Shown: piece after piece, positions 1-64,000 of the stretch
Position numbering within the stretch: the first letter of the stretch is position 1
How the letters are laid out: the number at the start of each line of letters is the position of its first letter
Assembly (NCBI GenBank): GCA_030374765.1
Contig: JARGXX010000025.1
Coordinates: 558,001 to 622,000 of the forward strand
Direction of reading: 5' to 3'
DNA length: 64,000 bases
Source: Agarophyton chilense
Lineage: Eukaryota; Rhodophyta; Florideophyceae; Gracilariales; Gracilariaceae
Made by a program: the position numbers and the translations under genes
Notes under the pieces: model-generated
What the model was told of the DNA's origin: nothing
The model's database searches: none
The model's input: the letters and a program-made list of their open reading frames with translations, nothing else

Positions 1-786
1 CCTCCTTCTTCCGCTCTTTTGGCGGCTCTCGCCACCATCACGTCGACTCCCAATGCATGCCCCGCGCCGACTGCCACGGCGCCACTTCCATCGCTTGCGC
101 CCGCCGCAATGACCTCGCTTTCCACCCAAGCCACCCTCGCATCCTTTCAGCGCGCCTCAATAATTCAGGCGCTTCTCTCGCAGCTTGATGCGCCTTCTTC
201 CTTGGCGCCTCACTCATTGCCCAATGTCCAACCTCTTGACGCCATGTACAAGGAGATTATAACCAATTTGCAAACATCAACCGACTCGCATGCTAAGACC
301 TTCCAAACCGAATTACAGTCAGCAAAAAACTGCCTTAATTCTCTGCTGCGCTTCCTCACCCAATCTTCGCCGGTGCAGCAGAGAAGAAAGCGTTATCATC
401 GAGCAAAGCCCTCATCGCATTGTCATATTTGCTGTCGCCCCGCTCTTGCCAAGCCAGTTGTGGTGTGTGCAAACATTCGAGAAGGAACCTGTCGCAAAGT
501 TGTTTGTGAACGATGTGTAAATGACATAGGGTGGCCGTGGAATGAAATTAAGAATGATCCGTCATGGATATGCCCCCATTGTAGGGATGCTTGTGCGGGT
601 CTTACTCGCGCTCAATGTTGGGTGTACATGAGAACTAATACAAGACGACGTCTTAATTCCATTAGAAAACGAAAGGATTCCCGAGCCAATGCTCTCAAGT
701 CTTCTTCCTCTTCCTCTCAACAACCGCCTCCTCCAACCAATCGGCCGTCTTCTTCGGCCGCCCGCTCCTCCCATATTGTAGAGTAG
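1..786 (+). CDS. 4CXXC (CDCA7/R1-type) zinc-finger protein, 5' end possibly cut by the window edge
   Basis: The frame is open to the first base of the window, so the gene may start outside it; the first in-frame ATG is at 109 and would give a 226-residue protein. The C-terminal half holds a Cys cluster: counting from codon 19, C135-x2-C138/C139, C150, C158, C163-x2-C166 and W-x-C185-x2-C188, followed by C192. This spacing fits the zf-4CXXC_R1 domain of CDCA7 and related nuclear proteins, which bind DNA or help chromatin remodelling. The N-terminal 100 residues are Ala/Ser/Pro/Thr-rich and probably disordered. The end is basic and then Ser/Pro-rich. The canonical CDCA7 tail after the last CxxC is shorter and diverged here, so the family call is good but the function is inferred. 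Single exon. Confidence 0.65.
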   Translation, partial: PPSSALLAALATITSTPNACPAPTATAPLPSLAPAAMTSLSTQATLASFQRASIIQALLSQLDAPSSLAPHSLPNVQPLDAMYKEIITNLQTSTDSHAKTFQTELQSAKNCLNSLLRFLTQSSPVQQRRKRYHRAKPSSHCHICCRPALAKPVVVCANIREGTCRKVVCERCVNDIGWPWNEIKNDPSWICPHCRDACAGLTRAQCWVYMRTNTRRRLNSIRKRKDSRANALKSSSSSSQQPPPPTNRPSSSAARSSHIVE

Positions 787-2286
787 ATCGCGTACTTGAA
801 CAAATACAACTCACTTTTTTCTTCTTGTGTCCTTCCATTGCCTTTTGCTATCGTGTCAGCTTGTGCTCAGTAAATACGAGTCAAGTGTGCACAATCGAGC
901 ATTCATTCGAGACAAGTTCTTGTATCTTTGCCCAACTGGCAGCAAGGCAACTTTCCGTTTTTTCGATGGCAATTTTACTAATCCCTTTCTCGCTCCGATT
1001 CTAATCCGTTACAGAACCAATGATGTCACTCAGATTCGCAGGGCTGGCAATCAACACGCGATAGATGCCTTAGGGCTTGTCGAGCCCTCCAAAAACGAGC
1101 ACATGCCTCTTTGTCCGAGCCGCAGTGCCATCAGAAAAAGCACGTCGGATATTACAGCTATAATACTTGTAAGGGTAGCCTATAGAAGTGATCACAATAT
1201 TCCTCCAAACCATAACTGAATCACTCAAATTCGAGGAATACTAGGGTGTCGGGGCACGCGGAAAAGGATTTCCTTGAAGATTCAATCGCGACTCTGATCG
1301 GATCCCGACGATCGCTGTCGAAAAGCTCGACATCCCATCGCGATCGATCAACGTCGCTCTTTAACGCCGCATGCTTTTGACAGATGCTTTTTGGCTATCT
1401 CTCATTTTTTTCCCAGCCCTCCGCTCCCTACACTACGGCTACAGCTTGCTCTCTAGAATCCGAAAGGTTCTCGCCCTAAGCGGAGCGGGAAGGCAAAACA
1501 GAGACGCTCAGCTTTGTCGCGTTCCCGCGCCCTGCCTCTCTCCTGGAACGCATGAAAGCCCTTGCTGCCAAAGCTTGAACCGTATTAAATAAGCATCCAT
1601 TGCATTTCGGCAGTTCGATGCTCGTGAAGTGTATTTATCACGGGTATGGATAGCGTAAACTCCATCACTTTTACTTATGTCACTAACCAAACCCGTTACT
1701 ATTAGACAAAGGTGCTCGCACTGGCTTCGGCTCGGCAATAAACTAGCTAGAGGTCCTGCATCATCAAAAATTGCAAAAATAAACGATCAGAAAACCACGA
1801 GTGCAGTTTTTCTTGAGTGCTTTTATTTCAGTATTCTCGATCTTCCCAACGGTTTCGTCTTTCATAGCTACCAGGTAGAAAATGGCAACACCCCATCAAT
1901 TGCGAAGTGCCTTTAGTTTCAAGTACGGCTCGGCGCGCAAACTAACAGTTGTTCAAGGCTTTTCGCTGGAAAAGTGGCGTCCAGGTATTGGAGACAACGT
2001 GGAATGGGAATCACTTTAAGAATGTCTCTCGTCCCACACAAAAGCTACACTGTCTGTTCTGTGGGGATACAATTAGCTCATGTTTGTGCACACTCACCAC
2101 AAAGCTTTATAATTGGGGGCGCATGAGTTCAGTTGTGCGATAACCGCATAGCAAAATGTACATCATTATCCAAATACACTGCACTAACAAACGTGCGATC
2201 TCTCAAGCAAAGCCATTGCATGAAATCGCTTCATCTTCATTTTCTTGTACCACGAGGCAAAAAATATCAAGCAGGCTCTTTCCATG
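787..2286. other. intergenic region without a supportable gene
   Basis: About 1.5 kb between the zinc-finger gene and the secreted-protein gene. Short open frames exist on both strands but have no recognisable domains or plausible composition. A GATC/CGATCG-rich stretch lies around 1295-1350. I see no RNA gene or clear repeat. Confidence 0.5.
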
Positions 2287-2931
2287 TTAGAAAGTTGGTG
2301 GTCGCCTTTTTCCACGCTGACCGCCGGAGTTCTGATTGTTCCTTCGATGCCGACAACGAGTCCTGCTCTCCTCACAACAAGAAGACACCATCTCAGCGGA
2401 GCCCCCAAGAAGTTGATTCAAAGATAAGCATGCATTTGGGCAGCACGGTCCTGCCTTACACTTTCCCTTACCCAGAGGATGCTCATCTCTATTGCACTGG
2501 CAGCATGACTTTCGCGCAACAGTATCATCTTTATGATTTCCGTCAAACTCCAGCTGGGGAGAGTCATTCCGGCGACGTTTATCCCATCCCAAAGCTCGAA
2601 TGTGTTCGCGAGTAATTTCCCCTAGACGTGTTCCGATGTTAGTGTTTGACTCAGCTGGGATACAAACCGTATCAGGGTCGTCAACGACCGTAAAAACATT
2701 CTCATTCACAACCCACTGCACAAAATCTAAAGCCCGTTCACGAGAAATTCCACAATCAACAAGAACAGTCACTATAGACACCAGTCGGTCCTTAAGCCCG
2801 TCATAAGAACTGCAGTGCGATGCTGGAATCCAGCCATACTCCGTTTGAAACTCGTCGGAAGGCTCTTCTGAGACGAGCTGCGCCGCACCAATGACCGCCA
2901 CAGCGGCAACGAAACACACAACAAGACGCAT
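2287..2931 (-). CDS. predicted secreted Cys-rich protein
   Basis: The start is placed at the ATG at 2931 because it opens a good signal peptide: a short basic start, then a hydrophobic run of about 14 residues ending near A-A-Q-L. The frame is open 40 codons further upstream, but that part does not look like a signal. The protein has 214 residues. The N-terminal half has three spaced Cys residues. The C-terminal half has a dense Cys cluster (SCCQCN..., then CKAGPCCPNAC, then SSCCEE) followed by a strongly basic Arg/Lys tail. I do not recognise the family. The layout suggests a secreted disulfide-rich or metal-binding protein whose basic tail may bind polyanions. Single exon, convergent with nothing. 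Confidence 0.6.
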   Translation of the reverse strand: MRLVVCFVAAVAVIGAAQLVSEEPSDEFQTEYGWIPASHCSSYDGLKDRLVSIVTVLVDCGISRERALDFVQWVVNENVFTVVDDPDTVCIPAESNTNIGTRLGEITREHIRALGWDKRRRNDSPQLEFDGNHKDDTVARKSCCQCNRDEHPLGKGKCKAGPCCPNACLSLNQLLGGSAEMVSSCCEESRTRCRHRRNNQNSGGQRGKRRPPTF

Positions 2932-3483
2932 TGTGCTGGCTTGAAGCTCCGTATCCAGCCCGAGACGGCCGTGATAGAAACATTCAAGCCTCTGTCGAAG
3001 TTGCGACTGAGCACTATGTACAGATGGGTGGCCCAAACGTCGGAACGACAAATTGACCCCCCAGCGTCAGGCGTTGCTGCGTTCATGACTATAAGGCCGG
3101 CATCATACTACTTGAGCGAAGTCTCATGGGCCAAAGGCAGTTTGAGAAAGAAGCGCCGAATAATGGTTCGAAAACGATCGAATTCGACGGGTCATACGTC
3201 TATGAGTCCAGCCTGCCCACTTATAAACAAGACCTCGTCAAAACACGTTCTTGAATGTTGGCCAAGCGAATGCAGGTTACAAGCATTTCTAGCCGATTTC
3301 AAGAGAACATGAAGAATAATGGGGTAACACCAAGGACAATTCAAAAAGTGATGCTCTCATCTGCAACGATTTTGCAAGGCCTCAAAGCTGTGGCGTACCA
3401 ACTCATGGCAGACTCTGAACAAAGACTCAACATTTGTCCCGCATTCCGCAGTTCCATTCCAAGCTTGATACGCTGTTTCATAT

Positions 3484-4725
3484 TTAGGGTCTCATGGACT
3501 TCATCAACTTCCGTAGTACATCTCCGCTTGACGCAATAGGCTCAGCAAAGGCGGCTAAATCAGCGCGCCAATCCATCAAAGCATCAGAGAACGCGGCAGC
3601 CAAGTTCGAATCGAAGAAATCGTTCTGATGCTTTGGGACTTTTTTTCTCACAGCGATGGGAGCTAGCGGGTTTTCAGGCTCGTCAAGCAGGTCTTCAAGG
3701 GGACGTTCATTGGTATTCTTCCAACCTTCACCAACAATCATACCACCATGAGTATTGACCAGTCGCATTAAGCGCAATGAATCGGACACGCGCGCTCTCT
3801 TTGACGGATGCGGATCCTGAACATGTTCACTTCGATGATCGTCAAAGCGATCAATAGCCAATGTAGTATCCAAATTTTGTACACTTTTCTCACGGTCTTG
3901 CACAGCTCTCTCAGGCTCCTTTGCCTGGAACGGTGCGAAAAACGCATCAGCCTCACCAGCTCTGACAGAGTCGCTCTTGGTTCTGAGGCGGGCGCTGCGA
4001 GGAGCCATACTGGAAGCCGCAAACAAGGCCCACATCTTCTGGTCATCAAAGCTAAGCTGTTTGTGCAAAAAGGCTCGTTTCACGGCCGGATGGGCGAAAA
4101 AAATATGATGCCGCTGCGCAGGAGACGGAACAGTATCCCACTTGAGATCGTCGCAAGTATTGGTGGCAGTGAAGGCGTCAGAAGGAACGCCAGCATCGTT
4201 GAGAGCATCAGCGTGATCAACTGGCTCGTTGGGATTCTTCAACTCGCCTTTGGGATTGTAGCGAAATTTCATGCCCTTCCAGAAGATCTCCTCTGACACA
4301 GCACGCGTCAAGACGAGGCGCTGATGCATGTGACGCACGTTCTTTTTCCGCAGCAAAGCAGTTCGCCACGCCCTGTGCTTTTCTGACAGAGGCTTCTTCG
4401 GAGGTTGTTGCACTACGGGCGGCGCAAAGGTTGGGACAGATTGAAGGCGGTTCAAAACGTCGCGCACGGCATCCCTGTCGGTGAAGCTGGAGGCAAAGTC
4501 CAGGGTGATTTTGTTAGGGCGATCGGAACAGGTGAGTCGTATCATAGCCTTCTTAGCAGAACCCTCCTTGGAAACCTGGAACTGAGCGATGGCCGTGAAG
4601 GGCACGCGCAGCTCGCGGCCATCGGCGGCGGAGTCGGGCGTCCAGACGAGGTTTGTGGCGGAGAGTTGCACAATACCGGGCCGTTTCTCAAACGCGCAGC
4701 GGCGCTCGATCTCGAAATCGGCCAT
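3484..4725 (-). CDS. GTF2H1: TFIIH core subunit p62/Tfb1 (PH plus tandem BSD domains)
   Basis: Counted from the ATG at 4725, which starts MADFEIE; the reading frame is open upstream but has no earlier ATG. Residues 2-95 fit the PH-like domain that binds transcription activators and XPC. Residues about 130-160 hold a first BSD domain with the hallmark S-E-E-x-F-W. Residues about 205-242 hold a second (FFAHPAVKRAF...W.LF). p62/Tfb1 is a structural subunit of the TFIIH core used in transcription initiation and nucleotide-excision repair. At about 413 residues the protein is shorter than human p62 (548), and the usual C-terminal helical region is missing. Just past the annotated end, shifted by one base, about 50 more codons stay open and read as a helical segment (near KQRIKLGMELRNAG). 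The true C-terminus may therefore be reached by an intron or a frameshift. Confidence 0.8.
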   Translation of the reverse strand: MADFEIERRCAFEKRPGIVQLSATNLVWTPDSAADGRELRVPFTAIAQFQVSKEGSAKKAMIRLTCSDRPNKITLDFASSFTDRDAVRDVLNRLQSVPTFAPPVVQQPPKKPLSEKHRAWRTALLRKKNVRHMHQRLVLTRAVSEEIFWKGMKFRYNPKGELKNPNEPVDHADALNDAGVPSDAFTATNTCDDLKWDTVPSPAQRHHIFFAHPAVKRAFLHKQLSFDDQKMWALFAASSMAPRSARLRTKSDSVRAGEADAFFAPFQAKEPERAVQDREKSVQNLDTTLAIDRFDDHRSEHVQDPHPSKRARVSDSLRLMRLVNTHGGMIVGEGWKNTNERPLEDLLDEPENPLAPIAVRKKVPKHQNDFFDSNLAAAFSDALMDWRADLAAFAEPIASSGDVLRKLMKSMRP

Positions 4726-4752
4726 AAGCAGCGGGACGCGGTGCGAGCGCAC

Positions 4753-5457
4753 TGCAACCGCAACGCAACGCGCCGAAGAAGGATGCCGTCTCTAGACTAG
4801 TAGAGACTTTAACGACAGAAAGGATTATCAACTGTCACGAAGAAAGCGACTCGCATTTCTCCTTCGCGAACAACGGATTGCAGCATATCTGGGACCTTCG
4901 TATCTTTGATACAAAAAGTTACTAACAATCGGTGTCACGGACCTATACGCGTGAGCGACGTGACGTGAAAACCACGTGTGCCTTGTGTACAGCTTGCAAA
5001 ACGTGTACATGACGTGTACACAACGTTTGCACAAAACGTGTAATTCGTGTCTATGCCCTGACAAGCACAGTGGGCAACGGCGGAGTGGCGCTTCTGCGAG
5101 AATTCTCGGGCGCCGCCGCCAATCACAGCGCGGCACGTTTCGGAGCTGTTAGGAAGTTTCTACGGCGCGCGTCGAGCGCCACTGCCCAGCAATGCGCGCC
5201 GCGCCCTCGTCCTCAAGCATAGTCACAGCAAGCCGGTCGAGCTAGTAGGGTGGCGGCAACGCACCCCGCCACCCCCTCCAGTTTTCGCGCGGTTGACGTC
5301 ACTCGTTCCACGCGCCCAGCTCATAAGTCCAGTTGCAACCGTCCGTGCCACCTCCCCGTCGCCATTCGACCGCGCTAAGCGCTCCGTAAAGCTCCTCATC
5401 CCCCGCTAAACCGCCCAATTGTGTCTCTTGCTCAGCACGCGACGCCCATCCCCGTCC
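4753..5457. promoter_or_regulatory. bidirectional promoter region with a cluster of ACGTG motifs
   Basis: Divergent upstream region shared by the TFIIH p62 gene (-) and the MINDY gene (+). Between about 4957 and 5050 the core ACGTG or its complement recurs at least seven times, in contexts such as GACGTGACGTG, CCACGTGTG, AACGTGTACATGACGTGTAC and AAACGTGTAATTCGTG. ACGTG is the core of bZIP and bHLH sites (G-box/CRE-like). Clustering within 100 bp between divergent promoters suggests a shared control element; this is inference from motif density. Confidence 0.45.
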
Positions 5458-6693
5458 ATGTCGCGCGCCTCTCCGCAAGCGGTCGAGTCGCCCGTTTCCG
5501 CCGCCGACTCCGCCGTCGCCTCCGCCTCCGCCTCCGCCTCCGCCTCGCCTGCCTCCGCCTCTCCTTCTTCCCCCGCGTCTCAACAACAGCCCGTGTACCG
5601 CGTCAAATGGCTCGTCACGCCGACCACCACCACCCCAATTCTGCTACAGAACCAGAACGGACCCTGCGCTCTTCTAGCTCTCGCCAACGCTATGCTAATC
5701 ACTGGCCACACCACCCTACGCCCGGGCACAACTGAACTGTCCGAGTCTCATCTCATGGCGTTGCTGGCAGACTGGGCATCCCAGCCCACATCCTCAAATC
5801 CACAGCGCGAGCATGCCGTTGCCGATTTTCTGGACCTACTCCCGCGTCTCACATCCGGCATGACAATCAACATGCGCTTCACCGCGCCTACTGCGTTTGA
5901 GTTCACGCGCGAGCTTGGCATTTTTGACATATTTCCGCTTCGTCTTCTGCACGGCTGGCTCGTAGATCCCCAAGATGCGCGTCTCGCAGCTGCTCTGGGA
6001 AACCTGTCTTACAATCAAGTTGTCGATGAGCTCGTAGCAACCACACCAGATTCCAGCCCGTCTCACAATCCTTCCGCACCTCCCCCCGAGGCATTTGACG
6101 AGCTTGACCGGCCGGAGAATCCTCCGGCAGAAGAGTCTCCAACAACCGCCCACATCCGTGAGATGCGACCAGCTGTGATGGACTTTTTTGAGTGCAATCC
6201 CACTCAACTAACTGTGTACGGTCTAGCAGAGCTGCATTCGACTATGAATGACAGTGAAACCGCCATCTTGTTCCGCAATTCTCATTATTATGTGCTGCGC
6301 AAACACAAGGGAGAGATTTACACCCTCATCACTGATGAAGGCTACTTGAGAGAAAGTTGTGTGTGGGAAAAACTTACGGACGTCAATGGGGATAGCACGT
6401 TCTACAACGCGCAATTTCTCAAACTGTCTGCAGACGGCAGGGTTATTGATCCAAAAGCCGACCCTTCTGCCGCTACTATTGCGAACGGCTCTGCGACGCC
6501 CTCCGCAACAGCTTCGGCATCACCGCCGGCGACGGGCCCTGCCATAAGCCACGCCAGGCCACTTCATTCAACGCAACGCCCTGCGCAGCGGACAGGTTAC
6601 CAGGGCTCTGCCTTTGTGCCTCAAACGAATGCCTGTTCCAGCACAGGCTTTGGGAGGAGGAGGAAAAAGGAAGACATGTGTATCATCCAGTGA
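5458..6693 (+). CDS. MINDY-family Lys48-specific deubiquitinase with a C-terminal CaaX box
   Basis: The start is the ATG at 5458; upstream codons in frame have no ATG. After a low-complexity Ser/Ala/Pro tract (residues about 15-45) comes the MINDY catalytic domain. Q64 and C70 lie in QNQNGPC, the family's oxyanion Gln and nucleophile motif, and H276 lies in RNSHYYVL, followed by KHKGEIYTLITDEGYL and WEKLTDVNGDSTFYN, which match the conserved end of the domain. MINDY enzymes trim long Lys48-linked ubiquitin chains. The C-terminal 70 residues are disordered and end in a basic run (GRRRKKED) followed by M-C-I-I-Q. CIIQ is a CaaX-type prenylation motif, and the basic run would help membrane binding, so a membrane-attached pool is likely. 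An acidic/proline insert occupies about residues 195-230. Confidence 0.88.
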   Translation: MSRASPQAVESPVSAADSAVASASASASASPASASPSSPASQQQPVYRVKWLVTPTTTTPILLQNQNGPCALLALANAMLITGHTTLRPGTTELSESHLMALLADWASQPTSSNPQREHAVADFLDLLPRLTSGMTINMRFTAPTAFEFTRELGIFDIFPLRLLHGWLVDPQDARLAAALGNLSYNQVVDELVATTPDSSPSHNPSAPPPEAFDELDRPENPPAEESPTTAHIREMRPAVMDFFECNPTQLTVYGLAELHSTMNDSETAILFRNSHYYVLRKHKGEIYTLITDEGYLRESCVWEKLTDVNGDSTFYNAQFLKLSADGRVIDPKADPSAATIANGSATPSATASASPPATGPAISHARPLHSTQRPAQRTGYQGSAFVPQTNACSSTGFGRRRKKEDMCIIQ

Positions 6694-7547
6694 CAGGGAT
6701 GGCGAACTACCAGCCTTATTTTTACTTACACATTGATCTATTCGCTCGGTACAAAATAACTCAAATCTTGAACATAAGCCCCCCCCCCGACTTCCCCCTC
6801 TCATCACGATATCACGTTTTCAAACCATGACTACCCGAGGATTATATTATATGTATCTCCTCTCTCCTTTCGTTGCAGCCAATCTCCCGAAGAATAGAGT
6901 GGAGAAAAAGCTCTGCTCTGGATAAGAGGGCAGGTGAACTTGAAGGCGTGTTTCATGGTCATGAACAAGGCCGGTTCCTAACAAAATCCTGAGACCTAGT
7001 CCACGCATACACAAAAGATAGTCAGTAGTAAGCGGTGACATGCTCTCGGAGTCCAAGAGACCGAAGAGCAGTGCGGCTTGTGGCGATTGGGTGAGAAAAT
7101 GAAGAAACTTGTCAGGTGCTCACCGCGCGCCTCCGGAAAGAGAACGAACGGCTCGCTACGGAACTTCTTCCAGGCGAGAGGGGACGGCAGACGCCCTTGG
7201 TATTTATGCGTAGCAGGTGCCTGGTAACTACATCACACTAAAAATTAGTTTAAGTCCCTTGTAATTTCTTTCTGTCCGACGTTTTCAGGTTCATTTCAAA
7301 CAATTCTGTATGTATGCATGAGCTCGTTTGCAGCTCTGGTGCTTGGCTCTATCCGAATCCAAAGCTGCGATATCTCTGTATACATATGTACTTTACTTTC
7401 GATTGAACGATTCTGCTGAGTGTCCCGTTCCTCAACTGGCCTGCCTTCTGTTTCGTAAGGTGAATCTGTCTCAAAAGACATTCACAGACTTCACCTCCTT
7501 CCTCATTGACTACGACTCATATCTTTGATATTCCTGCAACTCCTTAA
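6694..7547. other. intergenic region, no supportable gene
   Basis: About 850 bp between two same-strand genes. It holds the end of the MINDY transcript and the promoter of the oxidoreductase gene. A run of nine C lies at 6780-6788. No long open frame has protein-like composition and no repeat is evident. Confidence 0.5.
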
Positions 7548-8798
7548 ATGGATGCACAAGCACTTAGTTTTTGTTCTTCCACAATCTTTCATAGATGTCC
7601 CAGAAGCTCTTCATATCAAAGGATAAATGCATTCTCCAGAAACAAATCAATATCAATGACTTCCGCCCCAAATGTTTTAGTTCTGGGAGGCACGGGACGG
7701 GTTGGGACTGAGACTATAAAGGCTCTCTCTTGCATATCGCCACAACCATTGAACATAACCCTCAGCGGACGTAACAAGACCCGTGGAAACGCTATTCGAG
7801 ACCACTTGCAAGCAGCACACCCTGATCACCAATTCTCCTTCGCAAAGGCAGATATAACAGACTCAAAATCTTTACTCTCCCTGTTTGACGGTTTTAATCT
7901 CGTGGTCCATACTGCTGGTCCATTTCAGCGCAAGGAATCTCCAGATACGGTATTGCGGGCCGCAATGCGCGCAAATGTCAAGTACATAGACGTCTGCGAT
8001 GATGTTCAACATGCTCTTGAATGTAAAAAGCTTCATAACGAGGCCCGGGAACAAGGACATACTGCTCTCATATCGACGGGAATTTATCCTGGTCTGAGCA
8101 ATTTGATGGCCGCTGAGGCATGTTCTTCTGTGGGCGAGACGAATGCGCTCAAGCTGTATTATCACACCGCAGGAACTGGTGGTATAGGCGCCACAATATT
8201 GGCGAGTACCTTCCTTCTTTTAAGTGAGCGAGCATTGTGTTACATAAATGGAAAGCCAGTTCTACGATCTCCAGCAGGCGATACTGAGGTATATGATTTC
8301 AGAGGCAGCATTGGTCGTAAGACAACCTATTTGCTGAACCTTCCAGAAGTAGCATCGCTGCATGACACAATCGCGCCAAACGCCACTCTCTGGGCGAAAT
8401 TTAGTACTGGTCCGCCAATTTGGAACTGGCTTCTGGTGGCAACTGCGAAATGGGTGCCGGGCAGCGTTTTGAGAAACCGAACTGCAATGCTCAAGTTTTC
8501 CCAATTCAGCCTTCCGGTTGTTCGTTTCGTGGACATGCTCAGTGGGGCTCGCACTGCTATAGCAGTGAAGGCAGAGGGGCTTGACCAACAAATTGAGTTC
8601 TGTTTTGAGCATGACAGCTTGGCTGCATGCGTCGGGGAGGCAACCGCCGCGTTCGCGCATGAGGTACTAACGTCTAACTCTATAGAACCAGGTGTGCACT
8701 TTCCGGAACAGCTCAACGAACGCACCCGGCAGAATATCATTAAGAATGCAAGCTTGACGGCAAACTTTTGCGAGATGAAAACAATAGACTTCTATTAA
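7548..8798 (+). CDS. saccharopine-dehydrogenase-like NAD(P)-dependent oxidoreductase, organelle-targeted
   Basis: A 416-residue single exon. Residues 1-36 are Ser/Arg-rich with no acidic residue after the first few, like a plastid or mitochondrial transit peptide; a second ATG at codon 37 could give a cytosolic form. Residues 42-58 are a Rossmann dinucleotide site (VLVLGGTGRVGTE). They are followed by SGRNKTR, by ADITDSKSLLSLFDG and by VVHTAGPF, the usual order in the Sacchrp_dh_NADP family. The next block (YIDVCDDV ... STGIYPGLSNLMA) is also typical. This family includes true saccharopine dehydrogenases and many uncharacterised plastid oxidoreductases of algae and plants. The weak C-terminal half argues for the uncharacterised plastid type, so the substrate is not assigned. 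Confidence 0.82.
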   Translation: MDAQALSFCSSTIFHRCPRSSSYQRINAFSRNKSISMTSAPNVLVLGGTGRVGTETIKALSCISPQPLNITLSGRNKTRGNAIRDHLQAAHPDHQFSFAKADITDSKSLLSLFDGFNLVVHTAGPFQRKESPDTVLRAAMRANVKYIDVCDDVQHALECKKLHNEAREQGHTALISTGIYPGLSNLMAAEACSSVGETNALKLYYHTAGTGGIGATILASTFLLLSERALCYINGKPVLRSPAGDTEVYDFRGSIGRKTTYLLNLPEVASLHDTIAPNATLWAKFSTGPPIWNWLLVATAKWVPGSVLRNRTAMLKFSQFSLPVVRFVDMLSGARTAIAVKAEGLDQQIEFCFEHDSLAACVGEATAAFAHEVLTSNSIEPGVHFPEQLNERTRQNIIKNASLTANFCEMKTIDFY

Positions 8799-8896
8799 AG
8801 GTTCCTTCTAAAACTGAATCAAGTATATGAAAGTTCGGAAACGTTGTATCAACATTAGCAATCATTGTACGAATAACTGACTGTGGAAGCGAACAA

Positions 8897-10297
8897 TCAT
8901 GCGACCACTTCGCTCTCAAAATGTTTCTTGATCCAAGCTGTGGTAACGGACTTGGGACGCTCGATCGGTAGGCCAAGCGCGCGATCCCACACAAGGCTTG
9001 CCAAAGGACCTATGGCGCGAGAGACACCGAACAAAACTGTATAATACTGCTCCTCCGTAAGACCATAATATCTGAGGAGAACTCCGGAGTGTGCATCAAC
9101 ATTAGGCCACGGGTTCTTCACCTTTCCCTGTTCTGCAAGCACCTTGGGAACAACATCATACAGAAGTGAAACCATCTTGAACATCTCGTCATCTTCAATA
9201 TGCTTCAACGCAAATTCCCGTTGACATGTGTATCGTGGGTCAGTCTTCCGAAGGACGGCATGACCGTATCCAGGAATGACCTTTCCAGAATTAAGTGTTT
9301 CCCAGCAAAGTTCTGTGAGATTCTCCTTTGAAGGTTTTTCACCTGCTAGTTTCTGTTGAATAGCCATGATCCATCTCAAGACTTCCTGATTCGCAAGTCC
9401 GTGCAAAGGGCCCGCGAGACCATTCATTCCCGCAGAAAGCGACAAATAGGGATCGCTCAGAGCCGAACCCACCAAGCGAATGGCATGGGCAGACACATTA
9501 CCTCCCTCGTGATCGGCGTGAATTGTAAGGTACAGTCTCATGAGCTCGTCAAAGTTAGGATCGTCAAAACCCATCATGCGGGCAAAATTAGCGCTGAGAT
9601 CCAAGTTTTCAGCATCGCTTGGAATGAATGAGCCGCCTTTGAACGATCTTCTATAGATTCTGGCGGCAACCTCGGGCAATTGCGCCAATATCACTAGCGT
9701 ATCCTCCAAGCAATGCTCCCAAAACATGCTCTTCGGCGCGCCCATGGCATACTCCTGAGCCATTATGCTTTGCTGCTGCATGGCCAGAATGGCGATTGAG
9801 AATTGAGTCATCGGATGCATGTCAATGGGCAAGGCATGAATAGCATTAAGAACAGACTGCGGGAGTTTCGCTCGCGAAGCCAAATCGCTGCGCAAGGCAT
9901 CGATCTGGGTATCAGTTGGCATATCACCTGTGATCAGTAACCAGAACAATGCCTCGGGCAAAGGTTCCTCCCCGCCCTTCGCTTTCGGCAACAACTTTTG
10001 GCAATCCGGAAGTGTGTAGCCACGAAAACGAATTCCATCCTCTGTGTCCAAATGAGAGGTTTCATACGTCATTGCCTTGACACTGCGCATTCCACCATAG
10101 GCCTGTGTGACGGTACAGGTGCCCAATTGCTTATCACCATACTTTGCACGCACTTCTTTGACCTCCTCAATGGCTGAAGGGATCTTGGCGGCGATGGCCT
10201 CCTTCAGACCGGAGGAGTTGGCCGGAGTCACAACTGAGGCATGACGAATTTGTGAGCGCGCCAGGGGAGCGATAGATCGGAGCCGATAGAACACCAT
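8897..10297 (-). CDS. CS: citrate synthase, mitochondrial
   Basis: The start is the ATG at 10297; the frame is open further upstream but that extension has no family similarity. The 466-residue protein opens with an Arg-rich amphipathic presequence ([21 protein letters not shown]), typical of mitochondrial import. The catalytic triad is visible: H299 in [11 protein letters not shown]346 in [13 protein letters not shown] and D401 in PNVDAHSG, with the spacing of animal mitochondrial citrate synthases (47 and 55 residues). It condenses acetyl-CoA with oxaloacetate in the TCA cycle. The sequence follows the long eukaryotic type-I pattern, with [17 protein letters not shown] intact, so the enzyme should be active. 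Single exon, convergent with the saccharopine-dehydrogenase-like gene (98 bp apart). Confidence 0.95.
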
Positions 10298-11128
10298 TTC
10301 GACGATGCAATGGGAATTGCTGCAAAACAACGAGTGGATGACAGAAAGTTGAAAACAGCGCAGCAAACAGGCGATGTGCACCTCCGAGAACGGGGGGGTG
10401 GGGGATGCGAACAGCTCCGGAAAAGAAGGAAGTGCGCCTTTAGAAGAAACGTTCACGAACCAATTACCCGTTGCAATTCGGGCCACCTCTCGCACTCACG
10501 CAGCTCGCGTGGGTGCCGATCGGGATGCTCCACAGCGGGTCCAGGCGGGAAGCACAGTGCTCAACTGGGAGCGATTGTCCGCACAACCGGCAAAGACAAG
10601 TGGTCGCCATGGGCGCTCAAAAATGCCAGCGCAGGGTCAATTGCGTTGCATTTCAGAGCGGGCCAATTACAAGATGCCCCGTACAGTTTTGAACGCGGTG
10701 TCCAACCAAAATTTTTCTTACCTGCAGTTGTGCCCCTGCTTGCCTTTCGCGTTGCGGCGTCGCCACGTACCTTAGTGGTTAGAGGGCTACTAGAGAGCAA
10801 TCTAACTCGTGGGCGCCCATGAACCGCAGCTGCTGTAAACTGCATTCCATTTCAGTTTTTTTGATTTCATGTTTCCCATTTCAACTTTGATCCGCGCTGT
10901 TATTTAGCTTGCTGTGAAACTATTCGCATATGTGTCTCTTCCTCGCATAAGGTTTATAAGCTCTCTTTGAAAACCTGTCACAGCTGCGAATCTGCTAGCA
11001 AACTTCCTCAACTTGTGACAAGGTTAAATTCTCTACAAATCGATAGCTTTAAAATATATAATTGTTCATAATTATGTGCACGTACAACACAACGCGACTG
11101 TTTTTTCAATTTCCATAGACATCTCCTT
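10298..11128. other. intergenic region, no supportable gene
   Basis: About 830 bp upstream of citrate synthase. The part near the citrate synthase start is GC-rich and includes a GGGGGGGTGGGGG run near 10394; the part near the ankyrin gene is AT-rich. Open frames here are short and lack domains. Confidence 0.5.
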
Positions 11129-12525
11129 TCAGTTTCTGTCTCGTGGATAATTTCTGTATCCATTTCTTCTGTTCACCCCCGAATTGAGCCCCCATCGTAG
11201 ACTCTCCAAATTCTTAAACTTACTTTGGCGTACAGCAAATTCGATTTGTTCTCTCGCTTCCGGGCTCAATTTTCTCAAAAAGGGTTCGCTGGTCAAAGTC
11301 CGAATACTGGTGCAATCACTCACATCCACCCCAAGTCCCAATGATAATCCACCCTTTGCTAGATCAGTTCCAACATCAATAAGCTTCTCCTTAGAAAGCC
11401 CGTAAATTAGATCTGCGGACATGTACACACCGTTACTTAGAGCATTTCCGACGATCGGAATTACTGAAAGCAAAAATCGGGCTATTCCAATGTATTTATC
11501 GCGTTTTTGTTTTCTTTCCAAGCCTAAATACAGCTGTTGAAGGCATTGGTGCAATCTTTCCACGTGCGTTACAATTCGATTGTTGTGGGCAGCAAGTATT
11601 CTAAGTTCCTGCAACGATTCCGCGGAAATCGCTTCAAGATTTCGTACACTGGTATTGATTTCAACCAATCCTTTTAAGAGTTCATTTGTTAAACATTGGA
11701 TCCTGGATCGATTCAGGTGTATTTTTTCTTCAATCTTGATAAATTTTTTCACCAATGCTGCGGATCCTAAAGGAATCAACCCACGGAGTTCTGAGAGCAT
11801 GGCCGCTGCCCCAGCCAAATACTTGCCTTCTTTACTGAGTGCGAGTTCAGTTCAGATACTCTGTAACACACATTTTCGAGCAAATGATTGATGCAAAAAG
11901 AATCTTCGAAAAAATGCTCCAATTCTGGACCCCCAATCCTCCTTAAGAGATGAATAAGGTAGTTGGCAGATGTAGAACTCCTCAAAGAGGTAATTGTAGA
12001 GGACCGAGTAACATTAACAAGCTGTTTTGTGTTGATAATGGTCTTTGGATATTTGAGCACCTGGTACAGCATTGTTTCGGCTGTGTCTTTGTAAAAGACT
12101 GAGCAAACCTTTTCACATTCGTTGGACTTGTTCTTTGCGGACGTGGATCCGGCTTTCATTAAAGCATGAGAAATAGGCTCACTATACTTAACATAGTCCA
12201 AAGCGTTGCATCTATGAATGTCCTCATAATGAACCTTAGCGTTGTGACGCAGAAGGTGAACAACGGCAATGTAATTACCATTTCGAGAGGCCAAAATGAG
12301 AGGCGTTTCCATGTCTCGATTTTTCTTATTCACGTCAATTGCTTTCTCTTTAAGCATAAGGACCAACACTCCGAGGTTGTCCTCATTCAGAGCTGCGTAG
12401 TGCAAAGCGGTGTAGCCATGGTTGTCCTGACAGTTGGGACTGATGCCATTTTTCAGACATTTTCGGAGCGGTCCTTCCCATCCATTTCGCGCAGCTTGAA
12501 AATGTTCTTCTCGTCTGTATAACAT
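11129..12525 (-). pseudogene. ankyrin-repeat protein gene split by a 5-bp tandem duplication
   Basis: The first reading frame (12525-11776) starts at an ATG and holds three to four ankyrin repeats at residues about 5-125 (e.g. DNHGYTALHYAALNEDN and METPLILASRNGN), then a less conserved region. The second frame (11818-11129, open a little further upstream) carries a helical, Leu-rich domain with a hydrophobic stretch near FLLSVIPIVGNALSNGVYM and a basic tail. The frames differ by two bases. At the overlap the sequence has AGTTCAGTTC (11844-11853, + strand), a tandem copy of 5 bp. Counting only one copy joins the frames without a stop, so this looks like one gene of about 460 codons broken by a recent slippage event, or by an assembly error. 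Function unknown; ankyrin repeats mediate protein binding. Confidence 0.65.
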
Positions 12526-13132
12526 TTTTTTTCAAAAGGTGATTAACAGGCTCGAAAAAGATAGGACGAGAATAAAGTGTGAACGTATTGATGGAAGGCA
12601 GAATGTTGAGGTGGATCTCGAGGAATCAGTGTTCGTTGTACTCATCGGGGAGGGTGTTTGTTCTCTGGTATAGAAAACAAGAATCTGAGGTGTTCCGGGG
12701 CTCCGACAGGACTAGGTATTTATGGTTTCGGACAAATTTCAGGCGCATACTGAGACTCAGGAGTCCAGCAATGAGGCAATAAAATGCGGGGCATTTTTCT
12801 CTTTTTCTCTGGAACGCGGTCTGTGCAAAAAAGAGGAGGAGAACCGTTAACTGGAGAGGATATATATTGGACTGGCTCAACGTTCTGTGGATGTACACAT
12901 GAAGGGTATAGGGATGTGAATGAAACTCACTTGTATACGAGTTGCGGTGCATTTTAGAAATTTGTCACAAGAGCTCTGGTATTGTTCCTCTTGACGATAG
13001 ACACGTCGAGTACTGATTCCTTTGCAGCACATATTTTACGGATGTCGCCAGTGACATTGGGGTCATGTGCCTTTCATGTCATAAGATGTTGTATTAGAGA
13101 GGGATCTATGCCCAAAACCGAAAACCAGAAGA
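12526..13132. other. intergenic region, no supportable gene
   Basis: About 600 bp, moderately AT-rich, marking the boundary between the gene island and the repeat-rich part. No feature can be supported. Confidence 0.4.
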
Positions 13133-13658
13133 TTGTGTAATGGAGAATCGAAAGCGCTGGCAGACAACAGGTGCGTCGATGCCGGAACGGAAAACTCAAC
13201 AACCTCGGTGTTGCACCACGGTCAATCGGTCTATTTCTCATACGTAACCAAAAAAATTGCACCAGTCAACTACGCTTCTTACTCTAACTTTGCCTTACTT
13301 TATTCAGGTGAGGTGGAACTGTTTTCAAGCCCATCTGGAATCGTTGGAGAAGTTCAGTACACGTGCAGTGCTGACCTAACCTCCTCACTACGATTGCTCT
13401 CTACTCAAGAGAGCCAACAATATGCATGACGTGCCCTGCCCTGATTCGCTATTAAATATAGCATTTAGGGACATGGAAAATGCAGGACTGGTGCAACTCT
13501 TCCAAACTGAGTATTGTTCGCTTTTTAAACCAAATAACGACGGTACAGGACTTCGGATAATTGAAGGCACTAGTGTAGAAAATTTGGCCTTACATGAGGC
13601 CAAACTTTCTCTTAGAAAGAAACTGAAATTCATACAGGATTTAAACATTCAAATTTAG
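13133..13658 (+). pseudogene. Ty1/Copia gag-pol relic (protease to pre-integrase region)
   Basis: Two overlapping frames read together like the Copia aspartic protease and the gag-pre-integrase segment. The first has VDAGTE in the place of the protease DSGAT motif. It is followed by a FSYVT segment and the characteristic SGEVELF...SGI stretch, then DLTSSLRLLS, matching the usual 'VP-L-SNLLS' block. The second frame has NAGLVQLFQTEYCSLF and GTGLRIIEGT, matching the segment after the protease. The frame changes near 13425. No integrase or reverse transcriptase follows, so this is an isolated fragment. The call rests on pattern similarity only. Confidence 0.45.
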
Positions 13659-14120
13659 AGCGGTAGAGGTGGGCGCCATTCTATAATTGTTTCGCGGTTG
13701 GCCCAACTTGACAAAAAACTTCGGCGGAAATAAAGCTTCCCGCAACTTAAACGTCCATATAGATGGACTTGATTTAATTATTCCCAAATAATCTTCTTTT
13801 TTTATACTCTTCAGACGACGCGTGTCAACATTTATAGAGTCAAACTTTCAGGCTTTTTGTTAAAAAATCCAAATTTGCGACAGTTTTTCAAGCTTTTTAA
13901 CTTTTCTCTAAATCAAAACAGAAATTTACAATACTTAAAAAGTCTTCGAAAAACTTTTATAACAAATAGATATACTTTAACTCTGTACCCAACGTTGGCT
14001 TTTTCCAGGATAAACTACGCTAAACTAATTGCAACAGCTTACCGTTATGTGCTATAATATGGACCACCTCTAAATCTTATCGAAACTTACAAGCTTTTAA
14101 CTATTCAAACGTCTGCATGA
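13659..14120. other. AT-rich intergenic region
   Basis: AT-rich sequence with no supportable gene, ending in the CTAAT target-site duplication of the neighbouring LTR block. Confidence 0.4.
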
Positions 14121-14125
14121 CTAAT

Positions 14126-14475
14126 TGTAGTCGTCGAGGAAAAATTGCCAGCCCTCCGGGTGGCTTCGCGGCAAGTTTGAGGAACAACGTTCGGAAAAGG
14201 TGAACCAAGCTGGTTTTTGCTTTACCAAATGACCACGCGGGATGCAAATGATCATGGGAGAGGAAAGCAAACAAGTAAGGAACGTACTGGGCTATGAATG
14301 AAGGCAGCCGGATGCAATGTCCGTTCGTGGAAGAATCTAGAGTAGACAGAAGGGCACTGCTTACAAAAAGTGCTTGAAAATGATTGATCGAGCGAGCTGA
14401 ATGGCTGTCGGTAGCAAAAAACGAATTGTGCGGTGTAGGACGAATCGTGCGGTGCTTGCAACACGCCACACTCTC
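14126..14475 (-). repeat. 3' LTR of the outer Ty3/Gypsy element (350 bp)
   Basis: Read on the minus strand it starts TGTGGCGTG and ends GACTACA, the TG...CA form of LTRs. Its first ~80 bp recur at 23929-24003 in the same orientation with few differences. CTAAT flanks it at the left, and a purine tract directly precedes it on the minus strand. Confidence 0.75.
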
Positions 14476-14490
14476 CTTTTCCAAGGAATT
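14476..14490 (-). promoter_or_regulatory. polypurine tract of the outer LTR element
   Basis: Minus-strand TTGGAAAAGGAGAG ends exactly at the first base of the 3' LTR. This is where plus-strand DNA synthesis is primed in LTR elements. Its position independently supports the LTR boundary. Confidence 0.7.
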
Positions 14491-14549
14491 GTACGCGCTC
14501 GCAGGTAATCGAACTCGTACAAAGTAATCTCGAGTACGCAAGCCGTAAA

Positions 14550-16850
14550 CCAGTAGAGTTTAAATAGCTGAACTTTTGTGCAATTAGTGTGCAAGAGTGA
14601 CCTGCGGAAGCGAAGTGCGGAAGCAGAATTGAGGACCTCTCCGGGTAAAGAGGATAGTCGTGGTACGCTGTTAGTTTCCCCTTTCGTACAATGCATGTCC
14701 GTGAGCGCACCATTGCGCAGGTCTTCTACAGTGTAGACATAGTCGTTGATCGTATGGACAATGCGACGGGGCCCACGCCAGCGGAGCGCTAGCTTTTCGC
14801 CGGCATGAAAGTCCGACCTGGAAACAAGAACGTAGTCGCCTTCGGTAAACTTGGGTAGTTTGCCGTTGCTAGCCGATCGACGAGCAGGTTCGCGGTTGGA
14901 CTGAAGTGAGGCTTCAACGAGCGGGTGCAGTTCGGTAACACGCTTCTGAAGCTCTTGGAAGTTGATGGCTCGTTCGATCATAGCTTTTGAGACCGAAAGC
15001 GGAGCCAGGTTCGTCGATCGCAGAATGGCTGCGATGGGCGTGGTAGGGTCTTGTCCCGTGAACGCCATGAGAGGCGCGACGTTCGATCGAGCAGGGGACG
15101 GGGTGTTTTTGAGGACAGATTGGACGAGTGGCAGCAAGTCGGACCACTCCCTGAAGTCCATCCGCAACTCAGAAGTGACCGATCGGAACGTTCGTACTAG
15201 CTCCTTGCCGAGCCGCTCCACCGCACCGTTGCTCCACGGAGTATACGGCAGCGTGAAGTGGTGCGGCACCTGGAGAGTCTTACTGATCGATCGAACCGTC
15301 TCGTTTTTGAAATGCGAAGGACCGTCGGACATCAAGCTCTTTAGTACGCCGAAGCCTGCGCCCCAATCGACGATCGGTCGAGCAGCGTGCTCTGCGGCCG
15401 TGTCCGCGCACGCGAACAACCACGACTACCTTGATTGGTCGTCGCGCAGCATCAACACATACTTGGCGCCGTCGTGGCTGGCGCCAAGGTCGATGTAGTC
15501 GAACTGTAGCAGATCGTTCGGAACGAGGCCGTGTACCGCGGGACCGAACGGACGAGGGACCTTCTCCCCTCCTTGAGTGGAGAGGCAGTGGATGCAGGCA
15601 CGAACGAACGTACGTACATCGGAAATGAACGTGGACCGAACGAACGGCGTTCGTAGCGCTTGCTCCGTAGCGCCGGAGGCGCGATGACCGCTCGGACCAG
15701 TGTGCGCGATGATGCATAACCTGAGTTGGACATCGGACGCTTCGTCCGGGATCCAGATGGCGTCGCAGTCGTTACTTCAGAGACCGTCGCTCATGTTTAG
15801 GTGGTCTGGGCGCGCGTGGGAGGCTTGGTCTTGGACTTGACCAAGCTCCTCGGACGTCGGCCAGACGAAATCCGTTTCGTCGGTCGACGGCAGGACGGGC
15901 ACGTGGACGATACGACGTGCAGTAGGAACGGTGGACCACCGGCCAAGGAGGCCGGCCCACACGTTGTCTTCCCCCTTGATGGGGAAGCAGGTGTAGTTGT
16001 AAGTCGTTAGGCGGACGGCCCAGCGCAGTACCTTGAGAAGGGTACCTTGGCTAAGATCGACGATCAAAGAGGTTCGATCAAACAGAAAGATGAAGTTGTT
16101 GTGATCCGTGTAGAGGTCAAAACCTTCGGTCGTAGCGAACAACCAGTGCATACGATCGAGGGTACCTAGAACGACGTACGCTTCCTTCCCCAGGACGGAT
16201 CATCGAAGCTGTTGCTTGTGGAACCGTCCGGACAAGAACGAGAGAGGTTCATACCTCTTGTTCATATGGGGCAAATTAAAATCGTCGATCGGAACTTGCG
16301 TGATGATGGCGGACCAGAACAGGTCCGGCGCATCTGTGTACACGGACAGACGTTTGTCCGTGTCACGGTGAACGAGCGTAACGCTCGCGGCGAGAGCCTT
16401 CTTGCAGGCCATGAACGAACTTACACGGATCGTATCCAAGCCAAGCGTGGCCAGTTGGACCCGACCGACGTGCGATTTCGTACGCTTGCCAGCCTTGTCG
16501 TAGACGACTTCCATGAACCGAAGAAGAGGTTCCGTGAGCTCGTTGAAGGATGGAACGCCGTGCTTGACCCACTGTAGGGCACAGAGGAACTGCTGCAAGT
16601 GGGCGCCGTTGGTCGGCGGTTCTATGTCGAGTAGGGCCAAGAGACCGGCCGGATCGAATCGAACATCTTTCTTGCTAATCGTGCGTCCGCACCAGCGAAG
16701 CTCCGTCGCATATAACTCACATTTGCGAGGATGCAGGCGGAGGTTGCGCTCAACGCAAAATTCGAAGAAAACCTTAATCGCTTGGAGTAGATCGTCGACC
16801 GTTGCGGTGTGAGTGAGAAAGTCGTCCAGCCAGAAGAGAGCCCGCGAAGA
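14550..16850 (-). pseudogene. Ty3/Gypsy pol fragment: RT C-terminus, RNase H, integrase
   Basis: Reading down the minus strand: about 16830-16200 carries the RT end with WLDD in place of the YxDD active site and the LHPRKCEL block. About 16150-15780 carries RNase H remains (LYTDHNNFIFLF...). About 15720-14560 carries an integrase with an HHCC-like zinc region (HTGPSGHR...CIHC), the core SDGPSHF...PYTPWSNGAVERL and a C-terminal module (LRWRGPRRIVH). The segments sit in different frames, and an in-frame TAG lies near 15428. Gag, protease and the first part of RT are absent: the sequence switches abruptly to the plus-strand element near 16850. WLDD and the integrase resemble Gypsy elements common in oomycetes and algae. 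Confidence 0.8.
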
Positions 16851-19800
16851 AAACTAGTGGAACTAGATGATGGATCAATGGTACCAATTGTTCACAAGCC
16901 AATGCGTCGTTGCCCCGAAGCAACTCCACTTCCACCATCTATGGAATACGGGAAATCCCGAGGACGTGTCTCGCCGAGGATTCGAGTAGCGAAGAGTGCC
17001 ATACTGAAGGCGCAAACCCAAACTTGGGTTCAAGTAAGAACAGAACGACACGGACTCTTGGAAATTCAACCGAATACTCGGATGTACGAATCCCGTGGAT
17101 TTCTAGTCGCTAACGGCATTTTTCAGGTTGATCCTGGTAGCCCCTTTTGGATACTAGTGAGTAACTTCATCGATAACGATTATCATATACCGAATAATCA
17201 GGTCGTTGCAACAGCTTTGCCTTATCCCACAGTGGTGGTCCCTACTCATATTTCTACCGCAGAAGTATTGGGATTAACCCATGTCGGTGACACAGACGAA
17301 GAACTGCAAATTCCGTCTGGAGATCAATTGCAAACCGCAAAGGATCCAGAGAGCCTGGTCGATGAGCTAGACTTAGCACATGTGTCGGAACACTACAGAA
17401 CGAAGATCAGGTCTATGCTGAAGAAGTATACATCCATGTGGAGTGGAAAACTAGGAGATATCTCCGCTACGGAACACCACATTGATTTGGTCCCAGGGTC
17501 ACGACCCATCTCCCAACCACCCTACAGAGCGGGACCGCGAACTCGCCAAATCGAAGAGGAGAATGTCAGCAAAATTCTGGAAGAAGGAGTAATCGAAGCA
17601 GCTCAATCTGCTTGGGCCTCACCAGTGGTGATGGTTCGGAAACCTGATGGTTCTTTACGATTCTGCATCGATTATCGAAAACTGAACGCAGTTACAGTTC
17701 GGGATACATACCCGTTGCCTCGAATGGACGAATGTATTGACAGCTTAGGAGAAGCGAACGTGTTCACCACGTTGGACGCAAACTCTCGCTATTGGCAGGT
17801 GCCTGTAGCGGAAGAAGACCAAGACAAAACCGCATTTGCATTTCACGCCGGTCTCTACCGTTTCAAAAGGATCCCCTTTGGCTTAACGAATGCACCGGCT
17901 ACTTTACAGCGTACTCTGGACATCTTGCTCTCAAGATACAAGTGGAAGACTTGTTTAGTCTATTTGGACGATGTGATCATCTTTTCCCAGGATGTGGAAA
18001 GCCATTTACGGCATGTCGAGGAGATTCTCAAAGCACTACAGAGCGGAGGTATCACCTTGAAGTTCAAGAAATGCGAATGGTTCGCTGGCACCGTCCGGTA
18101 CTTAGGACACGTGATCAAACCGGGACAGCTTGCCATTCAAGAGGCACAAACAGCGGCTCTCCGCGAAGTACAACCTCCGTCGACACAGAAGCAATTGCGT
18201 TCTTTCCTCGGCTTGTGCAACGTCTCCCGACGATTCGTGCTGCGATACTCGCATATAGCGGCACCGCTCAACGCAAAGCTGCGTAAAGGACAACCAGTAA
18301 AGCTGGAACAATTCAGACAAGCTGAAGTGGAGGCGTTCGACACGCTGAAGACAAAGATTATTACAGCCCCAGTCTTGGCGCTGCCCATCCCCAACCTGCC
18401 ATACTCAGTGGATACCGACTCTAGCGAGTACCAAGTAGGGTGTGCCCTTTTTCAAACACACCCTGATAGTGGACGCAAACCCATTGGTTACTGGTCAAGA
18501 TTGCTGAACGCAGCTGAGAAGAAGTATTCAGTTTCAGAAAAGGAATTCCTTGCAGTCGTTTGGGCTCTAACCACATTGCGATCGTATCTCCAAGGAGAAA
18601 GTTTTACCGTCAACACGGATCATTCGTCTCTACTATGGTTACTTTCCATTACAGACCCGTCTGGTCGTCTCACACGATGGCGCTTACGCCTTTCTGAATT
18701 CGATTTCGAAGTGAAGTATAAGAAGGGATTGGCCAATGTCCAAGCTGACGCGCTATCGCGACTCAAAACACTGGGCGAAACCCAAGGCGAAATCGATGAA
18801 GAGATACCTTGCTTTTACATTGAGACCCATTCACCATCTTTTGAAGAAGAGGAACAAGAGACCCTTGATGATTATTCGGATGCAGACCCGTTCCTTGCAT
18901 TAGCAGACACTGACCCTTCAGTTCAACTCGAGCGAATCTCGTGCATTGAGCTCCTCAATGAGCAACACGCCGATACGTTTTGTGCGTCGATACGCTCTCG
19001 TCTTAACGGGGGGGAGGAGCTCCCCTTTTCACTCGATTCACTAGGAATACTGTTAAGACATGTCGAAAAGCATGATTGATCAAATCGTGATTCCACACGC
19101 CTTGAAGAGTCGAGTACTCCATCTGGCACACTACAGCAGATTGTCTGGTCATCCAGGAGGAACGAAGTTGTTGATGACTCTAAGAAGAGATTTTTACTGG
19201 CCTACTTTGGCAATGGACTGCCATGCTACAGTGAGGTTGTGTACAACATGTGCGAAGAATCGCGTGAAGCTTTACAGGAAGCGGAAACCGATGAAGTTAT
19301 TCCAGGCGAAAGCGCCTTTACAATACGTCAGTATCGACATCCTAGGGTAATTGATTCGCTCAAGGCGAGGTTATCGCTACGTATTGGTAATCACCGACCG
19401 CTTCTCGAAGCTAGTGCGGACTGTGCCGCTGAAGCGGATAACCGCAACCGTAATCGCACAGGCATTTATCAAACACTGGGTATTTATATACGGACCACCA
19501 GAAATTCTGTTTTCAGATAATGGGAAGCAATTCGTTGCGAAGTTCTTTCAGAATGTTTGCCGCATTATGGGCATTCGAAACGTGTTTACCACGACCTATC
19601 ATCTGTAATGCAACGGTCAGGTGGAGCGTTTCAACCGCACGCTGATAACAGCACTACGACACTACATCGCGGACCACCCGAAGGAATGGGACATGTTTAC
19701 CGATACTCTGTGCTACGCGTACAATACGCAAGTGCATACCTCTACAAAGACGGCACCGTTCGACCTCGTGCTCTCACGTAACCCTCCCGCTTTACCGGTT

Positions 19801-21105
19801 GCGCTCGACGACGAGACATAATTGGACGCGCCGACCCCGGCTAAGTACCATCTGAAATGTAGGAATGACCTGAAGGCCAGAGCGGAAGAAGCCGCTAAAG
19901 AGTTATAAAAGACGCAAGCTCGCTATAAGCGAAACTATGACGCCAGAAGGCGAAGAGGAAATCCAGCAATCCGAGTAGGAAGCCACGTCTTCGTGCGAGT
20001 TGAAAGACCGGACAAACAGGAAGAATCTCGTCATAAGTTGTTGCCGATAGCGGCTGGACCATTCAAAGTGGTGGACCTTGATGAAGACACAGTGGTCATC
20101 AAGACAGGTGAGGACGTTGAACGTGTATCACGCGATCGCATTGAAGTCGCGCCTGACCCGCAAGTGGAAGTCCAGGTATCTGGTAGATCTAAGGAGGCAA
20201 GTGCGACGGAACGTCAAGGCAAAAGCCCAAGTGACTCTGGGGAGAGTGAACCGCCACCAATGGCTCGAGCGGAGGAGAAAGCTCCTGATCTCCCACCGCC
20301 GGCGGTTGCGTACGCCAATCACAGACAGCTTCCGAAATATCGGGATATGCCCCGTGGCACGCACACACCCGTAAGTACAGAAATGGAACCTAAAAGCAGG
20401 AAAGATGTTTTGGAATTTGGCCCCAAGGACTTGGAAACGAGTGCACGCGAGCACGCGCCGTTGCCGCTTCAGGCTGAACCGTCAGGTGAAGCGCCACTCG
20501 CTGTTCCGCCGATATCGGCTCCCATCCCTCGTGGGCAGGAAGAAGAAGAGGTATCGCCTCCTGTCGTGGTGCAAGCACCATTATCCACCCAACAGCGGTC
20601 AGAATCGGATAAACCGAAGGAAGTTCATCCATGAATGGAATTGAGAAGTTGCAAAAAGTACGCTTCTATGGAACCTGTAAAACAGGATAGCTCTTTATCT
20701 GAGAAAGATTGTCAAGGAATGAGTACACTGCCCCTGCGGGCAGAACGACAGTTAGTCGACGAGCGAACGCTTAGCGACGCGGAGACTGCTAACACAGAGA
20801 CGCTTGGGTCAACCCTAAGGCATTTCAAACCTGTTAACAGGAGTCTCGCGCTAACAGCGAAAGCATTGGGAAACGCCCAGAAATAGGTTATGGATCGCAT
20901 ACGTGAACATGGCGAACATGAAGATACCAGAGAATTACTGTATCGAGTCCGTTTGTACGTTTTTCCTCCGGAAGCGGATACGTGGGAACCTATAGCTCAT
21001 ATCCCCCGTTCGCAACTCGTGCGATATCATCGACGCATGCAATTAACACTCCCCAGGGAGATCGACTCCTCGATAGTCGGGCTCATGGGCACATCCCATT
21101 TCTAA
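16850..21105 (+). pseudogene. Ty3/Gypsy pol (RT, RNase H, integrase, chromodomain-like tail), decayed
   Basis: The frame open from 16809 to 19079 gives a pre-RT linker, a full reverse transcriptase (RKPDGSLRFCIDYRKLN, then YLDDVIIFS) and RNase H (NTDHSSLLWLL...ADALSRL). Integrase follows in another frame from about 19077: HHCC (HLAHYSRLSGHPGG...CTTCAKNR), then the D, D and E blocks (SIDILG, SDNGKQF, VERFNR). A chromodomain-like segment (PPEADTWEPIAHIPRSQLV) lies near 20950-21040. A one-base shift near 19076 separates the two frames. Stops break the second frame at 19348, 19606, 19819, 19906, 20632 and 20884. At the integrase HPQ motif the sequence reads H-L-stop, which needs two C-to-T changes. 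The element cannot be autonomous. Confidence 0.88.
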
Positions 21106-21217
21106 GTATGGGCTACCAATGTAGTAAAAACTCGAAAGGCGAGAAAAACACAAGAAGTCATGTGGAAGAAAAGTGAAAACACGCAAGCACAGGACATATA
21201 CTGACTATCACCTAGGA

Positions 21218-21303
21218 AGAACTCGAGAAGCGAGAGAAGAAGGATTGAAGAACTCGAGAAGCGAGAAGAAGAAGTTAAGAACTCGAGAAGCGAGAAGAGA
21301 TGA
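21218..21303 (+). repeat. short tandem repeat (about 29-bp unit, three copies)
   Basis: The phrase GAACTCGAGAAGCGAGAAG recurs three times with a purine-rich filler, and a diverged copy (ACTCGAAAGGCGAG) precedes it near 21129. It lies just past the end of the plus-strand pol, where an LTR element's 3' untranslated region would be. Confidence 0.6.
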
Positions 21304-21407
21304 AGATTAGAAGATACAAAGGGAACGTGAAGACACGAAGTCACCGGATTTTATTGGTATCAAGATATCACCGCAAGGGTGTTGACTAGGAGTCTTTTCT
21401 AGGATTA

Positions 21408-23234
21408 TCAAAGAGACGTGCGAGCACGCAGGTTCGCAAGAAGCTGTGCGCGATCACCCTCAACTTGGTCCACGGGAAAGGCCGCATCTAAGAGGAACTG
21501 CCTCAGCGGATCCAAGCCTGGATCTTCGACCGGCACTGCACTCGGTTGTTGGGTAAACCCATGAGAGAACTCTTGAGCAACTCCCGCCGCTGCGGATTGA
21601 TCGACGGAAGTCGCTACGCCTGCAAGCTCTGGCTCGTCCTCGTAACCGAGTTCAGCCTCAGCTCCCGGCGCTTCCTCATACGGTTCCTCTCCGTTCTAGG
21701 ATGGAGTAGCATCGTACACGTATCCAGTAAGCTGGTTCGGTGGCATTTCACGCGGGTTCTCCCGAAGAAGGCGAGCCTGCTCGGAGGTGATCAACTGGCG
21801 CGTCCAGGGGTCGTACCAAACGAAATCTCCAGCACTTGCTGTTCGTCCAGGAGAATGGTCGTAGTATCTTGCACGGGTTCCGCGAGCGGATTGATCAGCT
21901 GGCACTCCAGACCAGACCACACTGTCGATCAAATTCACAAGATGTAGGAAGTCCGCATGGTTCGCACGGGATCCCAGGACAAGGAAAAGATCGAGTTCTA
22001 TCGCATACTTTCGCGCTGTGGGCGACATGTACCAAACTCTGAAGGTATCCTAAGCATCCCACAGGAGGAAGACGGCCATCTTGGCGATAAACTCGGTATA
22101 AACCACCGTCCAATATCCCGAGAACGGGTCGTTAACCAACGCGGAACCGATGTAGGAGATCGCCGGTGGGAGCTCGACAGGGCAACGACGAGGACTCTCG
22201 ATCGCCGCCCAAAGCTCCGGAATGCCGATGTAGCGCCCAAAGCGCGCGTTCCGTCGGATGCGGTCAATCTGGATCATTTGATACGGCACCAAATAGCCCA
22301 AACGTAATCGAATACGACGTTCCCAACGGGGATAATCCCAATAGGGAATACCACGCTTTCGAAGGAAGCGGAACTCCGCACGGAGAAGAGGTTGCTGAAA
22401 GCAGAGAGCTGCATCACGCACACCGCACACACCGCACCAACCGCTAACATCGACTTCAACGAGTGTCTCGATATACGAGTAACCTTCACCGTCGGTACGG
22501 GCTTTCCAGGTATCTAGTTCCCAGTCCTGCGGGAGGAGAACCGTACTGATAAATCGGTGAAGATGCTGGTAAATCAGCTTGGTGAACCGCGTACGGGCTT
22601 CGGACAAAATTTCCGTTGAATATCGCGCAATCGCGTTGTCTGGCAAAGCAATATGGCTCGCTCAGTCGTCGCTATAAATCGCGTGTTCTGGAATACCATC
22701 AGGGAAGTACCCACCGTGTACATACTGTTGTATCAACGCGTCATCGCGGATAGCAACTGGATCAAACCAGGGCGCTTGCGCGAAAAGTTCAACGTTGTCG
22801 AGAGGATCTCGTCCATAGAAATCCGCAGGGTGCGGGTAGCTCCGCTGAGCACGACGAGAAGGAGCTCGAATCACACCCGCAGAGGCGACGTAAGCCGCGT
22901 TCGGCATCGGAGCCACGGTTGGCTGAAGTAACGGTACCGACCGGAATCCGGTGTGCGGAGTGTGGAACGAACGGTATGGACCGAGTTGAGCAGTAGGCTG
23001 CGACGCAGACCCAGCAGTGCTTGACGGAGCCACAGAAGGCACATACTCAGAGGAGGGCTGAAACGGATTGGACCCAGCGTTTGGATCCATCGCGAGAGAT
23101 CGAGCTGAAGAGCGGTGAGGAACAGAATGCTGTTGAGAACTGTAAGAGTTGGTCGTGCAGCGAGGAATTCGTGATGACGATGAGTACCCGGAACACCGGT
23201 CCGACTGCGTATAAACGCTTCTTGCGTCCCCCAT
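21408..23234 (-). pseudogene. LTR-retrotransposon gag-like gene with three in-frame stops
   Basis: One reading frame from an ATG in good context (ACCATGG) 25 bp inside the 667-bp LTR down to TGA at 21408, about 608 codons. It is broken by TGA at 22660-22662 and by stops at 22050 and 21696. The N-terminal 130 residues are Ser/Pro/Ala-rich. The middle is a tryptophan- and arginine-rich helical region (IPYWDYPRWERRIRLRLGYL), and the end is acidic. No zinc knuckle is visible. Gag identity is inferred from its place directly behind the LTR and from its layout. It probably belongs to the family of the 667-bp LTR rather than to the outer element. Confidence 0.6.
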
Positions 23235-23258
23235 GGTTCGCGCTTAACGAGGGGGGTA

Positions 23259-23925
23259 TGCAGTATTCTACTATGTCGGGGAATCCGATAGGATGATTTT
23301 TCGGGAAGTCGCGGTTGGAACTCATAAGTGAGTGATGTCATCAAACTTTTGATATGAAACGGCACACCGCGTAGGATGCCAGGAGGCAGGGTACATTAGT
23401 GGAACACGTGGTATCACGAGTGAACTGGCTTGCAACGGCGCATGTAGTGGCGATCCATGTGGCAGGTTTTACTACCCTTTGTAGCTAGACGTCCATTAGG
23501 GACCATACCCATACAGTGGTTTGGCTAGGTGCCTGACCACTGGGTATTATTTATATATTTATTTGGGCACTCACCCTGGCACACAGTATATAGTGCACCA
23601 GAGGTGAGCGCCGACTCCAAGTAAAGGAGACAACATGGGCATCATGACTATTCTGTTCCTCGCTTAGGATTCCTTAACCGGAGATCCGGACGAACCATAA
23701 TAGATAGTCAGCCCCCAACCACTTCACGAGCCGTCTCGTACCTACGTTCCCTCAACGTTTTATAGTTGCACTGTTCACCCTCGCTGGCGAGTAGTGGCCT
23801 TACACTCCACTTCCGGCTCGCTGGTGTTGTAGCTCTACCACCCCTTTTACTTCGCCGCAAGCGACCCATCGGCAGTTCGAACGCTGTCGCAGGTGTCAGC
23901 TCTCTCCGTTAGAGCGGATAGTACA
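23259..23925 (-). repeat. 667-bp LTR, intact copy
   Basis: On the minus strand it runs from TGTACTATCCGC to GAATACTGCA (TG...CA). A second copy in the window is split into 48589-49035 and 62243-62464, giving the same full length when joined. The gag-like frame starts right behind it, as expected for a 5' LTR. No 5-bp duplication flanks it, so it is the end of a truncated element and not a solo LTR. It serves as the empty-site reference for element 2. Confidence 0.8.
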
Positions 23926-23928
23926 AGA

Positions 23929-24003
23929 GCTGAATGGCTGTCGGTAGCAAAGAACGAATCGTGCGGTGTAGGACGAATCGTGCGGTGCTGGCAACACGCC
24001 ACA
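23929..24003 (-). repeat. 5' LTR remnant of the outer Ty3/Gypsy element
   Basis: 75 bp nearly identical to the start of the 3' LTR at 14400-14475, followed at the right by the CTAAT target duplication (24004-24008). It contains two tandem 17-18 bp phrases (GAATYGTGCGGTGTAGGAC type). Confidence 0.75.
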
Positions 24004-24008
24004 CTAAT

Positions 24009-25048
24009 GAAGTACCTTTTGTATATACATATTGTCTTTTTTACACACAAAGGGCTGTGATTAGAACGTTTTCTTTTTAATTGTGCTAGATTCAGTAGAT
24101 ATTGCGTCACTGGTCTGCTACAATGCATAAAATTCCACAAATAGTTATCCTGTATAATTGAGGAGTTTTACAAAAAACAAGTCACCTTGATAGGTCTTAT
24201 GCTGCAAAACACTTACATGTAAGAAAGAACACTGCCCCAGAAGCCAAAACATGATTTATTGAGATTGTTTGTTGATTAACAATGTCCCGAAAATACATGA
24301 AGACATCAGATTTATTTTTTTAGAGCTCCAAAACCTTCCAAATCGATCTAAAACGCACTACCGCTCGATTGTTACTACTTTGTGTTTATCGGTTTATTTA
24401 GGGCTGGCAAAAACTTTTAAAGCATCAAATCAACCAGTAAGAATATGAGAACCAATAGTTTAATTTTTACTGAGCTTTTTTATTACTTAAGCGCCGGCAA
24501 TGGTGTAGAAAGTGCGATCGTGCTGCAATTTTTAAGACGTGTCTAAACGCAAGACAAGAATACTCTACGCATTTGGCAACGTAAATTAAATAAAACAAGC
24601 CTTTGAGTTTATATCAGCAATAAAAAACGATTTATTATTATCATGGACAAGAATGCTCATAAATCTGGTCAAACGTAGCTTGAAACATTTCATAAACGTT
24701 TTTTGGTAAAAAAAAACCTTACACAGGCGCAATTATAATACAAGAGGGTTCAGACAAACATTTCTTTTATAATTTGTGAGACAGACGCGAGTCATAAATC
24801 AGCACTCACAAATATAAAGAAATGTGCAGTACTTTACGAAATTAAAAGAAGTTTCGAAGTGAATAAAATATATTTATCACTCGTACGGTATGCTAATACT
24901 GTTGAGAACGACGTCGCCGCACTCAGAACTCAACAATTTGAGACGGGCCGAATGAAATCTCCGCATCGCCATTTGAAACAAAAAGCGCAAAAAGACTCAA
25001 CTTTTATCGCCTCGCGGTGCCATAACAGGCTTTTTTCCACTCTTAGAT
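24009..25048. other. AT-rich intergenic region with faint coding remnant
   Basis: Mostly AT-rich. From about 24643 to 25054 one plus-strand frame can be read through two stops as a Lys-rich protein, but I recognise no family. It directly precedes the Harbinger relic and may be part of the same decayed element. Confidence 0.35.
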
Positions 25049-25990
25049 ATGTCTGAGAAACTTAAATTAGCTGGTGCAGATGTTGAACGTCTCATGAAAA
25101 GATCTCAACATATTTCTATAACTTTGTTTAATATCAACGCGTTTAGCGCTACACGTTGCCCAAAAAAGTTTCTTTTCAAGGAGAAAGAGATACACACAAT
25201 AGCGTGGTTAATGAATTGGGCTGCAGGGAGAACCAGAAGATCTCGCTATGGGTGTGTTATCGTAACCGCTTGCTGTGTTGTATTGAGAAGACTAGCCTAT
25301 CATTGTGTATGGTTCGGTATCGGGTTTGTGTTCGACATTCATTCCTCGGCAATGAGTGAGGTTTTTTGGAAGCGTATCGAGTCGTATTTCGAAGCAAAAA
25401 CTGACCTTATCAGTCTGATGAAATCTTACATACTTGCGGCGAGGGCCGAACTGTACACTGTAGCCCTTCGTGAACGAGATACGCCACTGCCCTACTCTAT
25501 AGCCTTCATACAGTGAACTACAATTAAAATGCCACATCCACACCGACAGGAGTTCTTACAACTTTCAGTATACTCAAGACACAAAAGGTTTCACTGCCTT
25601 ATATACCGGACAATCACCACGCCTGATGCTCTAGTATTCAGTTTCTTTGGACAGACCAAGGGAAGGAGACATGATAATACAATACTAAGGGAAAGTGGGG
25701 AAACACCCCTACTACAAAAGAATCACTTAGAAATAGAGACCAGTACTGCATCAACGGGGTTGCAGATTATTTGCTTGGTTCTTGGCGCGACACGGCGTTT
25801 CCTCGTGTTGGTGCAAGTGAAGAGGAAGCTGATTACAACAAGCTGATCTGTGATCTTCGCGTTGCGGTCTAGTGGATTCGTCGAGAGGAACTACGAAAAC
25901 TGGAATGAAGTCTTCATGAAAAAAGATTTTCATATAGATTTAAAGGTTAATCTCGCTCATGTCAATCTTATATACAATGCCTCCTTTACA
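25049..25990 (+). pseudogene. PIF/Harbinger-type (DDE_Tnp_4) transposase relic
   Basis: One frame from 25049 has the N-terminal helical part seen in HARBI1-like nucleases (FKEKEIHTIAWLM, LRRLAYHCVW, SSAMSEVFWKRI). It runs into IAFIQ-stop where the family has the first catalytic Asp (FIDGT). After the stop (25514-25516) the same frame gives HKRFHCLIYRTITTPDALV and GQTKGRRHDNTI, the second Asp block. A shift near 25745 then gives YCINGVADYLLGSW and a helical end (RVAV-stop-WIRRE). The enzyme is dead: the first catalytic residue is lost and at least one frameshift follows. No terminal repeats are identified. Confidence 0.75.
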
Positions 25991-26035
25991 ATGTGGAATC
26001 TGAAAATCTGTTTGCACCCTGGTGTGCAACTCTAA

Positions 26036-26935
26036 AAGTTTTACAATTGCACTCAGCCAATGCTCTAACAATATCAAGAAATGTAAACATGGGGTGCGAA
26101 GCTGCGAAGAATCGAAAAACTCGCTTGTCGTCCGCAAGGACCGGTGTTTTGGGCGACGCACCAGCGGGAAATGCTGTGTAGTACGTACGAGAGCGTTTTG
26201 AGTCGACAGAAATAGTTTAGGAGTATTTTTATTTGTTTAGGATAGCGTACTAGCCAATGCGCCGATTGTTAATAGTCTTGGCGCGTTCAGCAATCGTTTG
26301 CCTTGTCTCTTTCGCTTCAAGATAAATAGGCTTCTCGTCCGGTTCAAGAGTACTTTTCACTATATCGTGCGACTTATAGAACCTTTAATCCACCTTCTCG
26401 GTTCTCTTGGTTTTCATTTCAAACTTCTGTTTCTCCAAAGCCAGGCGTGTCTGTTCGATTGGCCTCCTGCGTTACACGTCTTGACGCAGCATCTCCATTG
26501 CTTCATCAACCGATTTCGAAAGGCGCAAGAGTAAAGATGGTGGCGGGGATGTACGCAGTTGCTTGCGAGGACAGCGATGAAGCTCGTTCTTCTTAAACTC
26601 TTCGCCCGCTTGCAACCTTATCAGATTCCTCTTTCTACTCGATATCTAGGGGCATGTCATCTAGAAGGGTCTCCCGCTCTCCGTAATTTTCCTTATTACC
26701 AGATTCTGATTTGTTTTTTGGAACTTGATCCTATCGTTACGACTATATTCGACGCATAAGACCGTCTAGTCTCTTAGGGATAGGTTTTATGTATCCTAAG
26801 AACCATATTAGGGATGCAGACTTCATAAAGAGGCCATAAATTTCGTTATACGGTCGTTTGGGCTCCGCACAGTCCGGTAAATGGCCGGAGATCTCGTTGA
26901 TGACCTTGAGGAGGTGCAAGTCTAAGGCTGGTTTG
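26036..26935. other. region between the Harbinger relic and the Helitron
   Basis: About 900 bp with short open frames only. It may include the 5' end of the Helitron, which I cannot place because Helitron 5' ends have few marks. Confidence 0.3.
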
Positions 26936-29638
26936 AAACGATGCGCGAGAGTCGGGCTTTGGAAGACACTCTTACTCATTCTGCAAGAAATGAAGCCAAC
27001 AGAGATGCAATGCGTGAGAGTCGGCCTTTGGAAGACACTCTTACTGACTCTGAAAGAAATGAGGACCACATATATGCAATGCGCGCGAGCCGCGCTTTAG
27101 AAGAAACTTTTACCGGTTAGAAAGAAACGAGGCCAACAGAGTTGCAATGCGCCAGTCTAGAAGCCAAAAGCGCACTCCTGATCTACCACAAGGACTAGAA
27201 TCTGTTAGAACCTCTCAGCAAGTAGACCGCCGATTGTTCAATGAGCATGAAGAAGAGTGCTCTTTATATCTTGACCTTGGCTCTATGGACGTATCGTTAC
27301 CCTCCAGCAACGTGTTGCACTTTCGGGATGAGTGTTTTTTCAGTAGCTCGAGCACTAACCCTCTTTATGGAACCTGCTGCAACAAGGGCGCCCGGTTCCT
27401 TCGTCTGATTCCCGATCCCCCTCCTCTACTTCGCCACCTCTAGACTGACACTGGGCCTCGGGCTATAAACTTCCGAAATGAGATCCGGGCCTACAATACA
27501 GTGCTATCCATGGCTTCAGTCAAATCCAACTGGTTCAACCGGGGCTGCGAGAACTCTAGCTTTAACTCCACTGTTACTATGCAAGGACAGATCTATCACT
27601 TCATGGGCCCTCTTCTCCCTGCTCTTGGACGCCAGCCGGGCTTTCTCTCGGTTTTCATTGATGACCCCGACTACAATACCCAGGCTACCGTCTGGATGGC
27701 CTTCCTGCCTCGCTTCCGTCATCTAAATCTCTCTGAGCTCGGAAATCTGCTTCATGAATTCAATCCGTACGTACAGACCTTCCGTGAACTTCGGGAGTGG
27801 GCACTCAACGATGATCATCCCACTTCGTATCAAATGGTCATTTACGCAGATCACCGCCCGCGTAGAGAGATCTTTGGCCGCTACAATGGTCCTTAGGCTT
27901 CTGAAAATGTGGCGTTCATTCCCGGTAATGAAGATGGTGAATTTGGTTTCCGCGACATTGTAGTGTGTAAGCGAGGTGATCTAAACGCGAATGGAAGTGA
28001 AGTTTTGGAAACCATACTGGTCACCCACATGTCCTACGTTACCTTACCGTACGTCATTTATTTCGCGTATGGACAGGAAGGATGACACATGAGCCTCAGA
28101 TTCACTCCACACAACTCTACCACACAGATGAAGGTGACTCCTTTGATGTACTATTCATGGCAGCCGTTCCAGAGGCCCACCGAGTTTAGTACCATCCTGC
28201 ACGGCAAACGACAATTTCAGCAGTACTTGGTGGATCAGTTCTGTAAGGTCGAGTCCGAACGTCTGTCATATCTCCGTAACAACCAGCTGGAACTACAGGC
28301 ATCCGACTACACCTCCCTCAGAGAGAATCTGGGTGATTCTCTCTACGCAGTGGATGAGGCCGATTACGTGCGTGCCTGAAGACTGTTTGTGCTACCTTCC
28401 ACATTCGTCGGAGGCGACCGATGCATGAGAAAGCAACTACATGACATCATTTCCAAATCCAACACACTTGGAAACCCAGATATCTTTCTTACTATGACTT
28501 GTATTTCAATCTGGCCTGAGACCAGAGGAGCGCTCTTCCCCAGTCAGCAACCATAGGACAAACCCGATGTGTGTGCGCGAGTTGTTGGCCTAAAGCTCAA
28601 GGCTTTGATGGCCTTCATCATTGAGGAGAAATACTTTGGTACCGTAGCAGCCCATGTTGGCGTCATTGAGCTCCACAAAAGAGGTTTTCCGCATGCTCAC
28701 ATCATCTTCTTTTTGTGCTCTAGCTCTAAACACAGACTTCTTTCTCCGGAGAACAGTGAAATTTTCATTTCCGCAGAAATCCCGCCCTCAACCGACCCAA
28801 CTCTTCGCGAGTTGGTTTTGAAAAACATGATTCATACGCTCTGTGGCTCTGATGACCAATCTGCACCCTATATGGGTGGAGGAGTCTGCAATAAAAAAAC
28901 CGAAGGAGTTAAGCGCCGAGACTGGTCGCCTCGAGAGCGAGTACTACATCTCCTATCGCTGTCGATCTCCCGATGGTGGCGGTGAGTCATTGCAGTACAG
29001 AGTCCGTATTGGCCCTAAATTAAGTGTAGTATCGCTGGATAACTCTTGGGTCGTTCCGTACAGCGCCGATCTACTTCGCAAGATGGCATGTCACGTGAAT
29101 GTCGAGTTGTGCGTCTCTCGAGTCGGAGGAAAGCAGTACCTTTTCAAATACGTTTACAAAGGATCAAATCAAGTCACCATAGAAATTGCAGCAGCAATTG
29201 GTCGGTACAATGAGATCAGCACCTATCAGGACGCTAGATACGTGTCGGCTTCCGAGGCGGTGTGGCAGTTGTATTCTTTCGACATTGTGGACCACTATCC
29301 ACCTGTAGTACGAATCGACGTTCACTTGGAGCATCATCATACGGTGTTCTTCCGAGAAGGCGGTAAAAGGTTTTCTGCAGCTCGAGAAAGCCCTGCTACA
29401 AAGCTCTTTGAGTGGTTCGTGGCTAACCAAAAGTTCCCCAGAGCCCGTTATATTCGCTACGACGACTTTCCAAAGTACTTTACATGGAGCAAGTCGCCAA
29501 AACGGTCGCATCCAAGAGCTTGTTTAAGGCATCGCTTCGTTCCTCGGGGTCAGGCGTCCTCTTTTCTAGCTGTTCCAGTCGAGCTTTATGATTTCAATCG
29601 CGAGGAAGCTCATGTCATTTTCCGTATCTACGCCGTAA
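26936..29638 (+). pseudogene. Helitron Rep/helicase gene, 5' half (Rep domain)
   Basis: The start holds 23-residue repeats, followed by LDLGSMDV...LHFRDE and CCNKGARFLRLIPDPPPLL (the N-terminal zinc-like block of Helitron proteins). Then come GQIYHFMGPLLP, FGRYNGP and YLVDQFCKVESERLSYLRNNQ of the Helitron_like_N domain. The rolling-circle replication motif with two His is seen as RGFPHAHIIFFL near 28684-28715, and the Tyr region as YLFKYVYKGSNQ near 29140. Stops and frame changes occur, for example near 27115, 27441, 27895, 28083, 28378, 28555 and 28890. The frame stops at 29638 because element 1 begins; it resumes at 45944. Helitrons copy themselves by rolling-circle replication. Confidence 0.85.
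26941..27150 (+). repeat. tandem 69-bp repeat coding a 23-residue Helitron motif
   Basis: ATGCG marks unit starts at 26941, 27010, 27079 and 27147, with spacings of 69, 69 and 68 bp. The units encode RESRALEDTL...ARNEANRDAM-type repeats, seen at the start of many Helitron proteins. The final 68-bp spacing shows a one-base deletion that shifts the frame. Confidence 0.75.
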
Positions 29639-29661
29639 CGTCTGTGTTCTCGGAATGCTAG
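29639..29661 (+). repeat. left terminal inverted repeat of element 1
   Basis: 23 bp beginning CGTCTGTGTT and ending in CTAG. It differs from the left end of element 2 (49036-49058) at one position. Further GCTAG copies follow at about 29670-29685. Confidence 0.85.
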
Positions 29662-30251
29662 ATAAGTGTGCTAGATAGCTAGTTTTGTAAATAAAAAGCC
29701 AAAAAATCTAAGAATTTTGCAGATTGCGCTAGTTCGGCACCTGAAAAAAAAATGGAAATAATAACTCCATGCATCTTAGTGTTTTGACCACTTCATGCAG
29801 TTTAATCTTCATTTGCAGTTTTCTGGTCACTTTTGACCGCTCTAGGTGGAGATCCATACCAAGGCAGTCGTCGGTACCTTCTACCTCCTTACTGGCCCTT
29901 TTGCTTACTAGGCTCCAGCGTTCCACCGGGAGGGTATTTGAGGTTGAAGAAGTCCACCACCGCATTCTCAACCTCGTCCACCTCCCCACTGCTCAAGTTC
30001 CTCACACCCGGCTGCACCACCACACACACATTCCCACCCTTCTTCTCCACATCCTTACCAACCCTCCTCTTCTTCAGCCGACTCTCTCCAACTCCTCCCC
30101 TTTTCCATTTCTCTCTCCCCTTCTTCATCCCAGCCGGCTCCCCGCGTCTCCCTGGCGTCACCGGCGACCTTTTCGCTCTCCCCCTCTCCTCTCCCACCTC
30201 CTTCACATACTCTGAAACAACTGGTCAAAGAGCGGTATCATATCGTTACCT
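29662..30251. other. left subterminal region of element 1 and promoter of the membrane-protein gene
   Basis: It starts with CTAG-containing subterminal repeats. A pyrimidine-rich stretch (about 29990-30190) follows, which produces long but low-complexity open frames on both strands that I do not accept as genes. Confidence 0.45.
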
Positions 30252-31165
30252 ATGCGCAGCGTAGAAGGAAGACTAGCAAACCGGAACGCCTTCACTAAGA
30301 TGTTCAGTTACCAAACACTCTTCACATCGACCTCAACGTTCACAATCACACTAACTACACTCTTCGGAGTTATAGACCAAGCTCTGCAATATACGCTTCC
30401 ATTCAGATTCAACTCTCTCCTTCGGTTCATTCTCATAACGCTATTGAGGTGTCCTATCCAAAGCCTGCTACACATTCTCATAATCGAAGGAGGTGTACAA
30501 TATATAAACGCGTTATACGGGTCTCTACAAACTACGCCGTTCAATCACAACCAGCGATATACCTGGAAGAAACGAGCCTTTCTGGAATTCGGGGCTCTAC
30601 TCCTTACTCTACTCATCCCCCTCAACGCCATACTTTTCCTCGTTCACCGCTTCATTCCAATCAGCGGTACCCTTTCATCAGACTTGAAGACAAATTGTAT
30701 CGCCTTCTCCACAGGAGGGGCTGCAGTTGGCGCTTTGGCATATCTTCTCCAGCTTGTTTCTATATCCTTCTTTCCAGAGTCCTATCTTAACACAAAGTTC
30801 ACAATGACCCCGGAACCACGGAGAACCTCTTTTATGAACCTCTTTTATGAACCTCTTTTATGAACCTCGTGCTTGGCGCCCTCTCCCACTCTTTTCAACA
30901 GGCTTTATTCATATCCAGTCCGGCTGTAACCTTCCGACTACTCGGTATGAGGCTGTCGGCATGCACTTTCGCTGCACTCTCTTTAACCGCCTTCTCCACC
31001 TCTCGCATTGAGGGCCCTGGTGTTCCTATACTGCTTGGTAACACAGTGGATGTCGTAATCTTGATATCTTCGACAGTTGTCATTCACTATGAGAAATTGA
31101 AAGCAAGTGCTGCTCTCACGCGTTTCAATCCAGTTGTTCAGGAGTTTCTACTGAAAGACGACTGA
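30252..31165 (+). pseudogene. polytopic membrane protein gene broken by a 13-bp triplication
   Basis: From the ATG at 30252 the first frame gives about 200 residues with at least three to four hydrophobic segments (e.g. FGALLLTLLIPLNAILFLV and AAVGALAYLLQLVSISFF). The second frame (about 30867-31165) continues with more hydrophobic segments and a short basic/polar tail. Between them CTCTTTTATGAAC occurs three times in tandem (30828-30866). With one copy the two frames join (…RRTSFMNLVLGAL…) into one protein of about 295 residues. I do not recognise the family; no transporter or channel signature is evident. It is cargo of element 1, at its left end. Confidence 0.6.
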
Positions 31166-31246
31166 TCACTATTACAAGAAAAGGGGACTACTCCACATAT
31201 TACCTCAAATTGTACTCTTTATTGTTCAATAGGTAACAGATACTAT

Positions 31247-32440
31247 CTAGTCGTCGTCGTCATCCATTATCATACCGCCATCTTCATAGTCTCCATCTGT
31301 CTTAGCCGAGTTGAGACCCATCCCAGGTTCATCATCCTCTTCTTCATACTCCTCTTCCCCACTTTCAACAACTTCCATTTTATAATCTTCATCCAACTCC
31401 TCATCCTCATCTACCTGGACGTCTTCATCATCACCCTTGTTGGAATCATCCTCTTCGAACTTAGGCCGAAATGCTGGTTGCCTATGCACTGCGTTCGGTA
31501 GCTTGTACCCATCCGGTACCAAGTACATGTGATATCTCATGCAAACTTCCTTAACAAATGCATCCTCGTATCCAGCTCCAGCATGAAACACATCTCCTCT
31601 TCCAATAAAAATGGAGTACGGCGGAATCCTGAACTTCCTCACTACCATCGTCCGAGACAGCCGCTTCAAGCTCCTGTCGTCGGGCACGTACATGTTACGT
31701 GACCTCTCACAAACCCAAAGCATAAACGAACTCGCTCCCGACGCCATCATGAAGAACCCTGGAACCTCTCCGACGTCCTTCTCGGCATCGGTCAGTCCTC
31801 GAAAGTCCGTATGTAACACCTGCCTTGGACAGCCCTCCGCCGTACACAGCACTCGCCCCCCTGTTTCAGGGGCATACATCCTCTTCTTCCCCGACCGGTT
31901 GTTGCACAACCGAAGAGCGGCCGCAATCTGTCCAAACCTCGCATCCAACAATGCCCTTTTCCTCACCATTAAAACGTTGTTCTCGTCCCCCTCCACAGAA
32001 TCCACAATCCCCACCTTCGTCGTAATGTACCGCCCAACTCCCTTCATTCTATCTCCAGCGTCTCTCTCCTCACCAGCGTTGATTACAGGGTCCCATTTCT
32101 TTCTATTCCCTTCAATCGTCAAGTCCAGCTGGTTCAAGAAATCCGTCTGGAATAACTCTAGCAAAGTCCCAGTCACATCCCCATCGAAGTTTACTCCCCT
32201 CTTCTTCGCCTCATCCGCCATCCCCTCGTCCGTGGCAAACTCTTCCAGCACACAAAATCCTTTCTCCATCAGCTCACTTCTCTTAGTCGCGAAGTACTCG
32301 CAGGCCAAGTCATCCCTCTCCATTGCTGCCATCCATATCGCCTGCTCTTCATTCACAGGGTGGTCCTTCGTCGGTAGAATCACCCCAAGAACCGGTTCTT
32401 TCGTGGAACCCAGTTCCTTGTGCCTGTTATGAGCAGCACG
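31247..32440 (-). CDS. 2-oxoglutarate/Fe(II)-dependent dioxygenase-like domain (3' part of the ParB-oxygenase frame)
   Basis: It shows the double-stranded beta-helix signature: H-x-D in RQVLHTDFRG, a distal His in GRGDVFHAGAGYED about 75 residues later, and an Arg in CMRYHMYLVP 16 residues on. These are the two iron His residues, the iron Asp and the 2-oxoglutarate Arg. The C-terminus is very acidic (long E/D runs). The frame opens directly after a single TGA that ends the ParB-like gene. There is no ATG before 32332 (M-A-A-M-E-R), so either translation starts there or, more likely, this is the last domain of one fused protein. TET/JBP-type oxygenases, which oxidise modified bases in DNA, have this motif set and occur on fungal DNA transposons. 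The substrate here is unknown; AlkB-like or other families are possible. Confidence 0.65.
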   Translation of the reverse strand, partial: RAAHNRHKELGSTKEPVLGVILPTKDHPVNEEQAIWMAAMERDDLACEYFATKRSELMEKGFCVLEEFATDEGMADEAKKRGVNFDGDVTGTLLELFQTDFLNQLDLTIEGNRKKWDPVINAGEERDAGDRMKGVGRYITTKVGIVDSVEGDENNVLMVRKRALLDARFGQIAAALRLCNNRSGKKRMYAPETGGRVLCTAEGCPRQVLHTDFRGLTDAEKDVGEVPGFFMMASGASSFMLWVCERSRNMYVPDDRSLKRLSRTMVVRKFRIPPYSIFIGRGDVFHAGAGYEDAFVKEVCMRYHMYLVPDGYKLPNAVHRQPAFRPKFEEDDSNKGDDEDVQVDEDEELDEDYKMEVVESGEEEYEEEDDEPGMGLNSAKTDGDYEDGGMIMDDDDD

Positions 32441-34933
32441 TCAATAAACCGCATGGTGCACACTTTTCAAGTCTTCTACCCTCAAGCACTGCGCCCTGTG
32501 CTTGTTCCGTAGGTAAATCATCTGCATCCAGAGGTGCTGATGCTTCACTCCATTTTCACCCGCCGGCCACTCGCTCGGAAGTGCATTCACCAAGTACACC
32601 CACGACATACCCGACCACCCCGCATATGGTCCCGCTCTCTTCAGCCCCTTCGGAACACCCTCCGGATTATTTTCTTCGAAGCCACGCATTTGCACACCTT
32701 CCTCCTCTTCGTCCCCTACAAATGCACCCTGCCCCCCGTCATCATCCAGTTCATCCTCACTCGATGAGAACACATTGAGTACATGTTCCTTCAAAAAGCG
32801 CTTCAGCTCTTTCCTGCTCCTCTTCTTGAACACATCCACCACGTCAGCCGGTATTTGAGCCGCAGATGTGCCCACCGTCTTTCTCCTCTTCCTCTTCCGC
32901 TTTGAAGGCTGTTCATACTCGCGTTCATCATCACTAATGACCACAGCCTTTCTCTTCCCCTTTCTCTGTCTAGGTTCCATCACCCTCTCACCCGCAGCAT
33001 CCAGCCCGCACTCAGTACCTTTTCTAGTTCTTGTGATGCGTCTGGGAACCACGGTTTCCTGGTGGGGTACAGACTCCCCAGCACTAGACGAAGGAACATT
33101 CACAGAAGGTGGCACCTCCACCACATCCTTCTCCGCACTTGGGGACGCCAGACTCACTTTCAGACCGCCTTCAATCCGCCTTTGTGCGATTTTCATCCTC
33201 TTCGACACCAACCCCGGCCACAACCGCTTCGGACCACTGAGCTCCATCTTCGCCGTTTGCATGCAAAGGTACTCCCTTAAAGACACCTCGTTCTTTCCCA
33301 TCACAATTGTGCTGTCTAGAAACTTCCCCGCCGCCAGACCCTTCTCCTTTCCCGCCCTTTCGCATAGTTGGAACATTCCTATGGCGCATTGGAAGAACTG
33401 CTTTCGCGGCTCCTGGAAACGTCCCATATTCCCCGTAGAACCCATCCTCACCCTCACATGTAGCTGCAAACAACGGATTGCGAAACGGAATATTTCGTCT
33501 TGGAGTCCTAAAAACAAGTCACTCGACACATGCGCAAGCGTTAGCACTGGACCCTCCTTACATACGTTCTCAAAGAACTCCAGGAGACCTTCGCTCCTGA
33601 CGAATTTCAACCCAAGAGTCGCATAGCGATTCAAGTGACGCAAGCTGTAGATTCCTATAGCTTCGCTCGTCTTCAGCGCCCCAGCTATCCGTGTCGGATT
33701 AGGGTCAGCCAACTGGGTTCTCTTATCTTCAATCAAGTTGCAAATGAAGGACACTGTGGAATGAACCTTGTCGGCGAAACTCATCTTCAACACATTTGAA
33801 CTCATTTCATTGAGTACATTACCAAGACCGAGCACTTCGTTCAGCGATAAAGGCTTCCGGTCCTTGCGTTTCCAAAGAACGACATCAAGAGACCGCACAA
33901 TTTCCAACCACTTTCTCCCTTCAGAGGGATCATTCTTCAGATCTCGCAGAAACAAGACGCGGTGATGACCGTCAATGAGTATGACAGGCACCACTACCCT
34001 CCCATTGTGAACAATTTCACTGAAATCTAATTCCATTCCCCCGACGATGGCAACAGCAATCGACCCTGCCGACGCAAGCCAGCCAAACGTTTTGCACTTT
34101 GCCATCGTCGCCGCCTTGTGTTCCGCATTCACACTTCTGACAGTCTTCTCGGGGATTTGTATGTCATCTATGTCCACAATCAAGCGGCCCTGGTCATGGT
34201 CTGAAACAGAGATCTTCTTTTCCACGAGAGTCCTATCCACTTCATGCGAAGGAACGGCATCGCCGTCATCAAACAACTCCAACTCGGGACCGGTGTGCGA
34301 ATCCCCACGTACATTCACCGCTGATCCCACCTCCACAACATCTTCATCAGAATCATCCACTATCGTCACCCTATTTTTCCGCTTGACGGGTTGCTTCATG
34401 GCCGGCGGCACTGTTGTTGGCTGTGCCCTCTTCCCCCTCAATGGCGTAGCGGACTCCTTTGAGGGGGTCGCGCTTTTGGGAGTCTCCGGCCGAGGAGGCC
34501 CTGGAGTCAGCACAGAGGAGACGCGTGTCATCATCGAGGTATCCCATGCGTATATACCTGCCGACACCATATCTTTCAGCAACTCCGGCGGCTCCTCTGC
34601 TCCTTTGAAGTAGTACGGATACTTGGAGTTGATCCCCTCCTTAATTTCAGTCCTCCAGATGGCCACCAAGTCCTCTCCCAGCTTCGCAGACTCGCGCAAC
34701 GAATGGCCATGCATCGCTCTGCAAAGCGCCTTCCCGGCCGCTCCACTGCCTTCAACACCTCTCAACTCTGCAGTGCCAACCATAGTACCCTTCTTCTTCC
34801 CTGTCCTATCTGCCAGGAAAAACGCCACCCTATCCCCACCAGCCAGATTGTTTCCCGATGTAGCTTTTCGCGGAGTGGCGCGTGGAGTACCCCGCGGAGT
34901 ACCCTTCGCTTTCGCTTTGCCTCGATTCATCAT
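32441..34933 (-). CDS. large nuclear-type protein with a ParB/Srx-like domain
   Basis: 830 residues from tandem Met codons at 34933. Residues 1-30 are basic with GTPRGTPRATPRK repeats. Residues about 250-375 read like a ParB N-terminal (ParB/Srx) fold: a DIDDIQIPEKTVR strand, then VPVILIDGHHRVLFLRDL with DGHHR at 321-325 in place of the GEHR/GxxR nucleotide-binding motif, then LSLNEVLGLGNVLNEMSSNV. A helical region follows (about 380-580), then basic and acidic tracts with KRKRKRRK near residue 700. ParB domains bind CTP/ATP or act as nucleases and can spread on DNA from palindromic sites. The protein ends at TGA 32441-32443 and the frame continues without another stop into the oxygenase. A CGA-to-TGA change would explain the break, so I infer an ancestral fusion of about 1,230 residues. 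Confidence 0.65.
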   Translation of the reverse strand: MMNRGKAKAKGTPRGTPRATPRKATSGNNLAGGDRVAFFLADRTGKKKGTMVGTAELRGVEGSGAAGKALCRAMHGHSLRESAKLGEDLVAIWRTEIKEGINSKYPYYFKGAEEPPELLKDMVSAGIYAWDTSMMTRVSSVLTPGPPRPETPKSATPSKESATPLRGKRAQPTTVPPAMKQPVKRKNRVTIVDDSDEDVVEVGSAVNVRGDSHTGPELELFDDGDAVPSHEVDRTLVEKKISVSDHDQGRLIVDIDDIQIPEKTVRSVNAEHKAATMAKCKTFGWLASAGSIAVAIVGGMELDFSEIVHNGRVVVPVILIDGHHRVLFLRDLKNDPSEGRKWLEIVRSLDVVLWKRKDRKPLSLNEVLGLGNVLNEMSSNVLKMSFADKVHSTVSFICNLIEDKRTQLADPNPTRIAGALKTSEAIGIYSLRHLNRYATLGLKFVRSEGLLEFFENVCKEGPVLTLAHVSSDLFLGLQDEIFRFAIRCLQLHVRVRMGSTGNMGRFQEPRKQFFQCAIGMFQLCERAGKEKGLAAGKFLDSTIVMGKNEVSLREYLCMQTAKMELSGPKRLWPGLVSKRMKIAQRRIEGGLKVSLASPSAEKDVVEVPPSVNVPSSSAGESVPHQETVVPRRITRTRKGTECGLDAAGERVMEPRQRKGKRKAVVISDDEREYEQPSKRKRKRRKTVGTSAAQIPADVVDVFKKRSRKELKRFLKEHVLNVFSSSEDELDDDGGQGAFVGDEEEEGVQMRGFEENNPEGVPKGLKRAGPYAGWSGMSWVYLVNALPSEWPAGENGVKHQHLWMQMIYLRNKHRAQCLRVEDLKSVHHAVY

Positions 34934-35968
34934 TTGAATCGGATCGTAGTCGGTCGAGGTTGCAAATGGTCGCAGAGCGCTTTGAGCCTTTTATGGTATA
35001 CAGACTAAGACGTATTGGATCGAGCTCCTGTGGTGGCGACTATCCGGAACACTCCCGAGAGCAGTTCTTTGCAATCAGCCTGAACTACGTCCGCTTAGTT
35101 TCAACCTGAGCTACGTCCGCTTAGTTTCAAACTCAAGAAACTCCTTGTCTCTTTCCATCACAAACACGCCTATTGGCTTAGTAGGCGATACAAGAAAATA
35201 AAATTAAAAAATTAAAAATATCCTGACGGCCGACAGAGGTGCGCTCCGACTTCATCGTGGGTCCCGATGAAGTCCCCGCGCACCTCTGTCGGTCGACATA
35301 ATAGATATAATTTTGTAATGTTTGGAACGCTCAGGTGTACACAGTGCACTCTGTCGGCTGACAGAGGTGCGCGGGGACTTCATCGGGACCTCCGATGAAG
35401 TCGGAGCGCACCTCTGTCGGCCGACAGTCGACCAACATCTGAGAAACGCATCATGCGTGATGTTATGGCGTATTTGTCGGCCGACAGGGGTGCCCTGCGA
35501 CTTCATCGGTCCACCGATGAAGTCGCAGCACACTCCTGTCGGTCTACATAATACATATAGTTTTGGAACGCCCAGGTGTTCACGGTGCACTCTGTCGGCC
35601 AACAGAGCTGCGCTTCGACTTCATCGGGGGTCCCGATGAAGTCCCCGCGCACCTCTGTCAGCCGACATAAAACATACAATTTTGTACTTTTTAGGACGCC
35701 CTGGTGTACACGGTGCATTCTGTCAGCCGACAGAGGTGCGCGGGGACTTCATCGGGACCCCCGATGAAGTCGAAGCGCTCCTCTGACGGCCGACAGAATG
35801 CAACCAGGATAGCTGCGAAGTCGTTCCGCAACAACCGTTCTTCCATGCGCGCTCCTCAACCGTACTCACAATCTTTCCGTACCCACCCGCACCCACCCGC
35901 ACCCGCTGCTCTCTTTCACTCAGGCTCTCGTGACGACCGCCCGTGAGGTTGTTTGAACACGTACATAA
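34934..35968. promoter_or_regulatory. divergent intergenic region of element 1 with palindrome array
   Basis: It separates the ParB-like gene (-) from the methyltransferase-SET gene (+). A direct 26-bp duplication (CTGARCTACGTCCGCTTAG...) lies at about 35078-35130, then an AT-rich stretch, then five palindromes. Position between two head-to-head genes suggests joint control. Confidence 0.55.
35224..35795. repeat. array of five ~75-bp palindromes
   Basis: Copies lie at 35224-35298, 35352-35426, 35475-35548, 35593-35667 and 35721-35795, with starts 118-128 bp apart. Each has outer arms of the type TGTCGGCCGACAGAGGTGCGC and inner arms GACTTCATCGG / CCGATGAAGTC around a 3-5 bp centre. The arm ends (TGTCGGCCGACA) are themselves palindromic. 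The spacers are also related to each other (ATAAAACATACAATTTTGT..., GTGTACACRGTGCAYTC). The copies differ at several bases while keeping pairing in most places. Likely roles are binding sites for a dimeric DNA-binding protein encoded by the element, such as the ParB-like protein or the transposase. Confidence 0.9.
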
Positions 35969-38900
35969 ATGGCTCCAGAATCCACGAGAACTTCTTCATC
36001 GCCTGCAGCAGACACCTTCGAAATGGGTAAACTGTTTGGTACGGGGGATGAAGTTATCATGGCGTGTCTGGATTTGCGTGATCGTTACGCATCAACGAAG
36101 CGGGAGGAAGATGAGCCGCGAAAATTGGGGCACACTGCATTCATCGATTTCGCAATTGCCAATCGCCACATCCTACCGGAGACCGCGAAGTTTTTTTATA
36201 CTCTCCTAGGTCCCGACCACACCAATTACACAGAAGATGAGCTCCGAGTTGTAGGAATGAGGGGCTCGAACTGTCAGAATTATTTCTCGGCGAGGTTGCT
36301 GGATATAAGGGATGGGGACCCAGATAGGCGCGTGAGGGACTTTTGGAACGCGTACGAGGCGGTGGAGTTCAAGGGCATCCCGAAGAATGTCACTTTGACA
36401 GAGTTCTTCAAAGGTCTGGATACAACCCGAAAGAAGGCGAGCAAAAGCCGGGCTCCATTCGCGACCGACTTCCCGACAATGTTCCAGAGGTTGCTGTTCC
36501 TCAATTGTATTCAGTCGGTCTCTATGGAGAAGAGAAGAGTCTCCCGTAAGCGAAGAAAGCGGGACAGAACCTACGATACGCCATTTTCGAAGGTGGCGAT
36601 TTATGACAAACCAGTAGCTCAGCGTGTGTGCTTTGGTGTGCAACTCGTCAATAACGCGTGGGACAGCTTCGCCCAGTATTTGGGATTCCCTGGCGTGGAA
36701 ATCATGGTTTTGCCCTTTATCCATCTACGATATTCTGATATGCAGTTCCAGGCAATCGGAAACAGAAGGGAGGGGTTCTCTCACAAGGACATGGCCCAAC
36801 GACTCCTTCCTGGTAGAAATCGTACTTTATTGGAGGAGGATGTCGTCCCATGGGCGTGGAACATGCCGGAGTACGTTGACACTCCACTTCGTATGTTGGC
36901 CAAAGAGTTTCTCGCTGACATGCACAAAGTGGTGGTGAATGACCAGCTTTACTCTATATCAGCTCCGGAAAGATGGGACGTTCTAAAACCGTTTACATAC
37001 ACTTTGCCTAGAGTGTTTGCGGAGAGATTCGACTGCTTCTCGAACTCTCTTATCTCTACCATCTTGGAATACATATCGCCACTAAAGCTGCGAGGGAGTG
37101 TGGAGGTGGAAGTGGTGGCTGCGACAAAGGCGGAACCTACTATGGTTATGGAAGAAGACGAGATAGAAGTTGTACCCCCTGAGAAAGATTCGGAGGCTCC
37201 GGTGGTGGAGGGTGGAGAGGGAGTGGAGGGTGGGACCGGGAATGAGGAAGAGAACATTGGTGTTGGTCAGCATTCTTCCACAGCTGGACCAAGGTCGGTC
37301 GAATCTGAGTCCGTGGATATTCTGCCGCCTCACGACCTTACCTCTCTGGATGATATAATGTCTCTCCAAAAGTGCGAGTCGGAGATGGATAAGCACTGTC
37401 GAATGTACAATTGTACTTTCGAGAACCTGGTGGAGATTGACCAGACATTGCGCAGCAATGGGGTCTCTCCGATAGGGAAAGTGCAGTTGGTTCTCACGGA
37501 CCCGCCGTATAATATACGTGCGAAGAAGAACAGGAAAAACAGCTGGTACGACGTTCTTAACCGGCAAGACATGGTGAAGACGGCGAAGCTCATCTCTAAA
37601 CTTCTGCGTCCGGGAGGGCATTTCGTTATATTCTGCGCGATTGAGCAGGTTAACGAATGGAAAGAAGTGTTGGGTCGAATTGGTGCCAAGGATGAGAATG
37701 GACAGAAGAGCAGGTCGTTTGTCGTGGACAAGGTCCAGCTGCACTTCATTCGCTCTCAAGGCAATCCGATGCGTAATCCCGGACGTAGTTCGTGCTCCCT
37801 GTTTCCCGGAACAGAGTACGCCATTCATGGAGTTCGCAGCGGGTTGTCCTACGCCGAACAACATGGCATGGTGAACTATGAGAACTTCAGCTATGTACCA
37901 TCGCGATATCCGGGTTACCATAGCGTGATTGACCAAGTGCCTCCCATGTCGAATGGTGAAACTCTTCTATGGAGAAGGAAGAATGCCAAAGGAGCAGTTA
38001 CGTATCAGAAAGTGCGGGCGGAACAGAAGTCACGCGCTTTGCTGAAGGAGCTCATCAGCAGGTTTTCTCAGCCGGCAGACATAGTGGTGGACCTCTTCGC
38101 CGGAACATTTTCAACGGCCATGGCATGCATGGAACTGGAAAAGCACCGTCAGTTTCTAGGGTGTGAGCCAGATCCGCAGTGCTTTGCTCATGCGAAGCAC
38201 GCTGCTACAGTAAAATTTGCGTCATGCATGCGGAACAACGAGATGGACATTCATATAACGCAAGATGTTCGGAACGCTGTGACTCGAGTGACATGCTTGT
38301 TTCCGGACGTCGTCATAAAGCGTTCGAAGTCCTGGAAAACACCTACCGGATTTCCCGAGCATCAGATGTTTCCACCCCATATCGTGGATTTTCTCTCCTC
38401 CATGTGGCAGGATAAGAATATATCGGAGATTGGGCGACGGCAACCGCTGTATGAGTGGCCAAGAAGTTTTCAAAGAAAGATGTCACTGTTGGATTGGAAT
38501 GCTATTATGGCAGTGGAGGCGACAGTACGTGGTTGTCGGATTGCAAATGCTGGAGTTAGTGTGTACACAACACGCCGGGTGATACAAGGTGAGACTGTTT
38601 GTTACTTTTACGGGACTTTGGTGTACCATGATCTTTCAAAGCGGAAGGAAGTTCATAAGGCATACGGAGGGGGGCTATTGAAAGCGACTGCTGATCGTTT
38701 TCGGCAGTACGCGATGGAGATAAGCGTCCGAGGGGAAGTGTTTCACAAGCTACCAGGAAGAATTAGTGGGGTGTCTCTTATTCCGGTGTGGATTGTCCCT
38801 GCTCCATTTTGCTTGGGGGGAACAATTAACGACCCCAAGTATGTGGAAGGGGATAGGGACAGGGATGCGGTTTAAGACGGGTTAATGAGACGCCGAACTG

Positions 38901-39079
38901 CAAATGTTCGGGTCATCAGAACTCCGGGGACGGGGCGGACCCCATTTCAGTTGAGAGACTATAAATTGCTTTCTGTGCAAGCAATTCGAGATATAGAAAA
39001 AGGAGAGGAGCTGTTCGCGGATTATGGGACAGAGTATATCTGGAGTATGAATAACACGCCAGTCATAGTAATCGATTAA
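35969..39079 (+). CDS. beta-class DNA amino-methyltransferase fused to a SET domain (one in-frame stop)
   Basis: From the ATG at 35969 the frame runs 968 codons to TAA (38873-38875) and continues in the same frame to 39079. Residues 1-380 are a helical region I do not recognise, followed by an acidic linker. Residues about 495-745 are a DNA methyltransferase with motif IV first (VLTDPPYN, D511-P-P-Y514), then LLRPGGHFVIFC and, 200 residues on, motif I (VVDLFAGTFSTAM) with a GCEPDPQCF end. This order defines the beta class of N4-cytosine/N6-adenine enzymes. Residues about 850 onward are a SET domain (GVSVYTTRRVIQGETVCYFYG). Its second half lies beyond the stop (NVRV...LLSVQAIRDIEKGEELFADYGTEY). 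The stop sits inside SET; CAA-to-TAA would explain it. The roles inferred are DNA base methylation plus histone lysine methylation. Confidence 0.82.
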
Positions 39080-39401
39080 AAGTGCATCGCTTTTGTTACT
39101 TTACTTCATTGTAGTGTACCAGATATTGTGGGCTTTTACTATGTTTGTCGCTACATATAACTTCAAAGCGTGACGTAGTACATATGCTAAAGGAAAGTCA
39201 TGTACACCGAAGGAGAATACTTTTCCAATATCTGGTGCGTTCGTGCGCATATTTAAAATATCTGAAAAGTTTGGGGGTTTTCTGAGAACACGAAAAGGGT
39301 GGAGGTATATTTTTGGAAGCAGAATGTTTCGAAGCTTCTCTCCCATCCATCGCATTGCAACGCGTGGAAGACCATACCACGATCGCTCTCTCTCTTCAAC
39401 C

Positions 39402-41996
39402 ATGGCTCCGAAGCGCAAATCGAGAAGCGAGAACACTAGCGGGCGCGGTACAAAATCACGGCGGCATGGAGGGGATGCGGAGAGCGGAAGGGACAAGGGG
39501 CGTAGGCTCCAGGGCGCGAGTGGAGAGAAGGGAGGCGTGCGCCTGAGAGGTAGATCAAGGCAAAATGGTGGGGAAGGAGAGGCGAGTGGGGGCAAGGGAA
39601 AAGCTGTTCGCGCAAAGGAGACGGTGACGGAGGAGAGTGCGGAGCAAATCACGTCGCGTACGGAGCAAATCACGTCACCTACGGGAGAGATGGTGCGGAG
39701 CGGCGATGGAAAACGGGATGGCGTGCGAAGCAACCGCACGCGTGTACCTAGAAGTGGATTGCGGGGGAGGACGAGCAGAGCTCCAGGGAGGACAAGGAGA
39801 GGGGATGCATCCGAGCGGGCTCTAAGTGCTGTACTCACGTCTTCAGCTGATGTGGAGCCGGTAAATCCATGCTCTGCACCTTAAGTAGGTGAAGAGATTC
39901 CGAATGAGAGGACGAAGGGGCGTAAGGAGGGAGAGAGAATGATCGGAGAACGTGGATCCCGCCTCAGAGGTGTTGAAGAAGCAGGGGCATTGTTTACGGG
40001 TATGAGGGAAGAGGAAGGTGATGATGAGATACAGCAAGGGAGAATAGAGAGTAGCCGTGGTGGGGAGGGTAGAATAGGTGGACCCAGTAGTGGTCTAATC
40101 GCGGGCGCAAGAGTCGTTCGAGAGAGAACAGAAGGAGAGAGTGTTGGAGTTACCGCGGAGGAACAGGCGGAAAGATGGGAGGGGGCGAACTTGGATTACG
40201 TGGAAGAAAGGAGAGAGCGTGCAAGGGAAAGAATGGGGAGTGTTCGAGTTACAGGAAGAAGAGCGATAGACGAAAGGGAAAGCAGAGAAGTGCATGTGAG
40301 TGAGGGGGGGAGAAGGGGGTTTGCTGTAGGGAGAACACGTGGTTCAGGGGAGTAAGGCGATGGAAGAGCAGCAGTTCTTTCTCATCAGGGAGAAGATGTC
40401 GAGCATTTGCCACCGAGGAGAGGGGTGTGTTTGGGAGTTGAAGGGTTTGAGGTGAACGCAAGGCGAGGGACGCCGGAAGGTATGCGAGTAAGGAGAAACA
40501 TTGTATTCACAAGGAATAATGATAACGGGGAGAATGCAAATTTAAATGTCGTGGAGAACGCCGTCCGTATGGTGGAAGATGAAGCAAATGATGATGACAT
40601 TGGTTTGTTGCCGCGGTCGATGCTAATTGAGAAGATGAATGTGTTGAAGGGACAAATGGGACGTATGAAGGAAGACAGCTACAGTGTGATGGTGAGTTTG
40701 GAAATGACCCAAACGGAGCTGGATCGGGCGAGGGAGGAAATGAAGCAGCAGAATGTGCTGATTGAGAGTTTGAGGGAGGCGTTGAAAGGTAGAATCGCTG
40801 GGGAAGGGAGGGGGGAGGGAGGCGTGACGCGGCGACGAAAGTATGACATTGGAGTGCAGGAATGCTTTTATGGATTTGCACGTCGTGTGTATGATAGGAT
40901 TCTTCATTATGCAAAACTGGAGGCATCGGAACTTTGCTTCGACACCGAGAATGTGGGTCGAAGCTGGAAGAATAGAAGTGAGGCGGTTGGGGAGAGTAGG
41001 GAGGAAAGTATGTTTGTGGTGGGAGAGAAGGAAATGGTTCCGAGATGTCCAATTGAGGTTGCATATGAGATGAGACCGTATACGCCGTCGACAGAGGGCG
41101 GGAGCCATTTGTTGTTGAAGCACGTGGTAGAGACTGAGTTAATGGGAGAGAAATGGGAGTGGATAAGGGAAGCGGGGAGGAGAGAGGAGGGCGTGGAAAA
41201 TGTAAGTGCGGATAGGTGCTTGAGACAGAGGATAAAGCAGACATTGAGCGATGTGGTTGGGGTGCGGAAGCGAGCAGCGCGTGATAAGCTGTTTTCCATG
41301 CTTGGATATGATTTGATCGCGAAACGAGCTAAGGTGACTGAAGGGACGGAGCTTTGGGCGGAGTTGAAGAAGCAGATTGAGGAGGCGCAGGAGAAGTTGA
41401 TGGGGTCGGGGGAGGATGGGAGAGGTAAGCTGTGTGCGTGGAGAATGAGTGCGATTGAAGATATTACTTATTCTGGATCGAAGGTGTCTGAGAACTTGGA
41501 GGACTTTGGTGAGGCAGATATGTATTTTCGAAATCAGGTGTCGTTGAAAGTGTTGGAGGAGTTAATGGGCTACGCGGTAGAGAGTCAAAGAAATGGAGAA
41601 AGGCAGTATGTGGATGGGACGGTGATGCATCTTGCGCGACTTGATGCATGGATTGGATGTGTGGTGACCACGATGGGTAGAGACGTTGGGCGGGGAGGCC
41701 AAAGGCAACTTTTGTTCTCGACGCTGTTTGGGAGGTTTCTGCCACTGGCTGTTGAGAACATATTGAGGGTTGCCTGGAACATGGTGAAGGATGAGTATGC
41801 TGAGGAGTTTGAGAATGATGGATTCTGTGGAGGGAATCGTAGAGATGTGAGTGGGAATAAGGAGAGAATCGCGACGGTTGGGCTATGGATACCGTCGAGA
41901 GAGAAGATCTATCTGGCGATAAGGGAGGAGTTTTTCATGCAGAATCTCACGAGAAAACTTGGAGCGGTGTTAGATTGCTATATAGCGTCATGTTGA
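39402..41996 (+). pseudogene. orphan ~865-codon gene of element 1 with two in-frame stops
   Basis: The ATG at 39402 (ACCATGG context) opens a frame that, apart from TAA at 39882 and 40353, stays open to 41996. Part 1 is very basic and disordered (KRKSRSENTSGRG, many Arg/Gly). Part 2 is polar and charged. Part 3, the longest, has a coiled coil (MLIEKMNVLKGQMGRMKEDSY...LDRAREEMKQQNVLIESL) and then a well-folded-looking region with spaced Trp/Cys and several Leu-rich helices (LLFSTLFGRFLPLAVENILRV). I recognise no family. Codon usage is G-rich on this strand, which produces pyrimidine-rich shadow frames on the other. A DNA-binding or accessory transposition protein is possible but not shown. Confidence 0.6.
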
Positions 41997-42143
41997 ACAG
42001 AAGAACCACGGTTCAAGCGCTTAGCGTTGGGGAGTAGGCAAGGAGTGGGAGAGTGATAAGGTACGGGGGGATAAGGGGGTAAGGAGGTGGAGCAAGATGG
42101 GGGTCGGCTATGGAAGAAAAGCAGCGGTGACTATTTTATTGGA

Positions 42144-45100
42144 TCATGTGCCTTGGGAGGTATTATTATGGGTGCCACCCAGTGGTGGTGTTGTGCCACC
42201 AGTGGTGGTGTTGGAGAAGTAGGGCTTGGCAGTTGGGTCTCGGTGGAATCTGTTGAGGTAAAATCGATGGAAGCGCCAGTGCAATCGAGGGGTGAAAGGG
42301 GGTGCGGGGTAGTTTTGGCGAAGTACATGAACGGGGCCAAGAATAGAAGACGATGGTACGAGGCCGAACCAGGGGGAGACGTTGTCGGAGTTGGAAGTGT
42401 TTGAGATAGGAAGGGGGTGGGCGGTGTGGTTTTGTTCGTCGTCTGTTGCCCATCGGAGGCAGATGCAATTGAGAGAGACATCGACTTGATCCTGGGGTGG
42501 AACGAGTTCGAGGAACTGAACGAAGGCGAACTCGTTATGAGTGGAAGGGGAAGAAGGGGTGGTGAAGCGAAGAAAAGAGTTGAGCTTGCAGACCCAGGCA
42601 GTGGGAGTGGGGTTGGAGAAGCTGGAACCGGCAACGAGGATGTGGGAGAACTTTGGGGTTTTAGAGGGACCGAGGGAGGGAGCAGCGAAGATACGTTGAA
42701 TGAGTGGGAGAGGGGGATCTTTGACGGCGAGCTCGTTTCGATCGGCGATGTAGTCGTCTAGGGTTGGGGTGAAGCCGCCGACGACGTATGCGGAATTGAC
42801 GAATGTGAGACGGGTTTGGCGGAGGGTGGGGGAGTCCTGGTTGAGAGCTAGTGTTTCGAGTGTGAGTGTGACGAAGGAGGGGAGTGCGAGGGTTCCAATC
42901 TGTGAGATGATGGCGATAGTGTCTGGGGAGAAGAGGTCCTGACGGGAAGAGATTGTTGAGTGGGGGTTTGCTCGAAGGAATTTGTGAGCGGTGATGAGAT
43001 CGGAAAAGGAGGTGTGCTTGCCATTACGGACGAAACCTGGTTTGCGGGCCTGGAAGGAAGGAGGAGGGGCATTGGAGGATGAGGTGACGGAAGGATCAGC
43101 GGAGAGAGAAATCCAATTGTTGACGGCATCGGAGCGTTCGATGGCACGGATGGTTTCGTTGTGCGCGGTGGGTCTGCGCTTGGAGGTTCGGGAGTAATGT
43201 GCTTTGAAGAGGGTATGGGCTTGTTCGAAGATTCCTGCATCGTTGAAGTGGAGACCCCCAAAGCGTCGAATGTCTTCTACGATGTGATCGAGGAGGTGGA
43301 ATTTGAGGGTGCCAAGGTTGGAGGTATGGTATGGACCGAGAACATCGACAGCTCTGTGCTTGAAGGAATGGATTTGGGAGGCGAGTTTGGCAAGACGAGA
43401 AGTGGTCCATTCGGGGACGGAGTTGTAGCACATGGAGGTGAGGAGGAGGTCTGTGTACTTGGAGAAGACGGTTGTGATGGGAGCCGAATTGGCTTCGTCA
43501 CAGCAGCGGTCGAAGAAGGCGCCGATGAAGGGGAAGACCACGTCGAGGGCGCGGTAGTCTTTTGCTTCTAGCATGCCGCGGACGCCGTCAGTTGTGAAGA
43601 AGCCGTTGAGGGACTGCCCGCTTTCGGAAGTAGAGAAGTCGATGTGGAGGCCGGTAGCTGGGGAATGATTTTCGATGGCGGTGAGGATGAAGTTGGAGTG
43701 CTTGGGGATCTTGGGGATGGAGGTGCGGACGGAGTGGAAGGAACGGCGGGAGTTGGTGGAGCTGATGGTGGTGAAGAGGTGTTCTGATCTGAGACGTTCG
43801 ATGGCGGCGAGCTTGATGAGTTTGGAAACGCCGAGGTTGAAGTTGTGGAGGGGTTCCAAGGGGAAGATGTTGTATGGGGTGAGGAGGGGGGTGATGTTGA
43901 AAAGGGGGTAAGACTCGAAGAGGGAGGGGTATTTTGCGAGGGAGAGGGAGTGGAGTGCTTGGAGAGCTTGTTCCTTGAAGTTGCGCGAGACTCTTGGCTT
44001 GCGGGCGAGGAGAGCTGCTTCGGAGTCCTTGAGGAGGGAGAAGTGTTTGTTGCGGGCTGCAAGGGTGAGGGGAAGAGATCGAGGTGGATGGGCGTGAGAG
44101 TGTTGGTGGAGTTGTGAGCGAGGGACAGAGCATCTGTGGCAGGGGTGCTGGGGGCGGGTGCCGTGGGAGATGGCGAGAATATCCTTTGCCTCGGGAATGT
44201 CTGCGCAGTAGCTGGCGATGATGGGGTGGCATTGACGAAGAACGCCGTCTGCGTCGCGGAAGGGGAAACCGGGGAGGGCGGAAGAGAAGAGAGGTTGAAG
44301 GAGGGAGGAGATGGTCTGCTGTATGAGTTCCATTTTTGTTTGGCGGGGGATGGAGGAGGAATGAGTGATGATATCTGCATCTGGAGAAGGAGTGATTGGG
44401 GTGAAGGAGGTGGGAAGATAGCCGAGGAGTGTGAGATTGTCGGAGATGCATTTGCAGCGAAAGGAGTCGGAGATGTTGAGAAGGGTGATGTGGAGGGGGT
44501 AGGAGGTGATGGAAGAAGATTTGAGAGAGGTAGAGGACTTGTCGGAGTAGATTTGGACGAGGCCGGTGAAGGAGTCGATACCGGTGGAGTGAGGGAGATG
44601 CCAGACGATGTTATCTTTTGTGGACTGCATGATGGCGGTCTTGAGTGCGGGGACGACTTTTGAGCCGAGGGTGGCTGCCATGGGGTGTGCGAAGGCGGGG
44701 GAGCCGGAGGCGGATGTTTGGGAGATGGGGTGGAAAAAGGTGTTCTTGAAGTGTGCGGGGGCGAGCTGTTGTTTGAGGACATGGATTGCGTCTTTCTGGA
44801 AGAGGGTTGCGGAGAAGCGTTTGTGGGGATCGAAGATGGTGGAGGGGGCGAAACCAATGGACCTGATTCTCTGGTGGAAGAGGTCTGCCTGGAGCTCGAG
44901 GCATTGCTTTGCGGAGGAGACTGAGTTCTGGAATGTTGATTCGGAGAAGTGGGGATCATTAAGGAGAGTGATGAGTTCGTCAGCCTTTCGTTGTCAAAGC
45001 TTGGAGGCGATGGAGGAGATGTAGAGGACAATTTTCTCCAGGTGGGGGTTGTCGAGGGGGGGAGTGGAAGGAGGGAGGGGGGGAGAGAGCGAGAGAGGAG

Positions 45101-45420
45101 GGGGAACCGAGAGGGGCAGTGGCGACGTGGATGGCGTCCTGGGTGTGGAGGGAGAGAGAGAGCTGGTCTTGGAGGTAGGAGTCATGGCGTGCGAAAGGGA
45201 CGTTGTCGGAAGGGCGATGTGAGGGAGGAGGATGAGGGGGGAGTTGTGAGGTGGACTTGTGGCGTTTTGTGCGGGGGGGGGGGAAGTTGGGTTCATTTCC
45301 GCCAGGGCAGAGGAAGCGCTTGTTGGCGGAGAGGCGATGAGGGCACTTTCTCTGGTGCCGCTGGAGGGCGGGGATTTCTCGGGCGAAGAAGGAGCAACCG
45401 TTGAAGCAGCAGGAAGGCAT
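42144..45420 (-). pseudogene. Plavaka-like (EnSpm/CACTA-related) transposase of element 1
   Basis: The start is the ATG at 45420, which opens MPSCCFNGCSFF...ALQRHQRKCPH, a C2H2-like finger found at the N-terminus of Plavaka transposases. A Pro/Ser linker follows, a frame change within a C-rich run near 45070, and a TGA at 44994-44996. The frame then stays open to 42144. It holds QIYSDKSSTS followed by YPLHITLLNIS, the conserved Asp block, then GFPFRDADGVLRQCHPIIASYCADIPE and PCHRC, PLEPLHNFNLGVSKLIK, FKHRAVDVLGPYHTSNLGTLKFHLLDHI and the C-terminal HEFAFVQFLELV/WF-type block. These match the KDZ/Plavaka group described from fungi. One frameshift plus one stop suggest this copy is not autonomous; an intron could in principle remove part of this. 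Confidence 0.78.
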
Positions 45421-45659
45421 GGTGGGTGGAGGAGAGGTGGTGGGAAAGAAGTTGGTAGGGGGCGTAGACGGAGAGAGAGTATGGCGCACACAGGGCACGT
45501 GACAGGGGAGGGCGGTGGAGAATAATATAGAATTCAAGAATGCAAGGCACGTGAGGTCTGCCAGGTCGGGCTGCGATTCTATTGCGATTGATATGGATGG
45601 TACTAAATGTTCAATTTCTATTTTGAGGTCCATTTTGGGACCGGTTGTTTGTACTAATC

Positions 45660-45943
45660 AGTCAATCTAGAGCGCACAAAGATTGAATCTGCTCCTGCAC
45701 CACTTCTCTACCTTTACCTTTAAACTGCGGCGACAGAAAGATTCACGCTAGTTTTACCTCCATCAAAACTAGAAAAACTGCAGATATGTGCTAGTTTTCC
45801 TTCCCATACAAACTAGCACTAATGAACGAATGAAAATATTTTCGGAAATTAACACCTCCAAATTTGGATAAATTCACGGGTTTTTCGGCCATTTCAATTC
45901 GTCCTTTTTTGACCACTGAACTAGCATTCTGAGAACACTGATG
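45660..45943. repeat. right subterminal repeats and right TIR of element 1
   Basis: The motif ACTAGC/GCTAGT occurs about six times between 45745 and 45925, then the 23-bp TIR (45921-45943). Subterminal repeats of this kind are transposase-binding sites in CACTA elements. Confidence 0.75.
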
Positions 45944-47935
45944 AAGTCCCCGTGAAGGCGGGCGATATTTCTTTTTGATTGCTCCTCACACATGTTTCGG
46001 GTGCTACTTCTTTCGGAAACTTGCGTACTGTACAGGGCGTTGTAGGTGCTGTGTTTAAAGATACATGTCTTAGAACGGGTCTGTTAGCAGACGATAAAGA
46101 ATGGAAGCGCACGATTTCAAAGTCCTTCGAGTCTTCTTTCGTGTCTTTCACACATTTATTGGCTACAATCTTGCTATACTGCGAACCGAAAGAACCACGT
46201 TCGCTTTGGAATGAGCACCTGTTAATGTTTTTGCAAGATCTTCGCGCCCGACATAGAGGCATGGGGCGAGGGCTCTCCAATGATGAAGTAGCCACTGAGT
46301 ATGCTGTGCTTGAGTTCCAAACTGCTCTGCAAGAAATGAGTGCATCAGCCTATTTGGAAAACACGGCCCAGCTTTTCCTCCAGCTCAGCTTCCTACACAG
46401 GGCAGTCCTGTGCAATCGTCACCACAGGTGCCCAGTGACCTATAAGAAGTTGTGAGCTCTTTTAATCCGCGGTTTAACTCCGATCAAAGAAATGCATTCA
46501 TCAAGATCGTCGGCTCTATTCTTCCAGGAGTGTCAACAGAGAGTTTGCAAGGAGTTGGGAGTACTTCGAGGGCGTTTTACTCCACAGATCAGTCCTCACG
46601 TGTGTGTTATTTTTTTATGCACCCGGAGGTACAGGTAAGACATTTCTTTCCAGAGCTATACAAGCAGTTCTACAGCTTGGACGCAAAAATGTACTCGTAG
46701 CGGCTACATCAGTTGTAGGTGCTGTGCTGCTAGATGGAGGTCGCACCGCGCACTCAACGTTCAAGATACCTATAATTCTCATGTCTGATAATACGTGCCA
46801 CATCTCCTTGCAATCTTCAATGGCCGAAAGGATACAGAACATGAACTTAACTATACAGGATGAGATCGTTATGTGTCACCGCTTTTGCATCAAAGCTGTG
46901 GAGTGTACTCTCCGCGACATTATGCGCTCGAGTACCCCATTTGGCGGGAAGTTCGTTTTGTTCTCAGGGGATGGCCATCAGATTCAGCCGGTAGTTCGCC
47001 GTGGGTCCAGAGCGCGGATCGTCAATGCTTTCATCAAATCCTCCAGCCTTTTTTCTCATTTTACGACGATTCATCTTACTCAAAACATGTGACTGACCGC
47101 ACTTCGTAAAGACCCTTCAGCTACCAAACAGGCCTTGCAGTTCCCAGCGTACCTCCTTCAAGTAGGAGAAGGTAGGGTTTTTGGGACCGTTTTTCGTGAC
47201 ATTGTTCCTCTCCATCCCTCAAATCAATATCATCCTTGCTATCGAACCATGTGCTCCGCTGTATTTGAAGAAATCGCCGACAACTAAACGGATCTGTTTT
47301 GGATTACTACTACAATTTTTCTGACGACGAAAAACAATCGCCTACCAGAGTTGAACGGCTTTATTGGACAAATGGTTCACGGACCCTTTCGAACATATCT
47401 CAGCCTTGATAAATTGGCAGATGAAGACCAAAACGCGTTGAAGTACCCCTTAGATATGTGGAATACACTCACTAGGGGGGCTGCACTTCCTGATAATTAT
47501 CCAAAGCTGAAGTAAAAACTCATTGTTATGTTGCTGCGAAACTTGGACTGTTCAAAAGGACATTTGAATGGTTCTAGATACATAGCTGAGCGAATAACAA
47601 GCAGTTTACTCTTCTTACGATTAACTACAGCGCACAAAGGACAGCGTCTCTGCTTGCTGAGAATGCCTTGCGAGCCTGGAAACGAAACGTTCCCGGTTCC
47701 CGGCTTCACGTGCACGCAGTTTTCAGTAAGGGCTTTCTTCGCATTGACTTCCAAAAAAGGACAGGGGCAATCTTTCGGGGGTAGGATTGGATTGGGCCTT
47801 CTACATAGCTGTTTTTCTCACGGTCAACTCTATGTCGCTTTCTCACGTACTACAAACCCTTCCAACGTCAAAGTATACGTCGAAAACAGTGATAGATACA
47901 CATGCAATGTAGTTTTTTCAGAAGTTCTTTCGTGA
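45944..47935 (+). pseudogene. Helitron Rep/helicase gene, 3' half (Pif1-type helicase)
   Basis: It continues the Helitron interrupted by element 1. It starts SPREGGRYFF, then THVSGATSFGNLRTVQG and GLLADDKEWKRTI, typical of the segment between Rep and helicase. The helicase follows with Walker A FYAPGGTGKTFLSRAI (about 46615-46660), AHSTFKIPI, a degenerate Walker B (IQDEI), FSGDGHQIQPV, and at the end LYVAFSRTTNPSNVKVYVEN of superfamily 1B helicases. Frames change near 45970, 46455 and 46610, with stops at 47090, 47284 and 47513. The helicase unwinds donor DNA during rolling-circle transposition. This copy is inactive. Confidence 0.85.
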
Positions 47936-48435
47936 AAAGTGTTTGGATCATTAAGACTAGAGAACGTCTTCGTTTTTTCTTTTGCAATCTTTCTATGTAT
48001 CTCTAAGTCTTATGCACTAGCCCTATTCTTAGAATTGTTCTTTCAAAAGAGAGTTCCGAACTGCAAAATCCACGAACTACTGTGCCAGGTTTTCCTCTAC
48101 ACATTTAAACTCTCGAATACGTGCGAAGCACGCTACGGATCCCCTCGTATTTCTTATTATAAGTCGCAAAATAAAAAAAGATTGCGTAAACCCTCTAATT
48201 AATGAATATTTTTGGCCTAAAGAGATTCTGGAAAGAGACGTCTAAATAAGTATCTCGAGCAATCAGTTCCTGTTGGTGACCGGATATCGATGCTCTGTCT
48301 TTTCTTGTTCGTGCTTGCGACGGCCGGGGGCCCTTATTTATCGTTCAACAGCTGGCTCCCCACGTAACGTTCGTGGGCGGTTTGGCAGGAAATTATTACT
48401 CCTTTATTAGCGAGTGAAACCAATACGGTTTGACA
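47936..48435 (-). repeat. end of the Helitron and probable Copia 3' LTR
   Basis: The left part should hold the Helitron 3' end, which I cannot fix. On the minus strand TGTCAAACCGTATTGG begins at 48435 just behind the end of the Copia pol, and a TATA-like GATAAATAAGG follows about 120 bp on. This fits a Copia LTR start. No second copy is present to confirm it. Confidence 0.35.
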
Positions 48436-48449
48436 GTCCCCGGCGCGCT

Positions 48450-48588
48450 GATGGAGGTGGAGATGGCGTTGCGAAAATGTGCAGTGCAATGCAGAGAGCT
48501 TGGAATGATTTCTTTGGGAGCTGCTTGGTGAAGAGAACCATTAGCATTTTGGTGATGGGAATATGTTCGATTGTAGTTCTGTTTGTTG
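48450..48588 (-). pseudogene. Copia pol end (left fragment)
   Basis: On the minus strand one frame gives TTIEHIPITKMLMVLFTKQLPKKSFQAL, matching the last conserved block of Copia RNase H ('YIPT...LADLFTKPLP...F..L'). Together with 62465-63221 it forms one Copia relic split by the solo LTR and element 2. Confidence 0.7.
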
Positions 48589-49035
48589 TGTAGTATCCGC
48601 TCTAACGGAGAGAGCAGACACCTGCGACAGCGTTCGGACTGCCGATGGGTCGCTTGCGGCGAAGTAAAAGGGGTGGTAGAGCTACAACAGCAGCGAGCTG
48701 GAAGTGGGGTGTAAGGCCACTACTCGCCAGCGAGGGTGAACAGTGCAACTGTAAAACGTTGAAGAAACGTAGGTACGAGACGGTTCGTGAAGCAGTTGGG
48801 GGCTAACTATCTATTATGGCTCGTCCGGATCTCCGGTTAAGGAATCCTAAGCGAGGAACAGAATAGTCATGATGCCTATGTTGTCTCCTTTAATTGGAGT
48901 CGGCGCTCACCTCTGGTGCACTATATACTGTGTGCCAGGGTGAGTGCCCAAATAAATATATAAATAATACCCAGTGGTCAGCCACCTAGCCAAACCACAG
49001 TATAGGTATGGTCCCTAATGGACGTCTAGCTACAA
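48589..49035 (+). repeat. solo LTR of the 667-bp family, left part
   Basis: It starts TGTAGTATCCGC, matches the intact LTR at 23259-23925 (opposite orientation) and stops at ...CTAGCTACAA, where element 2 begins. The outer flank TGTTG (48584-48588) pairs with TGTCG (62465-62469) as a 5-bp target duplication with one difference, so this was a solo LTR in the Copia relic. Confidence 0.85.
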
Positions 49036-49699
49036 CGTCTGTGTTTTCGGAATGCTAGTATTGGGTTCTAGATTTCTAGTTTGGGTGTGCTGGAATGTCT
49101 ATGGTTAGCATTCATAGATTCGCAGATTTTTGATGCCAGAATATCTAGCGCAAAAATACTAGCCCAAGTGAATTTTGGGGAGAATGTAGAAAACTAGCAA
49201 ACATTCGTACTAAAACCAGCACACTAGGAAGAATGGAAGAGAACTTGGAAAATATCTTTCGATACTTATTCATTTTAGACCATGAATTCTGCCAATAGTG
49301 AAACAAATATCGAATGCTATCTAGCGCATGATCATTCCCTTCGCGCAGGTATCGTAGCTAGTATGACCCGTTGAAATGCGCTGCACATTCACTTTAATGC
49401 CCTCTAATGACCCTAATGGCCAGTGCATTATACTGCGATCCTGCAATGGAGACCCAAAACGGGTCTTCTTTGTACGTTGAATGAAATCTTCCCATTTCAC
49501 ATGTGGTGACCTGCTTCGCATCACATCCTCCGATCTTTGCGCTTCACTTCGCGTCGCGCGAAGCGCGACGCGAACAACCCTCAATTTTCCGAGAACCCTC
49601 CAAGTGGTACCACCAGTTCATTCTTCATCTTCCTCAATCACAAATTCCCATATAAATATATAGACATCATAGAACCACACAAGTTAGAACCCAACTCTT

Positions 49700-50731
49700 C
49701 GCTTAATGCGAGCATATTCCATATAAACAAACTTACCTCTGCCAAACATGTGCTCTTTGTGTTGGCCCCTTTCTGCATTTACCTCATCAAACAGACAAAT
49801 GTCAGATATTCGTCACAAAACAAACCCAAACCACATCAACACGACACTCACCTCTATAGCGACCACTTATTCCATCTCTCGTCCAGTGTTTTCTCCCTGT
49901 TCTTTCGCAGCAGCAAACAACGTCAAGTTAGATCCCCTTCCCTGACAAATACCAGATACAATTGCAGCTTGGACCTACCTCGTATGCCACCATTTCCCGA
50001 TCATTCACTGTCGTAACAAGAAAGAAACATAAGTCAGACCTCCATCAAAAATCGAAACAAAATTAATTCACTGACGCACTTACCTCCTAACCAACTTTCC
50101 TGGCCCACTCCTTCTAGGATGTCCCCCACTCACCCAATCGCTCCTCTCTGTCGCTTCGCCACAGCCAAAAATAACATGTCAGAACTCATTCCAAAATCAA
50201 TACCAGATACCAGTAGCACTCGCACTTACCCGCCCTTCCATCATTCCTCCTTCATACAACGTCGCCCGCACTCTCGTAACAATAAAAAAATACAAGTCAA
50301 ATCTCCGTCAATAACGGAAAGAAATTTCCTCAGTGACGCACTCACCTCCTGAGAAACTTGCTTGAATCACTTCCTTCAAGGAGGTTTCCCTCCTAACCCA
50401 TTCTTTCCTCTCCGTCGCTTCGCAGCAGCAAAAAATAACATGTCAGATACCCTTCCTGAATCTATTCGAGACACCTGTAGCACTCGCACTCACCTTAAAC
50501 TCAACGACTCTTGCTCTCTCATTCCAATTTTCTGTCGCTTCGCAACCACAGCCAAAAATATGTCAGGTCTCCGTCCATAGTGTAGAGCAGAAAACGTAGC
50601 AAACTTACCTGTTCACCATCATGAGGGCCTTTGAAATAGGTTTCCCATGTTACCCACCAGACTGAAATAACAATGTCCCACGTGTGGATAACTCGGGTTT
50701 CTGCTCTCAGAGCGAGAAAACGGGGGTGCAA
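49700..50731 (-). pseudogene. intron-dense gene with tandemly repeated exon-intron modules
   Basis: On the minus strand at least eight GT[AG]AGT-type donors stand behind short exons (ends near 50608, 50494, 50344, 50229, 50085, 49980, 49852, 49737). Most introns, about 75-90 nt, end with a CTGAC/CTAAC branch-like motif and GCGACAG, ACGACAG or similar. Exons are 30-65 nt. Two intron types alternate: one with GTGAGTGCGAGTGCTAC...GACATGTTATTTTT, the other with GTAAGTGCGTCAGTGA...CTTATGTTTCTTTC. The exon-intron pair therefore repeats about every 250 bp. Exon peptides share a W-V core (WWVTWETYF, KEWVRRETS, SDWVSGGHP). Lengths are not all frame-compatible (one exon is off by two bases), so the present copy is probably dead. 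I do not recognise the protein. Confidence 0.6.
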
Positions 50732-51774
50732 CGCGGCAGAGAGCTTAACTCTACGTGTTGCGGAAAGTGCGGAAGAATGTCCTTGTTCGAATCGTGTAAC
50801 TTGTATTGCTTGGTTGTATAGAAGTGGTCGGTGACGCGGAGCAGCGCGGCCACCTGCGCGCGCTATGCCACCTGCCTCAAGTGCAAGTAGCCTTCTCGCA
50901 TGAAGCGCTGCTTGTCGTTGTCGCTTAACAGCATGTCTTTCTTTCGCTTTCGCTTCGGAAATTATTGCGAAGAGATGCCATCAAGTAGGTTCTTCTACAG
51001 TAGCCACGAGGTCAATTGCCATCGAAGATCTCCACAACCTGGGCATCGTTTCCCGCGATTTAAAGTTGCGACATGGGCAAGGCAAGAGGGAGGCGAACGG
51101 ATGAAGGCGACCATTGAGGGTTTCCGTAGGACCGCAGGATGCAACGCAACTGCGCACATGGCGAAGATACGCAGCAGTGGGGGGAGCAAGTGCAGCGATC
51201 GCGACTGTTAAACGAGCTAGACGGAATCAGCAGCGCACTGCGTTAGGCCATCGGAAAGAAGGATGACGATTCGACAGACGGAGGTAGTCTAGGTATGTGC
51301 GTGGACGACGGGTTGGACTCTGAACGTGCGGCTTTTGACGATGCGACGCTCGCCAGAGGTGAAGCACATTCACGTCGAAAGCGATTCTCCAACTCGTCAG
51401 AAAAAGCAAAAACGAAAGTCGTGCATAATTGTTTTCAATTCGGCGCAGACGTGGGGTCCTTGAAAACGGGGACTTCCTTCCTTGCTCCGGAGGGCGCAGA
51501 CATCTTCGGCGTGCAGCGCACTGGATGCCCTCCCCACAGGTCGACACGGCGGGTAATGAAGTGATACGAGGGAGTGGTCGTGCCCTAATTAAACCAGACA
51601 GGTAGATGCTGTACGGAAGGTACTGGGCGGGATCCCAGCGGCCGTGCAGTACATCTATACCGTAGTTCGGTGTGGATCCTCTCGTGAATGAATTACCGAC
51701 GCAACCTCCTCTCTTGGGATTCTCTCTTGATTCGCTCTGATACTGTCACGAGCAGCAGCCAAAGAACTTGCGCG
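50732..51774. other. region of element 2 without a supportable gene
   Basis: About 1 kb; short open frames on both strands lack recognisable domains. It may contain further 5' exons of the intron-dense gene, as a TTATTTCAG acceptor-like sequence lies on the minus strand near 50660-50672. Confidence 0.35.
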
Positions 51775-53724
51775 CTAATCTTCAAGTATGGTCTTACGAT
51801 TCTTCGCCATCAGCCTGGCTTCTTTGCGAGCCTCCTCGGCGATGCGCTGTTCTCTTTTAACAGCTTCGGCAATGCCCCGCAAATGGGTTCCTTTCTCTCT
51901 CGATATTTCCTTCTGAAGCCCGTCGGCTCCCTTCATAACGTCGTCAAGCTTGGCGGTCATCAACCCACTCGTGTCAAGCTTCGCGTTTAGTCGCGCAATC
52001 TCAACCTCCTGAGCTCTCTCGACAACCCTTGACGTACGTATTTTTTCTTCCAGAGATTTCCAGGACCGCCCCAGATTTTCCAAATGTTCGGCATCGCTGT
52101 AGATGTAGCTAGCGTTTGTGTTGATGATCTGTTGACTGGGCCGTGAGAGGACACTCGGTTGTTCAGAAGCCGAGAGGTATGGCTGGCGGTAGATCTCTGC
52201 CTCGCTGCTGCTTCCCAAGGAAGGACCTTCCGTGTCTTCATTGGCATTAATATCATACCAAGCATCCATGAACCCATTCAGGCATTCGACAATATCAGTC
52301 CATGTTATGCCGACAAGCGAATCTTTGAACAAGATATCACATGCACGTTCTTTGACGAGCTAATCGGACATCGGCACAGCTGTCGTCGAAGTGGTCTGAT
52401 CTGTGGTAGTCTGGGCGACGTCCAAGAAATTTGGAGTCCTTACCGTCGCATACATGTCTTCCAAAGCACGATTGATTGCAGTATCTCTCGATGTCGTTTG
52501 CGCAAACTGCATGAGAAATGCGGCCAACTGTTGATTGGCAGTCTCCATATTTGTCTTCAACGACCAGTTTTCACTCTTTAGAGTTTTGATCTCACCGTCC
52601 TTCTTCTCCATCTCAGCTATGAGGTTTTCAGCCAACTTGGAAAACTGGGTACTGCGGGTGTTGCTGTACGTAACCTGCGATTCGAGGTAGTCGGTGTGCT
52701 TGGACAGTCTTTCTTCTGTCTCCCTAAACGCAGATAGTTGTGCTTCGAGGTCTTGAGTCGCCCTCCGCATTTCAGAGCCCTCTTCCAGCCTCTTGCTGGC
52801 TCCTTTGAGGCTTGCTTCCAACTATTCGGCAGAAGCGGCCTTTGGGCGCAAAATATCGACTTCTTCGGCAGCAACGTGAGCTCAGCGCGGTGCAGTCGTG
52901 GCTTCTATGAGTGCTTTTGACTTGTTCAACAATTCTGTAGCACTTTCTTTGCGCTTCGTCTCCAGCAAGCGAATATTGTCGGAAGCCTCTTCCGGGTTGT
53001 TTTTCAAGCCCTAGGATAGCTCCACTGCCTTGTTCTTGCCGAATTTACAAGCGGCAAGCTTTCTGCTGAGGTTGTCTCGTTCTCCAGCGAGCGCCTTGAA
53101 GTCTTCCAGCGCAATGCCCCGTGGGGCAGAAAGAGGACTGTGTGACTTTTCTGTGAAGGGTGATTTTGTGGAAGGTGAAAGATTGGTGCGGTGGAGGTTC
53201 TCGTCGTTGACAGGGATCTGAACTAGCACGCGCGTTTCCTTTGGCTTTTGGACGGTCATGCGGCAAATGGAAGTAGCCAGTGCATCTTGGTGGTGCGGTG
53301 GTAGTGTGAGTACTGCTTGAATAAAAGGAACTCTCTCCTCAATGTGTACAGCTGCACAAAGCACAACCTCCGCCAGGGAGAGCATGAAAGGCAGCGGATC
53401 TACGTCGTCTAAGGTTGCCCCATCTGAAAGAGAGAGAACAATGTGTTTGGCACTTTGTCGAAGCTGCACATGAGGTTGAGGCGATCGGACATCCGGAATC
53501 GACATGCTTGGATCTGGAAGTGTTAGGTGGAAGTGGCGCAAGACGCAGCGATCCAAGTAGCGAGGGATGTAGCGGCGATGACGAGAGAGGTTGGCCTCGG
53601 AATTGGAAGAAGGGAGGAAAAAGTCGCGTTCTGAGAGAAGGTGGAAGTCGAAACGGCTGAAGAGTCGGCACAGCAATATGCACTGGTGCGTGGCTTTCTC
53701 GAACGAGAGATAAGGGTCGATCAA
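51775..53724 (-). pseudogene. HOOK-like protein gene (HOOK N-domain end plus coiled coil), four in-frame stops
   Basis: One frame from 53724 down to 51775 is broken only by stops at 53011, 52882, 52822 and 52360. Residues about 105-158 (LPFMLSLAEVVLCAAVHIEERVPFIQAVLTL) align with the end of the HOOK/CCDC88 N-terminal domain, where a 'LVLGCAVNCE' segment precedes 'IQNIMTL'. After it come a Pro/Ser linker and long heptad-rich segments (LEAQLSAFRETEERLSKHTDYLESQ; AEMEKKDGEIKTLKSENWSLKTNM). HOOK proteins link dynein to cargo. The region before 53724 (first part of the domain) is not in frame. Each stop could be CAG or CGA with C changed to T. The family call rests on a short match. Confidence 0.5.
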
Positions 53725-54375
53725 GTTGATGGCGCAAAGCTAGGCGGATATGTTTGCGATTTGCGTGCGCCACACGTGGCACGATTGCAGCGCACTCGTC
53801 GCATTTGTGCCATGCACGCCCGAAATAGGGCGCAAGCTGTTGTTTCAAAACGGAACCAATGCCTGGGTATCACTTCATACGCCCACGGCTCGGGGAAGTT
53901 CAAAAAAAATGGGCAGCCACGATGCCTCCACTCCTTACGCGCTCCCTGAACGTCCAGCCTCTTCGCCGCCCCCACCATTCCTTCTTTCCGCACGGAAGGT
54001 AAAAGTTTCAGTGCTTCTATGTTCCTACCGGATTTATCTACGAAGGCAATCCACTCTACGATCTTTTAGTGCTGGGCTACCGTTTACACAGGCCTACCTC
54101 ACAATATTATCACTGATCAAGGTTCTGCGACTTTTTTCCAGTCTTTATTGCATTCTTGACCCAAGCCCCGGTGACTGGCAAGCTCCTGGGATTGCCATTG
54201 GTGCAAAACATGCGTCTTGATTCTCTTCAAATGAATGTTTGCTCATTACTGACATGAACTTTTCTTTTTGTATTATTCACATACAGCTTGCAGACAAATT
54301 TCCTGGTTCTACAACCAAGCTACCAGTATAATCATAAATGATGATCTCTGTGTCCTCTTTCGCAGCTTGCGCTAT

Positions 54376-56178
54376 TCACCTGATATTCCAATCCATCAAA
54401 GAACTGCCGAACGTGTTAGGGACGGTCAGAATAATCGGGACTACCAGCATTGCGTACTTCACACCTATTTCGGACACATCCACACTGTCTGCAGATGGAA
54501 GCGAGGTATTCTTGTGGGAATAGAAGCTGGGAGACGAAGTGATTCCGATGCTGTTCCCAAGCTTGAATATTCTGCGGTATCTGGCCGCCGCGGCAGCGAG
54601 CCGCTCCTTCATCGGAACTTCAGGTTCGCCTTCGAGTGTAGCCAAAATTTGAACACTTCTTCGCCCTCCCTCGTGCCCATTTCTTTCACCAACATCCCCA
54701 TTTCTAGGCGTTGGCATCACACTAGGCTCAGAGTCCGCTCCAACCATGGCCTCAGTTTCTTCGAGTGATGGCCCATCTTTTGCAGTTGAAACCTTATCAG
54801 CAGCCTCGATCGCTCTCTGTCCCGCGCTTTTGTTTTGATTGAAAACAACAGGTCTGACATTGACTTCCTCGTTCTGTGAATCTTTCAGAAACACTTCTCG
54901 CTGGTCGTTGTCAGGACTAGCACCAGAGTTCGCATTTCCTGTGTTGGTCGAGCACCGTTGAGGTACAAATGTTTCTGATCGGTCGTCGTGGCGTGGAGTA
55001 AGAGAATTCGAGGACCCATGTCTCGAGTAAGATGTTCTTATAGACCGTCCCGAAAAAGATCTAAAGCTGGAGTCCGGAAACTGCCTAGGTGAGTCCAACT
55101 CATTTGCAAGTTTGTTATACATTCTCCGGCGCTATTACACGATAGAAAGTGGTTTTTCAGTCTCTTCTATCTTAGGGTCAGTACCCGGCTTTTAGACGGG
55201 GAAGAGGGGCCACCGTAGCAGACAGTCGCCATTGGCCAGCATCGACGGAGTTGAAACGTGTGCAATCGATGATTGATATGATGGCGGCGGTGCGATAAGA
55301 ACAGTATTCCATCTCGGTCTTGTTTGCAGAACGGGAGAATGTCTCGACGTTTCTGAAAGCCTTTCTTTAACATTTGACACATTCACTTCTTGTTTACTCG
55401 CAGGCATGTCAGAAGAGGTCTTTAAACTCTCATCTGCTGCCTTCTGTGGAAAAACCGTATCACTCGGCCCATTCTGAGTGACAGGAGCCGCCAGTTTTTC
55501 CATATTGGGCTGAATACCAGAGCTCTCAGTGTGGGTAGAACTCATCGGCGGCAGGAATACAGGGCGGATGCTGGAGGGCATGGCTTGCGTCCCAAACTGT
55601 GTTGCCTGGGTCGATTGTGGCATAATACTGCCCATTAAACGGTTCGTCTTCGCCTTCGCTATCACGGCAATACTCCCAGGTACGTTGGGAGTAGTAATAG
55701 CGTCCAGCAGGGCTGTGAAAGGCGATGGTGGTGGGGCGGCTGAAGGGTTCGCCTCATTCGAAGATAAAGCCATTGGATGAGTACGCCCTGGCTCAGGGAT
55801 TGTGACACTGTTGCTTTCAAAAGACGCATGACCACGTCCCGGAGCTCCAGGAGCCCGTGAAGCGGCAGGCAAGATAGTTCTATGGGCTGAGGGCGAGTGT
55901 GAATGATACATGTGTGGCTGTGGTTGCGGTGGATTCTGCACGGCATGTCGAAGAATAGGCTTGTTATATGGGGAAACCGATCTCGGTGGCGAAAAGGTAC
56001 GATGTAAAACGGAAGCATCTGATAAAAGTAGGGGTAGTGCAGGGGCGACTTCACGAGCCCTTTTACTTGCTAATATTACTGTAGCCTTTTCTAAAACATA
56101 AGCGCGTCTTTTTTCACTGCGATTGCATTTCATGCATTTGATGCAACCTGTGCCAGACGTAAGCAAAACTCCCACCAA
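54376..56178 (-). pseudogene. Ser/Pro-rich protein gene with clustered in-frame stops
   Basis: A single minus-strand frame, broken by TAA at 55192 and by TAA-TAG together near 55132-55137, ends at 54376. The start carries CIKCMKCNRSEKR, a short CxxCxxC cluster, and a helical segment (LEKATVILASKRAREVAPAL). The rest is Ser/Pro/Thr-rich and disordered, with one helical basic stretch near the end (ERLAAAAARYRRIFKLG). The 5' end is not defined; the gene lies back-to-back with the plus-strand gene at 56503. No family recognised. Confidence 0.5.
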
Positions 56179-56502
56179 AACTTATGCTGCGACTGTATCC
56201 ACCACACTTCACCGCCTGCATGTATCCTCGAAGAAGCAGTCCAACCAATATTTCCAGTTCGGCCCACACCCCCTTGCCGCTTCCACCTAACGCCTTCCGC
56301 TCGGCGTCGCCTTTCGACTTCGTTCCCCCCCGCGAGCTGCAAGCATCCGCCGCATGCCGCATGCCGCGCACACGGGCAGCCGCGCCGGCGCCCGATGCCA
56401 CACCGTCGCGCCGTCTCCGCCGCGCTTCGTTCCTCAACTCGACGCAATTTGTGCGCGTCCTTCCTCGAAGGCGCGCCCACTTTGAAGGCATAGCCGCACA
56501 TC

Positions 56503-59500
56503 ATGTCGCCGCCGCAAGACGCGCCCCCGACAGTAGTTCCACTCCCTCCGCTCTCTTTATCTACCACTGATCGGTTCTAGCAACTCCCTTCTGACCCTGC
56601 GTCCCCGCTGCACCAACAGGAGCCCGACCGCGTCGCGCTCACCGCCGCTTGGGCACATCGCACCGTCCAACTCCCAGATGAGCAGCTTCTTGCCTGCCTG
56701 TTCTGGCTACCTGCGCGTCTTCAGACAGTCGTTAACCTCGTCAAGGCCGCTGAGAATACGCCGTGTGACTCCAAGAGATTTCCGGAGAGACGCCTCACTG
56801 GCCAAGACGATTTAAACGCCCTAGCTGACGCTCACTCCACCGAGCGCTGTTTTACTCATCCCCTTCACTGCGTTAAGCTCTTCATTGCCTGCTGCATGGC
56901 CAAACTGCTGGGATCTGCGCCTCGGACCCACATGGGAAGTGCAATCTAGCAATTCTGGAGCTCCGCCGACTTTCCACAGAAATGAAACTTCCCCTGAGTA
57001 TGATATTCAATCCGACGGGAAGGTGGTAGACAGAGTCCATGGCGATGAGTATCTTACAGAATTGGGGGGGTCTGGGTCAACCACAACCCCTGCAGTCCAT
57101 GAAGGTGGCTTGTAAGTTGTGAACTCAGAGGCCATGGCTGAACTAATCACTTTAGCAGACAATTCTAGGCTTGCTGAATCTGATCGTTGTGCAGGCGAAA
57201 TTGGCCAAGCCGGACGGAAACTGATTGAAGCAAACATTGGATTCAAGCCATATTCTAACGAGTAATCAGCGTCGACAGCGAAGGCACCGACTCGGACCCA
57301 CACTGCAAGACATTTTCAAAGGGAAATGTCAGAATTAGCTCATGAAGATGAAGCTGTCGAAAAAGAGAACTTTCAACATCCCGAAAACGTACAATCGCAT
57401 TTAGAGGCTGGCAGTTGTTTTGAAGACGCTGCGACCGTCGATAATGGGAAACAGCTTGAACTTCATCCGGTGGAAAAACAAAAGCAACTGAAACCATCTC
57501 AAGCGCGATTCTTGCACATTCTGAAAAAGATCTTGGCACTGAAACAAAGCCAATGAGCGAACCCATGAAAGTAATGATGGCGGACGAGAGAACGACTGAA
57601 ATCGAAGATCTCCGAAGCGAGAATCGCGCAGTGTCCGCAAGGGGCATCGAAATAGTGCTAGAATCCCCACAAACGAGTGGCATCACTTCTGCGACAGATT
57701 TTGGGGAAGAAGACAAGAACTGTCAGCGATCTCAAAAAGTTTCAGCTCCAGAGACTGGTAGGGGGTTTGATACTGAGCCCTCGAGAGTAGACATATCCGC
57801 GATGGGGAACAATGCTGAATTCGGCGATAGGGTTGATATTACAAACACACCAAAAAGACTAAGTGGAATCAACCATGGAACAATTGACTGGTTCGAACAA
57901 CGACGAGAGGATTTTCCACTCGACAATGAGCCCCTTGAAAGCAACGTGCGGGAGAAAACGGTTGAAGAGCAGCTAGACTCAGGCAGCAAAGTTTTTCAAG
58001 GCAGAACTGATGCGCATGAGACTGTGTCAGACCTATCGCCAGAGGCAATTGAATCTGTAAATGTTGATCGGATTCAGCCGGGAAATGAGTCTACAAACAA
58101 GAACGTGGAATCTTCTGCTGAGCATGAGGTTGAAAAAATGGTGGCATCCGAAGCACAAAAGCCTGCATCAAGAGCAGTGTTTCCTGTCGTTCGGCTGTGT
58201 GCCGGGGTTTCAGAAACTCAAGCCAACGACGCGCCACGTTTTCAAAACTTTGAAGGAAAACCAGACGACGAAGTCGTTGCTTTCGTTTGGGAGACGGGAA
58301 GTCCCCAGCAGAATGATCCCGATTGTGATAAGTACGGGGCTCAAGGCAGTATCCGCAGTGGATTTGAAGGCCGAAGACAGTGCTCCGACATCATAAGGAA
58401 TGGCAGTTTCCAGCATTCTGCAATATGAATATTCAGCTCCTGTTCTGGATACCGAAGCCTTACCAGAACAGGACTTGGTCGCTGACGGAACTTCCGTCAG
58501 CGTTCGGTGCTTCCGGTGCTTTCGGGTCGAACGATGTCTTTTGAAAAGGCATCGTTTAACCCGAAAGCGCTACATTGATGACCACAGTCCCCTGTTCGAA
58601 AGATGCGGAGCCAAGTGAAACAGGAGGAGAAATAAGAGCACTTTTTTGCATGAAATCTTTATTACTCAGAGAACCAATTGAATCAGTGAACGAAAATGCA
58701 TTGTCAAAGGAATTTGAAATCCATTCCACGGACAAAATAGTCGATGGATTAGATGCCCAAGAAAATGCTATGGTGACTTCCTTCTCAAGCGAAAAGCTGA
58801 AGGAAAATTACGGGTTAAGTAATGCCGTCGACACAGAACAGAAACGATATGGACAATTGGCAAAAAATAGCGACAAGCTTGAGTCCGCGCCACCCTCAAC
58901 AGCTGAACTTCCTTTCCATGTGAACGAATGTGCGGAACTAAATAGTGAGTTTGATTCCGTGTTAGTCCCCAATGTCCAAATGCCTCGAGATTTGGGTACA
59001 TCTGTGTCTGCGGATTTCAATTAGAATGAAGGTTCAACATCGAACTGTAATCATTGTTTAGAAATTGCAGAGCATTCATCTGTCGAGCCTAAATGTGATT
59101 TCAAGTCAGCCTGTACTTAAAACTTCGGAAGTGAAAGGGATGGCAGCAGACATACATGTTGAAGGGGCTGGAAATACTCAAGATAGCGTACAAGTGTGGG
59201 AGACCGATGATAGCGTCGAAAGGGGTGGCGAGGCGAATGATACAGGCGGCGCTGTGGTTTTTGAGATCAGGGCAGATGGTGTTAGAATCCCCGAAGGAGA
59301 ATCAGCGCAGCCACCATCAGAGCAGCCATTGCTTGAATGTGCGGATATTTCGGAATCAAATGCTGCGGTGGTGACTGCTGTTTTGCGTGAACCCACCCCC
59401 GTTGCTGGAGTTGATATGGAAAGCGGTATAGTGTATTTCACAGAAACTATCTCCCTAGGAGGCTCCTATGTCACCTCTCATCTGCGCTGAAGACTAGAAG

Positions 59501-60208
59501 TGAAAGAAACAGGCGGTGCAAATACAATGGGTATCGCAGTTGTGAATGATGACAGCGGGTATGATATGGAAGCTGACCAAATAGGCCAAGCAGAAAAACA
59601 ACGCGAAGAAGAGGGGGACTTAGCAGAGGAGTCAACGGGAGCTTTCACGTTCGATGGTCCTGGAACAACCGATGAAAGCTCTTCTCGCGTTAAGGTCTCT
59701 TAACGCCTCCACACATGCACAAAAAAAGCTATAGGTGACGATTCTGAGTTGAATACTGCTGCACAAAGTAACAAGATTGATACAGTTGAGACTTTACAAC
59801 CGTTTACAGATGACGTTCAGACTGGGAATGATGTATCTACGAGCCAATTTTGGTTGAATACTGAGAGGGTTCCAGAGGCAACCTCAATAAGTGCAGAGGA
59901 AGCTGTGAAAACATCGTCGACACAAACGGGTGCATCGCTCAATGATGTTTTAGACTCAGGCGCCTCTAGGGAAGATCAAACTCCAGTTGTTGAGGCAGCT
60001 GAAGTTGGAGAAAAGTCCCGAACTGGTCACGTGGCGCGTGAGACCACGAGTCCCGTTGATGGTTCTACGCCAGGAAACGACGCAGTGCGGACCGCCATAA
60101 CTCGACCGAATTTCATTGCATCTTGAGTTGATTTTGGGTTATCTCAAATGCCAGAACACATAGAAAGTGTGATGGCGTTTATCCAACCATTACCCGAAGG
60201 ATCTTGAG
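56503..60208 (+). pseudogene. long acidic low-complexity gene, heavily decayed
   Basis: The ATG at 56503 begins a Pro-rich segment, a TAG at 56578, then a helical region (DEQLLACLFWLPARLQTVVNLVKAAENT). Further on, three plus-strand frames alternate with consistent composition: Glu/Ser/Asp/Thr-rich, few hydrophobics, many EEAV/DSG-type stretches (56885-57556, 57553-58428, 58575-59024, 59065-60208). Stops lie at 57113, 57263, 59022, 59488, 59701 and elsewhere. The uniform composition across frames suggests a single former protein of about 1,200 residues. It is not recognised and was probably disordered. Two hairpins near 58480-58568 fall in a gap between its frames. Confidence 0.5.
58480..58568. 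repeat. two adjacent hairpins
   Basis: The first (58480-58502) is a perfect 11-bp-arm palindrome, CGCTGACGGAA-C-TTCCGTCAGCG. The second (58518-58568) has 25-bp arms with about three mismatches, from GCTTTCGGGTCGAACGATG to its complement ending CCCGAAAGC, with almost no loop. They interrupt the acidic gene and may be foldback insertions. Confidence 0.8.
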
Positions 60209-60210
60209 CG

Positions 60211-62219
60211 AACTATGGAACGCTAACTCTCGATTATTGGAAAACTACTCAGATGTCGGGATCCATATTTCTATATTGAAATAAGCATTCTCTCAGAATT
60301 GTGTTGAAAGATCTTTCTAAAAAAACAAGTGGAAGTTTCACCAGAGACAAATGCGCCAATTTTGCAATGAATGAGCGTAATACCAGATAGGCTGCCGCAC
60401 AAACCAACGAGGGAAACTGCTGGGGAACGCGGAACTCGGAACACGGACCGCGGAACGCGGAACGCGGAACGCGGAACGCATGTAGATCCTAGCAGATAGA
60501 CACGAAGTCTATTCATAATTCCAGTTCTAGGTCGAGTCAAAAGTTTGCAGCTTGACGATGAGAACCTATCTTTGTGACTTAACTTCTTTATGTAATGCTT
60601 TTTAGCCCATCCTGTCGACATCCTGCGTCGAGCAACTATAAAACAGTCGCTGGTTAGTGGACAGTATCCTTTACACGCCCAACCTCAGAATTGTACAGAG
60701 GGCACTTGTTCTTGGGACTATCGAAAGGCGCTTATCACGAGCCCTTTCATGCCTCCTCTGCCTTTTGATCAGCCTCTGGTGGCGTCCAAGCTCCGCTACC
60801 CCTGGAGACCGATGGTCCCGGTGACTTGTTACGACCTAATCCTGCACAAAGAAGGAAAAGGAGGCGTTGGTTAGTGCAAGATTCATTGTGGCCACGCGTC
60901 GAAACTCACGCGAGAAGAACAAAATACGTACCACTTCGCAGTAGCGTTGACTATGTGTGAAACCTGAAGGGATTTTCTAATCTTGTATTTGAGGTAGGCG
61001 GGGGGAGGGGGTTGGTCATTTCATGGGATCGATACGAGAGCAGGGGGTAGGATGGGACGGGTGGCTATTATAGGGAAGCGAAGAGTGCCTCAGAGGACCG
61101 ATTGATTGTAGAAATTAGAGCAAAGGTCCCTCCCTCTCTAAAAAACGCAGAAATGCATGATGTAGTGTCAGTCCAAACTCTATGACGCGCACGAATGGAG
61201 AGGAAATTCCACACACTAATAATTGTGCGGCAGAGTGAGATGGACACATTCGAATGCGGCTGGATATTGCAAAACGCTGTGTGACAAAAGCTTCGTGCTT
61301 GAATGCTAGAGTAAGCAACCCCGACGATGATACGCCGCAGCGATAGTTTCTTACAAATCATTTCAAGTTCATATGTTGCGCTACTTGTGTTCAGGAGGTT
61401 TGTCGCTGACTCTGTGACGTGTTTCGCTTGGGATGTGGAACACGGTAACTATTTTGTTCAATGAACCCGATGCTCTGTGTTTTTGAACCACGCACGCAAT
61501 CCAAACATTCACGAAATCTAAAGATGGGCGGCAAGGTGAGTGTCCCTCGAAGGAGCAGTAGTATAGTAGACGTTTGTGGAAACCTGCGGGTTTGCAGTCA
61601 CCTGAGAAGAGGTTGTGCCGGAGATTGAAACGACAGCAATGTCTTCTTTGCAATCTTGAAAAGGGATTTGAGGCGAAGCCATGGCGGTGGAGGATGGGAA
61701 GGGTGTTTGGGAGAAGAGTGGTGGCGGGCGGGGTTGAGGTGTGACGCGTGTGGATGGGTGGTGTAGGTTGAGGATTGGGAGGGTAGGTGGGACGGTTTTT
61801 GGAGCTGAGAGTAGGGGGGTTGATGGGGAAGAGGAGAAGGAGGAAGGAGGGTTTGTAGTGGGGATTGTTGGGAGTGGGGAGGAGGATGAGGGGTGCAAGA
61901 GGAGGGTGGACGAAACAAGGTCGTATTTTCGATGGTGGTTCTGGGAGGTATCATTGTGATATGGGTTGGTGTGAGGGTGTTTGAGCCAGACTTTTGTCAT
62001 TCACATCTAGCGTTTGGCATCCAAACATAGGCGATAAACTAGCAAAGGCTCTTGTATTCGTTTCCCATTCGTAATGTGCAGGATTTTGATATAGAATCGA
62101 AAGCCAAAACTAGCTGGCACTCTAAAAAATTAACAGAAATTACCTCTGCATCCGCGATCCGTCATTTTTCGCAGAAATTTCGCCGGATATCTTCCGGCAT
62201 ACTAAACTAGCGGCTAATA
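60211..62219. other. right third of element 2, no supportable gene
   Basis: It holds a 7-bp tandem repeat (GGAACGC and variants, about eight units) at 60423-60479, a G-rich/C-rich asymmetric stretch at about 61660-61900 with low-complexity shadow frames, and CTAG-type subterminal motifs from 62000 on. A minus-strand frame around 61518-62000 is Pro/Ser/Thr-rich and not credible as a gene. Confidence 0.45.
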
Positions 62220-62242
62220 CTAGCTTTCCGAGGACACCCTTG
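62220..62242 (-). repeat. right terminal inverted repeat of element 2
   Basis: The complement begins CAAGGGTGTCCTCGGAAAGC and ends CTAG. It matches the core of the other three TIRs and is followed by the AA target duplication. Confidence 0.8.
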
Positions 62243-62464
62243 AAGGGGTAGTAAAACCTGCCACGTGGATCGCCACTACATGCGCCGTTGCAAGCCAGTC
62301 CACTCGTGTTGCCACGTGTTCCACTAATGTACCCTGCCTCCTGGCATCCTACGCGGTGTGCCGTTTCATATCACAAGTTTGATGACATCACTCACTTATG
62401 AGTTCCAACCGCGACTTCGCGAAAAATCATCCTATCGGATTCCCCGACATAGTAGAATACTACA
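62243..62464 (+). repeat. solo LTR of the 667-bp family, right part
   Basis: It continues the LTR begun at 48589 and ends GAATACTACA. It matches 23259-23480 in opposite orientation. The duplication TGTCG follows at 62465. Confidence 0.85.
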
Positions 62465-63221
62465 TGTCGAGGCAAGGTTTTTGCAGGAAATGGTAACGAA
62501 TTTCGATATGTTTGCGTCGTTTTGTGGGCGCCGTTTGTTTTGTGATTTGGATTGGGCCGTTATTATCGACGTTCACAGTTGTAGCTCTTTGCGGCTCTTG
62601 AAAAAGATCAGACAGAAGTCGACGGAGCCAGATTGTTTGTTTTGCGGCTCTAGAGGAGTCAATTTATTCGGCCATAAAGGTGAAGAGAGCAACCGTGTGC
62701 TGTTTAAGCGACTGCCATAGGATCGGGCTTGTAGTCAGTAGGTGTACAATGCCGGTATACGATTTGCGGTCGGGTGTAGGGGCAAAACTGGCGTCCGAGA
62801 GAAGCAGATAGGTTAAAAAGTGATGTTCTTGAAAAGATTACCATGGGTTACAGTTCCTCGTAGGTATTTGAGAAGATGTCGTAACCGGCCCCAGTTTAGT
62901 TCGGGGGGGGGTATGCATCGTGGTAGCCACACGAGTAACAGCGTGCAAAATGCCGGGGTGGGTAGAGTCTGCGATACAGCGCAGTTCACCGACGGTTTGT
63001 TTGAAGGCTAATGATTTTGCTGCACTCAAGGCCGAGGTGTATTTCTCTGAAGTAGTAATTCGCGTGTCAAGATACGGAGTGGGCTTTGGGTCGCACTCGT
63101 AGAGTTCGTGTTTTGTAAGAATGTTTTGAATTGTATGTGGATGTGATAAGTCTGTTTCAAAATCATATCTATCGCGCAAATTTTCCAAAAATCGACGTTT
63201 TGGCTCCAGTAAAACTACCAA
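62465..63221 (-). pseudogene. Copia pol relic (RT end and RNase H), right fragment
   Basis: On the minus strand: ILTKHELYECDPKPTPYLDTR and SLAFKQTVGELRCIADSTHPGILHAVTRVA, matching the end of Copia reverse transcriptase ('Y...VG.L.YL...TRPDI..AV'). Then come RNase H blocks LSDASFAPTPDRKSYTGIVHLL, WQSLKQHTVALF, AKQTIWLRRLLSDLF and NVDNNGPIQITKQ...TKRRKHIEIRYHFL. A stop follows TVALFTFMAE, and the frame changes near 62850. The remainder lies at 48450-48588. Confidence 0.8.
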
Positions 63222-63292
63222 AATCAGTGTGAAAAAATTTTCAAGTAAAAAAAAGGTGTCAAAAACAAAACCTTTATTGCATACTTTTTATT

Positions 63293-64000
63293 CTAACGCA
63301 AGTTCAGTAGTTTATTTTTTCTTCCTTTAGCCTGTATAACACTTATACAACGCTTTGGAATTGATTTTATAAAAAGATTGATAGCATTACAGTCACTCTT
63401 TTCCCAACAATCTTTGATACAATATTTTAAATCAAAAACTGTATCAAATTGCCTTCCTTGCCCATAAACCATTTGGGCCAACATTCCCCAAATGTTTTCG
63501 ATAGGGTTGAGGTCAAGAGAGCGCGCAGGCCATTCCATAACCGACATATTTAGACAATTGAACCACTGTTTCGTAGAATTACACTTATGCACAGGTGCAT
63601 TATCTTGCTGAAAAATGAATTCTTCTTCGTACATACAGTATGCAAAAGGTAAAAGATAGTTTTATAGAACCTCTGCATTCTTCTCAGAGTTCATTGTAGT
63701 TTCAACGAAAGCCATATCAGTTTCTCTTTTCGTACAGATCCCAGCCCAAACCATTACTGATGCGCCTCCTGAATGCCTGATCACAAATTCTTTCTTTTCT
63801 ATTCGTAGATGATGCCAATAAAATTTATAGCAATCTAGACCATCAAGGTTAAACTTTTTTCGTCGGAAAAGATAACATTATTCCGTTCCGTTTTTCAAGA
63901 AGCCTTTTGAGCACACCATTCAACTCGATTCTTCTGGTGATTATCTTTTGAAAAAAAGTTTTCTTCATTTTTGTGTACTTGAACAAATTTTGACGGGTGA
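63293..64000 (-). pseudogene. Tc1/mariner-type transposase, cut by the window end
   Basis: On the minus strand from the right edge: FSDEKKFNLDG (first Asp), SGGASVMVWAGI, then a TAA near 63661, FQQDNAPVHK (second Asp) and PARSLDLNPIENIWGML (Glu), the DD34E catalytic set of Tc1/mariner. Besides the TAA, a frame change and a stop near the right edge (…CAQKAS-stop) mark it as dead. The N-terminal DNA-binding part would lie outside the window. Confidence 0.88.

Follow-up and report, generated by a model that had tools for sequence, protein, structure and literature searches.

A 64,000-nucleotide stretch of Agarophyton chilense DNA, here called the window, holds a degraded copy of a giant, autonomous DNA transposon of the Plavaka type. 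The element carries two large fusion genes, placed head to head: in one, a DNA methyltransferase is fused to SET (MTase-SET), and the other encodes a protein with ParB-like and oxygenase-like parts. A second family, diverged in sequence, has the two fusions paired again close to contig ends elsewhere in the genome; the two genes probably form a conserved module rather than accidental cargo. To the explanation as a whole, a decayed autonomous giant Plavaka transposon with a conserved two-gene chromatin module, we give roughly even chances.

One transposon spans positions 29639-45943, bounded by 23-bp terminal inverted repeats that are identical at 20 of 23 positions. That this is one mobile unit with precisely defined termini, as the initial annotation described, is confirmed by three features that agree: the terminal repeats, the AA target site duplication and the empty site, in which the joined flanks give back the frame of a helicase-like gene (...AHVIFRIYAVSPREGGRYFFL). 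The duplications are AA (window), TA, TA and AT in the four copies with both flanks read, all within the 2-3 bp range. The left terminus in the window starts with CGTCT and the right one is exactly TGATG, while other copies have CGTC(A/T)..TGACG (CGTCT..TGACG in three of them), compared with CATCA..TGATG in PlavakaB. The transposase matches the Plavaka transposase domain PF18759 with E-values of 4.1e-22 in the window copy and 1.4e-22 in the full-length copy C10; its reading frame in the window is disrupted by one stop and a frameshift due to a 1-nt insertion. Membership of the KDZ group was rejected on the basis of this Plavaka match.

Table 1. Features of the element and its insertion site, in window coordinates.
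Feature	Position	Strand	Remarks
Target site duplication AA, left copy	29637..29638	.	flank reading
Left terminal inverted repeat, 23 bp	29639..29661	+	20/23 vs right end
Left subterminal region common to giant and compact copies	29639..30205	+	at least 40 places (40 scored of 126 candidates)
Deletion junction	30205..30207	.	about 2.3 kb more here in full-length copy C10
Membrane-protein-like reading frame, remnant	30216..31165	+	C10 version without Pfam match
ParB-like/oxygenase-like gene	31250..34933	-	1228 codons from first ATG; stop at 32441-32443 here; one frame elsewhere
Oxygenase-like segment, HxD...H...R motif	31250..32440	-	motif-level assignment
ParB/Srx-like segment, DGHHR motif	33674..34228	-	motif-level assignment
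Five 76-nt palindromes, arm TGTCGGCCGACAGAGGTGCGC-nnn-GACTTCATCGG	35223..35797	.	commonest spacing 128 nt
MTase-SET gene	35969..39079	+	1036/1043 codons in other copies; stop at 38873-38875 here
N6_N4_Mtase domain (PF01555), DPPY motif	37481..38194	+	profile match
SET domain (PF00856), divergent, NDP	38552..39028	+	profile match
Coiled-coil-like gene	39402..41996	+	two in-frame stops; frame also interrupted in C10, C117
Plavaka transposase (PF18759)	42147..45420	-	one stop and frameshift here; 1137-aa frame open in C10, C117
Right terminal inverted repeat, ends TGATG	45921..45943	-	end comparison
Target site duplication AA, right copy	45944..45945	.	flank reading

The window copy is a deletion derivative, 2.3 kb short of the 18.8-kb element, and stops or a frameshift disrupt all four of its main genes; open frames are present in other copies. 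In particular, the transposase, MTase-SET and ParB-oxygenase frames are all open in both of the full-length copies that were read (18,810 and 18,774 bp). Two reading frames in the left part of the full-length copies were tested (the first in part) and gave no Pfam match; a frame in this part presumably resembles ketopantoate reductase. The window has no Rfam match at gathering thresholds. Stop-codon reassignment was not adopted as the cause of the stops in the window, several copies having long stop-free frames. Decay through RIP or 5mC was rejected, the C>T changes private to one copy showing no hotspot (per site, CpA 0.043, CpC 0.070, CpG 0.082 and CpT 0.056). Across the family copies the C>T excess at CpG is weak and a RIP-like pattern is absent, so that there is no sign of 5mC silencing, and this weakens the case for a role of the cargo as a 5mC eraser.

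A search for further copies, as the initial annotation had proposed, revealed a multi-copy family which has recently expanded in this red-alga genome of 80 Mb. There are 54 matches to the ParB part (80-96% identity), 47 to the MTase (94-98% identity) and 105 to the oxygenase part, the last including diverged copies and pieces. An MTase lies within 9 kb of 36 of the 54 ParB copies when the 47 matches are used, and accompanies 45 when either of two MTase lists is accepted; a Plavaka match lies within 16 kb of 47, and 33 have both an MTase and a Plavaka match. Fifteen copies could be paired end to end; the ParB part is present in 13 of them, 10 of which also have an MTase. The red-algal nature of the genome is also seen in 13 phycobilisome-linker matches; three of these occur twice on contig C39, at a distance of 185,684 bp, as a duplicated plastid would give.

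Judged by its sequence, the methyltransferase belongs with the beta-class DNA amino-methyltransferases, such as CcrM and DpnA. It matches PF01555 (N6_N4_Mtase) with an E-value of 2.4e-17 and DpnA with 1.4e-9, and has the catalytic order of (D/S)PPY before FxG, with DPPY in 10 of 11 copies and FAG in all 11. DPPY is typical of bacterial 6mA enzymes, and because of this motif the predicted target is probably N6-adenine. The SET domain is full-length in C10, where it scores 28.0 bits against a cut-off of 22.4, and its end piece in the window copy also exceeds the Pfam cut-off. All 11 copies carry NDP in the place equivalent to NHSC, the usual SET motif, and the canonical NHSC is missing. The initial annotation of a methyltransferase-SET fusion is therefore upheld in that both domains pass curated profiles and lie within one 1043-aa frame in C10; in the window itself the fusion is broken by a stop. 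A protein search outside the genome gave no relatives of MTase-SET among the 8000 scored candidates that shared most words with it, and viral contigs contained no relatives of the MTase-SET, ParB-region or oxygenase proteins. Phage proteins gave 63 matches to the MTase, and of the 30 listed most have simply a methylase annotation.

The second fusion likewise forms one frame in other copies, 1247 aa long in one of them, and is interrupted in the window. Its labels are motif-level assignments. DGHHR, presumably a variant of ParB box II, occurs in 11 of 11 copies. HxD...H...R comprises the residues of 2OG-Fe(II) oxygenases; HxD is found in 10 of 11 copies and the distal H and R in all 11. Profile searches behaved differently for the two genes: the N6_N4_Mtase and SET profiles matched, while the ParB and 2OG-oxygenase labels gained support neither from profiles nor from PDB sequences, so the ParB domain joined to an oxygenase that was initially annotated stands as a single frame in other copies and lacks profile support for its two labels. 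PF02195 (ParB_N) has no match in the genome, the ParB segment has no Pfam match up to an E-value of 10, and the one profile that it matches is a PHROG endonuclease (E 0.028). The protein search returned no relative of the ParB region outside the genome and a single relative of the oxygenase part, P0001, which has an arginine where the first iron-binding histidine is expected. Bacterial genomes, searched with the oxygenase part, contained no relative of it, and both parts matched phages and plasmids at chance level only (best E 2). The proposal that this protein acts as an eraser is thus not supported, since no search detects the 2OG-oxygenase family and P0001 has the substituted histidine.

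A more specific form of this proposal would make the oxygenase-like part a PE-type TET/JBP dioxygenase, and the element one more TET-bearing PlavakaB directed against 5mC, with extra domains. The main text of PMC12730594 describes PlavakaB elements of Agaricus and Gymnopus that bear TET dioxygenases of the PE type, very divergent in sequence; this, together with the retention of HxD...H...R in 10 of 11 copies, is consistent with the possibility. However, the oxygenase part has no match in Pfam, NCBIfam or PDB sequences, and within Pfam and the PDB sequences none to Tet_JBP or solved TET structures even up to an E-value of 10; P0001 is without the first histidine, the host is a red alga and, as noted above, the CpG signature is small. 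We regard this identification as rather unlikely.

As first described, the ParB-oxygenase and MTase-SET genes stand head to head, separated by a region that holds five palindromes, each of 76 nt. The genome contains 184 palindrome matches, and palindromes are also present in compact elements where no part of either cargo gene was found, with 6-11 complete palindromes at six compact loci and 1-7 in giant copies. The accompanying claim of a DNA-spreading factor with its own sites is not supported, given that the ParB family is undetected and that the palindromes are common to compact elements without the genes. The palindromes most likely bind the transposase or another protein of the element; the array would derive from the compact Plavaka form and, in giant copies, may double as an upstream region common to both cargo genes. 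Alternatively, the compact elements could be internal-deletion derivatives of the giant ones; array and cargo would then have belonged together from the start, and the palindromes may still be sites of the ParB-like protein, which compact copies use in trans. Over the left end and transposase that they have in common, the identity of compact to giant copies is 94-98%, deletion derivatives do exist (the window copy itself, and the 6.8-kb copy at C1:396570-403358, which has no ParB match and keeps an oxygenase piece), and the counts of complete palindromes given above also speak for this alternative. Nevertheless, compact copies at five places are joined at an identical point in the transposase (window 42729-42730), and the left junction, wherever it was read, is identical too (element 682-685), in contrast to ragged deletions; one giant copy has a single palindrome; and the contig-end gene pairs include the ParB-like protein, yet none of the palindrome matches listed falls there. 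We therefore consider this alternative somewhat unlikely, and prefer the derivation of the array from the compact form.

The second family was examined at 37 MTase places hand-picked from 116. A SET domain is present at 33 of these, a ParB-like segment within 25 kb at 18 and the oxygenase part at 15; 17 of the 18 ParB-MTase pairs are divergent (head to head), with a gap of 3.4-9.9 kb. For the 25 of 33 SET places whose distance to a contig end is known, it is always below 70 kb, and at most 22 kb for 21 of them. Contig C95 starts with a CCCCTAAA-type (telomere) repeat, 4 kb from its gene pair, and the start of C32, the other contig start read, is not telomeric. Subtelomeric gene duplication is described in other red algae in PMC9812998, in whose consulted text the word ParB is absent. 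Among the Plavaka matches listed (123 scored of 235) there is none within 25 kb of 17 of the 18 pairs, the exception being the right end of C95, where a match lies 9.4 kb away from the pair. Compared with the transposon, the second family is 37-42% identical in the ParB part (34% in one fragment) and 53-57% in the oxygenase part (42% in one fragment). Open frames across the diverged families range from 1130 to 1316 codons, and such long frames in families so diverged suggest long-term selection. Two observations that the initial annotation had taken as evidence of accidental cargo were both made, namely left ends and transposase of this type without the genes, and the genes without the transposon; yet the pair recurs as the same fusions, nearly always head to head, which in our reading argues against accident.

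It is possible, with rather less than an even chance, that host or subtelomeric genes were captured by the transposon and are carried passively, their native job being at chromosome ends, for example in marking or protecting subtelomeres, with little gain for the transposon. Pairs with equal profile scores lie close to many contig ends, one of them beside a telomere repeat; the full-length copies also hold passenger-like frames (the membrane-protein-like and other left-hand frames); and compact relatives do without the genes. Within the family, moreover, MTase-SET has a pN/pS of no less than 0.87. The three genes have 861 substitutions private to one copy and 34 common to several, with pN/pS of 0.65 (ParB-oxygenase), 0.87 (MTase-SET) and 0.70 (transposase) for the former and 0.52, 1.03 and 0.27, respectively, for the latter. 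These ratios thus show no clear selection acting on the cargo genes, with none at all for MTase-SET, but because the copies form a star, their variation is uninformative on selection. Passive carriage is harder to reconcile with the presence of the ParB part, and in most cases an MTase, in nearly all paired end-to-end copies, with open MTase-SET and ParB-oxygenase frames in several copies, and with the divergence of the two families (about 40% identity in the ParB part and 55% in the oxygenase part), from which the transposon has probably long kept its own version open.

In the preferred explanation of a conserved chromatin module, MTase-SET and the large ParB-like/oxygenase-like protein would mark the DNA and histones of their carrier and edit existing marks. 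The transposon version may keep the chromatin state of its carrier against host silencing, and the second-family version may hold chromosome ends in a defined state. A bolder form, which we put forward only tentatively, is a mobile write-and-edit module, located both in a giant transposon and next to telomeres, that sets a heritable chromatin state. MTase-SET would place a DNA mark of bacterial type along with a histone mark, and its head-to-head partner would bind DNA and oxidise or remove marks. If true, this would be a modification system in eukaryotic form, by analogy with the known ones, maintained by selfish DNA and chromosome ends. An MTase-SET with a second chromatin-type protein, on a transposon and near contig ends of one genome, would make it testable why eukaryotic mobile elements keep epigenetic enzymes.

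Transposons with a DNA-modification gene or a SET gene are already known. Giant Plavaka transposons have reportedly been found in red algae such as Bostrychia, are probably of the same broad kind, and are said to expand red-algal genomes. A literature search by title and abstract, beyond whose reach the Bostrychia-type report lay, gave no description of this gene pair. TET-bearing PlavakaB transposons are known from mushrooms (Kojima 2025, PMC12730594) and, as far as described in the main text, where the word ParB is absent, share with the present element a Plavaka transposase, a 2-3 bp target site duplication and cargo predicted to edit DNA modification. Their ends are of the CATCA..TGATG type, which the right end of the window copy fits exactly, whereas its left end begins CGTCT and the other copies here end in CGTC(A/T)..TGACG. 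They differ from it further in that here a red alga is the host, palindromes form an array, the pair also occurs near contig ends, and the cargo is MTase-SET with a ParB/oxygenase-like fusion without detected TET/JBP similarity. The KDZ (Kyakuja/Dileera/Zisupton) TET/JBP elements, as presented there, are also transposons with a presumed DNA-modification enzyme, but with a different transposase. In Amoebidium, giant Plavaka repeats reach 50 kb (PMC11244446); these very large Plavaka-flanked units resemble ours, and their intron-poor cargo genes have in part red-algal relatives, whereas many of the cargo genes are tyrosine recombinases, and neither 'ParB' nor 'SET domain' occurs in the main text of that paper. 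Finally, the N4CMT/SETDB1 system of bdelloid rotifers, as described in the consulted text of PMC8885841, similarly ties a bacterial-type amino-methyltransferase to eukaryotic chromatin machinery and acts on repeats; N4CMT has a chromodomain reader and the motif SPPY (4mC), while the enzyme described here has SET in the same chain, has DPPY and is borne by a transposon.

The boundaries proposed for the transposon in the initial annotation are correct to the base: they coincide with terminal inverted repeats and an AA duplication, and once the unit and one AA are excised, a helicase-like gene regains a single uninterrupted frame (...FNREEAHVIFRIYAVSPREGGRYFFL) across the insertion site. In the three further copies read at both ends (contigs C10, C117 and C135) the duplications are TA, TA and AT, respectively. 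We take the target to resemble a Helitron/PIF1-type helicase gene, and the giant transposon may therefore be nested in a second mobile element. A retroelement fragment and ordinary host genes lie elsewhere in the window.

Coordinates of the features (window positions unless a contig is named)
Feature	Location	Details
Terminal inverted repeats of the window unit	29639-45943	23 bp, 20/23 identical; AA duplication (2 bp) on both flanks
Insertion target, presumably Helitron/PIF1-type helicase	28831-29661 + 45979-47092	
Palindromes	35223-35797	five of 76 nt, filling the stretch; commonest spacing 128 nt
Retroelement fragment	16791-19076	reverse transcriptase + RNase H; RVT_1 2.6e-32
Host genes	3487-10495	TFIIH p62, MINDY deubiquitinase, citrate synthase
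Extra left-part open frames	C10 element 1219-3811	one membrane-protein-like
Second-family pairs, head to head (examples)	C95:4035-14985; C76:10709-23273; C89:4456-14845	profile and sequence searches
ParB-like array near contig end	C21:639414-666884	six segments, regular, ~5 kb apart

The transposase is of the Plavaka type (PF18759 match). The predicted joining of a DNA methyltransferase (MTase) to a SET domain is borne out, both being recognized by profiles and sharing one open frame. The SET domain is divergent (28.0 bits against a Pfam cut-off of 22.4) and lacks NHSC, the usual SET motif, so that any activity is putative. The MTase domain (PF01555) carries DPPY preceding FAG, as in DpnA and CcrM, and since DPPY is typical of bacterial N6-adenine enzymes (PMC8885841), 6mA is the likeliest predicted product. 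The second fusion, annotated as a ParB-like domain joined to a 2-oxoglutarate (2OG) oxygenase, stands at the level of motifs and of one frame, open in C10 and C117: a DGHHR-bearing segment is ParB/Srx-like, and a C-terminal HxD...H...R segment is 2OG-oxygenase-like. Neither label gained support from Pfam, NCBIfam, PHROGs, PDB, phage or plasmid searches, and the profile nearest to the DGHHR region is a PHROG endonuclease (E 0.028). The sole outside relative of the oxygenase part, P0001, is 49% identical across 49% of the query and keeps the distal His and Arg, with Arg replacing the HxD His.

The genome (79.76 Mb, 135 contigs), that of a red alga judging by its phycobilisome linkers, contains at least 54 matches to the ParB part (80–96% identical, the window's own copy aside) and at least 47 to the MTase (94–98%), some of them partial, together with at least 40 left and 40 right ends (the best 40 of 126 and of 117 candidates, respectively). 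Among the matches listed, 15 left–right pairings were found, of which 13 (10.2–18.8 kb) enclose the ParB part; of these, six have an MTase match by sequence search and ten a PF01555 match. The two pairings lacking a ParB match measure 6.8 and 7.7 kb, and the one in C1 retains an oxygenase piece. Two copies are full-length (18,810 and 18,774 bp); compared with these, ~2.3 kb is missing from the window copy at 30205/30207. The C10 copy has open frames for the transposase (1137 aa), MTase-SET (1043 aa) and ParB-oxygenase (1247 aa), as does C117, and in both the coiled-coil gene is interrupted. The extra frames in the left part of full-length elements are perhaps captured host genes; the two searched in C10 gave no Pfam match, and one frame presumably resembles ketopantoate reductase. 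Across ten copies (C117, a near-twin of C10, was left out), substitutions in the three genes are 861 private and 34 shared, as after a recent burst of copying. The pN/pS is 0.65–0.87 for private changes and 0.27–1.03 for the few shared ones, and thus demonstrates no selection on the cargo. Elsewhere in the assembly, matching phycobilisome-linker gene hits lie 185,684 bp apart in C39, as if two head-to-tail units of the plastid genome had been joined in assembly.

In the giant form, cargo flanks the palindrome array on both sides. One palindrome folds at -42.1 kcal/mol (z -10.8), and the arms are well conserved (96 from 11 giant copies and 100 from six compact loci), least so at the first base and three middle positions (55–65%). 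Giant copies hold 1–7 complete palindromes and compact loci 6–11. Five places (C73, C99, C79, C31 and C3) share a compact layout: the left end (1 to 682-685), the array, ~450 nt, and a transposase starting at window 42729-42730; such an element would be 5–6 kb long. The element's five proteins, searched by tblastn against 11 fetched array loci (L014-L024), gave transposase matches only. Of the 41 palindrome places tabulated from 184 matches, 16 lie more than 6 kb from any ParB or MTase match, and at 12 of the 16 a Plavaka match occurs less than 8 kb away; the array therefore belongs to the transposon as such. Being common to both forms, the transposase would be the first candidate to bind it.

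The pair also occurs as a second, diverged family near contig ends. From 116 PF01555 places, 37 were hand-picked, leaving out transposon copies and short decayed pieces; 33 of them also carry SET in the same orientation. The distance to a contig end, known for 25 of these 33, is always below 70 kb and at most 22 kb in 21. A ParB-like segment lies within 25 kb at 18 of the 37 (37–42% identical; 34% in a C107 fragment) and at none of the other 19, and an oxygenase-like segment at 15 (53–57%; 42% in a C116 fragment). Gene order is divergent in 17 of the 18 pairs, the exception being in C31. A single open frame, up to 1335 codons long, spans the ParB-like and oxygenase-like parts. At many places the MTase and SET domains share a frame of 1130 or 1141 codons, and profile scores are equal in many copies. 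A CCCCTAAA-type telomere repeat stands at base 1 of C95 (3,000,461 bases), 4 kb from its pair, and another pair lies at the opposite end; the first 52 bases of C32 (56.9 kb, one pair) are not telomeric. Among the matches listed, no palindrome was found at these pairs (184 matches in all), and no Plavaka within 25 kb at 17 of the 18 (best 123 of 235 candidates), the exception being a match 9.4 kb from the pair at the right end of C95. A third set of dispersed, mostly stop-containing ParB-like (22–35% identical) and oxygenase-like (37–47%) pieces looks older than the second family. The C21 array looks like a portion of the module copied in tandem.

Both fusions occur side by side, mostly in divergent order, in two lineages that are ~40% (ParB part) and ~55% (oxygenase part) identical, which argues that the two genes function jointly. 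MTase-SET would write DNA and histone marks, with ParB-oxygenase as a large, probably DNA-binding partner; the pair may counter silencing on the transposon and set the local state at chromosome ends. The leading alternative, somewhat less likely, is the opposite: a pair that serves to mark chromosome ends was simply picked up by the transposon. The weak CpG C>T excess among transposon copies lends no support to 5mC as the mark being fought.

A literature search found no report of the MTase-SET and ParB-oxygenase pair; one red-alga paper, outside its coverage, reportedly treats giant Plavaka elements, and an earlier description is possible. Among known systems, giant Plavaka repeats have been published from Amoebidium (PMC11244446), and TET-bearing Plavaka elements in PMC12730594, which also names SET-bearing transposons in oomycetes.
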